Shown piece by piece: positions 1 to 64,000 of a DNA stretch of 64,000 bases; the first letter of the stretch is position 1; every line of letters starts with the position of its first letter. Origin of the DNA: Siphonodentalium dalli. Its lineage: Eukaryota; Mollusca; Scaphopoda; Gadilida; Siphonodentaliidae. The position numbers and the translations under genes are program-made. Location: positions 5,900,734 to 5,964,733 of the forward strand of contig CP136061.1 in assembly GCA_032622095.1 (NCBI GenBank). The letters are read 5' to 3'. The notes beneath the pieces were generated by a model. The model was given only the letters and a program-made list of their open reading frames with translations. It was not told the DNA's origin and did not search any database.

Positions 1-1235
1 TACAGGTCGTACCTTTAGTCCGATCATCATAAAATTTGTCATGGCTGTTTAAATTGGAATGTAGATGGGACCGAGTAATTTTGGGGTCATTCGGACAAAA
101 AACATGGCCGCCAGCGGCCATCTTAAATTTCAAAATTTAATCCATTAGCACTGGCCACAGGTCGTACTGTTCGTCTGATCATCACGAAATTTGTCATGGA
201 TGTTAATATTGACATGTAGATGGGAACGAGTAATGTTGGGGTCATTCGGCCAAAAAACATGGCCGCCAGCAGCCATCTTGGATTTTACTCTTTGTATGAC
301 TAAATTCATTAGCACGGGCTACAGGTCGTACCTTTAATCTGATCATCATCAAATTTGTCATGGATGTTAATATTGACATGTAGATGGGAACGAGTAAGTT
401 TGGGGTCATTCGGCCAAAAAACATGGCGGCCAGCAGCCATCTTGGATTTTACTCTTTGTATGACTAAATTCTTTAGCACGGGCTACAGGTCGTACCTTTA
501 GTCTGATCATCATCAAATTTGTCAGGGATGTTAATATTGACATATAGATGGGAACGAGTAATTTTGGGGTCATTTGGCCCAAAAACATGGCCGCCAGCAG
601 ACATCTTGGATTTTACTCTTTGTATGACTAAATCCTTTAGCACGGGGTGCAGGTCGTACCTTTAGTCCGATCATCATAAAATTTGTCATGGCTGTTTAAA
701 TTGGAATGTAGATGGGAACGAGTAATTTTGGGGTCATTCGAACAAAAAACATGGCCGCCAGCGGCCATCTTAAATTTCAAAATTTAATCCATTAGCACTG
801 GCCACAGGTCGTACTGTTCGTCTGATCATCACGAAATTTGTCATGGATGTTAATATTGGCATGTAGATGGGAACGAGTAATGTTGGGGTCATTCGGCCAA
901 AAAACATGGCCGCCAGCAGCCATCTTGGATGTTACTCTTTGTATGACTAAATTCTTTAGCACGGGATACAGGTCGTACCTTTAGTCTGATCATCATCAAA
1001 TTTGTCATGGATGTTAATATTGACATGTAGATGGGAAACAGTAAGTTTGGGGTCATTCGGCCAAAAAACATGGCGGCCAGCAGCCATCTTGGATTTTACT
1101 CTTTGTATGACTAAATTCTTTAGCACGGGCTACAGAACGTACCTTTAGTCTGATCATCATCAAATTTGTCATGGATGTTAATATTGACATGTAGATGGGA
1201 ACGAGTAATTTTGGGGTCATTTGGCCAAAAAACAT

Positions 1236-3530
1236 GGCCGCCAGCAGACATCTTGGATTTTACTCTTTGTATGACTAAATCCTTTAGCACGGGCTACAGG
1301 TCGTACCTTTAGTCTGATCATCATAAAATTTATCATGGCTGTTGAAATTAGAATGTAGATGGGAACGAGTTATTTTGGGGTCATTCGGACAAAAAACATG
1401 GCCGCCAGCGGCCATCTTGGATTTCAAAATTTAATCCATTAGCACGGACCACAGGTCGTACTGTTCGTCTGATCATCATGAAATTTGTCATGGATGTTAA
1501 CATTGACATGTAGATGGGAACGAGTAAGTTTGGGGTCAATAGGCCAAAAAACATGGTCGCCAGCAGCCATCTTGGATTTTACTCTTTGTATGACTAAATC
1601 CTTTAGCACGGGCTGCAGGTCGTACCGTTAGTCTGATCAACATAAAATTTGTCATGAATGTTAATAATGACATGTAGATGGGAACGAGTCATTTTGGGGT
1701 CATTCGGCCAAAAAACATGGCCGCCAGCAGGCATCTTTGATTTTACTCTTTGTATGACTAAATCCTTTAGCACGGGCTTCAGGTCGTACCTTTAGTCCGA
1801 TCATCATAAAATTTGTTATGACTGTTGAAATTGGAATGTAGATGGGAACGAGTCATTTTGGGTTCATTCGGACGAAAAACATGGCCGTCAGCGGCCATCT
1901 TAAATTTCAAAATTTAATCCATTAGCACTGGCCACAGGTCGTACTGTTCGTCTGATCATCACGAAATTTGTCATGGATGTTAATATTGACATGTAGATGG
2001 GAACGAGTAATTTTGGGGTCATTCGGCCCAAAAACATGGCCGCCAGCAGACATCTTGGATTTTACTCTTTGTATGACTAAATCCTTTAGCACGGGCTACA
2101 GGTCGTACCTTTAGTCTGATCATCATAAAATTTATCATGGCTGTTGAAATTAGAATGTAGATGGGAACGAGTTATTTTTGGGTCATTCGGACAAAAAACA
2201 TGGCCGCCAGCGGCCATCTTGGATTTCAAAATTTAATCCATTAGCACGGACCACAGGTCGTACTGTTCGTCTGATCATCATGAAATTTGTAATGGATGTT
2301 AATATTGACATGTAGATGGGAACGAGTAAGTTTGGGGTCAATAGGCCAAAAAACATGGTCGCCAGCAGCCATCTTGGATTTTACTCTTTGTATGACTAAA
2401 TCCTTTAGCACGGGCTGCAGGTCGTACCGTTAGTCTGATCAACATAAAATTTGTCATGAATGTTAATAATGACATGTAGATGGGAACGAGTCATTTTGGG
2501 GTCATTCGGCCAAAAAACATGGCCGCCAGCAGGCATCTTTGATTTTACTCTTTGTATGACTAAATCCTTTAGCACGGGCTTCAGGTCGTACCTTTAGTCC
2601 GATCATCATAAAATTTGTTATGACTGTTGAAATTGGAATGTAGATGGGAACGAGTCATTTTGGGTTCATTCGGACGAAAAACATGGCCGTCAGCGGCCAT
2701 CTTAAATTTCAAAATTTAATCCATTAGCACTGGCCACAGGTCGTACTGTTCGTCTGATCATCACGAAATTTGTCATGGATGTTAATATTGACATGTAGAT
2801 GGGAACGAGTAATTTTGGGGTCATTCGGCCCAAAAACATGGCCGCCAGCAGACATCTTGGATTTTACTCTTTGTATGACTAAATCCTTTAGCACGGGCTA
2901 CAGGTCGTACCTTTAGTCTGATCATCATAAAATTTATCATGGCTGTTGAAATTAGAATGTAGATGGGAACGAGTTATTTTTGGGTCATTCGGACAAAAAA
3001 CATGGCCGCCAGCGGCCATCTTGGATTTCAAAATTTAATCCATTAGCACGGACCACAGGTCGTACTGTTCGTCTGATCATCATGAAATTTGTAATGGATG
3101 TTAATATTGACATGTAGATGGGAACGAGTAAGTTTGGGGTCAATAGGCCAAAAAACATGGTCGCCAGCAGCCATCTTGGATTTTACTCTTTGTATGACTA
3201 AATCCTTTAGCACGGGCTGCAGGTCGTACCGTTAGTCTGATCAACATAAAATTTGTCATGAATGTTAATAATGACATGTAGATGGGAACGAGTAATTTTG
3301 GGGTCATTCGGCCAAAAAACATGGCCGCCAGCAGGCATCTTTGATTTTACTCTTTGTATGACTAAATCCTTTAGCACGGGCTTCAGGTCGTACCTTTAGT
3401 CCGATCATCATAAAATTTGTCATGACTGTTGAAATTGGAATGTAGATGGGAACGAGTCATTTTGGGTTCATTCGGACGAAAAACATGGCCGTCAGCGGCC
3501 ATCTTAAATTTCAAAATTTAATCCATTAGC
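1236..3530. repeat. 802-bp higher-order repeat, ~2.8 copies
   Basis: Equivalent points, such as GGTCGTACC followed by the unusual AAATTTATCATGGCTG variant, lie at 1299, 2101 and 2903, which is 802 bp apart. The unit is five monomers. The copies differ at very few positions, so the five-monomer block was duplicated after the monomers had diverged. Confidence 0.8.
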
Positions 3531-6479
3531 ATGGGCCACAGGTCATACTGTTAGTCTGATCATCATGAAATTTGTCATGGATGTTAATATTGACATGTAG
3601 ATGGGAATGGGCTACAGGTTGTACCTTTAGTCTGATCATCATTAAATTGTCATGAATGTTAATAATGACATGTAGATGGGAACGAGTCATTTTAGGGTCA
3701 TTCGGCCAAAAAACATGGCCGCCAGCAGCCATCTTTGATTTTACTCTTTGTATGACTAAATCCTTTAGCACGGGCTACAGGTCGTACCTTTAGTCTGATC
3801 ATCATAAAATTTGTCATGGCTGTTGAAATTGGAATGTAGATGGGAACGAGTAAGTTTGGGGTCATTTGGCCAAAAAACATGGCCGCCAGCAGCCATCTTG
3901 GATTTTACTCTTTGTATGACTAAATTCTTTAGCACGGGCTACAGGTCGTACCTTTAGTCTGATCATCATCAAATTTGTCATGGATGTTAATATTGACATG
4001 TAGATGGGAACGAGTAAGTTTGGGGTCATTCGGCCAAAAAACATGGCCGCCAGCAGGCATCTTTGATTTTACTCTTTGTATGACTAAATCCTTTAGCACG
4101 GGCTACAGGTCGTACTTTTAGTCTGATCATCATAAAATTTGTCAAGAATGTTAATAATGACATGTAGATGGGAACAAGTCATTTTGGGGTCGTTCGACCC
4201 AAAAACATGGCCGCGGCCATCTTGGATTTCAAAATTCAATCCATTAGCACTGGCCACAGGTCGTACTGTTTGTCTGATCATCATGAAATTTGTCATGGAT
4301 GATAATATTGAAATGTAGATGGGAACGAGTAATTTTGGGGTAATTCGGCCAAAAAACATGGCCGCCAGCAGCCATCTGGGATTTTACTCTTTGTATGACT
4401 AAATTATTTAGCACGGGCTGCAGGTCGTACCTTTAATCTGATCATCATAAAATTTGTCATGGATGTTAACAATGACATGTAGATGGGACCAAGTAAGTTT
4501 GGGGTAAATAGGCCAAAAAACATGGTCGCCAGCAGCCATCTTGGATTTTACTCTTTGTATGACTAAATCCTTTAGCACGGGCTACAGGTTGTACCTTTAG
4601 TCTGATCATCATAAAAATTTTCATGGTTGTTGAAATTGGAATGTAGATGGGAACAAGTCATTTTGGGGTCGTTCGACCAAATACATGGCCGCCAGCTGCC
4701 ATATTGGATTTTACTCTTTGTATGACTAAATCCTTTAGCACGGGCTACAGGTCGTACCTTTATTCTGATCATCATAAAATTTGTCATGGTTGTTGAAATT
4801 GGAATGTAGATGGGAACGAGTCATTTTGGGTTCATTCGAACAAAAAACATGCCAGCGGCCATCTTGGATTTCAAAATTCAATCCATTAGCACGGGCCACA
4901 GGTCGTACTGTTTATCTGATCATCATGAAATTTGTCATGAATGTTAATAATGACATGTAGATGGGAACGAGTCATTTTGGGATCATTCGGCCAAAAAACA
5001 TGGCCGCCAGCAGGCATCTTTGATTTTACTCTTTGTATGACTAAATCCTTTAGCACGGGCTACAGGTCGTACCTTTAGTCCGATCATCATAAAATTTGTC
5101 ATGGCTGTTGAAATTGGAATGTAGATGGGAACGAGTCATTTTGGGGTCATTCGGACAAAAAACATGGCCGCCAGCGGCCATCTTAAATTTCAAAATTTAA
5201 TCCATTAGCACTGGCCATAGGTCGTACTGTTCGTCTGATCATCACGAAATTTGTCATGGATGTTAATAATGACATGTAGATGGGAACGAGTAATTTTGGG
5301 GTCATTTGGCTCAAAAACATGGCCGCCAGCAGACATCTTGGATTTTACTCTTTGTATGACTAAATCCTTTAGCACGGGCTGCAGGTCGTACCTTTAGTCT
5401 GATCATCACAAAATTTCTCATGAATGTTAATAATGACATGCAGATGGGAACGAGTCATTTTGGGGTCATTCGGCCAAAAAACATGGTCGCCAGCAGGCAT
5501 CTTTCATTTTACTCTTCGTATGACTAAATCCTTTAGCACGGGCTACAGGTCGTACCTTTTGTCCGATCATCATAAAATTTGTCATGGCTGTTGAAATTGG
5601 AATGTAGATGGGAACGAGTCATTTTGGGTTCATTCGGAAGAAAAACATGGCCGCCAGCGGCCATCTTAAATTTCAAAATTTAATCCATTAGCACTGGCCA
5701 CAGGTCGTACTGTTCGTCTGATCATCACGAAATTTGTCAAGGATGTTAATATTGACATGTAGATGGGAACGAGTAATTTTGGGGTCATTCGGCCAAAAAA
5801 CATGGCCGCCAGCAGCCATCTTGGATTTTACTCTTTGTATGACTAAATTCTTTAGCACGGGCTACAGGTCGTACTTTTAGTCTGATCATCATAAAATTTG
5901 TCAAGAATGTTAATAATGACATGTAGATGGGAACAAGTCATTTTGGGGTCGTTCGACCCAAAAACATGGCCGCGGCCATCTTGGATTTCAAAATTCAATC
6001 CATTAGCACTGGCCACAGGTCGTACTGTTTGTCTGATCATCATGAAATTTGTCATGGATGTTAATATTGACATGTAGATGGGAACGAGTCATTTTGGGGT
6101 AATTCGGCCAAAAAACATGGCCGCCAGCAGCCATCTGGTATTTTACTCTTTGTATGACTAAATTCTTTAGCACGGGCTGCAGGTCGTACCTTTAGTCTGA
6201 TCATCATAAAATTTGTCATGGATGTTAATAATGACATGTAGATGGGAACGAGTCATTTTTGGGTCATTCGGCCAAAAAACATGACGCCAGCAGCCATCTT
6301 GGATTTTACTCTTTGTATGACTAAATTATTTAGCACGGGCTACAGGTCGTACTTTTAGTCTGAACATCATAAAATTTGTCAAGAATGTTAATAATGACAT
6401 GTAGATGGTAACAAGTCATTTTGGGGTCGTTCGACCCAAAAACATGGCCGCCAGCAGCCATCTTGGATTTTACTCTTTG

Positions 6480-9230
6480 TATGACTAAATCCTTTAGCAC
6501 GGGCTACAGGTCGTACCTTTAGTCTGATCATCATAAAATTTGTCATGGTTGTTGAAATTGGAATGTAAATGGGAACGAGTCATTTTGGGTTCATTCGGAC
6601 AAAAAACATGGCCGCTAGCGGCCATCTTGGATTTCAAAATTTAATCCATTAGCTCGAGCCACAGGTCGTACTGTTTGTCTGATCATCATGAAATTTGTCA
6701 TTGATGATAATATTGACATGTTGATGGGAACGAGTAATTTTGGGGTCATTCGGCCAAAAAACATGGTCGCCAGCAGCCATCTTGGATTTTACTCGTTGTA
6801 TGACTAAATCCTTTAGCACGGGCTACAGGTTGTATCTTTAGTCTGATCGTCATTAAATTTGTCATGAATGTTAATAATGACATGTAGATGGGAACGAGTC
6901 ATTTTGGGGTCATTCGGGCCATAAAACATGGCCACCAGCAGCCATCTTTGATTTTACTCTTTGTATGACTAAATCCTTTAGCATGGGCTACACGTCATAC
7001 ATTTAGTCTGATCATCATAAAATTTGTCATGGCTGTTGAAATTGGAATGTAGATGGAAACGAGTCATTTTGGGGTCATTCGGACAAAAAACATGGCCGCC
7101 AGCGGCCATCTTGGATTTAAAAATTTAATCCATTAGCATGGGCCACAGGTCATACTGTTAGTCTGATCATCATGAAATTTGTCATGGATGTTAATATTGA
7201 CATGTAGATGGGAATGGGCTACAGGTTGTACCTTTAGTCTGATCATCATTAAATTGTCATGAATGTTAATAATGACATGTAGATGGGAACGAGTCATTTT
7301 AGGGTCATTCGGCCAAAAAACATGGCCGCCAGCAGCCATCTTTGATTTTACTCTTTGTATGACTAAATCCTTTAGCACGGGCTACAGGTCGTACTTTTAG
7401 TCTGATCATCATAAAATTTGTCAAGAATGTTAATAATGACATGTAGATGGGAACAAGTCATTTTGGGGTCGTTCGACCCAAATACATGGCCGCCAGCAGC
7501 CATCTTGGATTTTACTCTTTGTATGACTAAATCCTTTAGCACGGGCTACAGGTCGTACCTTTAGTCTGATCATCATAAAATTTGTCATGTTTGTTGAAAT
7601 TGGAATGTAGATGGGAACGAGTCATTTTGGGTTCATTCGGACAAAAAACATGCCAGCGGCCATCTTGGATTTCAAAATTCAATCCATTAGCACGGGCCAC
7701 AGGTCGTACTGTTTGTCTGATCATCATGAAATTTGTCATGAATGTTAAAAATGACATGTAGATGGGAACGAGTCATTTTGGGGTCATTCGGCCAAAAAAC
7801 ATGGCCGCCAGCAGGCATCTTTGATTTTACTCTTTGTATGACTAAATCCTTTAGCACGGGCTACAGGTCGTACCTTTAGTCTGATCATCATAAAATTTGT
7901 CATGGTTGTTGAAATTGGAATGTAAATGGGAACGAGTCATTTTGGGTTCATTCGGACAAAAAACATGGCCGCTAGCGGCCATCTTGGATTTCAAAATTTA
8001 ATCCATTAGCTCGAGCCACAGGTCGTACTGTTTGTCTGATCATCATGAAATTTGTCATTGATGATAATATTGACATGTTGATGGGAACGAGTAATTTTGG
8101 GGTCATTCGGCCAAAAAACATGGTCGCCAGCAGCCATCTTGGATTTCACTCGTTGTATGACTAAATCCTTTAGCACGGGCTACAGGTTGTATCTTTAGTC
8201 TGATCGTCATTAAATTTGTCATGAATGTTAATAATGACATGTAGATGGGAACGAGTCATTTTGGGGTCATTCGGGCCATAAAACATGGCCACCAGCAGCC
8301 ATCTTTGATTTTACTCTTTGTATGACTAAATCCTTTAGCATGGGCTACACGTCATACATTTAGTCTGATCATCATAAAATTTGTCATGGCTGTTGAAATT
8401 GGAATGTAGATGGAAACGAGTCATTTTGGGGTCATTCGGACAAAAAACATGGCCGCCAGCGGCCATCTTGGATTTAAAAATTTAATCCATTAGCATGGGC
8501 CACAGGTCATACTGTTAGTCTGATCATCATGAAATTTGTCATGGATGTTAATATTGACATGTAGATGGGAATGGGCTACAGGTTGTACCTTTAGTCTGAT
8601 CATCATTAAATTGTCATGAATGTTAATAATGACATGTAGATGGGAACGAGTCATTTTAGGGTCATTCGGCCAAAAAACATGGCCGCCAGCAGCCATCTTT
8701 GATTTTACTCTTTGTATGACTAAATCCTTTAGCACGGGCTACAGGTCGTACTTTTAGTCTGATCATCATAAAATTTGTCAAGAATGTTAATAATGACATG
8801 TAGATGGGAACAAGTCATTTTGGGGTCGTTCGACCCAAATACATGGCCGCCAGCAGCCATCTTGGATTTTACTCTTTGTATGACTAAATCCTTTAGCACG
8901 GGCTACAGGTCGTACCTTTAGTCTGATCATCATAAAATTTGTCATGTTTGTTGAAATTGGAATGTAGATGGGAACGAGTCATTTTGGGTTCATTCGGACA
9001 AAAAACATGCCAGCGGCCATCTTGGATTTCAAAATTCAATCCATTAGCACGGGCCACAGGTCGTACTGTTTGTCTGATCATCATGAAATTTGTCATGAAT
9101 GTTAAAAATGACATGTAGATGGGAACGAGTCATTTTGGGGTCATTCGGCCAAAAAACATGGCCGCCAGCAGGCATCTTTGATTTTACTCTTTGTATGACT
9201 AAATCCTTTAGCACGGGCTACAGGTCGTAC
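6480..9230. repeat. 1357-bp higher-order repeat, two copies
   Basis: The rare variant GCTAGCGGCC occurs at 6614 and again at 7971, exactly 1357 bp later. The irregular short monomer beginning near 7133 recurs at 8490, also 1357 bp on. The two copies are nearly identical; one visible change is TTTTACTCGTTG against TTTCACTCGTTG near 6790 and 8147. A more diverged relative lies near 13184. Confidence 0.8.
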
Positions 9231-11099
9231 CTTTAGTCCGATCATCATAAAATTTGTCATGGCTGTTGAAATTGGAATGTAGATGGGAACGAGTCATTTT
9301 GGGGTCATTCGGACAAAAAACATGGCCGCCAGCGGCCATCTTAAATTTCAAAATTTAATCCATTAGCACTGGCCACAGGTCGTACTGTTCGTCTGATCAT
9401 CACGAAATTTGTCATGGATGTTAATAATGACATGTAGATGGGAACGAGTCATTTTGGGGTCATTCGGCCAAAAAACATGGTCGCCAGCAGGCATCTTTGA
9501 TTTTACTCTTCGTATGACTAAATCCTTTAGCACGGGCTACAGGTCGTACCTTTAGTCCGATCATCATAAAATTTGTCATGGCTGTTGAAATTGGAATGTA
9601 GATGGGAACGAGTCATTTTGGGTTCATTCGGAAGAAAAACATGGCCGCCAGCAGCCATCTTGGATTTTACTCTTTGTATGACTAAATCCTTTAGCACGGG
9701 CTACAGGTTGTACCTTTAGTCTGATCATCATAAAATTTGTCATAAATGTTAATAATGACATGTAGATGGGAACGAGTCATTTTTGGGTCATTCGGCCAAA
9801 AAACATGGCCGCCAGCAGCCATCTTGGATTTTACTCTTTGTATGACTAAATTCTTTAGCACGGGCTACAGGTCGTACTTTTAGTCTGATCATCATAAAAT
9901 TTGTCAAGAATGTTAATAATGACATGTAGATGGGAATAAATCATTTTGGGGTCGTTCGACCCAAATACATGGCCGCCAGCAGCCATCTTGGATTTTACTC
10001 TTTGTATGACTAAATCCTTTAGCACGGGCTACAGGTCGTACCTTTAGTCTGATCATCATAAAATTTGTCATGTTTGTTGAAATTGGAATGTAGATGGGAA
10101 CGAATCATTTTGGGTTCATTCGGACAAAAAACATGCCAGCGGCCATCTTGGATTTCAAAATTCAATCCATTAGCACGGGCCACAGGTCGTACTGTTGTCT
10201 GATCATCATGAAATTTGTCATGAATGTTAATAATGACATGTAGATGGGAACGAGTCATTTTGGGGTCATTCGGCCAAAAAACATGGCCGCCAGCAGCCAT
10301 CTTGGATTTTACTCTTTGTATGACTAAATCCTTTAGCACGGGCTACAGGTCGTACCTTTAGTCCGATCATCATAAAATTTGTCATGGCTGTTGAAATTGG
10401 AATGTAGATGGGAACGAGTCATTTTGGGGTCATTCGGACAAAAAACATGGCCGCCAGCGGCCATCTTAAATTTCAAAATTTAATCCATTAGCACTGGCCA
10501 CAGGTCGTACTGTTCGTCTGATCATCACGAAATTTGTCATGGATGTTAATAATGACATGTAGATGGGAACGAGTAATTTTGGGGTCATTTGGCTCAAAAA
10601 CATGGCCGCCAGCAGACATCTTGGATTTTACTCTTTGTATGACTAAATCCTTTAGCACGGGCTGCAGGTCGTACCTTTAGTCTGATCATCATAAAATTTG
10701 TCATGAATGTTAATAATGACATGTAGATGGGAACGAGTCATTTTGGGGTCATTCGGCCAAAAAACATGGTCGCCAGCAGGCATCTTTGATTTTACTCTTC
10801 GTATGACTAAATCCTTTAGCACGGGCTACAGGTCGTACCTTTAGTCCGATCATCATAAAATTTGTCATGGCTGTTGAAATTGGAATGTAGATGGGAACGA
10901 GTCATTTTGGGTTCATTCGGAAGAAAAACATGGCCGCCAGCGGCCATCTTAAATTTCAAAATTTAATCCATTAGCACTGGCCACAGGTCGTACTGTTCGT
11001 CTGATCATCACGAAATTTGTCATGGATGTTAATATTGACATGTAGATGGGAACGAGTAATTTTGGGGTCATTCGGCCAAAAAACATGGCCGCCAGCAGC

Positions 11100-12870
11100 C
11101 ATCTTGGATTTTACTCTTTGTATGACTAAATTCTTTAGCACGGGCTACAGGTCGTACTTTTAGTCTGATCATCATAAAATTTGTCAAGAATGTTAATAAT
11201 GACATGTAGATGGGAACAAGTTATTTTGGGGTCGTTCGACCCAAAAACATGGCCGCGGCCATCTTGGATTTCAAAATTCAATCCATTAGCACGGGCCACA
11301 GGTCGTACTGTTTGTCTGATCATCATGAAATTTTTCATGGATGATAATATTGAAATGTAGATGGGAACGAGTAATTTTGGGGTAATTCGGCCAAAAAACA
11401 TGGCCGCCAGCAGCCATCTGGGATTTTACTCTTTGTATGACTAAATTCTTTAGCACGGGCTGCAGGTCGTACCTTTAGTCTGATCATCATAAAATTTGTC
11501 ATGGATGTTAACAATGACATGTAGATGGGAACGAGTAAGTTTGGGGTCATTCGGCCAAAAAACATGGTCGCCAGCAGCCATCTTGGATTTTACTCTTTGT
11601 ACGACTAAATCCTTTAGCACGGGCTACAGGTTGTATCTTTAGTCTGATCGTCATTAAATTTGTCATGAATGTTAATAATGACATGTAGATGGGAACGAGT
11701 CATTTTGGGGTCATTCGGCCAAAAAACATGGCCGCCAGCAGCCATCTTGGATTTTACTCTTTGTATGACTAAATTCTTTAGCACGGGCTACAGGTCGTAC
11801 TTTTAGTCTGATCATCATAAAATATGTCAAGAATGTTAATAATGACATGTAGATGGGAACAAGTCATTTTGGGATCGTTCGACCCAAAAACATGGCCGCG
11901 GCCATCTTGGATTTCAAAATTCAATCCATTAGCACGGGCCACAGGTCGTACTGTTTGTCTGATCATCATGAAATTTGTCATGGATGATAATATTGAAATG
12001 TAGATGGGAACGAGTAATTTTGGGGTAATTCGGCCAAAAAACATGGCCGCCAGCAGCCATCTGGGATTTTACTCTTTGTATGACTAAATTCTTTAGCACG
12101 GGCTGCAGGTCGTACCTTTAGTCTGATCATCATAAAATTTGTCATGGATGTTAACAATGACATGTAGATGGGAACGAGTAAGTTTGGGGTGATTCGGCCA
12201 AAAAACATGGTCGCCAGCAGCCATCTTGGATTTTACTCTTTGTACGACTAAATCCTTTAGCACGGGCTACAGGTTGTATCTTTAGTCTGATCGTCATTAA
12301 ATTTGTCATGAATGTTAATAATGACATGTAGATGGGAACGAGTCATTTTGGGGTCATTCGGCCAAAAAACATGGCCGCCAGCAGCCATCTTGGATTTTAC
12401 TCTTTGTATGACTAAATTCTTTAGCACGGGCTACAGGTCGTACTTTTAGTCTGATCATCATAAAATATGTCAAGAATGTTAATAATGACATGTAGATGGG
12501 AACAAGTCATTTTGGGATCGTTCGACCCAAAAACATGGCCGCGGCCATCTTGGATTTCAAAATTCAATCCATTAGCACGGGCCACAGGTCGTACTGTTTG
12601 TCTGATCATCATGAAATTTGTCATGGATGATAATATTGAAATGTAGATGGGAACGAGTAATTTTGGGGTAATTCGGCCAAAAAACATGGCCGCCAGCAGC
12701 CATCTGGGATTTTACTCTTTGTATGACTAAATTCTTTAGCACGGGCTGCAGGTCGTACCTTTAGTCTGATCATCATAAAATTTGTCATGGATGTTAACAA
12801 TGACATGTAGATGGGAACGAGTAAGTTTGGGGTAAATAGGCCAAAAAACATGGTCGCCAGCAGCCATCTT
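11100..12870. repeat. 643-bp higher-order repeat, ~2.7 copies
   Basis: Matching points occur at 11135, 11778 and 12421, a spacing of 643 bp or four monomers. Each unit includes a shortened monomer with ATGGCCGCGGCC and the GTCAAGAATG variant. The copies differ by a few substitutions. Confidence 0.78.
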
Positions 12871-14240
12871 TGATTTTACTCTTTGTATGACTAAATCCTT
12901 TAGCACGGGCTACAGGTTGTACCTTTAGTCTGATCATCATAAAATTTGTCAAGAATGTTAATAATGACATGTAGATGGGAACGAGTCATTTTTGGGTCAT
13001 TCGGCCAAACAACATGGCCGCCAGCAGCCATCTTGGATTTTACTCTTTGTATGACTAAATCATTTAGCACGGGCTACAGGTCGTACCTTTAGTCTGATCA
13101 TCATAAAATTTGTCATGGTTGTTGAAATTGGAATGAAGATGGGAACGAGTCATTTTGGGTTCATTCGGACAAAAAACATGGCCGCTAGCGGCCATCTTGG
13201 ATTTCAAAATTTAATCCATTAGCACGAGCCACAGGTCGTACTGCTTGTCTGATCATCATGAAATTTGTCATGGATGATAATATTGACATGTAGATGGGAA
13301 CGAGTAATTTTGGGGTCATTCGGCCAAAAAACATGGTCGCCAGCAGCCATCTTGGATTTTACTCGTTGTATGACTAAATCCTTTAGCACGGGCTACAGGT
13401 TGTATCTTTAGTCTGATCGTCATTAAATTTGTCATGAATGTTACTAATGACATGTAGATGGGAACGAGTCATTTTGGGGTCATTCGGCCATAAAACATGG
13501 CCACCAGCAGCCATCTTTGATTTTACTCTTTGTATGACTAAATCCTTTAATTAGCATGGGCTACAGGTCATACCTTTAGTCTGATCATCATAACATTTGT
13601 CATGGCTGTTGAAATTGGAATGTAGATGGAAACGAGTCATTTTGGGTTATTCGGACAAAAAACATGGCCGCCAGCGGCCATCTTGGATTTAAAAATTTAA
13701 TCCATTAGCATGGGCCACATGTCATACTGTTAGTCTGATCATCATGAAATTTGTCATGGATGTTAATATTGACATGTAGATGGGAATGGGCTACAGGTTG
13801 TACCTTTAGTCTGATCATCATTAAATTGTCATGAATGTTAATAATGACATGTAGATGGGAACGAGTCATTTTAGGGTCATTCGGCCAAAAAACATGGCCG
13901 CCAGCAGTCATCTTTGATTTTACTCTTTGTATGACTAAATCCTTTAGCACGGGCTACAGGTCGTACCTTTAGTCTGATCATCATAAAATTTGTCATGGCT
14001 GTTGAAATTGGAATGTAGATGGGAACGAGTAATTTTGGGGTCATTTGGCCAAAAAACATGGCCGCCAGCAGCCATCTTGGATTTTACTCTTTGTATGACT
14101 AAATTTTTTAGCACGGGCTACAGGTCGTACCTTTAGTCTAAACGTCATAAAATTTGTCATGGATGTTAATGATGACATGTTGACATTTTGGGGTCATTCG
14201 GCCGAAAACATGGCCGCCAGCAGCCATCTTGGATTTTACT

Positions 14241-14375
14241 TTTCTCTTCATGTCTATAAACTAGTATTAGACATTCAACTTTCCATATTCCTAATCGCTC
14301 CATTGACTGTAATACATTAAATTATTCCCTTTTCAAGTTGAGCTACAGTGTCATTGACACTTTCATTAGTTTATT
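14241..14375 (+). mobile_element. 3' tail of HINE-like element with terminal hairpin
   Basis: Non-tandem sequence directly after the satellite. It contains AAGTTGAGCT and then the palindrome AGTGTCA-T-TGACACT (14347-14361) followed by TTCATTA. The same tail occurs at 38805-38935 and around 44325-44372, each time beside ~160-bp monomers. It is the repeated right end of a mobile unit, fitting the 3' hairpin of Helentron-associated elements. Confidence 0.6.
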
Positions 14376-15379
14376 ATCGGTACGGTAGCAATAAAGAGCG
14401 TTTGTCTCACTTACTTTTGTGCGACAAATATTTATAAATAGCTATTACGTGCACAACATTTTAAAGATCGAATGAGACTTGTCTGTTTAAAGCCACGTGG
14501 CGGTTCGCACATAATATTATTCGCAATACCAAAATAGATCGATAAATATCTGAACTACCTTCTGCGAGCATTATGTAAGCCAAACGGACGCATTGGAGTT
14601 AACGGAAATACAAAGTGTCCAAAACACAAAACAGCCATTCGTGCGCGTCACGTGTGTAGTTTTACTAATAGCACCATCAACAAAACACAAATATTTATTT
14701 TACCCACTGAGGCCAGTTATAAAAAGACATGACGACATCTTAATTTAAGTGCCCGTGCCCTTAACAAAGTCTGCCAGCTGCAGTATGACGTAATCAGTGA
14801 CACGTGCTTTTGCGCAGAATGTGTTTTTTTTCCTGGATATACGGGAGTTCCACTTTGTGTCTTGTCTTTTATTGCTAAGACAATAATTCCCGTTATACGA
14901 ACAAATGGTGTTTGTGATTTGCAGTTAATGAATGTCAATAAAGTTAATAACGATATTTATTCTGGGGACTATTTAAATAGTGTCGTTATCATTCAATTTA
15001 GGGATCACGTACATTTGAACATTGATATAAACTGTAGATACGGGATTTATCGAGCTGTCTAAATTGGCCGAAATCATTTGTCCCCCGATAACCAACACTA
15101 ATTACAAATAGTGTCATTTATGGGAATTTTTGGCAATAAAACGAGACTAGAAATGTTATTGTAATATTTTAATATTCACATTAATTGAAAAATGACTTTC
15201 TCAAAGTAACTTATACTTACCTTTACTTAATCTGGAAGCCCGTTATAATGGGCATATTTCCCAATACTCGGTTTCATCTAATTCAATATTTTAATAATAC
15301 ACTTCACGATACACAATCATGGATGGAGATCGTGAGAACGGCCGTCCTATTTTGGAAGATTGACGGTCAGACATCGAAT
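14376..15379. other. No gene or repeat recognised
   Basis: AT-rich unique-looking sequence. Short frames on both strands near 14717-15062 show no recognisable protein and are not supported by splice sites. It probably lies in an upstream intron of the rabenosyn-like gene or in intergenic DNA. Confidence 0.5.
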
Positions 15380-15600
15380 CCCGTCATTAACCGCGTTACA
15401 AAAACGCTACCACGTAGCGGTATTGTCACCGCGTTTGTGCGGTGCATTACCACGTGTCACCGCGGTACCAACATTCGTTACCGCTGGTAGTGCGGTGGTA
15501 CCGTGAACGTCGCGGTGGTACCGTGGTACGCGCGTGGTAGTGCAACCGCGAATCGGCGGTATGTCGCGGTAATGCACCGCGGTATTAACGCATGTACACC
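15380..15600. repeat. GC-rich ACCGC/GCGGT motif cluster
   Basis: A sharply bounded CpG-rich island in AT-rich surroundings. GCGGT and its complement ACCGC recur many times in both orientations, with several GGTACC palindromes, so the stretch can fold on itself extensively. No coding frame is recognisable. It may be a degenerate short tandem or inverted repeat. Confidence 0.6.
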
Positions 15601-16085
15601 TCGTTAAAAAGGGTCGCTTAATTTGAGCAGTGCTGTATGTATTACTGTGATCATATCAATTATCAGTTATAGCTAATCGCTGTCTCCAAGGTATGGGTTA
15701 AACATCTGCCGATCGTGATCTGCCTCACGTTTTGAATTCATAAGCATTGTGTATTTTTTATTTCTTTTTGTGTTCATAAGCGGTTGTAAAACTGCCGTTC
15801 TTCCAAACTTATTACATGAAATGCTACCATTCTCTCACAATTGTGTTTGGACATTATTCATAGTAATTAGAGTGATGATTTGAACATAAAGTTTCCACAT
15901 TTGAACCATTGTTGTATCATTTTAATTGAAATATTACATATCTCCTATTTTTGTTATATAGGCGACTATAGTGCAGGTCAATTTCAATTTTGCCAATGCA
16001 TTTCACCCTGGAGGAAGCCCACTTCGCCCTATTTTTTGTGACAGGGAGAAGTCACTTCGCCCTGAAAATCAGGCCTAGGCTGGTT

Positions 16086-16113
16086 CCTGGTGTGTGTGAG
16101 GGTGTGTGTGTGT

Positions 16114-16153
<40 letters not shown>

Positions 16154-16176
16154 GTATGTGTGTGTGTGTGTGCGTG
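16086..16176. repeat. (TG)n microsatellite
   Basis: An interrupted TG dinucleotide tract. On the minus strand it gives a meaningless His-Thr repeat frame. Confidence 0.9.
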
Positions 16177-16229
16177 CATTCTGAACATTGTTCGAGTCTG
16201 TATTCTGTCATTTTCTGATAATTTTTTTA

Positions 16230-16480
16230 ATACTTGGCACGTATATCAACCAGCATGGGAACCTGTGCACCTCCGATTTTGAGTTCGGTCTGACTCATTT
16301 TGGCGGAGTTATTGCCCTTTTTAAACACATCATCGTACATCCTGGGACATATCGATTGTCCATGTCTCTATTCCGTTATTTTCCAATCAATTTTTTAAAA
16401 ACTTGGCACAGGTGTCAACCAGTATGGGAACCTGTGATTTTGAGTCGGAGTCATTTTCGCAGAGTTATTGCCATTTTTCG
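16230..16480 (+). repeat. Two diverged ~170-bp repeats
   Basis: The block CTTGGCACxxxTxTCAACCAGxATGGGAACCTGTG occurs at about 16233 and 16403, and each copy is followed by GAGTTATTGCC. Similar GAGTTATGGCCCTT-type blocks occur at 24150-24290, 35012-35140, 37970-38100 and 41095-41430, so this is a dispersed family. Confidence 0.55.
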
Positions 16481-16805
16481 ACATAGAAATGTTTTATGTT
16501 TTTGATTTTAGAGTTATTGACCCTTTCTCAACACATTGAAAATGCGCAAAATATTGAGTGAATATGCACTTTGTATCATATTGGTATAATAAATTACTCC
16601 TATAGTTTGTAATAAAGAAATTTGAAACCCATAAATCCTTGAAACCAGCCACCTTCGTCAGTGGACATTTTGGGCAGCGACCATTGGTATTGTCACACAT
16701 CCAGTTTCAATGTCAAGATCCAAATTATGAATGTATATAATGTATATAATGTATATAATGTATACGGTATAACAGTGCCACAGTACTTTAAAGAGTTATA
16801 TATAT

Positions 16806-17057
16806 AAAGTCTACACTACATAGACATGTAAATATTTACTATTTCATAAAGTCTACACTACAGAGACATGTAAATATTTACTATTTCATAAAGTCTACAC
16901 TACATAGACATGTAAATATTTACTATTTCATAAAGTGTACACTACAGAGACATGTAAATATTTACTATTTCATAAAGTCTACACTACAGAGACATGTAAA
17001 TATTTACTATTTCATAAAGTCTACACTACAGAGACATGTAAATATTTACTATTTCAT
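16806..17057 (+). repeat. 42-bp tandem repeat, six copies
   Basis: Six near-identical units starting AAAGTCTACACTACAGAGAC at 16806, 16848, 16890, 16932, 16974 and 17016. They lie in the intron just upstream of the rabenosyn-like exon. Differences are limited to single bases such as TAGACATG against GAGACATG. Confidence 0.92.
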
Positions 17058-17131
17058 TTAGAAATATATCACATCCTGACCTAAGTCTTTTCTACCAAAT
17101 TATTTTAAAATTAGATAATTTTCCTTTTCAG

Positions 17132-17218
17132 CAATGGTGAATCTACTCACTCCCTGCTGGAAGCGACTCAACTCAGAAACAAACTAGTCAAATCGTATGA
17201 ATACATAGATGCAATAAG
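17132..17218 (+). CDS. RBSN: Rabenosyn-5-like exon (internal, partial gene)
   Basis: An 87-bp exon between a good acceptor (TTTTCCTTTTCAG, ending 17131) and a consensus donor (AAG|GTGAGT, GT at 17219). Reading with one leading base gives 28 codons, including HSLLEATQLRNKLVKSYEYI, and ends on two bases of a split codon. Joined to the exon at 23052 the split codon becomes AGT and the frame continues through IDAISKRI. Frame continuity across the splice is the main support. Rabenosyn-5 is a FYVE-domain effector of Rab5 and Rab4 on early endosomes. This exon lies between the FYVE region, which is not in the window, and the Rab-binding coiled coil. The 3' end of the exon is copied ~87 times in the following intron. 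Confidence 0.78.
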
Positions 17219-20200
17219 GTGAGTTGATCATTTAACAAACAGTCAAATCGTATGAATACATAGATGCAATAAGGTGAGTTAATATAACAAACAGTCAAAT
17301 CGTATGAATACATAGATGCAATAAGGTGAGTTGATCATTTAACAAACTAGTCAAATCATATGAATACATAGATGTAATAAGGTGAGTTGATCATTTAACA
17401 AACAGTCAAATCGTATGAATACATAGATGCAATAAGGTGAGTTGATCATTTAACAAACTAGTCAAATCATATGAATACATAGATGTAATAAGGTGAGTTG
17501 ATCATTTAACAAACTAGTCAAATCATATGAATACATAGATGCAATAAGGTGAGTTGATCATTTAACAAACAGTCAAATCATATGAATACATAGATGGAAT
17601 AAGGTGAGTTGATCATTTAACAAACTAGTCAAATCATATGAATACATAGATGCAATAAGGTGAGTTGATCATTTAACAAACAGTCAAATCATATGAATAC
17701 ATAGATGCAATAAGGTGAGTTGATCATTTAACAAACAGTCAAATCGTATGAATACATAGATGCAATAAGGTGAGTTGATCATTTAACAAACAGTCAAATC
17801 GTATGAATACATAGATGCAATAAGGTGAGTTGATCATTTAACAAACTAGTCAAATCATATGAATACATAGATGCAATAAGGTGAGTTGATCATTTAACAA
17901 ACAGTCAAATCATATGAATACATAGATGCAATAAGGTGAGTTGATCATTTAACAAACAGTCAAATCGTATGAATACATAGATGCAATAAGGTGAGTTGAT
18001 CATTTAACAAACAGTCAAATCATATGAATACATAGATGGAATAAGGTGAGTTGATCATTTAACAAACTAGTCAAATCATATGAATACATAGATGCAATAA
18101 GGTGAGTTGATCATTTAACAAACTAGTCAAATCATATGAATACATAGATGCAATAAGGTGAGTTGATCATTTAACAAACTAGTCAAATCATATGAATACA
18201 TAGATGCAATAAGGTGAGTTGATCATTTAACAAACAGTCAAATCATATGAATACATAGATGCAATAAGGTGAGTTGATCATTTAACAAACAGTCAAATCG
18301 TATGAATACATAGATGCAATAAGGTGAGTTGATCATTTAACAAACAGTCAAATCGTATGAATACATAGATGCAATAAGGTGAGTTGATCATTTAACAAAC
18401 AGTCAAATCATATGAATACATAGATGCAATAAGGTGAGTTGATCATTTAACAAACAGTCAAATCGTATGAATACATAGATGCAATAAGGTGAGTTGATCA
18501 TTTAACAAACAGTCAAATCATATGAATACATAGATGGAATAAGGTGAGTTGATCATTTAACAAACTAGTCAAATCATATGAATACATAGATGCAATAAGG
18601 TGAGTTGATCATTTAACAAACAGTCAAATCATATGAATACATAGATGCAATAAGGTGAGTTGATCATTTAACAAACTAGTCAAATCGTATGAATACATAG
18701 ATGCAATAAGGTGAGTTAATATAACAAACAGTCAAATCGTATGAATACATAGATGCAATAAGGTGAGTTGATCATTTAACAAACAGTCAAATCATATGAA
18801 TACATAGATGCAATAAGGTGAGTTGATCATTTAACAAACTAGTCAAATCATATGAATACATAGATGCAATAAGGTGAGTTGATAATTTAACAAACAGTCA
18901 AATCATATGAATACATAGATGCAATAAGGTGAGTTGATCATTTAACAAACTAGTCAAATCATATGAATACATAGATGCAATAAGGTGAGTTGATCATTTA
19001 ACAAACAGTCAAATCATATGAATACATAGATGGAATAAGGTGAGTTGATCATTTAACAAACAGTCAAATCATATGAATACATAGATGGAATAAGGTGAGT
19101 TGATCATTTAACAAACAGTCAAATCATATGAATACATAGATGCAATAAGGTGAGTTGATCATTTAACAAACTAGTCAAATCGTATGAATACATAGATGCA
19201 ATAAGGTGAGTTGATCATTTAACAAACTAGTCAAATCATATGAATACATAGATGCAATAAGGTGAGTTGATCATTTAACAAACAGTCAAATCATATGAAT
19301 ACATAGATGGAATAAGGTGAGTTGATCATTTAACAAACAGTCAAATCATATGAATACATAGATGGAATAAGGTGAGTTGATCATTTAACAAACAGTCAAA
19401 TCATATGAATACATAGATGCAATAAGGTGAGTTGATCATTTAACAAACTAGTCAAATCATATGAATACATAGATGCAATAAGGTGAGTTGATCATTTAAC
19501 AAACAGTCAAATCGTATGAATACATAGATGCAATAAGGTGAGTTGATCATTTAACAAACAGTCAAATCATATGAATACATAGATGCAATAAGGTGAGTTG
19601 ATCATTTAACAAACAGTCAAATCATATGAATACATAGATGCAATAAGGTGAGTTGATCATTTAACAAACTAGTCAAATCGTATGAATACATAGATGGAAT
19701 AAGGTGAGTTGATCATTTAACAAACAGTCAAATCATATGAATACATAGATGCAATAAGGTGAGTTGATCATTTAACAAACAGTCAAATCATATGAATACA
19801 TAGATGCAATAAGGTGAGTTGTTAATTTAACAAACTAGTCAAATCGTATTAATACATAGATGCAATAAGGTGAGTTGTTAATTTAACAAACTAGTCAAAT
19901 CGTATGAATACATAGATGCAATAAGGTGAGTTGATCATTTAACAAACAGTCAAATCATATGAATACATAGATGGAATAAGGTGAGTTGATCATTTAACAA
20001 ACAGTCAAATCATATGAATACATAGATGCAATAAGGTGAGTTGATCATTTAACAAACTAGTCAAATCGTATGAATACATAGATGGAATAAGGTGAGTTGA
20101 TCATTTAACAAACAGTCAAATCATATGAATACATAGATGCAATAAGGTGAGTTGATCATTTAACAAACAGTCAAATCATATGAATACATAGATGCAATAA

Positions 20201-21985
20201 GGTGAGTTGATCATTTAACAAACAGTCAAATCATATGAATACATAGATGCAATAAGGTGAGTTGATCATTTAACAAACTAGTCAAATCGTATGAATACAT
20301 AGATGGAATAAGGTGAGTTGATCATTTAACAAACAGTCAAATCATATGAATACATAGATGGAATAAGGTGAGTTGATCATTTAACAAACAGTCAAATCAT
20401 ATGAATACATAGATGCAATAAGGTGAGTTGATCATTTAACAAACAGTCAAATCATATGAATACATAGATGCAATAAGGTGAGTTGATCATTTAACAAACT
20501 AGTCAAATCGTATGAATACATAGATGGAATAAGGTGAGTTGATCATTTAACAAACAGTCAAATCATATGAATACATAGATGCAATAAGGTGAGTTGATCA
20601 TTTAACAAACAGTCAAATCATATGAATACATAGATGCAATAAGGTGAGTTGATCATTTAACAAACAGTCAAATCATATGAATACATAGATGCAATAAGGT
20701 GAGTTGATCATTTAACAAACAGTCAAATCGTATGAATACATAGATGCAATAAGGTGAATTGATCATTTAACAAACTAGTCAAATCATATGAATACATAGA
20801 TGCAATAAGGTGAATTGATCATTTAACAAACTAGTCAAATCATATGAATACATAGATGCAATAAGGTGAGTTGATCATTTAACAAACAGTCAAATCGTAT
20901 GAATACATAGATGCAATAAGGTGAGTTGATCATTTAACAAACAGTCAAATCATATGAATACATAGACGCAATAAGGTGAGTTGATCATTTAACAAACAGT
21001 CAAATCGTATGAATACATAGATGCAATAAGGTGAGTTGATCATTTAACAAACTAGTCAAATCGTATGAATACATAGATGCAATAAGGTGAGTTGATCATT
21101 TAACAAACAGTCAAATCGTATGAATACATAGATGCAATAAGGTGAATTGATCATTTAACAAACTAGTCAAATCATATGAATACATAGATGCAATAAGGTG
21201 AGTTGATCATTTAACAAACAGTCAAATCATATGAATACATAGATGCAATAAGGTGAGTTGATCATTTAACAAACTAGTCAAATCGTATGAATACATAGAT
21301 GCAATAAGGTGAGTTGATCATTTAACAAACAGTCAAATCGTATGAATACATAGATGCAATAAGGTGAGTTGATCATTTAACAAACAGTCAAATCATATGA
21401 ATACATAGATGCAATAAGGTGAGTTGATCATTTAACAAACAGTCAAATCGTATGAATACATAGATGCAATAAGGTGAGTTGATCATTTAACAAACAGTCA
21501 AATCGTATGAATACATAGATGCAATAAGGTGAGTTGATCATTTAACAAACAGTCAAATCGTATGAATACATAGATGCAATAAGGTGAGTTGTTAATTTAA
21601 CAAACTAGTCAAATCGTATTAATACATAGATGCAATAAGGTGAGTTGATCATTTAACAAACTAGTCAAATCGTATGAATACATAGATGCAATAAGGTGAG
21701 TTGATCATTTAACAAACAGTCAAATCGTATGAATACATAGATGCAATAAGGTGAGTTGATCATTCAACAAACAGTCAAATCGTATGAATACATAGATGCA
21801 ATAAGGTGAGTTGATCATTTAACAAACAGTCAAATCGTATGAATACATAGATGCAATAAGGTGAGTTGATCATTTAACAAACAGTCAAATCGTATGAATA
21901 CATAGATGCAATAAGGTGAGTTGATCATTTAACAAACAGTCAAATCGTATGAATACAATAGATGCAATAAGGTGAGTTGATAATT
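17177..21985 (+). repeat. 55/56-bp minisatellite carrying a consensus 5' splice site
   Basis: About 87 tandem copies. Each unit spans AGTCAAATCGTATGAATACA, TAGATGCAATAAG|GTGAGT and TTGATCATTTAACAAAC. The first copy is the real exon end plus donor at 17218/17219, so the array arose by amplifying an exon-intron junction. Variants are CAGTC or CTAGTC (55 or 56 bp), CGTATG or CATATG, and GATGCA or GATGGA, mixed along the array. Nearly every unit keeps the perfect donor AAG|GTGAGT; a few near 20750-20820 and 21140 have GTGAAT instead. Confidence 0.95.
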
Positions 21986-22155
21986 AACCAACACTATTTT
22001 CTAAGGTTTAAACATCTGCTGATCATGATCGGTCTGTCATTTCCGTTACTTGTCAGGATTCTTCAATATGTGAGATTGTATATGCCGAAACAATGTGTGT
22101 CTTTTTAAATGTTTAAGCATATATGATATCAATATATATTTTTTTCCATTCCCAG

Positions 22156-22204
22156 TGAGAGAATTTCTGGATTTGAATTAGACGCTGACCAACCTCGTCA
22201 GTGA
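22156..22204 (+). CDS. RBSN: Possible alternative terminal exon of rabenosyn-like gene
   Basis: This follows a strong polypyrimidine-AG acceptor (ATTCCCAG, ending 22155). It aligns with the start of the real next exon: after the shared split-codon base it reads ERISGFELDADQPRQ and then TGA. The exon at 23052 reads KRICGFGLDADPPPSP at the same place. If used, it would end the protein before the coiled coil and Rab-binding region. It may be a poison or alternative last exon, or a decaying exon duplicate. Only RNA data would decide. Confidence 0.45.
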
Positions 22205-22895
22205 AAAATAAAATGAAGCTAAAATGGTCAATAAGATTGTATATATGCCCAAACAAATTGCGCCTTTAATCTATTTTAAAGATTTATATTAGTAAGGCCA
22301 AAACAAAAAACTTGTCTGTTTATGATTTCTTGAGTGAAAAAAACCAGGTAGGCAGGTAGGATTTTTTTTCTCCAATTCCATCTATAATGAACCATATTCT
22401 AAAAACAAGATAAAAGTTGGTATTCCCAATACCTTTGTATCCAGTTGCTGAAATTTCTGACAGAAAACTAGTTTTATATCTGACAATTATACCCAGAATA
22501 TACACCAGAGTGATCTGAGTTCCAAGAAGGGACATGAAAATGCTATCTCCCGTGGCTCATGGCACCGCAACACTGTACATGACAACATTGATACATTTTC
22601 ACCTGGCCGTGCGACTCTCAGAACAGAACAGATTTATTCCTGAGATTCATCTGCAACCACAAATACATGTATTTTAATAGAAGTAAATTTATTTTTAAAT
22701 TATCCAACTAAAATTATTGCTGCTTAATGTAAGCATAGTATATAGTATGTATTTAGTGATATAGATGTATTTTACATGTCAATTACATGAATACAAAAAA
22801 AAAAAAATTGTTGCAAATTTTAGAAAACAATTCCAGGTTGGCCCAATTTCGGCAGGTTGGTCGGCAAACCGGAAACACTGATTTTTTTTTGGCAT

Positions 22896-23010
22896 AAGAG
22901 TATATCTGGATTCACTATTCAGACAAGAAGCTGACCCACCTCAGTCACTGAAACATATGCAGGATCGGTGATCAGTGAGATCCTATATGCCTAAACTGAG
23001 TGTGTCCCTT
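22896..23010 (+). pseudogene. Decayed third copy of the exon start
   Basis: This segment contains AAGCTGACCCACCTCAGTCA and GATCAGTGAGATCCTATATG, matching the start of the exon at 23052 and flanking sequence seen near 22046-22110. The acceptor is lost and the frame is broken. Together with 22156-22204 it shows serial local duplication of this exon's beginning. Confidence 0.6.
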
Positions 23011-23051
23011 CAATATATGCACCATAAATAGATTTTCTTCTTTTTTTTTAG

Positions 23052-23577
23052 TAAAAGAATATGTGGATTCGGATTAGATGCTGACCCACCTCCATCACCG
23101 AAACAAGTGAAACTACAAGGATCAGTGAGATTGTACGCCAGTAATTTCATGCAGGATAACATGATCGGATTGCAAGCTCTCCCGACGTCAGAACAATACC
23201 ACGTATTACAGAAAGCGCGGTTAGACGAGCAGGAACGACGGCTGAAGGAGGAGAGGGAATCCGCTCTCGTAGCTCAAGAGATAGAACGGGAACGACTGAA
23301 GAAACTCGAGAATTCGCCCGTGAAGAAAGTAAAAAACAATGAGCGAGAACGCAGTGATTCTCGTGATAGTGTCGGGTCGGGTTGGAAGCCGGCCGGTAAT
23401 GTGGTTTCTCCTGCTAATTCTGATGATCCTCTCGTGCAGCAAATGAATATAATACGCGGGTACATAAAACAGGCGAAACAAGTGCAGAAGTACGACGAGG
23501 TCGACATGTTACAAATGAACCTTAAAGAACTACAGCAGGAGTATCTCCGAAATAAACACAAGCAAGATGAAGCATGA
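23052..23577 (+). CDS. RBSN: Rabenosyn-5-like terminal exon
   Basis: A terminal exon after a long T-rich acceptor (AG at 23050-23051), with 174 codons after the shared split codon and TGA at 23575. The order is a short Pro-rich segment, then LYASNFMQDNMIGLQALPT, a charged coiled coil rich in Glu/Arg/Lys, a Ser-rich linker, and a C-terminal helical hairpin (DPLVQQMNIIRGYIKQAKQ, DEVDMLQMNLKELQQEYLR). The hairpin matches the Rab-binding domain of rabenosyn-5, which links Rab5/Rab4 to endosome recycling. The protein stops soon after this hairpin, whereas the vertebrate protein continues with NPF-rich sequence and a second hairpin. This is therefore a shorter form, or the gene has further exons used alternatively. 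Upstream exons, including the FYVE finger, are outside or hidden in the window. Confidence 0.82.
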
Positions 23578-23695
23578 TCGTAACCAAGCAAGATGAAGAA
23601 TGATTGTAACCAAGCAATATGAAGCATGATCGTAACCAAGCAATATGAAGCGTGAATGTAACCAACCAAGATGAAGCATGATATTGTAACCTTGT
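23555..23695 (+). repeat. ~26-bp repeat in the 3' UTR
   Basis: About five imperfect copies of AAGCAAGATGAAGCATGATC with short spacers. The array starts inside the last codons (KHKQDEA) and runs into the 3' UTR, so the tandem grew from the end of the coding sequence. Further single copies lie at about 24005 and 25791. Confidence 0.8.
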
Positions 23696-23742
23696 TTTGG
23701 TAGTTTTCATGATTAGGTCTAAAAAAAATAGTGTTTTATAAT

Positions 23743-23997
23743 ACCCATATAATATGAGCAGGGGGATGCTCGTATCCAGGGCCTACAGTAGAGGTACCCC
23801 TGTCTTGGACGTCGGTAGTGGATAACTTCACGAATAATGATGTACAGAGCAGTCTACCTTGCGGCAGTTTACAAATGTCAGGATAAGAGTAACAAAAGCA
23901 TAGAATATAACAGTCGAGACTACCTTGGATTAACCAACCTTTATCATATTCCCGTGGGGACCGGGATACGAGCATCCCCTGCTCATATATTATGGGT
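23743..23997. mobile_element. ~255-bp MITE with ~35-bp inverted ends
   Basis: The left end ACCCATATAATATGAGCAGG and the right end read in reverse complement are nearly identical for about 35 bp, through GATGCTCGTATCC. The flanks on both sides are duplicated rabenosyn 3' UTR sequence (GTAGTTTTCATGATTAGGTC at about 23700 and 24040). No coding sequence lies inside. Confidence 0.75.
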
Positions 23998-24001
23998 AAC
24001 A

Positions 24002-24830
24002 TAAAACACAAGCAAGATGAAGCATGGTTGTATCCTTGTTTCAGTAGTTTTCATGATTAGGTCTAAAAAATAGTGCTGTTTCTAGATCTGGTGATCCACC
24101 AACCCTCCTAATATAATTGCCCCCCCCCCCCCCAAAAAAAGGTTTCCAGATGATAACTGTAATTTCTGATCGGATCTGAACCAAATTTGGTATGTCATGT
24201 TATCAGCTCCAAATACAGGTCAAGTACGAATATGGGTTTGCCGGAGTTATGGTCCTTATCGACTTAATATTTGCCCATTATTTTGGGTTCTGGATAACTT
24301 TAATTTTAGTTATCTGATTGTTTTTAAATTCAACTGAATATCTTGATATTTGGTACGTGGTTCAAATTGCAAAAGACAAAGGACAAGTTTGAATTTGGTC
24401 GTGGTCCAATGAATTTTGACACAATTAAAAAAAAATCTATCCTTACTTAAAAGCTACCTTTTCAGGGTACATGTGGTCGGCAACCTTTTATTCTGTATTT
24501 TAAAAATGAACGCAAAGACCAAAAAAACTAAATTGTTTTATCGATCCCTGACTGAGGTAGTAAAACTGCGCTGATTAGTTGCCGATCTGCATTATTTAGA
24601 CCTGAAGTCAGTGCTTTAAGATGGCGGCGAACTTCTGTACATGGGCTACAAGGCTTCCTTATTCCAGCCAATACCTACAGTAATGTGCTCATTATGTCCT
24701 GTTATATCATTTTGTGCTGCCAAGGGGCATATATTCAGAACAAATATATTCCAGATATAAAATAATTAATATTCTTTTTTATTTCCACTTGACAAAGTTA
24801 TGTTTGAGCAATTCCATGAGCTTGCATCTG
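24002..24830. other. No gene; diverged interspersed repeats
   Basis: After a second copy of the rabenosyn 3' flank (24005-24080) there is a poly-C tract and one unit of the dispersed GAGTTATGG family (about 24150-24290). No reading frame with a recognisable product was seen. Confidence 0.5.
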
Positions 24831-24835
24831 TTGTT

Positions 24836-25290
24836 CATCTGTGCATGCGCCATCCATCCGTGACACCCTACAGACCACATTACTCATCTGATCATTACCA
24901 AATTTCATATGGATCTTTTGGGTGACCGCTAGATGGGACCTGTCAAATGTTTCTGAATTTTGTTGAATAACATGGCTGCCAGTGGCCATCTTGGATTTTA
25001 CTCTTTGCATGACTAAATCATTCGGCACACCCTACAGACCACATCCCTCATCCGATCGTCACTAAACTTCAAGGATCTTCTGGGTGACCACAGATGGCCA
25101 TCTTGGATTTCACATTTGAATCTACCGGCACACCCTGCAGTCGACATTTATTGGAGAAATGTTTTCAAAAATTTACAGGCATGTTCAGGATCACTTCTAG
25201 ATGGGAGCTATCAAATTTGAACGATATTCAATCTAAAACTGCAGTGCCATTGATGCTTTCATAAACCTATGTTACCACAAACATCACTAT
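24836..25290 (-). repeat. Degenerate solo copies of the ~160-bp monomer plus tail
   Basis: Two or three diverged monomers (TCTGATCATTACCAAATTTC, AACATGGCTGCCAGTGGCC, CATCTTGGATTTTACTCT) end in a degraded hairpin tail (CAGTGCCATTGATGCTTTC). This is an old dispersed insertion of the same family as the array at the left edge. The strand given follows the long minus-strand frame and is arbitrary. Confidence 0.65.
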
Positions 25291-25344
25291 TTTTTTAGGC
25301 ATATATAAAACATGATTGTTGGCCTGATTATAGCATGTCTGTCA

Positions 25345-25435
25345 TTTGAAGAATGAGGTCCCCAGAGAGTGAATTTAGTGACGCTATCCCGCATAGATAG
25401 CTAGCATCACTAAATTCACCCTCTGGGGACCTCTT
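25345..25435. repeat. Hairpin module GAGGTCCCCAGAG, copy 1
   Basis: A ~90-bp palindrome. GAATGAGGTCCCCAGAGAGT with GAATTTAGTGACG is mirrored by CATCACTAAATTCACCCTCT with GGGGACCT around a loop with GCATAGATAGCTAGC. Other copies or halves lie at about 25660, 26977, 27605, 28311, 30820, 31106, 32388, 35813, 36054, 39632 and 49708. Confidence 0.8.
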
Positions 25436-25499
25436 TCTGCTTAGGCCTCATCTTCATTGGAAAGTTTCTTTATTATCAAATTTCTACAGAAACTTCTTC

Positions 25500-25750
25500 A
25501 CATAGATTCTATTTCTTTTTTAGTTTAGTTCTCTATATCCCTAAATTGGCTGACGACACATTGCATAATCGAGGTTCCCAATGGGTGTACATCACAATAT
25601 TCACCATTTGGGAACTTCAATCTGAGTCTATGTCTCCCATAGCAGATGAGACCATGCAAAATGAGGTTCCCAGAGGGTGAATTTAGTGATGCTAGCCCAC
25701 TATGCAGGATAGCGTCACTAAATTCACCCTCTGGGGACCTCATTCTGTAA
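25500..25750. repeat. Hairpin-module element, copy 2 with side arm
   Basis: The hairpin (25660-25746) is preceded by the arm GGGAACTTCAATCTGAGTCT found beside other copies of the family (26930, and in reverse at 30930 and 35875). It forms part of a larger non-autonomous element. Confidence 0.65.
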
Positions 25751-26043
25751 ATGCGCACTAAACTCAGACTTGATGTAGGCTTGTTCCTGTAGCAAGATGA
25801 AACATAATTGTAGGCTTGTTCGTGTAGTTTTCAGGACTGTTTTCATGAATTATTCCAAACAAAAATTTATGTTCTATTTCCCAGTCGCCTGCCTCCACAT
25901 AAAAATATGGCTCCATGGATGCTTTTTATGGTGCTCGAATTATTATCGTCTGCTCATGTTTGTCTGGGGCTCTGTATGGGTGAAATTATAAAATTGTTAA
26001 AGAATACAAGAACAAATTATTAAAATTGTAAAAAATTGTTAGG

Positions 26044-26112
26044 GCCAATGCATTCTCTTATATATGCGAGGCGACCTATGGTCGACTCGCATATATAAGA
26101 GAATGCATTGGC
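26044..26112. repeat. 69-bp hairpin module (GCCAATGCATTCTC), solo copy
   Basis: A near-perfect palindrome: GCCAATGCATTCTCTTATAT plus GCGAG on each side of a GCGACCTATGGTCGA centre. About 16 copies occur in the window, most as pairs inside TTAA-flanked elements. Confidence 0.9.
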
Positions 26113-26236
26113 ACAGGGTAAAAAAAAATCCCAACTTACGACTGGATTTGATTTGGCGGGTCACATTAATACATGCTCTGCTCGTGTCATAATTATAAAT
26201 CATCCTGCCACTTGACAAAGGATGACCATAGATTTA

Positions 26237-26451
26237 CAGTAATGCTCTAATTAATCGACTCCTTTAACCACAGCAGAATTATGGGTAACTTTTCAGGATT
26301 TAGTCGGAAATATGGCTTGTTGCCATTCATCTGAAAGCACTTGGCGAGAGCTTTCCGATGAATGGCAACAAGCCATATTTCCGACTAAATCCTGTAAAGT
26401 TACCCATAATTCTGCTGTGGTTAAAGGAGTCGATTAATTAGGGCATTACTG
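26237..26451. mobile_element. Foldback MITE with TA flanks, copy 1
   Basis: A 215-bp near-perfect palindrome with about 100-bp arms. It starts CAGTAATGCTCTAATTAATC and ends with the reverse complement, with TA on both sides, as for Tc1/mariner-type insertions. A second copy is at 36891-37103. Confidence 0.85.
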
Positions 26452-26689
26452 TAGCTTCACACATTACAGCTTGTATTATTTGATACATCCCTTTGTTATT
26501 TCTGGTAAATTTTCTTTTTGATTTGTTTATTAAGTATTTCTCAGGTTGTATAACAGACTGTTACATTAAAATTGCATTAACTCTTAAAGGGGTACTGTAC
26601 ACAAAATCTGGCCGTTTATGATATCATCTCCTTTTATATTAACAGAATATATGCAACAAATGAATGAATTTGAGTCATGGATTAGTGCA

Positions 26690-26832
26690 AAATACACTCA
26701 TGTGCTCTATGAATGATGCAAACAACATGGTAATTATAGTAAAAATGAATGTATGACTCCAGCCTTTTATTCATTTTCATTATAATTACCACGTTGTTTG
26801 CATCGTTCATAGAGCACATGAGTGTATTTCTT
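26690..26832. repeat. Palindrome with ~63-bp arms
   Basis: TACACTCATGTGCTCTATGA on the left is mirrored by TCATAGAGCACATGAGTGTA on the right, with a short spacer around TGACTCCAGCC. No other copy was noticed in the window. Confidence 0.75.
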
Positions 26833-26849
26833 TATTAGTTTAGTTTCTC

Positions 26850-27066
26850 TTTTCCCCAAAATTGGCAGACGACACAATGCATGATTGAGGTGCCCTAATG
26901 GGTGTAAATCACAATATTCACCATTTGGGAACTTCAATCTGAGTATATGTCTCCCATAGCAGATGAGACCATGCAGAATGAGGTCCCAAGAGGGTGAATT
27001 TGGTGATGCTAGCCTGCTGTGCAGGATAGCTTCACTAATTTCACCCTCTGGGGACCTCATTCTGAA
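26850..27066. repeat. Hairpin-module element, copy 3
   Basis: The hairpin GAATGAGGTCCCAAGAGGG (26977-27064) follows the same left arm as copy 2, including GGGAACTTCAATCTGAGTAT and TATGTCTCCCATAGCAGATG. Confidence 0.65.
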
Positions 27067-27139
27067 AATGACAGGCACCTTATTCTCAGGCCTGAATCGG
27101 ACGATCTGCGTTGTAACACAAGGCACCCGTGTGAGCAGT

Positions 27140-27521
27140 TTAACCCTTTACCCAACAAACCGGCCAAAACCGGCCAAATAAAGCTTCAACAGCCTAAAAT
27201 ATCTTCGGTCTGTCTCAATAGAACCATACAAATATGGATATCATTAGAACCGGCTCCTTGGCCACATTGTGATAGTTACAGTTTTGCCCTTTGCCAATGC
27301 ATTCTCTTAGGTCGCCTCGCATATATAAGAGAATGCATTGGCCTAAAAAAATCATTTTTTTAACACTTTTTATCATTTTTTTCTTACATTCTTTAACAAT
27401 TTTATAATTTTTAATGTGTTAAGCCAATGCATTCTCTTATATATGCGAGGCGACCTATGGTCGACTCGCATATATAAGAGAATGCATTGGCACAGGGCCG
27501 TTCTGTTGGGTAAAGGGTTAA
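27140..27521. mobile_element. piggyBac-like non-autonomous element 1
   Basis: Bounded by TTAACCCTTTACCCAACA at 27140 and its reverse complement ending TTAA at 27521. Inside are one truncated (27293-27342) and one full (27423-27491) 69-bp hairpin module separated by AT-rich sequence. TTAA target sites with CCCTTT ends are typical of piggyBac-type elements. There is no transposase. Confidence 0.75.
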
Positions 27522-27604
27522 CATAAGACAACAGATCGTGTTATTTTAATGGACCAACACAACACAGTCGTCTGAATGCTGGAAATAGTTTGTCTGTAAT
27601 TTGC

Positions 27605-27668
27605 AGAATGAGGTCCCCAGCATGGCAGGCTAGCATCACCAAATGCACCCTCTGGGAACCTCATTCTG
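27605..27668. repeat. Shortened hairpin module GAGGTCCCCAG
   Basis: GAATGAGGTCCCCAGCATGG has lost most of the left stem, while the right half ends CCTCTGGGAACCTCATTCTG. Confidence 0.6.
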
Positions 27669-27676
27669 CTGAGGCC

Positions 27677-28133
27677 TTAACCCTTTACCCAACAAAAACG
27701 GCCAAATAAAGCTTCAACAGCCTAAAATATCTTCGGTGTGTCTCAATAACACCATACAAATATGGATATCATTGGAACCGGTTCATTGACCCCATTGTGA
27801 TGGTTACAGTTATGCCCTGTGCCAATGCATTCTCTTATATATGCGAGTCGATCATAGGTCGCCTCGCATATATAAGAGAATGCATTGGCCTAAACAAAAT
27901 TCATTTTTTAACACTTTTTACCATTTTTTCTTACATTCTTTAGCAATTTTATAATTTTTTCTTACATTTTTTAACAATTTTTATAATATTTTTCTACTTT
28001 CTTTGACAATTTTATCATTTTTAATATGTGTTAAGCCAATGCATTCTCTTATATATGCGAGGCGACCTATGGTTGACTCGCATATATAAGAGAATGCATT
28101 GGCACAGGGCCGTTCTGTTGGGTAAAGGGTTAA
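27677..28133. mobile_element. piggyBac-like non-autonomous element 2
   Basis: TTAACCCTTTACCCAACA at the left and TGTTGGGTAAAGGGTTAA at the right. Two full hairpin modules (27821-27889 and 28035-28103) face each other across an AT-rich centre. The left arm carries AAAGCTTCAACAGCCTAAAA and GGTTCATTGACCCCATTGTG, shared with elements 1, 3, 4 and 47332-47768. Confidence 0.8.
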
Positions 28134-28145
28134 CTGCTATGGGCG

Positions 28146-28396
28146 ATCTAGGATCAGATTGAAGTTCCCCAGTTGAAGATCTGCAAATTAGGGGATATAG
28201 AAACTACAGATTAGGGGATATAGAAACTGATCAGAAGGAGGGTGGAAGTAACTACAAACAATGTTAATTTGAGACTATGAATACTTCCCAGAAGATGATG
28301 CCTAAGCTGAATGAGGTCCCCAGAGGGATAATTTAGTAAAACTAGCCCGCTGTGCAGGGTAGCGTCACTAAATTCACCCTCTGTGGACCTCATTCT
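28146..28396. repeat. Hairpin-module element with GATCAGATTGAAGTTCC arm
   Basis: The arm GGATCAGATTGAAGTTCCCC and the block CTTCCCAGAAGATGATGCCT are followed by the ~90-bp hairpin (28311-28396). It matches the interior of the fuller copies at 30785-31230 and 35768-36190. Confidence 0.65.
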
Positions 28397-28399
28397 GCA

Positions 28400-29030
28400 A
28401 ATTACAGACACACTATTTCAAGGCTTGTGTCGTCTGCTCCAGTCTATTTGGGGCTCTCTATGAGTTCAGACACATAATGGCCAGTTAACAATAGTTAAAA
28501 ATAAAACCATGTTGTAAAATATTTAGAAAAAATCATTTTCGAGGCATTATCTGTTTTGCTATTCTATTATTAAGAAAAGAATGTTGTTTGAGCTTGTTTT
28601 ATTGGCTCATGTTATGGTGTGATTTATTGGAATATGCATCGAGACCCCTGTGAATTTTGATAATCGTTTTGTTATTCGATTGAACCTCGATATTCGATTC
28701 AAAGTGATTCAACTTTAAAACAATGAATACTAATTTTGAATACTTCAAACCAGTGAACACGAAAGTAAATGCTTTCATCGGTATTATATTTGAACATTCA
28801 CAACTAGTGTGAAGTATAAAAAGTAGATACGCTAGCAAATATTTGCTCAAAATCTGCCATTTTAAGTTAACATTAATAACTGTTCTACATTACCCTCTTG
28901 TTTCACGACCGCAGACATAACAGTTTATAATTTAATCTGAGGACATTCAATTTGAGATGGTAAGATACCTCACAATTCTGTTGAACATCACGTGACTCAC
29001 AGTGACTGCTAATACCTTCATTATATAAAG
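28400..29030. other. No gene recognised
   Basis: AT-rich sequence. Minus-strand frames at 28599-28850 and 28903-29199 have no recognisable features, and the second is produced by the neighbouring palindrome. Confidence 0.5.
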
Positions 29031-29036
29031 TTATTA

Positions 29037-29192
29037 TACAATGTTGTGTACAGTATGTGTTTTTCTTGTACGAGTCCAGGTTGTGGTGAAAAGTCATATT
29101 GGACGAGACACGCCAGTGTCGAGTCCAATATGACTTTTCACCACAACCTGGACGAGTACAAGAAAAACTCATACTGTACACAACATTGTATA
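29037..29192. repeat. ~155-bp near-perfect palindrome
   Basis: GTTGTGTACAGTATGTGTTT through AAGTCATATTGGACGAGACA is mirrored after CGCCAGTGTCGA by the same bases in reverse complement, ending CATACTGTACACAACATTGT. GAGTCCAATATGACTTT fragments recur at 29440-29535, so the area has several related copies. Confidence 0.85.
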
Positions 29193-29947
29193 ATGACATT
29201 TTTATTATCCATCTGCAGTATGTTTATCCAAATTTTGGAAATAAAACTTTTGTGGTTATTTTTGGTATTTGTCGGCACTTAATTCTCTATAAGCCTGTAC
29301 CGTATATTGATCATCAGAAAGCATGATTTGGAAAAGTAAACACGGAAGTGAAAAAAAACTCAATAAAATCCATCAATGTTGTGCGCGCATCACAATTTCA
29401 CCGATTCATTTCGCAATAGAGTTAATTCGTGACGTCACGGAGTCCAATATGAAAAGTCATATTGTACAGTCGGGAGTCCAATATGACTTTCGGGAGTCCA
29501 ATTACACTCCAATTACACTCCAATATGACTTTTTCCAGGACTATCACGTGGCGGCTTTTGTCCAATCGGAAATGGTGTTAGTTAAGGGATGGATAATAAT
29601 ATGTATTATTGTATTACCTTCATTATCTGTTTGTGTTTGCTCAGTTTTGACTTGCAGTGACAGTTGTAATGTCATTCGCAAAAGTGCAAGTCAAAGTCCT
29701 TTAATTCAATGGCCGTTTTAATTTTGAGAGAGTTGTGATAACATAATTCTGCAATGGTCCATTTATTTCGCATTTTGAATCGATATGGAATTCCCCATTA
29801 GTGGCATCATTCAATTCCAGAAGTTTTTATTTACCCTGCAATAAAATTGACAAAATGGTATTTTTCAAATTGTTTGTTATATTTTGAAGAAATGATGTCT
29901 TTAATTGTCGATCCACCTTTCACAAAAAAGATGACAACGAGTTTTAT

Positions 29948-30337
29948 TTAACCCTTTACCCAACAGAAGGGCCCTGTGCCAATGCATTCTCTTATATATG
30001 CGAGTCGACCATAGGTCGCCTCGCATATATAAGAGAATGCATTGGCTTAACACATTAAAAATTATAAAATTGTTAAAGAATGTAAGAAAATATGGTAAAA
30101 AGTGTTAAAAAAAGATTTTTTTTAGGCCAATGCATTCTCTTATATATGCGAGGCGACCTATGGTCGACTCGCATATATAAGAGAATGCATTGGCACAGGG
30201 CATAACTGTAACTATCACAATGTGGTCAAGGAGCCGATTCCAATGATATCCATATTTGTATGGTTCTATTGAGACAGACCGAAGATATTTTAGGCTGTTG
30301 AAGCTTTATTTGGCCGGTTTGTTGGGTAAAGGGTTAA
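29948..30337. mobile_element. piggyBac-like non-autonomous element 3
   Basis: TTAACCCTTTACCCAACA at the left and TTTGTTGGGTAAAGGGTTAA at the right. It has two full hairpin modules (29978-30046 and 30126-30194), with the AT-rich spacer in the opposite order to element 2. The arm with GACAGACCGAAGATATTTTA is now on the right, so it is inverted relative to elements 1 and 2. Confidence 0.8.
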
Positions 30338-30737
30338 TAGATAATTCTGACATACAGATGAATATGGGAAATATATCTTTATATTATCATTTCGGATTTT
30401 GAAACACTTGATTCGATATTCGATTTGTTTTTAAGAGCTATTCGATACGATTCGATCAAAAACCCACTATTCGCAGGGGCCTATATACAACACATGACCT
30501 AATTAGTATTGCTTGATGACCAATCACGGCACAGTATTCAGTCACGGAACAGGATTCAGTGTAACAAACGGACTATGCAAATATAGTGCCATAACATTTA
30601 TCCACAGGGTATCATGCTTTCCTATGTTCTGTGCTTCATGGTTAAATCATACAGGGAGCAGTCTAGAGGGCGACATTGAAGATATCCTCTCCCTAAATTG
30701 TGTCATTTCTCCCTAATTGTGTCCCAGGGAGAAGGGA

Positions 30738-30764
30738 CTTCTCTCTCTCTCTCTCTCTCTCTCA
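30738..30764. repeat. (CT)n microsatellite
   Basis: An uninterrupted CT dinucleotide run. Confidence 0.9.
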
Positions 30765-30784
30765 TATACCAGAATGCACATGTC

Positions 30785-31232
30785 CCCGCCAAGCCTGCAA
30801 ATAGCATGTCTGTCATTTGCAGAATTAGGTCCCCAGAGGGTGAATTTAGTGACGCTATCCCGCACAGTGGGCTAGCATCACTAAATTGACCCTCTGGGAA
30901 CCTCAATCTGCTTAGGCCCTCAACTGCTAGGTAGACCTAGGATCAGATTGAAGTTCCCCAGTTGAAGTTGGTGATTGGGCACCTCAATTATGAATTTTAT
31001 CTTCTGCAAATTAGTGGATATAGAAACTTCCAAGAAGAGAAATGTAACTAAAAACCATCTTAATTTGACATTATAGATACTTCCCAGAAGATGAGGCCTA
31101 AGCAGAATGAGGTCTCCAGAGGGTGAATTTGGTGATGCAAGCCCGCTATGCGGGATATCATCACTAAATTCACCCTCTGGGGACCTCATTCTGCAAATGA
31201 CAGACACGCTATTTGCAGGCTTGGTCCCTGCA
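30785..31232. mobile_element. ~440-bp nested-palindrome MITE
   Basis: The outer inverted ends begin CCAAGCCTGCAAATAGC and continue TGTCTGTCATTTGCAGAAT. Each end also holds a complete ~90-bp GAGGTCCCCAGAGG hairpin (30823-30911 and 31105-31195), so each arm can fold alone or the two arms can pair with each other. The centre carries GATCAGATTGAAGTTCCCCA. Confidence 0.8.
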
Positions 31233-31263
31233 GCATATTAAACTCTATTTTCTGATTATTATG

Positions 31264-31548
31264 ATGTTTGATTGATTGATTGATTGGTGTTTAATATCAC
31301 TTTCAGCAACAAAGGTCATAACACGACATTGCCAGTTTTAACGATTAATCTAACAGTGATTTCAATGGCTGATAAACTCATCGTCCATGTGCGGCAAACC
31401 ACTGGCCATTGGCGAGTAACTGGCAACTCCACCAGATAACATTTTAAGTTATAAATTCCATGATGGTAACGTGTAGATTTGAACCCTCATTGCCATGGCT
31501 GGAGGGCGTGGAATTCTTCTCCTAACCGACTGAGCCACTGAATCCCCC
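31264..31548 (-). mobile_element. tRNA-derived SINE
   Basis: On the minus strand the head near 31545 carries an A-box-like TGGCTCAGTCGG and a B-box-like GGTTCAAATC. The body has the conserved mollusc-type block GGTGTTTAATATCACTTTCA (as read on +), and the element ends in an ATTG simple repeat tail at 31266-31290. It is flanked by an imperfect 12-bp target duplication, CTGATTATTATG / CTGATTATAATG. Confidence 0.82.
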
Positions 31549-32109
31549 CTGATTATAATGGTGTCATTACTCATTATAATCGTTTTTAAATGTGCTCTTG
31601 TGTTACTTATTGGAACATAGAATAGTGATGATGCAGTGTAAATTGAACTTTTCCTTAATAACAATCAAATATGGAGAAGCTCTAGGTTGGTCCCCAGATT
31701 CATACATTCTTTGTTTCATCACTTTTGCTTCCTTTGCTGTTCATTTGTAAATTGGTGCATACATGTGTTTTCATCACTATTTTCGAAAATCGCATGAGAT
31801 CGTGCAATAATTTTATTTGAGCTACATGTATGTGCATGTTTGTGTGGGTGTGTGTGTGTAAGTGTGTGTGTTTCAAAAAAGGTCCATAGCTCTGGTGAAT
31901 GGAACCCAAAATGGAACTTGACCATATTTTATGTTTGTAACCGGCGTATTCCAGGGCTCCTTCTGCAATTTAATTTATCTGTCTGCTTTTATCACCTTAA
32001 CATCCCTCCAAATGAATAATAGACCGTTCCAGTATAAACTTTTAACAGACTGGGAGAATCCAATATTGGATAAGATTAAATCTCCTGTCCATAGAATTTT
32101 TTCTGGTAC

Positions 32110-32310
32110 TAAACACTCTACTGTATGGAGCCTCACACAGACCGAAGCAGACGACAGTCGTCAGTGCATTGTTCTCTCTGTCTGGGTCTCCATAAAGGAT
32201 TATATAACACTCCCGTATGGAGCCTCTCTCAGACCGAAGCAGACGACAGTCATCGGTGTATTGTTCTCTGTCTGGGGCTCCATAAAGGGATAATCAATTT
32301 AGTATAGAAA
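32110..32310. repeat. Two ~90-bp repeats (ATGGAGCCTC...GAAGCAGACGACAG)
   Basis: The pattern TATGGAGCCTC, CAGACCGAAGCAGACGACAG, CTGTCTGG, CTCCATAAAGG occurs twice. The block ends AGTATAGAAAGGGTTAA, resembling another TTAA-ended element type seen at 40340-40895. A single similar block is near 32980-33050. Confidence 0.5.
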
Positions 32311-32505
32311 GGGTTAAAATATATGCAGTCCAGTTGATATTTCTGATATCAGACAAGTCTAAGTTTAGTGTGTCTGTCATTTGCAGAACGAGGTCCCCAG
32401 AGGGTGAATTTAGTGACGCTATCTCGCATAGCAGGCTAGCATCACTAAATTCACACTCAGTTGCGGACCGAGATGACTTGTCTATGAGTGTGGCTAAAAA
32501 ACTAT

Positions 32506-32959
32506 TTGAACCATTTACCCAACAGAACGGCCCTGTGCCAATGCATTCTCTTATATATGCGAGTCGACCATAGGTCGCCTCGCATATATACGAAAATGCA
32601 TTGGCTTAACATATTAAAAATGATAAAATTGTCAAAGAATGTAGAAAAATATTAAAAAATTGTTAAAAGATGTAAGACAAAATTATAAAATTGTTAAAGA
32701 ATGTAAGAAAAAATGGTAAAAAGTGTTAAAAAAAGATTTTTTTAGGCCAATGCATTCTTATATATGCGAGGCTACCTATTGTTGACTCGCATTTATAAGA
32801 GAATGCATTGGCACAGGGCATAACTGTAACCCTCACAATGTGGTCAATGAACCGGTTCCAATGATATCCATATGGTGTTATTGAGACAGACCGAAGATAT
32901 TTTAGGCTGTTGAAGCTTTATTTGGGCGTTTTTGGCCGTTTTGTTGGGTAAAGGATTAA
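32506..32959. mobile_element. piggyBac-like non-autonomous element 4
   Basis: The left end is mutated (TTGAACCATTTACCCAACAG) and the right end is TTTTGTTGGGTAAAGGATTAA. It has two hairpin modules (32537-32605 and 32746-32812), both with substitutions in the stem, so this is an older copy. Another isolated right end with TTGTTGGGTAAAGGGTTAA is at 33052-33072. Confidence 0.75.
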
Positions 32960-33359
32960 TTAAGAGATTTATCCCACAGGGAGCCTCACACAGATGGAAG
33001 CATGCACTGCAGAGTGTCGTCTGCTCCAGTATATGTGGGGCTCTATAAGGGGTTTTGTTGGGTAAAGGGTTAACACTTGAATGTTAAGATGTTGGATGTT
33101 ATGTTCTCATTTTGTCTGTTTATATGAGCAGTGAGTGTCTTATTATTATGTATACCTATTTATTATTATTATTATTTATTATTTCCTTCTTTCCAACCAC
33201 CACAGTTGTTGGAAATTATTATCAAATCTGCTGATAAGACTCACCGTTTAATAATAGAGAGATTCCGCTTGTAGGTTTTGGAATGTTACATGTAGTCATT
33301 AAACCAACATTTTAGGAAAATGTCCTATCATAAAAATGGTTTATTTCATTTGGAAGATA

Positions 33360-34530
33360 GCTGAGGGTTAGTTATAATAGAATTATTATGGTCATTGATC
33401 CTTTGAATGTATAACCCAGGGTTAGTTATAATAGAATACTATGGTGATTGATCCTTCGAATGTATAACCTGTTATAACCCACGGTTAGTTATATTACAGT
33501 ATACTATGGTGATTGATCCTTCGAATGTATAACCCGTTATAACCCACGGTTAGTTATAATAGAATACTATGGTGATTGATCCTTCGAATGTATAACCCAG
33601 GGTTAGTTATAATAGAATACTATGGTGATTGATCCTTCGAATGTATAACCCAGGGTTAGTTATAATAGAATACTATGGTGATTGATCCTTCGAATGTATA
33701 ACCCAGGGTTAGTTATAATAGAATACTATGGTGATTGATCCTTTGAATGTATAACCCACGGTTAGTTATAATAGAATACTATGGTGATTGATCCTTCGAA
33801 TGTATAACCCAGGGTTAGTTATAATAGAATACTATGGTGATTGATCCTTCGAATGTATAACCCACGGTTAGTTATAATAGAATACTATGGTGATTGATCC
33901 TTCGAATGTATAACCCACGGTTAGTTATAATAGAATACTATGGTGATTGATCCTTCGAATGTATAACCCAGGGTTAGTTATAATAGAATACTATGGTGAT
34001 TGATCCTTCGAATGTATAACCCGTTATAACCCAGGGTTAGTTATAATAGAATACTATGGTCATTGATCCTTCGAATGTATAACCCGTTATAACCCAGGGT
34101 TAGTTATAATAGAATACTATGGTGATTGATCCTTCGAATGTATAACCCACGGTTAGTTATAATAGAATACTATGGTGATTGATCCTTCGAATGTATAACC
34201 CGTTATAACCCAGGGTTAGTTATAATAGAATACTATGGTGATTGATCCTTCGAATGTATAACCCGTTATAACCCAGGGTTAGTTATAATAGAATACTATG
34301 GTGATTGATCCTTCGAATGTATAACCCGTTATAACCCAGGGTTAGTTATAATAGAATACTATGGTGATTGATCCTTCGAATGTATAACCCGTTATAACCC
34401 AGGGTTAGTTATAATAGAATACTATGGTGATTGATCCTTCGAATTTATAACCCGTTATAACTCAGGGTTAGTTATATTACAGTATACTATGGTGATTGAT
34501 CCTTCGAATGTATAACCCGTTATAACACAG
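33360..34530 (+). repeat. 53/64-bp minisatellite
   Basis: About 20 copies of GGTTAGTTATAATAGAATAC-TATGGTGATTGATCCTTCG-AATGTATAACCC. Some units carry an 11-bp insertion, GTTATAACCCA. Units with and without the insertion are interleaved, and near-identity between neighbours suggests ongoing homogenisation. Confidence 0.92.
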
Positions 34531-35421
34531 CCGATTGCCATAAGCTCTTTTGACTTCAACTACTGCAGAGTTATGCCATTTTAAACGACATTTATTAATA
34601 TAGCGCCAAAGTCTTGTTAAAATTTTATATAACAAGATGTTCCCTAATTGCAGACATTTGTTTGTCTCGTATTAATTGTCGCTGTCACATGCTGCCATTT
34701 ACCTTACAAGCTACACGTCACAAGTTAAAAGAGGAATCTCTCTAATATAGGCATGTATGGAAAGCTCCTTATCAGATTGACATTCACCATCCGAGATACT
34801 TCTAATTATAGCCTGTGACTCACTATCGATGGTTACTCATCAGATTTATGAATTTGGTGGTGTTTGAAGTTAAAGTGAATGTAGCAAAAACCGGCAAATC
34901 ATTCAGTGTAAGGTTCCAGCGAGATAGTTAATTGTTTACGATCTGTTAATTTTTATACGCTTTTTTTTTTTTTTTTAAACGGGGCATATTATGTTATTAG
35001 TCTGCTTTTGGTTTCAGGATGATAACTTTAGATTATATCAAATGAATGAATTGAAATTTGGTATGTGAGTTAGTCTAAAATACAGGTCAAGTTCAATTTG
35101 GAATTCACCCGCCAAATTTGACCAGTTATGGCCTTTTCTCGGAATTCTCACACCCTGGTGATGCCCTAAATGTTAATGCTGAAATAGAGTTTGAAACAAG
35201 CAGTAGTAGGAGTTTGGATTGACTCTGAATTGACCAGCTTTCCGTACATGTCTACATTATTATTAAATGGAAGGATATGTGTCTTTATCAGCAGATTTTA
35301 ATAACAATTTCCAACAACTCGCGTTCCAACGATCATTTTAATTGATATATCAAAACCCAGTCTCTTTTTAAAAGCTGACGAAAATTTTACAATATTTACG
35401 TCCTTGGATATCTATTGTCAG
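34531..35421. other. No gene; dispersed repeat fragment
   Basis: Mostly unique-looking AT-rich sequence with one unit of the GTTATGGCC-type dispersed repeat (about 35012-35140). No supported coding frame. Confidence 0.5.
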
Positions 35422-35760
35422 TTAACCCTTTGAGTGCCAGGTCGATTTTTGTATCAACCCATATACCCTGTGCCAATGCATTCTCTTATATATGCGAGTC
35501 GACCATAGGTCGCCTCGCATATATAAGAGAATGCATTGGCCTAACAATTTTTTATTATTTTTTACAATTATTTACAATTTTAATAATTATTTTTTATATA
35601 TTCTTTAACAATTTTATAATTTCACCCATACAGAGCCCCAGACAAACATGAGCAGACGACACTCTTCTATATGCTTCAGTGTACATGTATGTGTGGGGCT
35701 CCCTGCAGTGTTATTCATACAATTTTTCATATATGGAATTGGTATACTACTTCATGTTGG
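35422..35760. mobile_element. TTAA-ended element, GAGTGCCAGGTCG type
   Basis: Starts TTAACCCTTTGAGTGCCAGG and carries a full hairpin module (35472-35540). An AT-rich spacer follows, then CAGAGCCCCAGACAAACATG and GTGTGGGGCTCCCTGCAGTG. The same unit is present in reverse orientation at 48480-48846 at high identity. Confidence 0.72.
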
Positions 35761-35767
35761 GAATTTA

Positions 35768-36190
35768 GGCCTACACTGGCCAAGCCTGGAAATAACGTCT
35801 TGTCATTTGCAGAATAAATTCACCGTCTGGGGACCTCATTCTGCTTAGGCCCTCAACTGCTATGGTAGATCTAGGATCAGATTGAAGTTCCCCAGTTGAA
35901 GTTGGTGATGATCACCCATTGGGCACCTCGATTATGGATTTTACCTTCTGCTGCAAATTAGGGGGATATAGAAACTTCCCAGATGGGAAAACGTAACTAA
36001 AAACAATGTTAATTTGATACTATAGATACTTCCCAGAAGATGAGGCCTAAGCAGAATGAGGTCTCCAGAGGGTGAATTTGGTGATGCTAGCACGCTATGC
36101 GGGATATCATGACTAAATTCACCCTCTGGGGACCTCATTCTGCAAATGACAGACACGTTATTTCCAGGCTTGGCCAGTGCAGGCCTAAAT
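35768..36190. mobile_element. Nested-palindrome MITE, second copy
   Basis: The outer ends ATTTAGGCCTACACTGGCC and GGCCAGTGCAGGCCTAAAT are inverted repeats continuing into CAAGCCTGGAAATAACG. The right arm holds a complete hairpin (36054-36142), while the left arm has kept only half of its own. Same family as 30785-31232. Confidence 0.78.
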
Positions 36191-36890
36191 TTTCAAAAGT
36201 AAAATTTGCATCGTTGTAGAAATGAAATATAATAGACCCATCTAGAGATGTACATCTGTTAGGATTATCGTCGGCTTTTCAATGAGACTGATCAAAACCT
36301 AAGTTATTGTTAATGTCTGTTATAACGTCTGGAAATAAAAATACTATCAAATTATGGTTTGTGAATACTCTGTGATGAGGGTACCCAAGTAAAAATCACA
36401 TCATGTATTGTGAAAACTCTGTTGTAAGATTAATGGCCTGCTGGAAATTCCATGTAAAGTGTGGGTCAGTCCTAAACAACTGGTGTGTACACAAGCGATG
36501 CATTTTTGGGTATATATTGTGAAGTATGTCATAAGGACAATAACTGTGTCAACCAAATAAAAAGTAGCATAACCCATGACATAGCGGCTGAATAGTTATT
36601 TAAAAGGAAGCTCTCATTTCAGATAGTGTACAACCAGCAATGGTGAAGCTTCTTGCAAAAGGCCGAATCTGTGCAAACTCGCCTCAATAATACTATCAAC
36701 ATCGCTCAGGTGGAAAATTAAAGGACCGTAACCTGGTGTTGAGTCTTAATCATTTTGAAAATAATAATTTATAGCATTTATTTTAGAAAGTTAGTCAGTA
36801 TACATGTGTGTTGTAAAAGGAAAGATAAATGTTTGCATAGTCTTCAGAAAGATATATATGTGTTCAAAAAGTAAAAAAGAAAACCACCTA
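36191..36890. other. No gene recognised
   Basis: AT-rich sequence. The block AATACTCTGTGATGAGGGTAC at about 36365 recurs near 37750, so part is repetitive. No coding frame is supported. Confidence 0.45.
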
Positions 36891-37103
36891 CAGTAATGCT
36901 CTAATTAATCGACCTCTTAACCAAAGCAGAATTATGGGTAACTTTTCAGGATTTAGTCGGAAATATGGCTTGTTGCAATTCATCGGAAAGCTCTCGGGGA
37001 GAGCTTTCCGATGAATGGCAACAAGCCATATTTCCAACTAAATCCTGAAAAGTTACCCATAATTCTGCTTTGGTTAAGAGGTCGATTAATTAGAGCATTA
37101 CTG
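36891..37103. mobile_element. Foldback MITE with TA flanks, copy 2
   Basis: A 213-bp palindrome equivalent to 26237-26451, flanked by TA. The centre GGAAAGCTCTCGGGGAGAGC is simpler than in copy 1, and the arms differ from copy 1 at a handful of positions. Confidence 0.85.
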
Positions 37104-38260
37104 TATATCATCAGTTCCAATAAGTGATATCACTAACTCGCGGTGAATCCGCCATTTGGTCTCCGGAGGTCAAAGTTAACAAGTAGCATATATTTTTAGC
37201 ATATGACTCCAGTCTGGGAATTCCCAAAATAAAATGGCAACAGTTCGTTACGAATCGCAGGTGCGACAACTTCATAAAACTAATTAAACACCCTGGATAC
37301 ATACAATACGTAGGTTTCGCACAGTAGATGGATTGGATGTATCACGTATGTTTTTTAGTTATTTTTTTAATGCAAGAACTCACTATTTATCAGTAACATA
37401 TGGGAAGTTCGTTGACAAAAAAAGGGCATCTGAATGTCTGCATCGTCACCAGATCCTAACTCTATAGATGACATGGCCACAAAACAATTCTTAAACACGT
37501 AGTTGCACTCAGAATAAATGAAATTAAGCCATAAAATGTTGAATGTCGAATGTTTACAAATGGATGCTACTTCTTAACTTTGACCTTTTGCCGGTGGGTT
37601 GGGTAAAATGCTAGGAATCGGGCCATATGGAACCATCGGCCATCATGAAAATAGCGAACCAGTGACAAGGCTTATTATCCCTCTAAATGAAGGACTACCG
37701 CTTTTCGGCACATAAATAATAAATAAAATTATCACTCTCAAATTATGTTTGTAAATACTCTGTGATGAGGGTACTCCGAGTAAAACTCACATCACGCATT
37801 GAAAATTAAAATTGTGATCATACAAACATTCATATCCCGATGTTCCTAATGACCACATGGATTCTCATTTTGAATATAAGCTGTCCAAGGAAGTCTATTT
37901 TTAAGCAATTTTTTTTCACTTTGTAAAAACTCGACCTATTGTCCATGCAGGCGTCTACAAATGTCATTAGCTCGATAACTTGAACAAATTTCAACGGATT
38001 TCTTTGATATTCGGTATATGAGACATGCTCAGCAATATCTTGATCAAGTTTGAAAACCAGCCTGGTCCATGCATTGTGGGTGGAATTACGGCCCTTAATT
38101 AGTTAATTTTGTTGAATAATTTTGATGGTGTTCGCTTGAAAACTTAAACAAATATTAACTGATTTTGTTTATATTCTGTACATAACAAATATTTAAGTGC
38201 CATCTTCATCCGCTTAACTGAAAGTTCATTAAGAGTTCAACAGTTAATATAAGCAGCTGA
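37104..38260. other. No gene; dispersed repeat fragment
   Basis: Contains one diverged unit of the GAATTACGGCCCTTAATT family (about 37970-38100). No recognisable protein. The short frame at 37111-37302 has no support. Confidence 0.45.
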
Positions 38261-38265
38261 TCACG

Positions 38266-38497
38266 GAAAATATCAAATTAATTAACGACGGAAACATATC
38301 TATCAAATTAATTAACGACGGAAACATATCTATCAAATTAATTAACGACGGAAACATATCTATCAAATTAATTAACGACGGAAACATATCTATCAAATTA
38401 ATTAACGACTGAAACATATCTATCAAATTAATTAACGACGGAAACATATCTATCAAATTAATTAATGACTGAAATATATCTATCAAATTAATTAACA
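38266..38497 (+). repeat. 30-bp minisatellite, ~8 copies
   Basis: Units of TATCAAATTAATTAACGACG + GAAACATATC. The 30-bp period keeps a minus-strand frame open (decapeptide repeat with LINLID), but nothing around it looks coding. Confidence 0.92.
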
Positions 38498-38799
38498 AAA
38501 TTGAAAGTTTGTAAAAACAGAATAATCAATCGGGTTTTAATGAGTACGTGATATAATTCACTTGGGGAGTTGGACCAAAAGAACTCCTTTTGTGAATTAT
38601 GTCACATAATCATTGAAATAAATTGATTACCTTGTAATCTACAAGCCTCATATTAATCCTGGTCATTTCTTGTTTCTGATCAAATTAAATACATAAATAT
38701 TTACATACAGTTTGATATGTATTAAATTACTACAACATATTTTAAGATGGGAGCTATCAAATGTTTTTGATATTCATTGGAAAAGTGGCTATCTTAGAT

Positions 38800-39200
38800 T
38801 TTATTTTATATATATCTCTTCATGTTGATAATCTAGTATTACTTAGACATTTCAACTTTCCGCATTCCTAATCCATTGACTGTAACACTTGAAATTATTC
38901 CCTTTCCATTGTTGAGCTACAGTCATTGACACTTTCATTACTGAATACTGTTAAAAAGCATGGCTGCCAGTGGCCATCTTGGATTTTACTCATGGTATGA
39001 CTAAATCCTTTAGCACACCTTACAGGTCACATTTCTCATCCAATCATTACCAATTGGATCTTTCGGGTGACCTCTAGATTGGAGCCTCCATTTTTTCCCG
39101 AAATTCGTAAAAAAAAAACATTGGCCGTCAGCAGCCATCTTGGATTTCAAATGTGAATCCTGCAGCCCACATTTATTGGAGATATGAGAGCTATCAAATT
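38800..39200. repeat. HINE-like tail and degenerate ~160-bp monomers
   Basis: The tail AATCCATTGACTGTAACACT with GAGCTACAGTCATTGACACT matches 14241-14375 with a 2-bp loss in the hairpin stem. Two decayed monomers follow (GGCTGCCAGTGGCCATCTTG, TTGGCCGTCAGCAGCCATC). Confidence 0.65.
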
Positions 39201-39434
39201 TTAACTGTTTTATTAAAAACATGACAATTCTTTAATACAAGACAACTTATACAACAAATTCTGGAGCCGAACAATTTGAAAAGGCAGAGGCTTGTCATAT
39301 ACAGGTACTGGATGGATGGACGCATGGCTAGACAGATGGATGCATGCAATACAGTAAACCCCCCCACCCATCTTTTGGGATGGGGATATAATTATGAAAC
39401 TCGTTTGATAAATTTGAGTCACCTTTATTCACCA

Positions 39435-39680
39435 TTAGTCATTTTATCTTCTGCAAATTATGGGATATAGAACAGAAGGGGAAAAAGTAACTAAAACAAT
39501 GTTATTTGAGATTAGAAATCGTTCCCAGAAGATGAGGCCTAAGCGATGCTACCCCGCACAACAGGCAAGCATCACCAAATTCACGACAGCAGCAATATGC
39601 ATGCCTTGAAATAGTGTGTCTGTCATTTGCAGAATGAGGTTCCCAGAGGGTGAATTTTGTGATGCTACCCTGCATAGCGA
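39435..39680. repeat. Broken hairpin-module element
   Basis: The arm ATTTTATCTTCTGCAAATTA, CCCAGAAGATGAGGCCTAAG and a half hairpin (GAATGAGGTTCCCAGAGGG at about 39632) survive. It is a degraded member of the nested-palindrome family. Confidence 0.6.
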
Positions 39681-39835
39681 ATCATCAGGATCTTCAGTCA
39701 TTTAGCAGCACATGAATCATCAGGATCTTCCAAAATTTTCTGGGTTTTTTCCATGATGAATTTAATGGAGCTTTCATGATGATTGATTGCACATCAGTGC
39801 TGAAATTACGAAATTAAAAATTATGGTTGAAGTTA

Positions 39836-40060
39836 ACCCTTTTCATGACTGGAGCTTCCTGGAATTTTGCGAAAACCCTGTGCCGATGCATCCTCTTATA
39901 TATGCGAGTCTCCCATAGGGAGCCTCGCATATATAAGACAATACATATGGCCGAACAGTATTGACCTTTACCTTGTAAGCCAGAGCATTCTCTTATATAT
40001 GCGAGGCTCCCTATGGGAGACTCACATATATAAGACAATGCACTTGCACAGGATCTTGAA
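39836..40060. repeat. Element with two diverged 69-bp hairpin modules
   Basis: Begins near GTTAACCCTTTTCATGACTG. Two hairpin modules (39882-39952 and 39979-40047) have a changed loop (CTCCCATAGGGAG) and stem substitutions. The same left arm recurs at 48981-49045. Confidence 0.65.
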
Positions 40061-40111
40061 TGCTGAACTAGCTGAAACGGTTAATGATCTACGATCTAAT
40101 TTTGTCCCAGA

Positions 40112-40319
40112 TCAAGACCCTTCTTCTTCTTGTCGTTCTATTTCCTCAAAGAATTTCATTTTCCTGTATTTTCCCGTTTCTTCCTTAGGAAATGGCACGA
40201 AAGCCGGGCATGGCCTTTGTCCGGGAATCTCGCACACACACCACCTCCTGAATGTGTCTCCGAAATAAGCCGGGTTTGACGCCACCGCCTGATCTAACTC
40301 CTCCTTCTCAAGTTGTTCT
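40112..40319 (-). CDS. Unidentified coding-like terminal exon
   Basis: On the minus strand an acceptor CATTTCTATTTCAG (ending at 40320) is followed by 68 codons to TGA at 40112-40114. The product starts EQLEKEELDQAVASNPAYFG and continues with a Cys/Trp stretch (FRRWCVCEIPGQRPCPAF) and a charged end (KFFEEIERQEEGS). The composition and a proper acceptor look like a real last exon. I do not recognise the family. The first ~17 codons (EQLEKEELDQ) are also found, diverged, at 46105-46150 beside the 77-bp array, so the segment has been duplicated. No joining upstream exon with a matching phase was found. Confidence 0.35.
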
Positions 40320-40339
40320 CTGAAATAGAAATGTCGAGT

Positions 40340-40895
40340 ATATTAACCTTTCTATACTAAATACTCATTGATGAGTAGTTATCCCAATGGAAATGTTCAG
40401 ATAATAAGTTTAAAGTTTAACCCTTTATATACTAAAGCATCACTGACGAGTAGTCATCCCATAGGAAATGTTCAGATAATAAGTTTAACCCTTTCTATAC
40501 TAAAGCATCATTGATGAGTAGTTACCCCATAGGAAATGTTCAGATAATAAGTTTAACCCTTTCTATACTAAACACTCATTGATGAGTAGTTATCCCATAG
40601 GAAATATTCAGATAATAAGTTTAACCCTTTCTATACTAAAGCATCATTGATGAGTAGTTATCCCATAGGAAATATTCAAATAATAAGTTTAACCCTTTCT
40701 ATACTAAACACTGATTGATGAGTAGTTATCCCATATGAAATGTTAAGATAATAAGTTTAACCCTTTCTATACTAAATACTCATTGATGAGTAGTTATCCC
40801 ATTGGAAATATTCAGATAATAAGTTTAACCCTTTCTATACTAAACACTCATTGACGAGTAGTTATCCCATTGGAAATATTCAGATAATAAGTCCA
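40340..40895 (+). repeat. 68-bp minisatellite, ~8 copies
   Basis: The unit starts TTTAACCCTTTCTATACTAA and contains GATGAGTAGTTATCCCATAG and TCAGATAATAAG. It is related in reverse orientation to part of the 77-bp unit at 44507-46130 (ACTACTCGTCCATGAGTA). The TTAACCCTTT start suggests an origin from a TTAA-ended element. Confidence 0.88.
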
Positions 40896-41091
40896 GCAAA
40901 GGACCATATCTGAATATTTCCCTCCAATAAATAGGGTATTTTTTTCTTTACCCTTAGGGAACCTCACATGCATGAGCAGACGACGACACTCAGCAATACA
41001 AACTGCTACATGTATGGTGCTCCCTGCAGGATTGTCATTATGCCCCTGACAAGGTTTGGGACATATAGTTGAGCACTCCATCCATACGGCT

Positions 41092-41455
41092 GTCCGTACT
41101 AAAATATCACATTGTAACTCAGGTGTTAATTATCAGATTTAGTTGTCTGTTGACATGGTGATAGCATCAGTTTGGAAGAAAAAAAATATCCTCATTCTAT
41201 CTGATTCTATGGGTTTTTTCCATTAATTTTTACCAGAGTTATGGCCCTTGTTTGACTGGAATTTTTTTTTATTTTGTCTCTACTGACAATGCAGCTTGTA
41301 ATTCGGACATGGATCATCAGATACTTGTCCTTTGACATGGTGATAGCCCAGAATGCGGTAAAGGATACCCACATACTACAGGTTTTGTCCATTAATTTTA
41401 ACCAGAGTTACATCCCTTGTTTGACTTGGGAATTTCTAAATTTTGTATCCATATG
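41092..41455 (+). repeat. Two ~170-bp dispersed-family units
   Basis: AATxxCGGACATGGATCATCAGAT, ACATGGTGATAGC and CCAGAGTTAxxxCCCTTGTTTG blocks recur at about 41108-41265 and 41288-41430; a third start lies after the pogo-like element (about 42545-42610). Same family as 16230-16480. Confidence 0.6.
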
Positions 41456-41459
41456 AATA

Positions 41460-42538
41460 CAGTAAAACCTCTCTAATCCGAACACCCTTCGGACCGGCCC
41501 TTCTGTTCGGTTTAGAGAGGTGTTCGGTTTACAGAAAATCGCAAAACCATCGGAATATATTGCCTCTGTCGGTAAGAGTTATTGAGACCCGAACACCTCC
41601 GTACTGATTTATTAAACTTTATTCAATAAACTACAAAATACAACAAAAAATCAATTGCAATAGATAAACATGTACTTAAGTACTTAAATAAGACTTTAAA
41701 TATATGTACAGATAAACCTGGAAACACGGAAATGATACATTTTACGGTGATTCCCGGTTTTTGAAAATGTTGACGGTAGATTTCATATCTGATCCGTCGT
41801 TTTCCCGACGGCTCATTAATTGTGATAAGTTGTTTAAAACTGTGATGGTGACAATAAACCACCATCCTGTACTTTTAGCTAATTGGTGTTTAGTTTGGAC
41901 AATTGTTGTACAAACAAAGAGTCCCTTCCAGCTCAATAACTGATGTAAAAACAACGTGTCGCTGCTCTAATTAGCTGTGAAGTCACCATTGTTCAATCAG
42001 TTTGCAAATAAGCAAACATGTATCTATGTGTATCTGAAGGTGGTGCAGTGCAGTAACAAATTCTGGTTTAGGCGTATCCAATTAGACACCTGTTGTTTTA
42101 ATCTGCTTCAAAGCTTCGCCGAGACAAAAGAACGCTAACTAAATTGGTACGCTTATTCAATAGTACGAAAGTACATTACCTGTGTGCACGCAAGTTGGCC
42201 TGGTAACCATTTCGGAATTTATTTAGAATAAGATTAAATATAAATACGGCCGTAACTTTTTATTATCAGGCATTATATTCGTTTTAATTTGTAATTACGT
42301 TCACATCATTACCTTTTAACTGATTGCGTTCGGTCTCTTCCATCACTTTCAGCGTTCGGATTGTGGAGGTAAACATTAGTGTATTTGTTCACTTATGGAC
42401 TAATAAAGCCGGCCGATATTCGGAGCACAGAGGTTTCGGATTACAGAGGTAATCATTAGTGACAATGCACTTGGGTAAATTTGGGACCGAACAATTCGTT
42501 CGGATTGGAGAGAGATTCGGATTGGAGAGGTTTCACTG
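41460..42538. mobile_element. pogo/mariner-like non-autonomous element
   Basis: The left end CAGTAAAACCTCTCTAATCC and the right end (reverse complement CAGTGAAACCTCTCCAATCC) are inverted repeats of about 25 bp with TA on both sides. The 1079-bp length and a repeated TTCGGATTRGAGAGG motif near both ends fit a pogo/Tigger-type derivative. It has inserted inside the neighbouring 170-bp repeat family. No transposase frame remains. Confidence 0.75.
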
Positions 42539-42719
42539 TATATAAGCTTGTAACTAATTGGGCATGGATCATCAGATTTGGTTGAGCTTTCTATTAATAG
42601 CACAGTTTAGGGGGAAAGGATATCCACTTCTTGGATTTAGAAAATAAAATTTTTCCATCCATACAAATATTTTTAGTATTACCCACAGATGACAAATAAA
42701 AACAAATGCAGAAGGACAC

Positions 42720-44375
42720 CTTTTTAGCTCAACTTTACTTTGTAAAGTTTGAACTATTGCCATGGCTTGGTATCCGTCGTCTGTGTGTGTGTGCGTGTGT
42801 GATTCGTCAACAATTTCCTTTAGCACGGGCTACAGTTCGTACCTTTGATCCAATTATTATGAAATTTGTCATGGATGTTGACATTGACATGTAGATGGGA
42901 ACAAGTCATTTTGGGGTCATTCGGAAAAAAAAGATGGCCGCCAGTGGCCATCTTGGATTTCAAAATTCAATCCATTAGCACGGGCTACAGGCCGTACTGT
43001 TCGTCTTATTGTCATGAAATTTGTCATGGATGTTAATATTGACAAGTGGATGGGAACGAGTAATTTTGGGGTTGTTCGGCCAAAAAACATGGCCACCGGC
43101 AGCCATCTTAGATTTTACTCTTTGCATGACTAAATTCTTTGGCACGGCCTACAGGTCGTACCTTTGGTCGGATCATCATAAAATGTGTCATGGATGTTAA
43201 CAATGACATGTAGATGGGAACGAGTCATTTTGGGGTCATTCGGCCCAAAAACATGGCCGCCAGCAGCCATCTTAGATTTACTCTTTGCATGACTAAATCC
43301 TTTAGCACGAGCTACAGGTCGTACCTTTAGTCGGATCATCATGAAATTTTTCATGGCTGTTGAAATTGGAATGTAGATGGGAACGAGTCGTTTTGGGGTC
43401 ATTTGGACAAACAACATGGCCGCCAGTGGCCATCTTGGATTTCAAAATTCAATCCATTAGCACGGGCTACAGGTCGTACCTTTGGTCTGATCATCATGAA
43501 ATTTGTCACGAATGTTAACATTGACATGTAGATGGGAACGAGTAATTTTGGGGTCATTCGGCCCAAAACATGGCCGCCGGCAGCCATCTTAGATTTACTC
43601 TTTGCATGACTAAATCCTTTAGCACGGGCTACAGGTCGTACCTTTAGTCGGATCATCATGAATTTTTTCATGGCTATTGAAATTGGAATGTAGATGGGAA
43701 CGAGTCGTTTTGGGGTCATTTGGACAAACAACATGGCCACCAGTGGCCATCTTGGATTTCAAAATTCAATCCATTAGCATGGGCTACAGGTCGTACCTTT
43801 GGTCTGATCATCATGAAATTTGTCATGAATGTTAACATTGACATGTAGATGGGAACGAGTAATTTTGGGGTCATTCGGCCCAAAAACATGGCCGCCGGCA
43901 GCCATCTTAGATTTACTATTTGCATGACTAAATTCTTTGGCACGGCCTACAGGTCGTACATTTGGTCGGATCATCATAAAATGTGTCATGGATGTTAACA
44001 ATGACATGTAGATGGGAACGAGTAATTTTGGGGTCATTCGGCAAAAAAACATGGCCGCCAGCAGCCATTTTGGATTTTACTCTTTGTATGACTAATTCCT
44101 TTAGCACGGGCTACAGGTCGTACCTTTAGTCTGATCATCATGAAATTTTTCATGGCTATTGAAATTGGAATGTAGATGGGAAAGAGTCATTTTGGGGTTA
44201 TTCGGACAAAAAACATGGCCGCCAGCTGCCATCTTGGATTTTACTCTGTGTATGACTAAATCCTTTACTGCTCATTTTTTACACTCCTTTTTAATCTCTG
44301 TATTCATTGCCAATCACACTAAAATTACCTTCTTTACAAAGTTGAGCTACAGTGTCATTGACACTTTCATTAATG
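42720..44375 (+). mobile_element. Complete HINE/pearl-like element with 9-10 monomers
   Basis: The left end TTTTTAGCTCAACTTTACTT leads into GTATCCGTCGTC, a TG microsatellite and then nine to ten ~163-bp monomers (42825-44275) of the same family as the array at 1-14240. The right end has AAAGTTGAGCT (44338-44348), an inverted copy of AGCTCAACTTT (42726-42736), then the palindrome AGTGTCATTGACACT (44351-44365). Subterminal inverted repeats, a tandem core, a microsatellite and a 3' hairpin are the plan described for bivalve pearl/CvA elements and HINEs. The interior is non-coding. Confidence 0.72.
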
Positions 44376-44506
44376 TTTTAATGGAGAGAAATGTGGAGGA
44401 ATGTGGAGGAATGTCCCGATATGAAGAAGTTCAACAAATTATATGTCAGTTTGAACAAACGATATGTCCGTTTCTTGAACTTATTATATGGACAATTCCC
44501 CATTAG

Positions 44507-46130
44507 GGAACTACTCGTCCATGAGTATTGGTAGTATTGGCAGTATAGTAATAATTAGTATAGGTTTGACACCACAGTCTGATCTAACTACTCGTCCATG
44601 AGTATTGGTAGTATTGGCAGTATAGTAATAATTAGTATAGGTTTGACACCACAGTCTGATCTAACTACTCGTCCATGAGTATTGGTAGTATTGGCAGTAT
44701 AGTAATAATTAGTATAGGTTTGACACCACAGTCTGATCTAACTACTCGTCCATGAGTATTGGTAGTATTGGCAGTATAGTAATAATTAGTATAGGTTTGA
44801 CACCACAGTCTGATCTAACTACTCGTCCATGAGTATTGGTAGTATTGGCAGTATAGTAATAATTAGTATAGGTTTGACACCACAGTCTGATCTAACTACT
44901 CGTCCATGAGTATTGGTAGTATTGGCAGTATAGTAATAATTAGTATAGGTTTGACACCACAGTCTGATCTAACTACTCGTCCATGAGTATTGGTAGTATT
45001 GGCAGTATAGTAATAATTAGTATAGGTTTGACACCACAGTCTGATCTAACTACTCGTCCATGAGTATTGGTAGTATTGGCAGTATAGTAATAATTAGTAT
45101 AGGTTTGACATCACAGTCTGATCTAACTACTCGTCCATGAGTATTGGTAGTATTGGCAGTATAGTAATAATTAGTATAGGTTTGACACCACAGTCTGATC
45201 TAACTACTCGTCCATGAGTATTGGTAGTATTGGCAGTATAGTAATAATTAGTATAGGTTTGACACCACAGTCTGATCTAACTACTCGTCCATGAGTATTG
45301 GTAGTATTGGCAGTATAGTAATAATTAGTATAGGTTTGACACCACAGTCTGATCTAACTACTCGTCCATGAGTATTGGTAGTATTGGCAGTATAGTAATA
45401 ATTAGTATAGGTTTGACACCACAGTCTGATCTAACTACTCGTCCATGAGTATTGGTAGTATTGGCAGTATAGTAATAATTAGTATAGGTTTGACATCACA
45501 GTCTGATCTAACTACTCGTCCATGAGTATTGGTAGTATTGGCAGTATAGTAATAATTAGTATAGGTTTGACACCACAGTCTGATCTAACTACTCGTCCAT
45601 GAGTATTGGTAGTATTGGCAGTATAGTAATAATTAGTATAGGTTTGACACCACAGTCTGATCTAACTACTCGTCCATGAGTATTGGTAGTATTGGCAGTA
45701 TAGTAATAATTAGTATAGGTTTGACACCACAGTCTGATCTAACTACTCGTCCATGAGTATTGGTAGTATTGGCAGTATAGTAATAATTAGTATAGGTTTG
45801 ACATCACAGTCTGATCTAACTACTCGTCCATGAGTATTGGTAGTATTGGCAGTATAGTAATAATTAGTATAGGTTTGACACCACAGTCTGATCTAACTAC
45901 TCGTCCATGAGTATTGGTAGTATTGGCAGTATAGTAATAATTAGTATAGGTTTGACACCACAGTCTGATCTAACTACTCGTCCATGAGTATTGGTAGTAT
46001 TGGCAGTATAGTAATAATTAGTATAGGTTTGACACCACAGTCTGATCTAACTACTCGTCCATGAGTATTGGTAGTATTGGCAGTATAGTAATAATTAGTA
46101 TAGGTTTTACACCACAGTCTGATCTAACTC
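44507..46130 (+). repeat. 77-bp minisatellite, ~21 copies
   Basis: The unit is ACTACTCGTCCATGAGTATT, GGTAGTATTGGCAGTATAGT, AATAATTAGTATAGGTTTGA, CACCACAGTCTGATCTA. Copies are almost identical; the main variant is CATCAC for CACCAC. The last unit runs into sequence similar to the exon at 40319, so the unit includes about 25 bp of that exon-like sequence. Confidence 0.95.
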
Positions 46131-46378
46131 CTCTTTCTCAAGCTGTTCACTGTCATAGAAACACAAAGCTTAAAGATGCACAATCTGGTTGGATGATTCC
46201 CGTATCATCCAGTTACAACAACAACAACAATGGAAATTCAACAAAAGCCGATGTAGTTACCCAAATTAGTTTAAATTACATTATTTGCAATAAATGCAAC
46301 AATACCAAGCACTGTAATCATATTTGAATCAATTAAAAGAAAATGAACTTAATTTTTATAAAGCTTACTTTGTTTTAC

Positions 46379-46456
46379 AGAACACCTTCTTTATCTGATC
46401 TGATATCTGTTCTTTAGACCTCCCATCGACATCTACAACAAATTTCTTCCCATTTT
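46379..46456 (-). CDS. Unidentified coding-like exon
   Basis: On the minus strand an acceptor GCATTAATTTCAG precedes a short frame reading NGKKFVVDVDGRSKEQISDQ and IKKVF. A possible donor GTAAAAC is at 46377-46378. A beta strand then an amphipathic helix resembles the C-terminal end of nucleotide-kinase-like folds, but this is too short to assign. Its phase does not join directly to the exon at 40319. Confidence 0.28.
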
Positions 46457-46910
46457 CTGAAATTAATGCAAAACAAACTTCAGAAAACATTAAATCAGTA
46501 ACCAATTGTTATTAACTTTTTCTAATTGCTCAAATGTTTTCATGTCATGTTTTTTATTACAAACTGGGAAAGAAAAAGTGTCTATTTTTGGAACATTAAA
46601 CTGTTAAAGATGCTTCGTCCAATTTAACATCCCTAAATTACTATATCTGCAGCTTCAAATTCCATATAGCGATGCCGGGTTTGAACTGGATGTGTCATCA
46701 AAAATGTAAACCAACTTCTTCTTTCATATGTGAATGGTGAATGGCATGGTCATATATTGGGCATCGAGATTACCATCTATATTGTACCTGAGTTAAAGGT
46801 TCACACCATTTATACAAGTTTTTCAATTTTTACCAGTACAGAATATGCACCTCACTCAAGTGGGTCCCACAAAGTTTAGTCACTCAATGGAACTATAGTC
46901 TGTTCTGCTT

Positions 46911-47283
46911 CAGGGGCGCCGGAAGCATCCAAGGGCAGGGGGGCAGAGCCTACAAAAAGGGCACTTTTCCGCAAAAAAGGGCATTTTCTCCGCAAACTCG
47001 GGAAAATAACCATAAATTCATTGTGGCAAAAATCCCTATTTTAATGGTATTTGTCGGTTTTTATGGCCGTTTTGTGATAAAATTGACAAAAAATTAATAT
47101 TCCTTGTGAAATTGGTGGTATTTGGACCAAAAAAGTCACATTTTGCTATAAAAACACGAGATTAAACACACAAAAAGCATTTTCTGTCTCCAGAAAAAGG
47201 GCAAGTCCTGCCCCCGCTCGCCTCCTTGGTCAAGGGCAGGGGGGTCAGCTGCCCCCTCTGCCCCCCCTCTTCCGGCGCCCCTG
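46911..47283. mobile_element. hAT-like MITE with 8-bp target duplication
   Basis: A 373-bp element starting CAGGGGCGCCGGAAG and ending CTTCCGGCGCCCCTG, flanked on both sides by TTCTGCTT (46903-46910 and 47284-47291). Ends starting CAGGGGC and an 8-bp duplication are hallmarks of hAT superfamily insertions. The interior is low-complexity, with repeated AAAGGGCA and CCCCCCT runs. Confidence 0.88.
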
Positions 47284-47331
47284 TTCTGCTTGACAGCCGA
47301 TGTTAGAAGTCTTAACAATATAACCTCCCCA

Positions 47332-47768
47332 TTAACCCTTTACCCAACAAAACGGCCAAAAACGCCCAAATAAAGCTTCAACAGCCTAAAATATCTTCGG
47401 TCTGTCTCAATAACACCATACAAATATGGATATCATTGGAACCGGTTCATTGACCACATTGTGATGGTTACAGTTATGCCCTGTGCCAATGCATTCTCTT
47501 ATATATAAGAGAATGCATTGGCCTAAAAAAAATCTTTTTTTAACACTTTTTACCATTTTTTCTTACATTCTTTAATAATTTTATAATTTTTTCTTACATT
47601 TTTTAACAATTTTTATAATATTTTTCTACATTCTTTGACAATTTTATCATTTTTAATATGTGTTAAGCCAATGCATTCTCGTATATATGCGAGACGACCT
47701 ATGGTCGACTCGCATATATAAGAGAATACATTGGCACAGGGCCGCCGTTCTGTTGGGTAAAGGGTTAA
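47332..47768. mobile_element. piggyBac-like non-autonomous element 5
   Basis: Starts TTAACCCTTTACCCAACA and ends GTTGGGTAAAGGGTTAA. The left hairpin module has collapsed to 38 bp (47485-47522), losing its centre; the right one (47667-47735) is complete apart from a few changes. It has the same arms as 27677-28133. Confidence 0.8.
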
Positions 47769-48079
47769 AGGGATGGGTGGCCTTCATTGTAGGTTATAAT
47801 TTAGAAAAAACATTTATCAAATTATGATAATTTCCTCAAGAATATACAAATAGTATAGCATAATGATGATATGAATGCGATATTATTCATAAAACACACT
47901 TTGTGTCAGAAAAAAAGCAGGTTTAGTTTCTCGTAAAAATTGCAGTGAATTGTTTCTAAGCAGTCACAATATTGCGTAATTTCCTTATTGAGATTCGCGC
48001 GCATTATATGTCGATTGTAAAACCCCTAATTTGGTGTCTAAATTTACAAGGAGAAAATACTAACAGGATTGACAAATAT

Positions 48080-48340
48080 TCATCTCTTTGCTAGAACAAT
48101 TATATTATGTAAACGTTTTCTGTCTGATGATTTCCCAATCATGAAGTAACGTGGATTAGCTGGATTTTGAACTAACAGCTGGTAGAATGGGTCGATTAAA
48201 ACAAAATTTGGTGTGATTTGAATGTGATTGTTGATGGTGCCAATAATTTTAGCTTTGCCTTCCACAGCAAAACGGAACATTTTCATTGGATGATCTGGTA
48301 GTTCCGAGTGTCTATAAACAAATGGTTCTGTCACGTTTTT
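48080..48340 (-). CDS. Unidentified coding-like segment
   Basis: A minus-strand frame of 84 codons, ending in TGA at 48080-48082, with a balanced, protein-like composition (FVYRHSELPDHPMKMFRFAV, IIGTINNHIQ, NPANPRYFMIGKSSDRKRLH). It is unlike the low-complexity frames around it. A CAG at about 48336-48338 (minus) could be an acceptor, but the pyrimidine tract is poor. I do not recognise the family. It could be an exon, a captured gene fragment or chance. Confidence 0.35.
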   Translation of the reverse strand, partial: KNVTEPFVYRHSELPDHPMKMFRFAVEGKAKIIGTINNHIQITPNFVLIDPFYQLLVQNPANPRYFMIGKSSDRKRLHNIIVLAKR

Positions 48341-48479
48341 TATGTATATTTACATCACAAACCGTACAAACATGACAATAACATGCAATGTCCGCGATAT
48401 TTATGATTGGTATAAGAACAACATCTGTCTATTATATAATACTCTTTCTGTTTATGGAGGTTTTAGCGGATGTCTATTT

Positions 48480-48846
48480 GTCTGTTAAAGAAAATAAGAA
48501 TAAATTATTAAAATTGTAAAAAATTGTAAAAAAAAATAATAAAAAATTGTATGAATAACACTGCAGGGAGCCCCACACATACATGGAAGCATATAGAAGA
48601 GTGTCGTCTGCTCATGTTTGTCTGGGGCTCTGTATGGGTGAAATTATAAAATTGTTAAAAGAATATATAAAATATAATTATTAAAATTGTAAATAATTGT
48701 AAAAAAAAATAAAAAATTGTTAGGCCAATATTGGCATTCTCTTATATATGCGAGGCGACCTATGGTCGACTCGCATATATAAGAGAATGCATTGGCACAG
48801 GGTATATGGGTTGATACAAAAATCGACCTGGCACTCAAAGGGTTAA
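48480..48846. mobile_element. TTAA-ended element, inverted twin of 35422-35760
   Basis: Read on the minus strand from 48846 it repeats the element at 35422: TTAACCCTTTGAGTGCCAGG, the hairpin module (48724-48796), the AT-rich spacer, and CAGAGCCCCAGACAAACATG. The hairpin's one arm has an inserted ATATTGG. The two copies form a long-range inverted repeat 13 kb apart. Confidence 0.75.
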
Positions 48847-49443
48847 ACAGCTATACCCACTGCGAAGTCCGCCCGTATCTTTTAACATCCTGTCAGTGTA
48901 ATAAACTTGTTACTATTAACACACTTATGAGGGTGGGGTATGATTTATATTTGAACATGAACAGATGATGACAATATAATTAACCTTTCCATGACTGGAC
49001 CTTCCTGAAATTTTGTGAAAACCCTGTGCCAATGCATTCTCTTACCTAAAAATATCTGTAAAAATGGTGATGGCGTGAGGTTTTTGAAGATATTTATCTG
49101 TATGTGTGGGTTCTTGTATTGCACCTGAGGGACATTCCAGAAAACAAAGTCACTGAAATTAAACAAAAAGTATTAAAGTGGAAGATAAATAATATTGAAA
49201 ATAAAAAAAATTGACATGGAATATCCAATGAATTAAAGACATATTTTGTGCTTATTTTATTACCAAAGCAACCTTGTTTAACCCTTTAACGATTTCGCCA
49301 TCGAGAGTCACTGCATTTAATTAATATATAAGAATGACGGTGTGTATTGTCAATTTAGATATAATATCTGTAAAAATAACTACTTTGAACAAGATTATTC
49401 TCCATTTCTATTTGATCACCCTACTGGAGTGTTTCACATCACT

Positions 49444-49654
49444 TTAACCCTTTCAGTGCCAAGTCCGATTTTTGTATCAACCCATATTTTCTTGATCATT
49501 TTTCAAATTTATTGATTATAATAATGGGATACATTGATGGAAAGAGCTCTTTCCATCAATGTACATGTATCACATTATTATAATCAATAAATTAAAAAAT
49601 GATCAAGAAAATATGTGTTGATAAAAAAATCGGACTTGGCACTGAAAGGGTTAA
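49444..49654. mobile_element. 211-bp full-length palindrome ending in TTAA
   Basis: TTAACCCTTTCAGTGCCAAG at the left and its reverse complement at the right. Pairing continues with few mismatches to the centre GGAAAGAGCTCTTTCC. It is a complete foldback with the same end sequence class as the other TTAA elements but without the 69-bp module. Confidence 0.85.
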
Positions 49655-49699
49655 AGCTACTTCAGACATTTGTCACGAGACCTGAGAATAAGGCGCCTG

Positions 49700-49775
49700 T
49701 CATTTGCAGAATGAGGACCCCAAATGGTGAATTTAGTGATGCTATCCGCATAGCAGGCTAGCATCACTAATTTTT
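49700..49775. repeat. Half hairpin module GAGGACCCC
   Basis: TGTCATTTGCAGAATGAGGA, then CCCCAAATGGTGAATTTAGTG and GCAGGCTAGCATCACTAA. The right stem is cut off. It is a remnant of the nested-palindrome family. Confidence 0.6.
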
Positions 49776-49973
49776 TATACCTGTTACAGGTACATGTATG
49801 GGTGCCCAAACTTGAGAAGCTCAAATGTCCCCAAATCCTAGTGGACAGCATCGAGTCAATTTTCCAAGGCAATTCAACAATATGCTATGTAAATAAAAAA
49901 TCTGTAGTTTCAATAAGGCCTTTATTTGCATGTTAAATTTTGAAATCAGAAATATTATGTCATATATATAATA

Positions 49974-51399
49974 CAGTCAATTTCGCTTTATTGCATAGCA
50001 TCGGTGCATGGTTTTTCTCATGCAATTAACCGAATATGCATAAAGCCGAAATCACCCCATCACCCCATTTTAGGTTTTTAGATTTTTAGTTTGTACCATA
50101 GTATAGCGAAATTAGTCTGTCGCCGTCTATCAATTTCAAATTTCATCTCACTCCTTGTTGTAAATTACTGTTATGTCAATAAACTGATTCATTAACATCA
50201 TTATTTGTTGTAATAAAATGATTACATACCATCATTATCACACACAAAAAACATTAAGAAAAAAAACATTTCATTCACGTGTATTAATTTCTCCCATCCC
50301 ATAATTTCTACTGCCTATCTATTTATAGACATTATGACATTGTATTCCCAGGCCACACCAAACACATTCCTTGTTATTTCCATTACAGAATAGATTTATA
50401 ATGAGTACACAATTGTGTTTAATACTTTATTTTAATTTAAACAAACATGATAAAAACAGACAAAGCAAATGATAAATAACAACAACAACATTAATAATAT
50501 ACAGAATTACGGAATCCAGTCGACGAATTCTGTGATCACGCACTGTCACCGCATCTTACTAATGATTCTCTGGAATCGTTTCTGGAGATAGTAGATAGCA
50601 TTTCAATCCATGTTATTGTCGTCGTGGGTTTTTTTTTAGTTGGCGACCTTGACACTTTGTTGATAGAATTCCTGGAATTGTCCTTTCACATTCAATATGA
50701 TTTTCGGAATTCGTACTGCAGGTTTTTACAAACGTTTTTATTTTTATGAAGCAGACACAACTCAACAATCAAATAAATATACAAACTTTAATAAATCATA
50801 CAATTCACAAATAAATAAGGAAACATACAGGAAATGTGTGTGAACAGAAGCATGTTAGAAGAAATAGAAAAGCATGTGTGTTTAGTCGGCGTCCTTGACA
50901 CTTTGTTGGTGGAATTCCCCGGAATCTTCCTTTCACTTTGAAATCTCAGAATTGCAACTGGAACTTCAGGTGTTTACAAACGTTTACAAATTCAACAAAC
51001 AAACAAATAAATATACAAATGTTAATAAATTATGCAATTCAAAAAGAAATATGGAAACCATACAGGAAATGTGTGTGAATAGAAGCATGTTAGAAGATAA
51101 ATTGAAATTGAAAATTGCTCGTCAACAATTTTGTATTAACTATCCCATAAAATACGTATTTCAAACTAACTTTTATTTTAAATTGCTATAAATTTGACAC
51201 CATAAGGAGACTTTTAACCCCTTATCAGCAAAATTTTGGTTGATTTTCTTATGCATAAAAACGGAATACAGTGTGACCTTTATGCATATAAACGATTAAA
51301 AAATAGTCTTTTTGTGAGAAAATGGTTTGGTGCATGCATATTTTATGCAAATATCTGAATTATGCATTTAAACGATATGCAATTAACTGAAATTGACTG
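49974..51399. mobile_element. pogo/mariner-like element, decayed
   Basis: Inverted ends CAGTCAATTTCGCTTTATTG and (reverse complement) CAGTCAATTTCAGTTAATTG with TA on both sides; 1426 bp. ATGCATAA-type motifs recur near both ends. Inside, a ~300-bp segment is duplicated (GGCGACCTTGACACTTTGTTG at about 50641 and GGCGTCCTTGACACTTTGTTG at about 50888). On the minus strand these read QQSVKVAN and QQSVKDAD followed by stops, possibly transposase C-terminal remnants. Confidence 0.7.
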
Positions 51400-52590
51400 T
51401 ACATGTGTATATTAATCGTTAATATCAGTGTATTTATTCCCTATCCAATTTTAATACAAAATTGTCCATTATACAAATCCAGCTTGAGGTCATCTCTGTC
51501 TGAGGAATAGCTTTTGGTTTTACACCAAATTGTTTTGATTGGTACAGTGAACAAAATACAAAGAAAGCATGCAGAATGTGTGTATATAAACACGTGACAT
51601 GAGCTCTGCTCGACGTGCTCGTGCAGTAACACTAGTTATATACTGCTGGAGTATCCTTGACACTGAGTGTGACAATGTGTCTTTTGCCAAATGCGGTAGT
51701 TCCTTTGATGTTGGCTTAAAGTTGTTGTAGCCACTGTATATTGTGGTGCTTACATCCTTTTACATGTATAGTTCATTAACTTGAGATCAAAGAAAGACGA
51801 TCTGTTTTAATTTGGTTTCTATTATAAGGAAGTTTCAATGTTCCTGCTTGTTAGTGTATACATATTTTTATTTCCAAATCCAACATAACATAATATACAG
51901 ATGATACAAATATGCAAAAATAGAAGAGATAATGTATGGAAATGAGGATCAGACAACAAGCCCGAGGGCTTATATGAAGTCTTCTCCTCTTTGGCGACAT
52001 GCCCCTTCCCCAATAAGTGAGGTAGGGGTATCGGTCAGACGGGAAAGGATATAAATATTTTTTTTTAAGGAGAAGTAACTAAGTTTGAGTTAGGGATGGA
52101 AACAGGGGAAAGATAGTGTTATGGATAGCAGGAGGTCGTATATACAGAATAGTGACAAGTAAGTAACTTACAAAATAATCGTTATCGGAAGACATTTAGT
52201 ACTACATATATAATGGGGAACATCGTGCTGCCGCATAACGCGATCAGAATCCAAAGCAATTTGTTACCCATACAGATCATGGAAATCTTTTTGTTCTCAT
52301 AATATATGTCTGTACTGCATTAAATATTTGTTTTTTTTCGCGAAGACTAAGCTCCCTTGACCCCGCATTAGTGTATTCTCAGATAGGGCAACATTGGGTA
52401 GGGAGTCAAAAATTCTCTTCTGGGCTCTTGATAAAATGAACATTCAAAGAGATAGTGGTAAGTTGTCTTGTTGCTTGTTGTCTCAAGTGAAAGGAAATGG
52501 CTATTTTTCATTCATGATAAACATCCAAATTTTCTCCAGACAGGGTGCCGGGTATGTGCTTCCCATGAAATACGCCCACATTCCCCTAGT
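51400..52590. other. No gene recognised
   Basis: AT-rich, unique-looking sequence. Frames at 51441-51632, 51822-52013 and 52394-52654 show no recognisable product or splice context. Confidence 0.45.
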
Positions 52591-52593
52591 CCA

Positions 52594-53323
52594 ACAAATT
52601 AGACTATTCGGATTAATACATATTTTAATATTTGGACATTTACAATTGTATTAATCCTTCTAGTCTAATAAAAGAGCTGAAAGCAAAGTTAGCACACATT
52701 TTGAAGCAGGTCAACATCAGTGACCACCGATATGACCCCATCAAATCAAAAATTCTAAATACCATTTTCTCTTAAATTATCTACAAATACATTAGTCTTA
52801 CCTGTAGCGGAGATAGTATTCTTTGTGTTCACACATAGATTGTGATATAAAAGTTGTCAGAATTACAGATTTGTTAGTTTAATCCCGGATTGGAAAACAT
52901 ATCACGATTTTCAAATACATATAAATTATGTTAATTTCGCGTGTTTTCCCAGATTTCTGATCTATTACGCATGCGCGTGCTTTCGTTTTCGTATGTGTTC
53001 GCTAGCGTAGACGGGTTTGAATATTTCTGTCGGTTGAGTTGTTATAAAATTATATGGATTAATAGTGACACAAATTTATGCTAGTTAGTTCAGTCATGAT
53101 ATTTAACATTCCAACAAAAGGTACATGTATGTGTTTTTTATTTGTAGTTTTATTTGTGTCATTAGACGTGAACAGTGTAAGTTAAAGGGACATGCCCTTG
53201 CCACATAACTCTTGCGGCTTCGTAGCGTTCAAAGTTTTCACGTCCTTTGTTGGACGATGAGGGATTAAGACCACATAAATGTCCAAATATTAAAATAGGT
53301 CTTAATCCGAATCGTCTAATTTG
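52594..53323. mobile_element. ~730-bp element with ~48-bp inverted ends
   Basis: CAAATTAGACTATTCGGATT and TTTTAATATTTGGACATTTA at the left are repeated in reverse complement at 53272-53323. The right end abuts the truncated LINE. There is no coding sequence inside; AT-rich with CATGCGCGTGC near 52970. Confidence 0.65.
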
Positions 53324-53326
53324 ATC

Positions 53327-53873
53327 AGAATGGGACCCATACTACGAGAAAGACAAAACAAAACTAGAGAGGGTCCAACGGAGAGCAGTGCGGTTTATCA
53401 AGCAAGACTACCGATCAAGAGAGAAAGGATGCGTGACGACCATGCTCAAGGATCTAGGATTACCATCACTAGAAGAACAGAGCAGAGACTAGCGTTATTT
53501 TATAAGGTGGTTAAGGGGTCGGCCCCGGGTATAAAACCTGAAAACTACATTGTACCTGACAAACTATAAACCAAGGAGAAAGAGGAAAGCAGTAAAGTTC
53601 GAGGATTTTGTCAGTGATAACATCATAGAAAAACTGACTGTAAACAACGAAAGTGCCTTCGAGCTGATCCGGACAAACACGGATCAATTTGGAAACTCCT
53701 TCTTTCCAAGAACAGTTATTGACTGGAACCATCTGGACGATACCACAGTCAACGCTGCCGACTTAGAAACATTCAAGTCGGCACTGGGAGAACATCACTA
53801 GCGCTCCTCCCGCCGTCCTGCAAAAGCCAGATTTGGTTACTAAGGACGTACCACATACAGATACAGATACCCC
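53327..53873 (+). pseudogene. 5'-truncated LINE reverse-transcriptase tail
   Basis: In three successive frames the + strand reads WDPYYEKDKTKLERVQRRAV, then RLALFYKVVKGSAPGIKPEN, then RKRKAVKFEDFVSDNIIEKL and FPRTVIDWNHLD. This is the conserved C-terminal tail of invertebrate non-LTR retrotransposon polymerases (Jockey/CR1-like). At least two frameshifts separate the parts, so it is dead. The 3' end carries a short ACAGAT repeat (53857-53870), like a LINE tail. Confidence 0.82.
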
Positions 53874-54544
53874 TACTGCCAGCTAGTACTGGCCCTAGCG
53901 GAAACCCTGTTATTCTGCGGCGGGATTAATCAGGGACAATCAGGATTGTGTGCGCCGACACTAAAGTAGTATCATTTTGGCAGAATCTTGTGCCTGTGAG
54001 TCTATAATTTGGAATTTTGGCTGCAATTTAGTGCAATTATTAAATGCCATGCAGCATCAAGACAAAAGCCATCATGAGCATGGTCTGAATAATTTGTAGT
54101 TTGACTGAGATTACCTTGCTCCCTGACTTGACTCCTGCTCTTTGTTGTAATTGATAGTCAAAACTTTCACTTGCTTTCGGAAGAATAGAGATCCCTTTTC
54201 TAAATACTTTAAAGTTCTTCTAACTGGCGCAGCACCTTTCATAAAAGGCATCTTGACCTACCCATGTATCGAAAACTGGGTTCTAAAACGAAAGTAGATT
54301 GTTGTCGTAAAATCACAAAAGTGCGAGGAATCGTGTCAAATCAGCTTCAACTGTTACTTATAGTGACATACAATAAGTATTCATCTCTAAAAAACATTGA
54401 AAATATTACGTACGATTTGTTTATAGTAGCCACGTTAAAATGATTTGTTCGCGCAATATCCAAAATTACGACATTGCAGACGATTTTCAAGGGTGAAATT
54501 TTGAACTTCATTATCTTCAAAGGAAATGTGGTGGTTTCGCTGAA

Positions 54545-54638
54545 ATGCCGTCACAGTCAGATCGGTTTCGTGCAGCTGCTGTGGGAACAGCTGTTGCCTT
54601 TGGGTTAGCTGTGACTGCATATTTGTTTCTGAAGAAAA
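54545..54638 (+). CDS. Possible first exon of a small membrane protein
   Basis: An ATG followed by 31 codons, MPSQSDRFRAAAVGTAVAFG then LAVTAYLFLKK, ends at a consensus donor (AA|GTGAGT, GT at 54639). The hydrophobic segment of about 18 residues between basic residues looks like an N-terminal anchor or mitochondrial/ER signal-anchor. The rest of the gene is not seen, and the LTR retrotransposon begins about 130 bp downstream, so it would sit in intron 1. Family not recognised. Confidence 0.4.
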
Positions 54639-54768
54639 GTGAGTTTACTTTTTATACCGGGTACCGGTAGTTTAAAACAATGAAATATGGAAAGTGCCAA
54701 TTTCAGTGCCAAATAATATAATTTTAATATTACGTCAGTGGAAACGGGCCAGCTCGCCCCAGTCGACC

Positions 54769-55104
54769 TGTGTCAGCTCGCCCGAGCCAACTGGCTCCTA
54801 GTGATAATGTCTTATTTAAGTTGTTGTGTTATCTTTTTGGGGTATGGCAAAGATAAGCTTATTTATATAAGGTTCTCACCTGTTTTACTCTCCTAGTCCT
54901 TCCAGCTATATACTTCCCTGGCGTGCTTTACCGATGGCGGTCCCGATTCAAGAGAGCGCACACTTCATTTTTAGCTCCGCCCTTCTCTCCCGTCTTTCTC
55001 CCTTATTACCCAATCACAGGCCAGTTAGAGTTCAAGGTGTCAAAGGTTACAGTTCATGGTTTCTTATGGGTCAGAGGTCATAGTTCATACTGACATATTC
55101 TACA
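54769..55104 (-). mobile_element. 3' LTR of the gypsy-like retrotransposon (end approximate)
   Basis: On the minus strand the LTR starts TGTAGAATATGTCAG directly after the purine tract. A TATA-like AGTATATAGC lies at about 54903-54915. I place the far end at GCTGACACA (54769) because it gives TGT...ACA borders, but the 5' LTR is outside the window, so this end is a guess. Confidence 0.5.
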
Positions 55105-55117
55105 CTCCTCCCCCTCC
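55105..55117 (-). promoter_or_regulatory. Polypurine tract
   Basis: On the minus strand GGAGGGGGAGGAG lies immediately before the TG start of the LTR. This is the expected primer site for plus-strand DNA synthesis. Confidence 0.7.
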
Positions 55118-55255
55118 AGTTCTTGCAGAATGCATTGTGAGGACTTCTGCTATCCTATCTGGTCTGCGACTGGGTGGTTATAAACAAATACATGTAGACA
55201 AATTCCGCTTTGTACAATCCCCTCAACAGGATGTCGCCGTTCCTCGTTGACACCA

Positions 55256-55441
55256 TGCCATAGCTCAGCGTTCCTCGCTGTTCCCACATTGCAGCTCAGC
55301 GTTCCTCGCTGTTCCAATATTGTAGCTCAGCGTTCCTCGCTGTTCCCATATAGCAGCTCAGCGTTCCTCGCTGTTCCCATATAGCAGCTCAGCGTTCCTC
55401 GCTGTTCCCATATAGCAGCTCAGCGTTCCTCGCTGTTCCCA
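55256..55441 (-). repeat. 31-bp tandem repeat over the ORF3 end
   Basis: About six copies of CAGCTCAGCGTTCCTCGCTG + TTCCCATATAG (31 bp). The first copy in reading direction encodes the natural end of the TatD domain (GTARNAELLY). Because 31 is not a multiple of three, the second copy is read in a new frame (GNSEER) and hits TGA at 55389. The array grew from the coding end into the 3' UTR. Confidence 0.9.
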
Positions 55442-58073
55442 TGCCAATGACTTCTTGGGTTTGACCCCTTATTTCCGCCACAGCAGCCACTACTTCGCCT
55501 ATATTCTTTGGGCTAGAAAATGCCCTGTTCCCTGCAAAGTACGGTCCATCCGTCTCTACCAGCAATCTTTCGTCCGGAACACTCCTCAAGGCCTCTTTCT
55601 GCTCTTCATCAAAATGTTTCACCAGCCCAGTAAACCCAAAATAACAATTTGGTAACTCCATCCATTCCCTCAGTACTTCAGATCTCTGTGAGCAACAATG
55701 GAGATGCAGTGGTTGGTTGACAAGCCTCATTCTCCTAATGATGTTCAATGCAATCCTTGCCACTCGATCTCCATACCTGCTGGCTCCTCTAAGGTGTAGA
55801 ATGATGGGCTTACTGGGCATGCTTAGTTTTAGGAGGTCTATGAACAGCCGTTCTTGTAAGTCGAATGAGGATGGGTGACTAGTATCATCCAGGCCAATCT
55901 CTCCCAAAGCACACACCGAACGATGGTTCAGATAATCTCTAATAAGATCCAGGGTGTGGCTTGAAGCCTGCCGATAGTTTTTCGGGTGAAACCCTATAGC
56001 CGTTCTCCACCTCTGACCAAGATCCACTGTCCAGGGGTAAGACTCCGGATCACAAAATACCGCAACCCCACCGATTACGCTACATGGGACCTTTCCGTCC
56101 GGAAATCCCTCAAAATATTGGTCCCAACAAAGGGTATCGGTGCCCTTGTTCGCTCGCTCCAGAATCCGATCCGGGTGGAAATGACTGTCATATAATTTGA
56201 GCAGTGGCTTTGGGGGAGGATCAGCGAGAGCGTCTTCACACTCCACCCAGGCCTCCAAACTGTCATCCTCCAGTTCTATCTCCAAAACCCCGCACTTCTC
56301 GGTCTCCATGGGGCAGGTCTGGAGTTCTCCCTGGGACTCTAAGAACATTTCTTCCTCTGGTGGAGACTTTGGTGTTGACTCTATACTGCTATCCTGACTG
56401 TCTGTGGCCCCAGCCTGGCTCAACCCGGTGAGGGGTCGAGTCAAAGTACTGGGCTCCTCAGGCACCCTCTCTTCGACTTGAGTCTTCCGATCCATCTCGG
56501 TTAGGGGACGGACCATAGAATAATCCTCCGTACTCACCAGTACCTCCTGGGTAGCAATCGTCTGGTCCCACCCGGTTAGCGGTAGGATCATAGGCGACTC
56601 TACATCTTCATTGGTGGAGCACTCCTGATCCAACCCGGTGAGGGGTCGAACCACAGAAGCACTTCTCCCATATACTCTGATCCAATGCTCCTCCCGTGAC
56701 AATCCATCTTCTCTATCTCTACAGCACTGTTTCAACTCATCCAATTTCTCCGGCTTAAGCATTTGAAGCAACACATAGAGAACCCTCCAATATAAAAAAC
56801 AAGCAGGGGAGTTAATAGGACTCAACCTACATTGTACAGTTTCCCCATCCTGAAAACATGGATCAGTGGACCGGCGCAGCCTATCTATGTAAAACTTGTA
56901 CATGTCTCCTGATATACTAGTATCGGGCGAAATCAGTCGGTCAGAATTAATCTTGTCGATCAAAGGTTTGAAGTGTTCTAAGGTCACCGCCTCAATAGGA
57001 ATCCTTTGAATAAATCCAACCAGTGTTTTTATTCCCTCTGCCATTTGTTGACATATTATCTCAGCCTGTTCAATTGAAACCGGTTCCCACAAAGTCTCTG
57101 GAACATGCGCATACAAGACATGTCGTTTCAATTGTGAAAACCTTCCCCTACATATCAAGCATAGAGTATTTCTGTTCTGCCTTAATCCTGCTTTCTTCAA
57201 ATTCTGTTTAAGACGCCACCTGCGATAACTTCTAAGGGTGGAAAACTTCTTTTCTGTCCTCGGCTGTGGAGTCGATGGTAATTCTCCCAGTCTGCTCCTC
57301 TCTTCATCCCTTCGAATTACATCTTTGAAAAAGGCTGGTGGTATCGTATGTTCCTCATCCCCTGCAGATAATATTACATTGTTAGCCGATCGAAATAATT
57401 TGAAGCCAGCCTGCAAATATTTATTTATATCCAAATATATTGCCACTTCACTTAGGGGCCTCATTCCACTAACCACAGTTTTATTTTCCGGTTCATGGGT
57501 GGAGAAGTGGATCATCTGTCTCCCCATGGTCTTAAGCCCTTCAACCTTAATTTTCGCCCAATTTTCCAATGACGTTCCATGCACCGCTTGTTCCAATTCT
57601 TCGCATGTTAAGATGGGTGTCAATTCTAGTTTCTCAACTGGTGTGGAGTGAGCTTGGTAAGCCTTGATCTCCATTAGTTCCATTAATCCTCTCTTTGATT
57701 GTCTTAATGCAAATCTGTTTTTTTCATTAGTATTTACTACCCGTGTGATGTCTTCTCTGGTCACCCCATGAAGAAATGGGTCCTTGAGCAAAATCTGTAC
57801 TTCCATATACCCTTCCTTATTTATTTTTGTGGTATGACGGAGCAAATACGACAAATGTCTCCCGATAGCTTCGTCATTTGGTTTCTTCCTACCTGGCCTA
57901 TCAGTCCTAAAATGGTGGACCGCAACAGGGTCTTCGCAAACTACTTGTTGAAGCGTGTTCTGAGAATCACGGTGGGATTGATTTAAATCTAGTGACTCAC
58001 TATGTCTTGATGGTGTCCAGTAATGTGATTTCCTTCTGTCCCTCTCATTCATTCTTAACTTCTTTGCTGACAT
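55389..58073 (-). CDS. Retrotransposon ORF3: Tpt1/KptA RNA 2'-phosphotransferase - zinc finger - TatD nuclease fusion
   Basis: 894 residues, ATG at 58073, starting 43 bp after the pol stop and in another frame. Residues ~65-255 form a Tpt1/KptA domain: LSYLLRH (R79, H80), NEKNRF (R120), HGTSLENW, MGRQMIHF (R185), SGMRPLSEVAIYLD and ILSAG. Tpt1 enzymes remove an internal RNA 2'-phosphate using NAD+. The Arg-His-Arg-Arg set needed for this appears present, although the usual IRANQGHS is IKAYQAHS. Residues 305-323 form a C2H2 finger (C305, C308, H318, H323). Residues 476-553 hold four PLTG/PLTE motifs. Residues ~627-888 form a TatD metal nuclease: DSHFHPD, GEIGLD (E725), H760, H792 and ETDGPY (D842), all metal ligands kept. 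It occupies the place of env in errantiviruses but shows no signal peptide or membrane segment. The role in the element's life cycle is unknown. Confidence 0.88.
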   Translation of the reverse strand: MSAKKLRMNERDRRKSHYWTPSRHSESLDLNQSHRDSQNTLQQVVCEDPVAVHHFRTDRPGRKKPNDEAIGRHLSYLLRHTTKINKEGYMEVQILLKDPFLHGVTREDITRVVNTNEKNRFALRQSKRGLMELMEIKAYQAHSTPVEKLELTPILTCEELEQAVHGTSLENWAKIKVEGLKTMGRQMIHFSTHEPENKTVVSGMRPLSEVAIYLDINKYLQAGFKLFRSANNVILSAGDEEHTIPPAFFKDVIRRDEERSRLGELPSTPQPRTEKKFSTLRSYRRWRLKQNLKKAGLRQNRNTLCLICRGRFSQLKRHVLYAHVPETLWEPVSIEQAEIICQQMAEGIKTLVGFIQRIPIEAVTLEHFKPLIDKINSDRLISPDTSISGDMYKFYIDRLRRSTDPCFQDGETVQCRLSPINSPACFLYWRVLYVLLQMLKPEKLDELKQCCRDREDGLSREEHWIRVYGRSASVVRPLTGLDQECSTNEDVESPMILPLTGWDQTIATQEVLVSTEDYSMVRPLTEMDRKTQVEERVPEEPSTLTRPLTGLSQAGATDSQDSSIESTPKSPPEEEMFLESQGELQTCPMETEKCGVLEIELEDDSLEAWVECEDALADPPPKPLLKLYDSHFHPDRILERANKGTDTLCWDQYFEGFPDGKVPCSVIGGVAVFCDPESYPWTVDLGQRWRTAIGFHPKNYRQASSHTLDLIRDYLNHRSVCALGEIGLDDTSHPSSFDLQERLFIDLLKLSMPSKPIILHLRGASRYGDRVARIALNIIRRMRLVNQPLHLHCCSQRSEVLREWMELPNCYFGFTGLVKHFDEEQKEALRSVPDERLLVETDGPYFAGNRAFSSPKNIGEVVAAVAEIRGQTQEVIGMGTARNAELLYGNSEER

Positions 58074-58116
58074 CTAAAAATTAGGAATAGACTTTGTACG
58101 ATGAAGCTGAACATTA

Positions 58117-61100
58117 TTAATTACACTCAGGACAGACGTATTGTTTTAAAGCTCGTCCTTGTTTTGCAGTAACCTTAACGCACTCCCCATGATACCATTC
58201 CCTGCAGCTGTCACATTGGATCATGAATTTGCCATCGTCTATTTTATTGCACCAGCAGTACAGAATATCTGCAGAGGAAATAGAGGCTCTTTCCTCCCCT
58301 CTTTTAATGACGGCCCGTAGCCATTTTGGCAGTTCCTCATCTCGACACAACTTAAGTCGGTCATGATGGAGTGTTACTAAACCGGTCTTAAGTCTGACCT
58401 TAAAGGTGCTCTTAGAAAGTAACTGCATTATTACGCCCGGTCCCTTCCAGTTCACCGATAGTTTTTTATTTTTCCCCTTGATAACTGCTGTGTCGCGTAG
58501 GTAAACTATATCTCCCAACTTAAATGGTTTACAAAACATCCTGGCATCGTACTTTTTCTTCATTTGGACCTGAGACTGTTTTAGTTTATCTCTAGCAATC
58601 TCATGGGCGACCCTCATTGTATTTTCCAGTTCCAAAACAAACTCAGGTATATTTTCCATGCTTTTATGAGGGAAATTTGTGGGGTACATGAGGTCGACGG
58701 GTTTGGTTACCTCTCTGCCCAACATCAAACGATTCGGAGTGAAACCGGTTTGCCGACAAACCGATGATCGCAAAGCTCCAGCTATTTGGGGTAGGAAAAT
58801 GTCCCAACTTTTCTGTTTTTTGCCCACAAAGCAGCGCACCGCGTCCATTAAAGTTCTATTATATCTTTCGCATTGGCCATTAGCGGATGGTCTATATGGC
58901 GAGCATCGGAGCTTATCAATATTCAGTGCCTTACACATTTCCGCAAAAAGATCGCTCTCAAAGTTCCGCCCTTGGTCTGTCAAAATCCCAAATGGAAGAC
59001 CAAAGCGAGTAAAGAATTCATTTATCGCTGCCCGCGCCGTATCAATAGCTGTTTGAGAAGGTAATGGAATACATTCCACCCATTTGGTGAAAGAGTCAAC
59101 GATCATGAGGACATATTCATTTCCCTGTTCCGTCCTCGGTAATGGCCCCAAAAAGTCCATGTGCACGCGTTCCATAGGTGCCCCCATTTGAATTTGTTGA
59201 AGTGGAGTGCGAGGGTGCCGGCTTTGCTTTTTACAAACATTGCAAGTCTTGCAGGCTGCCACCCAGATCTCAACATCGTTATTTAGCCCAACCCAATAAC
59301 CAATTTCCTTGACCCGCTCTTTCGTTCTACTCATTCCTTGGTGTCCAGAAAGTGGAACATTGCGGCATAACTCAAATATTTCTTTTCTCATATTAAATGG
59401 AACCACTATAACTTTTCGCCCAGTCTTGCGGGTTCTATACAAAACATTATCATTATCAAGAACGCAAAGTTCCTTATTTAACCAATAATTTTTGGCAGCA
59501 GGGCTAGATATCAGTAAATCCCCTTCCGAAGGTTCCACAGTGTTGATTAGCCAATTCAAAATAAGTTTGAGATCTGGGTCAGCGTCTTGAGCTAGCTTAA
59601 TATCGTCCGATGAGTGCTTTTGAAATTCCACTAACTGGACCGATGGTTTATGTTCAGGACCTGACCCCTTTCCGGTGAGGGAAAGGGCCATAGGATCCTT
59701 GGTTTCTCTATTTATAGTCTCTCCACCCGGATCCCAGGTCTCGTGTAGGCCTAATGGAGTATTTGGGATCAAAGGCTGTGTAAGCAACTTATTGGGGACC
59801 TCTTTGTGAGGGTTAGTCAGGTTAGTTTGAGGAGAATCCATGGTTGGTGTTACTCCAGCTGAGGCCCAAAATAAATTTAAATCAAATTTAGCGCTTTGCT
59901 CCCTTTTTCCAATTCGTGAAATGGCAGACAGAGGTATTATGTCATTCACTTCTTCCTCAAATTTCTTTCTCTTCAACTCAACCCTTTTGCAGTAGGCACA
60001 TCCCCCACAAGGCAGCGATTCAATCCCAGTCTCTGCTTTACAATATTCGTCCCATGGGATCCTACTCAGCGCATCTGCATTCGAATGTTTTTCACCCTTC
60101 CGAAATACTATTTGCATGTTAAATTGACTTAATTCGAGGAGCCATCTAGCCAATTGGCCTTGGGGCTCCTTGAAATTCATCAACCACGTAAGACTGCTGT
60201 GGTCTGTACGGAGCGTAAAAGGTTTGCCCAATAAATAATGCTTGTATTGGCGAGTAAAACATACGACAGCTAAAAGTTCCTTACGTGTGGTGCAATAATT
60301 CCGCTGTTCCTTTGATAAAGCTAGACTCCCATAGCAAATAACTTTTTCTTGCCCATTTTGTATCTGAATTAATTCAGCCCCCATACACGTTTGTGAACAA
60401 TCGGTATCTAGCAGATATGGGTCGGTTTTATTCGGAAGGGCCAATACTGGTGGGCTCGTTAGAAGTTTCCGAAGGTTTTGCCAGGCAGATTCTTCAGAAT
60501 CTCCCCATGAAAAAGGTTTTTTCCTTATAGAATCGTATAACGGTTTGGCAAGTTCTGCAAAATCTTTAACAAAGTTACGGTGATAGTTAACTAACCCCAT
60601 AAACCGCTCCACTTCCTTCGCTGATCGTGGACGTGGCCAATCTTTGACTACTTGAGTCGCACTATCCCCCATTTCTAGCCCGTTTGCACTTATGACTCTT
60701 CCAAGGAATTGCACTTCTTTTTGGAACAGAAGACATTTCCGGGGTTTTAGTTTTAAGCCATATTCCCGAAACCTCAATAGGACTTCTTTTAAATTGTTTA
60801 TGTGCGAATCTACTCCCTGCCCCATAACCAAACAATCGTCTACGAATGCCAAAGTGGTCTTCCAGAGGAGCCCGCGCAACACAAGATTCATTGCCCGACA
60901 GTAACTAGCTACCGCGCCCGTCAGTCCAAAACTTAAGCGTTCAAACTCAAAAATCCCGTATTTAGTAATAAACGCAGTCTTAGGTTGGTCTTCCTCTCGG
61001 ATACGGAGCTGGTAATACGCCTGGTTGCAGTCCAATTTTGAAGCCCATTCGTTGTCAGCTAGTGCCGCAAGACAATCATCGACTAGCGGTAGGGGAAATT

Positions 61101-63006
61101 GATCTTTTTTGGTTACCGCGTTCAATTTTCGATAATCTAAGCACCACCGCACCGTATGATCGGGTTTACGGATAAGAACCGGGACTGAACACCACTCGGA
61201 CATAGAAGGTTTAATTATTCCGGCGCCCAAAAGTTTCTTCAAGTGCGACTCCTCCTCCCCCGCAAAGGCTTCCGGGGTCCTGCGCATTCTTAATTTAACG
61301 GGTGTTGCATCACCAGTAGGAATGGTGTGCTCTATAGCCGTAAAGTGCCCAAGATCATATTCGTGGGTAGCAAAAATGTCTTGGAATTCTATTAATAAGT
61401 CTTTTAATTTCAATTGTTCTGAATAATTCAAGTGTACTATTGACCTTTCAAAAAGTTGTGATAAATGAGGGGGCAATGTTGAGATATTTCCATTTTCCAC
61501 CACAGTTTCATTGACTCGTGGGTGATTATCGCAAATCCTTTCCGACGTCAGTGAACTAATCTCAGAAACATGAGAGATTTGACGGTTCTTCCTCAGCGTT
61601 ACCGAAGACCCGGTAGGATTTAAAATGCAACAAAGTATTTCAGTGGTCCCTTTACTGTGTAACGAACACCCCACAATTATTTTATCCCCTATAACTGGTT
61701 CTACTATAAAATCGTGGGCCATGGAATTTACTCTACAACCGACCAGCCTACCTGTACGAGGGGGAATCACACATTTATTGGAAATCATTACCGGTTGAAT
61801 CCTTTCTTCCGGTTTTTTATCATTCATCCTTTGGTTAGAAAACAAATAGGAACCTACGTGTACGTCACTCTCCCTCCCGGGGCCTGTACCGACTATCATA
61901 CTCTCGCCAAGTTGGTCCTCAGGCGGTAAGACCGGGAGATCAGAACTTGCAGTCATATTGTCACCAAGTTGGTCCTCCGGCGGCAAGGCCGGGAGCTCAA
62001 AACTTGCAGTCATATTCTCACCAAGTTGGTCCTCCGGCAGCAAAGCCGGAAGATCAAAACTTGCAGTCATACTCTCACCAAGTTGGTCCTCCGGCAGCAA
62101 AGCCGGAAGATCAAAACTTGCAGTCATACTCTCACCAAGTTGGTCCTCCGGCGGCAAGGCCGGGAGATCAAAACTTTCAGTCATACTTTTACCAAAAAGA
62201 TGAGGACACTTCCTATTGACTGTACCAATTCCCACCAGCCCAAATGTACACAAAGGACTACCACAAGATATAGGAATGAGTTCGTTATTGAGGCGGAGTT
62301 CATCATTTAAGAGGTCTAAGGTCATAAAATGTTTTTTCATGAAATCATAGCCTAAGAGCATTTGATCATAAATGGGTGCTACATAGAAATTTTCCTGAAA
62401 GATTTGGGCTCCCAATTTAATCTCTACTGGCCCTACATATAACCCTCCCATACCAGAATTCCTGGCGGCTAACTTTAAGTTCACATGATTTATAATTGGC
62501 GGTGTTATAGTAAAACCTTCAAAAATCTTATCGGAAATTATGGAGACTTCTGCGGCTGAATCTATTACCGATTCCACTTCCATACCATTTAGAAATACAT
62601 TCACCATCGCCAACGGTCTTTGAACCTTATGAATCCCAACTACCGGATCGGCTGGTAAAGAGTTGCTGAGAATGTTAGGTAGAGTTTTTCCCTCTAAATC
62701 TCCCAGCAACCCTTGACAGGCCTGGTCCCTTAAAAGTGTTTGGGCTGTGATAAAGTTTGAGACTGCCATCGAGTCCTTTAAACCATTGAGTACCAAACCC
62801 TCTTGCGCCGTAAACTCTGATGTTAAATCAATCAAAATTCCCTCCGGTACTGAAATAACCTCGGGTATTGTATCACTTGAGAAATTGATCAAATCGTCAG
62901 GTATTGATTTAACTATTGAATCCATTAAGTTGTCGGGTATTGGGTTAACTTTATTGGATACCCGGCTGATATTATTGAGAGGAAATGGCTCCCCTTTAAC
63001 GGACAA
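58117..63006 (-). CDS. pol: Gypsy-type Pol polyprotein with C-terminal PHD finger
   Basis: 1629 residues as read from a TTG at 63006; the frame is open upstream into the gag overlap, so pol is probably made by -1 frameshifting. Order: N-terminal linker; retropepsin with catalytic DSA (149-151) and LLGYDF; five 22-residue repeats (about 274-369); reverse transcriptase (VRWCLDYRKLNAVTKKDQFP, catalytic FVDD at 721-724); RNase H (D867, TDHSSL at 934-939); integrase zinc region (H1222, C1252, C1255, but Arg1214 where the first His is usual); integrase core (D1284, D1344, E1380); C-terminal integrase domain (KLGDIVYL, VNWKGPG); and a PHD finger (C1584, C1586, C1598, C1601, H1606, C1609, C1625, C1628). 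The domain order PR-RT-RH-IN marks Ty3/gypsy. The frame is intact from end to end, suggesting a young copy. Confidence 0.95.
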   Translation of the reverse strand: MSVKGEPFPLNNISRVSNKVNPIPDNLMDSIVKSIPDDLINFSSDTIPEVISVPEGILIDLTSEFTAQEGLVLNGLKDSMAVSNFITAQTLLRDQACQGLLGDLEGKTLPNILSNSLPADPVVGIHKVQRPLAMVNVFLNGMEVESVIDSAAEVSIISDKIFEGFTITPPIINHVNLKLAARNSGMGGLYVGPVEIKLGAQIFQENFYVAPIYDQMLLGYDFMKKHFMTLDLLNDELRLNNELIPISCGSPLCTFGLVGIGTVNRKCPHLFGKSMTESFDLPALPPEDQLGESMTASFDLPALLPEDQLGESMTASFDLPALLPEDQLGENMTASFELPALPPEDQLGDNMTASSDLPVLPPEDQLGESMIVGTGPGRESDVHVGSYLFSNQRMNDKKPEERIQPVMISNKCVIPPRTGRLVGCRVNSMAHDFIVEPVIGDKIIVGCSLHSKGTTEILCCILNPTGSSVTLRKNRQISHVSEISSLTSERICDNHPRVNETVVENGNISTLPPHLSQLFERSIVHLNYSEQLKLKDLLIEFQDIFATHEYDLGHFTAIEHTIPTGDATPVKLRMRRTPEAFAGEEESHLKKLLGAGIIKPSMSEWCSVPVLIRKPDHTVRWCLDYRKLNAVTKKDQFPLPLVDDCLAALADNEWASKLDCNQAYYQLRIREEDQPKTAFITKYGIFEFERLSFGLTGAVASYCRAMNLVLRGLLWKTTLAFVDDCLVMGQGVDSHINNLKEVLLRFREYGLKLKPRKCLLFQKEVQFLGRVISANGLEMGDSATQVVKDWPRPRSAKEVERFMGLVNYHRNFVKDFAELAKPLYDSIRKKPFSWGDSEESAWQNLRKLLTSPPVLALPNKTDPYLLDTDCSQTCMGAELIQIQNGQEKVICYGSLALSKEQRNYCTTRKELLAVVCFTRQYKHYLLGKPFTLRTDHSSLTWLMNFKEPQGQLARWLLELSQFNMQIVFRKGEKHSNADALSRIPWDEYCKAETGIESLPCGGCAYCKRVELKRKKFEEEVNDIIPLSAISRIGKREQSAKFDLNLFWASAGVTPTMDSPQTNLTNPHKEVPNKLLTQPLIPNTPLGLHETWDPGGETINRETKDPMALSLTGKGSGPEHKPSVQLVEFQKHSSDDIKLAQDADPDLKLILNWLINTVEPSEGDLLISSPAAKNYWLNKELCVLDNDNVLYRTRKTGRKVIVVPFNMRKEIFELCRNVPLSGHQGMSRTKERVKEIGYWVGLNNDVEIWVAACKTCNVCKKQSRHPRTPLQQIQMGAPMERVHMDFLGPLPRTEQGNEYVLMIVDSFTKWVECIPLPSQTAIDTARAAINEFFTRFGLPFGILTDQGRNFESDLFAEMCKALNIDKLRCSPYRPSANGQCERYNRTLMDAVRCFVGKKQKSWDIFLPQIAGALRSSVCRQTGFTPNRLMLGREVTKPVDLMYPTNFPHKSMENIPEFVLELENTMRVAHEIARDKLKQSQVQMKKKYDARMFCKPFKLGDIVYLRDTAVIKGKNKKLSVNWKGPGVIMQLLSKSTFKVRLKTGLVTLHHDRLKLCRDEELPKWLRAVIKRGEERASISSADILYCWCNKIDDGKFMIQCDSCREWYHGECVKVTAKQGRALKQYVCPECN
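61900..62187 (-). repeat. 66-bp in-frame tandem repeat in pol
   Basis: Encodes about five copies of a 22-residue unit around LPALPPEDQLGESMTASFD, between the protease and the reverse transcriptase. The period is exactly 22 codons, and copies differ by a few residues (GEN, GDN, SSD). The plus-strand frames over it are shadows. Confidence 0.92.
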
Positions 63007-63098
63007 TTCATTTACATGTACATCTGTGTAATCAATATTTACATTTATTAGCTCATTCTTACCAACTTCCTTGAGACCATCTACAAATGGAGCCGGAA

Positions 63099-64000
63099 TC
63101 AGGCCTCTTGACCCGACTCTCTGAAGTTTGACATGCCCATTTTGTTTCCGGTTTCCGCATTTTCCGGAGGCGCTGAACGATTAAAGGGCTTGCCACTGGG
63201 ACAATTTCGAGCGTAATGGCCCCTACCCCCACAAGAAAAACAGGTAAACCTCCCTCCATTTTCCTTACTAAACCGGTTAGGCCTCTGATCATTTCCGCGC
63301 CCCCTTCCACGACCTACTCCGGGTTGAAGGTTAGATATTTGACGCATCAAAACTCCGTAGCCATCCTCAGTATTGGAGGCTTGCGACTTAACTTCTACTC
63401 TCGATACTCCCGGAGAATATTCACTTTCAAATGCCCCAACACTTCGTACTTCCCTTTTTCTTCCCAGGGCTTGAGTGGCTTGAATGTATTTCACCTTTTT
63501 TACTGCATCTTCTATGTTTGGTAGTTGGAGCCCGTTGGTATAATCCCCAGAATTCCGATCATAAAGCCCTTGACAAAATCTGGCCACAGCTTGTCCCATT
63601 ATAATATTTTCCGGTGACCCTTTCCATACTTTAGAAGCCTTCATAAGAACCCGATCCGCCCACTCCTGTAGGAGTTCATCTCTATTTTGGGTCATACTCA
63701 AGAATTGGGCGCTTAGAGTTTCGGGCGGTTGTTGGGCCCCATAATGAACCACCAATTTGTCCATCACGGCTTGGAAACCCAAATCCGGATGATTTTCGGA
63801 AAGAAAAGCGTAGTAGTCAAGAACCTTTCCCTCCAAGCTTAAACATAAGGCCGTTAATTTCTCAACTGCAGTCAATTGATGTAAAACAGCGAAGCTTTCA
63901 AACTTAGCCCGAAAACCTTCAAAGCTATTGCGGCCATCAAATTTCAATCCATGAGGGAGATTAGGAAACTTATGTCTTCGATCCCTTTCCTGAACATGGT
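63099..64000 (-). CDS. gag: Gag (5' part outside the window)
   Basis: The frame is open to the right edge of the window; residues HKFPNLPHG precede LKFDGRNSFEGFRAKFESFA. Numbering from that leucine, about 160 residues resemble the retrotransposon capsid fold (LSLEGKVLDYY, LSAQFLSMTQNRDELLQEWA, ARFCQGLYD). An Arg/Gly stretch (RGRGRG) and one CCHC zinc knuckle follow (CFSCGGRGHYARNC, residues 236-249), typical nucleocapsid features for RNA binding. Stop TGA at 63099. The pol frame overlaps the last ~80 bases in the -1 frame. The protein would assemble the particle that packages element RNA. Confidence 0.92.
   Translation of the reverse strand, partial: HVQERDRRHKFPNLPHGLKFDGRNSFEGFRAKFESFAVLHQLTAVEKLTALCLSLEGKVLDYYAFLSENHPDLGFQAVMDKLVVHYGAQQPPETLSAQFLSMTQNRDELLQEWADRVLMKASKVWKGSPENIIMGQAVARFCQGLYDRNSGDYTNGLQLPNIEDAVKKVKYIQATQALGRKREVRSVGAFESEYSPGVSRVEVKSQASNTEDGYGVLMRQISNLQPGVGRGRGRGNDQRPNRFSKENGGRFTCFSCGGRGHYARNCPSGKPFNRSAPPENAETGNKMGMSNFRESGQEA

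What the first reader, a model, noticed from the sequence alone, without database searches (positions are those of the whole stretch)
55389..58073. Retrotransposon ORF3 fuses an RNA 2'-phosphotransferase to a TatD nuclease
Seen: one intact 894-codon ORF between pol and the purine tract/LTR, with Tpt1/KptA motifs, a C2H2 finger and a full set of TatD metal ligands. Known: Tpt1 heals 2'-phosphates left by tRNA splicing or RNA end repair and can also ADP-ribosylate nucleic-acid ends; TatD enzymes are metal-dependent 3'-5' nucleases. Inference: the element carries its own nucleic-acid end-processing enzyme, perhaps to undo a host RNA or DNA end-modification defence, to process the cDNA, or to repair nicked genomic RNA or tRNA primer. 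I know of no characterised retrotransposon with this pair, though uncharacterised TatD-like and KptA-like proteins are common in invertebrate annotations and may be this same ORF.
Basis: partly seen in the sequence, partly recalled or inferred. Interest (0 to 1): 0.92.

Follow-up and report, generated by a model that had tools for sequence, protein, structure and literature searches.

The report
Jumping gene carrying two RNA-end enzymes
A recently mobile animal retrotransposon carries, in the place where related viruses keep their envelope gene, one protein that joins an enzyme acting on phosphorylated RNA or DNA ends to a TatD-type nuclease, and the same pair recurs in several distant families of such elements in the same genome.

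Summary
Confirmed. The 894-codon ORF (minus strand, 58073 to 55389) joins Tpt1/KptA (Pfam E 3.7e-44), a C2H2-type motif, a helical region and a TatD nuclease (E 1.1e-35), between a Ty3/gypsy pol ending in a PHD finger and the purine tract and 3' LTR.

It belongs to the element: in the host genome 9 of 9 copies tested have two LTRs and a 4-bp target duplication; 7 of 9 LTR pairs are identical; ORF3 is open in 6 of 9. Three more lineages (Tpt1 identity 31-44%) carry the same pair behind PHD-ending pol. Tpt1 tetrad and TatD ligands are kept in 4 of 4, and substitution counts fit purifying selection. TatD is the wider trait; Tpt1 is present in some lineages. The host keeps its own, apparently intron-bearing Tpt1 gene.

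Most likely ORF3 is an accessory enzyme for element RNA and RNA-DNA hybrid ends; the step it serves is unproven. Enzymatic ORF3s are known in rotifer elements (PMC5408684), with other enzymes. Seven paper searches listed no retroelement with Tpt1 or TatD.

The parts
54821..54824 (-). target-site duplication (ACAA) flanking the 3' LTR
   Evidence: same four bases precede the 5' LTR at C1
54825..55104 (-). 3' LTR, 280 bp, TGTAGA...AACACA
   Evidence: 1 mismatch to the 5' LTR at C1:5967585-5967864, outside the window
55105..55116 (-). polypurine tract GAGGGGGAGGAG
   Evidence: immediately before the LTR; GAG(G/A)GGGAGGAG in 9 of 9 copies tested
55262..55442 (-). 31-bp tandem repeat, 5.8 copies, running across the ORF3 stop codon
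55389..58073 (-). ORF3, 894 aa: Tpt1 - C2H2/helical - linker - TatD
57360..57875 (-). Tpt1/KptA domain (aa 67-238); R79, H80, R120, R185 tetrad, H165-G166-T167
   Evidence: Pfam E 3.7e-44; alignments; motif positions
57105..57161 (-). C2H2-type motif (C305, C308, H318, H323)
   Evidence: not a Pfam hit
56709..57176 (-). C2H2 plus conserved helical region with NSPAC..YWR (about aa 300-455)
   Evidence: shared with ORFs of other animals; helical in the model
56214..56708 (-). low-confidence, repeat-bearing linker (about aa 456-620; RPLTG-like repeats); no sign of constraint on amino acids
   Evidence: pLDDT under 50 over much of it; dN/dS 0.79-1.49 where defined between the two subtypes and from the window copy
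55407..56195 (-). TatD nuclease domain (about aa 627-889); H631, H633, E725, H760, H792, D842
   Evidence: Pfam E 1.1e-35 over aa 667-889; fold match
58074..58093 (-). 3'-splice-site-like stretch CTATTCCTAATTTTTAG directly before the ORF3 ATG
   Evidence: as good a site in 99 of 1713 control windows
58117..63180 (-). pol open frame (protease, RT, RNase H, integrase)
58123..58257 (-). PHD finger at the end of pol, after the integrase
   Evidence: Pfam E 5e-9; also in lineages 2, 4, 5 and two Tpt1-less elements
63099..63998 (-). 3' part of gag with a CCHC-type zinc knuckle motif; continues beyond the window
   Evidence: knuckle seen by eye

Best explanation
ORF3 is a genuine gene of a young Ty3/gypsy-type LTR retrotransposon, in the env position. 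Shown: the anatomy, membership of the element, recurrence in divergent lineages, retained catalytic residues, purifying selection. Inferred: it is translated from a spliced subgenomic mRNA and works as an accessory enzyme on the element's own nucleic acids. The TatD domain (TATDN2-like) would cut or trim RNA, above all RNA held in RNA-DNA hybrids made during reverse transcription or integration. Tpt1 would use NAD+ to cap 5'-phosphate ends with ADP-ribose or to remove 2'-phosphates, protecting or clearing the ends. The C2H2/helical part would bind the substrate or the particle. TatD is the core; Tpt1 is an addition in some lineages. I put about 0.95 on the anatomy and element membership, about 0.8 on both domains being active enzymes, and about 0.35 on this particular division of labour; the figure below is for the statement as a whole.
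For: Domains and folds. Element membership: 9 of 9 lineage-1 copies tested with two LTRs and 4-bp duplications, 7 of 9 LTR pairs identical; 5 of 7 lineage-2 loci likewise. Pol end directly before ORF3 in 17 of 17 lineage-1 and -2 loci displayed. Lineages 4 and 5: PHD-ending pol, then ORF3. Tpt1 tetrad and HGT, and TatD ligand motifs, in 4 of 4 lineages. Selection: one pair per lineage pooled, Tpt1 19.5 synonymous to 15.5 nonsynonymous changes (3 pairs, P 6e-5 to 2e-3), TatD 23 to 10 (2 pairs, P 2e-8 to 3e-6). No membrane segment in lineage 1 (maximum 19-residue hydropathy 1.14), so not an obvious envelope. Biochemistry of relatives: human TRPT1 caps 5'-phosphate RNA and DNA through the same tetrad (PMC6582358 passages); TATDN2 is reported as an R-loop RNase (PMC12709183 passages).
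Against: No activity or transcript was measured. No donor-like splice motif was found in the leader pieces by simple patterns, and the lineage-2 acceptor is no better than chance (576 of 1713 control windows). In lineage 1 the TatD changes alone are few, with dN/dS from 0.23 to 1.25 where not zero or undefined. Lineage-1 Tpt1 departs from motif positions shared by the others (QAH for QGH, RQMIH for R-x-H-I/V-H). Neither human TATDN2 nor TATDN1 or TATDN3 was in the trees, so 'TATDN2-like' rests on names and topology. A related locus (L021) has lost Tpt1 and two TatD ligand positions yet keeps a 1483-aa frame.
Confidence: 0.55

Rival explanations
1. Counter-defence at RNA ends. Host small-RNA slicing and decay leave 5'-monophosphate fragments of element RNA; Tpt1 caps them with ADP-ribose, which would keep them out of Piwi-type proteins and 5'-3' decay, and TatD removes RNA from the other end. 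The protein would blunt silencing and not serve replication itself.
For: Human TRPT1 ADP-ribosylates 5'-phosphorylated RNA and DNA only, and the cap resists phosphatase (PMC6582358 passages). KptA is embedded in a few animal RNA-virus polyproteins (PMC9503650 passages). Tpt1 is present in some lineages and absent in others, as an arms-race gene might be. That Piwi proteins need a 5'-phosphate is recalled, not looked up.
Against: No small-RNA or capping data. The TatD core is wider than Tpt1, so the shared function cannot rest on capping alone.
Confidence: 0.2
2. Integration-site helper. The PHD finger on integrase brings the complex to active chromatin, and the TatD domain clears R-loops or processes nicked ends there; Tpt1 acts on the ends left behind.
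For: PHD finger after integrase in elements of all four Tpt1 lineages and in two Tpt1-less ones; TATDN2 reported as an R-loop RNase in germ cells (PMC12709183).
Against: No binding data; insertion sites were not compared with genes or chromatin.
Confidence: 0.15
3. Passenger genes: host Tpt1 and TatD sequences captured by chance and carried without function.
For: Retroelements capture host sequence; in rotifer elements ORF3 variation looked neutral (PMC5408684 passages); ORF3 is broken in 3 of 9 lineage-1 copies.
Against: The pair is kept at 31-44% Tpt1 identity across 4 lineages with tetrad and ligands retained, and substitution counts depart from neutral.
Confidence: 0.05
4. A host gene that happens to lie beside a retrotransposon.
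For: A separate host Tpt1 gene and probably host TatD genes exist in the genome.
Against: ORF3 lies inside the LTR-to-LTR unit with target duplications in 9 of 9 copies and is repeated across chromosomes.
Confidence: 0.01

Closest known systems
Enzymatic ORF3s of bdelloid rotifer LTR retrotransposons (Juno, Vesta; PMC5408684, abstract and passages)
   Same: Extra ORF after pol coding for an enzyme and not an envelope; one of the enzymes is a 3'-5' exonuclease for RNA or ssDNA ends; ORF3s there are said to be expressed from spliced messages.
   Different: Their enzymes are DEDDy exonuclease and GDSL esterase, not TatD or Tpt1; ORF3 variation there looked neutral, here it looks constrained.
TRPT1/Tpt1/KptA RNA 2'-phosphotransferase
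   Same: Fold, Arg-His-Arg-Arg tetrad, HGT motif; among solved structures the best sequence matches of lineages 1 and 2 are mammalian TRPT1.
   Different: Intronless, fused to TatD, carried by a mobile element; motif departures in lineage 1.
TATDN2-like TatD nucleases of animals
   Same: Nearest cellular relatives found for the TatD part (trees).
   Different: The long-N-terminal TATDN2-like proteins P0006 and P0023 lack the C2H2/helical module by inspection; ORF3s form a separate clade (support 98/97 and 100/98).
KptA domains in eukaryotic viruses (Beihai picorna-like virus, Botrylloides leachii nidovirus, sawfly nucleopolyhedroviruses, Bodo saltans mimivirus; PMC9503650, passages)
   Same: A mobile genetic parasite carrying Tpt1/KptA.
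   Different: RNA or large DNA viruses; in the passages seen the partner, where named, is Nudix; no TatD (the word does not occur in that paper's main text) and no LTR element named there.
C2H2-TatD ORFs in other animals' sequences (for example P0003, P0015, P0017 of Haliotis cracherodii)
   Same: C2H2 motif, helical region, TatD; several are clusters of 8-27 member sequences.
   Different: No Tpt1 in them; whether they lie beside pol could not be seen.

Membership tests
Ty3/gypsy LTR retrotransposon | pol order protease - RT - RNase H - integrase | tested here: met
   Pfam matches in that order; the protease matches (gag-asp_proteas, Asp_protease) are below their curated cut-offs, the other three above
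Ty3/gypsy LTR retrotransposon | two LTRs with TG...CA ends, purine tract, short target duplication | tested here: met
   9 of 9 lineage-1 copies tested; 5 of 7 lineage-2 loci
Ty3/gypsy LTR retrotransposon | primer-binding site complementary to a host tRNA | tested here: inconclusive
   TTGGCGACGAGAAT follows the 5' LTR in 9 of 9; a tRNA-Ser match is recalled only, no tRNA of this genome was compared
Ty3/gypsy LTR retrotransposon | placement in a named lineage by an RT tree | not tested
   no tree with reference elements was built
Tpt1/KptA | family profile above the curated cut-off | tested here: met
   151.3 bits against 26; lineages 2, 4, 5: 162.5, 142.4, 114.3 bits
Tpt1/KptA | Arg-His-Arg-Arg tetrad and HGT motif (PMC6333775, PMC6582358 passages) | tested here: met
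   4 of 4 lineages by alignment with mouse TRPT1 and 7yw4; not aligned directly to the C. thermocellum enzyme
Tpt1/KptA | NAD+-dependent 2'-phosphate removal or 5'-phosphate ADP-ribosylation | not testable with these tools
   needs an assay
TatD nuclease | family profile, fold and metal-ligand motifs | tested here: met
   the ligand set itself is recalled
TatD nuclease | nuclease activity | not testable with these tools
   needs an assay
TATDN2 orthologue | falls within the cellular TATDN2 group | tested here: not met
   ORF3s and C2H2-TatD ORFs form their own clade (98/97; 100/98); human TATDN2 not included
QatD anti-phage nuclease | NCBIfam QatD above cut-off | tested here: not met
   62.8 bits against 230
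Envelope gene of errantivirus type | membrane-spanning segment | tested here: not met
   maximum 19-residue hydropathy 1.14 in lineage 1; 1.74 in lineage 2 lies inside the Tpt1 domain; simple scale only

The most novel reading that the evidence does not exclude
It would be the first transposon-encoded RNA-capping counter-defence that I know of.
Probability: 0.12. Interest if true: 0.92.

Novelty: new variant of a known kind. Interest (0 to 1): 0.74.

Why it matters
Enzymatic third ORFs are known in a few retroelements, but neither Tpt1 nor TatD was named in any retroelement paper listed by my searches. Animal Tpt1 has no agreed physiological substrate; PMC7050489 and PMC6333775 (passages) stress that animal tRNA splicing leaves no 2'-phosphate. 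A mobile element that keeps Tpt1 under selection in several lineages points to a nucleic-acid-end problem in germ cells that such an enzyme solves, and gives a defined protein to assay. It may also explain why 'TATDN2-like' proteins are numerous in invertebrate annotations (inference).

Tried and rejected
Context in other species: viral contigs was scanned four times and genome contigs once with ORF3 or relatives; no relative was confirmed. So adjacency to pol is shown only in this one genome. Protein searches (candidates capped in 8 and 35) gave 50 proteins, 0 of which carry both Tpt1 and TatD; the fusion is therefore not shown outside this genome.

Single capture of Tpt1: the TatD tree puts lineages 4+5 and lineages 1+2+3 in two groups; one clade is not rejected (p-AU 0.34), so one or two captures remain open. 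Domain order differs (lineage 2: N-helical, Tpt1, C2H2, TatD; lineages 4 and 5: Tpt1, N-helical, C2H2, TatD; the N-helical part was recognised by profile in lineage 2 only, and by eye in 4 and 5).

Host gene: rejected for lineages 1 and 2. Locus L021 (lineage 3) had no pol match in it or in the flanks fetched (6.1 and 3.7 kb) and no convincing LTR pair; its copy number could not be tested. Three fragmentary matches (L022-L024) also gave no pol match in the 5.6-6.2 kb fetched. Of three Tpt1-less ORF3 loci opened, two (L059, L060) follow pol and one (L061) showed no pol frame of 150 aa in the 1.4 kb before it.

Splicing: acceptor-like sites are better than most control windows in lineages 1, 4, 5 (99, 66, 99 of 1713 as good), not in lineage 2 (576 of 1713); no donor-like motif by simple patterns. 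A canonical -1 slippery heptamer in the gag/pol overlap was looked for by eye and not seen.

Selection test: the pairs pooled are the window copy with C3 and the more divergent pairs of lineages 4 and 5, chosen after seeing the table; recombination between copies is not excluded. The TatD pool has two lineages only, because the lineage-5 comparison with L071 was made on the wrong strand and was dropped (on the right strand L070 and L071 agree in 271 of 271 residues).
Full report
What is there. The ORF at 55389-58073 is real, intact and on the minus strand. It encodes 894 aa: a Tpt1/KptA domain (aa 67-238, E 3.7e-44), a C2H2-type motif (aa 305-323), a helical region to about aa 455, a repeat-bearing linker, and a TatD domain (Pfam match aa 667-889, E 1.1e-35; the HFH motif at aa 631-633 extends it N-terminally). 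Models: TatD matches solved TatD nucleases with TM to target up to 0.82. The Tpt1 model is weaker (mean pLDDT 69.5), but mouse and human TRPT1 are its best matches.

Where it sits. Upstream on the same strand is a pol frame (63180 to 58120) with RT, RNase H, H2C2 and integrase above the curated cut-offs, weak protease matches below theirs, and a PHD finger at the C-terminus. Before it, gag runs off the window; gag and pol frames overlap by 79 nt. Downstream come a purine tract and a 280-bp LTR. The 5' LTR lies 8.8-9.1 kb upstream of the ORF3 start, outside the window, with one mismatch in 280 bp; the target duplication is ACAA. The unit is about 12.3 kb (from the coordinates).

It belongs to the element. 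A search of the host assembly (2.23 Gb, 9 contigs) with ORF3 listed 68 matches, 51 of 645 candidates having been scored. I tested nine lineage-1 copies for both ends: 9 of 9 have two LTRs and a perfect 4-bp duplication, 7 of 9 have identical LTRs, this copy has one mismatch, and one copy has one mismatch and one gap. ORF3 is open in 6 of the 9 (894 or 950 codons from the ATG; the 950 form has a 56-residue insertion in the linker); one has a single stop, one several, one is split by a frameshift. Insertion was therefore recent in evolutionary terms.

Other lineages. Lineage 2 has 1465-1492-codon frames without stops in 6 copies and holds Tpt1 (E 1.4e-47) and TatD (E 4.3e-36). It aligns with this ORF3 over aa 59-888 at 35% identity. 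It has 508-bp LTRs; 5 of 7 loci examined show both LTRs (99.8-100% identical) and a matching 4-bp duplication, one gave no 5' LTR in the piece fetched and one matched another copy. In 17 of 17 lineage-1 and lineage-2 loci displayed, the end of pol precedes ORF3. Lineages 4 (L053) and 5 (L054) were opened after a genome search with the Tpt1 profile (83 matches); both have a PHD-ending pol piece followed by a Tpt1 and TatD ORF3. In L054 the integrase part is incomplete (only a weak rve_3 match). Tpt1 identity between the four lineages is 31-44%.

TatD is the wider trait. A genome search with the TatD profile listed 150 matches, the scoring limit, from 529 candidates. Some must be ordinary host TatD genes, but many lie in frames of 900-1500 codons in near-identical groups. 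Of three Tpt1-less long frames that I opened, two follow a PHD-ending pol (L059, L060) and one showed no pol in the 1.4 kb fetched before it. In sequence databases, C2H2-TatD ORFs without Tpt1 occur in other animals: an abalone, a sea star protein named TATDN2, and a contig filed under a lucinid symbiont. None of the 50 proteins returned by three searches holds both domains. In the TatD tree the ORF3s fall with most of these ORFs (98/97, 100/98), beside TATDN2-like proteins and apart from bacterial ones.

Are the enzymes likely alive? [quoted passage not shown] so are the TatD motifs HxH, E, H, H, D. The tetrad matters for both 2'-phosphate removal and 5'-phosphate ADP-ribosylation (PMC6333775 and PMC6582358, passages). 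I placed it by alignment with mouse TRPT1 and by spacing, not by direct alignment with the C. thermocellum enzyme. Lineage 1 departs at two other motif positions (QAH, RQMIH). Substitution counts: pooled over one pair per lineage, Tpt1 shows 19.5 synonymous and 15.5 nonsynonymous changes (3 pairs), TatD 23 and 10 (2 pairs); under a neutral share of 0.70-0.77 nonsynonymous these have P 2e-3 to 6e-5 and 3e-6 to 2e-8. Counts per pair are small, the pairs were picked from the table, and lineage-1 TatD alone is not decisive. The linker shows no constraint (0.79-1.49 in pairs of the two subtypes and with the window copy), as expected if the domains and not the whole ORF are held.

Origin. Among solved structures the best sequence matches of the Tpt1 part in lineages 1 and 2 are mammalian TRPT1. 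The host genome holds what looks like its own TRPT1: two exon-like matches about 1.6 kb apart at C6:143.06 Mb and one at C9:175.23 Mb. The element copies are intronless, so capture of a processed animal transcript is likely (inference). Lineage 2 also has an N-terminal helical region that matches a profile of the N-termini of C2H2-TatD ORFs of other animals (E 1e-7 among 46 sequences).

How it may work. Inference, in order of support: (1) an accessory enzyme for element RNA and RNA-DNA hybrid ends; (2) a counter-defence that caps 5'-phosphate fragments; (3) a helper at integration sites together with the PHD-bearing integrase. TATDN2 is reported as an RNase that resolves R-loops and is needed in fish germ cells (PMC12709183, passages), which suits (1) and (3). 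TRPT1's 5'-phosphate capping suits (2). Expression from a spliced mRNA is plausible: acceptor-like sites precede the ORF3 start in lineages 1, 4 and 5, but the lineage-2 site is no better than chance and no donor motif was found by simple patterns.

Comparison with the known. Bdelloid rotifer LTR elements carry third ORFs for a DEDDy exonuclease or a GDSL esterase (PMC5408684, abstract and passages), so an enzymatic ORF3 is a known kind. KptA is known in a few eukaryotic viruses (PMC9503650, passages). Seven answered paper searches (some listings partial, open-access papers only) showed no retroelement with Tpt1 or TatD. Repbase and Dfam could not be consulted. I rate it a new variant of a known kind.

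Noticed in passing
58123-58257 (minus); L012, L053, L054, L059, L060: A PHD finger closes pol after the integrase in every lineage opened with a pol end. It resembles histone-tail-reading PHDs (recalled), as chromodomains do in chromoviruses, and might steer integration.
   Followed up: partly
L021 (C7:123455600-123462000), protein P0052: A 1483-aa open frame with two C2H2/helical regions, no Tpt1, and a TatD domain with HFR for HFH and GDIGID for GEIGLD; no pol or clear LTR pair nearby. It groups with this element's TatD (99/95). It may be a domesticated or decaying derivative.
   Followed up: partly
61896-62195: 57-bp in-frame tandem repeat (5.3 copies) in pol between protease and RT, encoding a repeated ESMTASFDLPALLPEDQLG-like unit.
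   Followed up: no
55262-55442: 31-bp tandem repeat crossing the ORF3 stop codon; since 31 is not a multiple of 3, the C-terminal residues are set by the repeat.
   Followed up: no
G000 C6:168573725-168849731: Six Tpt1 matches within 0.28 Mb, mostly short frames, some with stops: a cluster of unknown nature.
   Followed up: no
G000 C5:240196333-240197784: Lineage-1 TatD end lies inside a 2082-codon open frame, perhaps a pol-ORF3 read-through or other fusion.
   Followed up: no
52595-52642 and 53276-53323: 48-bp inverted repeats (94%) 633 bp apart, like the ends of a small DNA transposon, downstream of the element.
   Followed up: no
1-14240 and 42816-44267: Long satellite arrays with related units (periods about 164, 320, 483) and a 55-bp array at 17178-21993.
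   Followed up: no
literature, PMC6962438 (one passage): A gene labelled TATDN2 lies among transposon-like genes in the giant squid Hox cluster figure; it may be such an ORF3 (inference).
   Followed up: no
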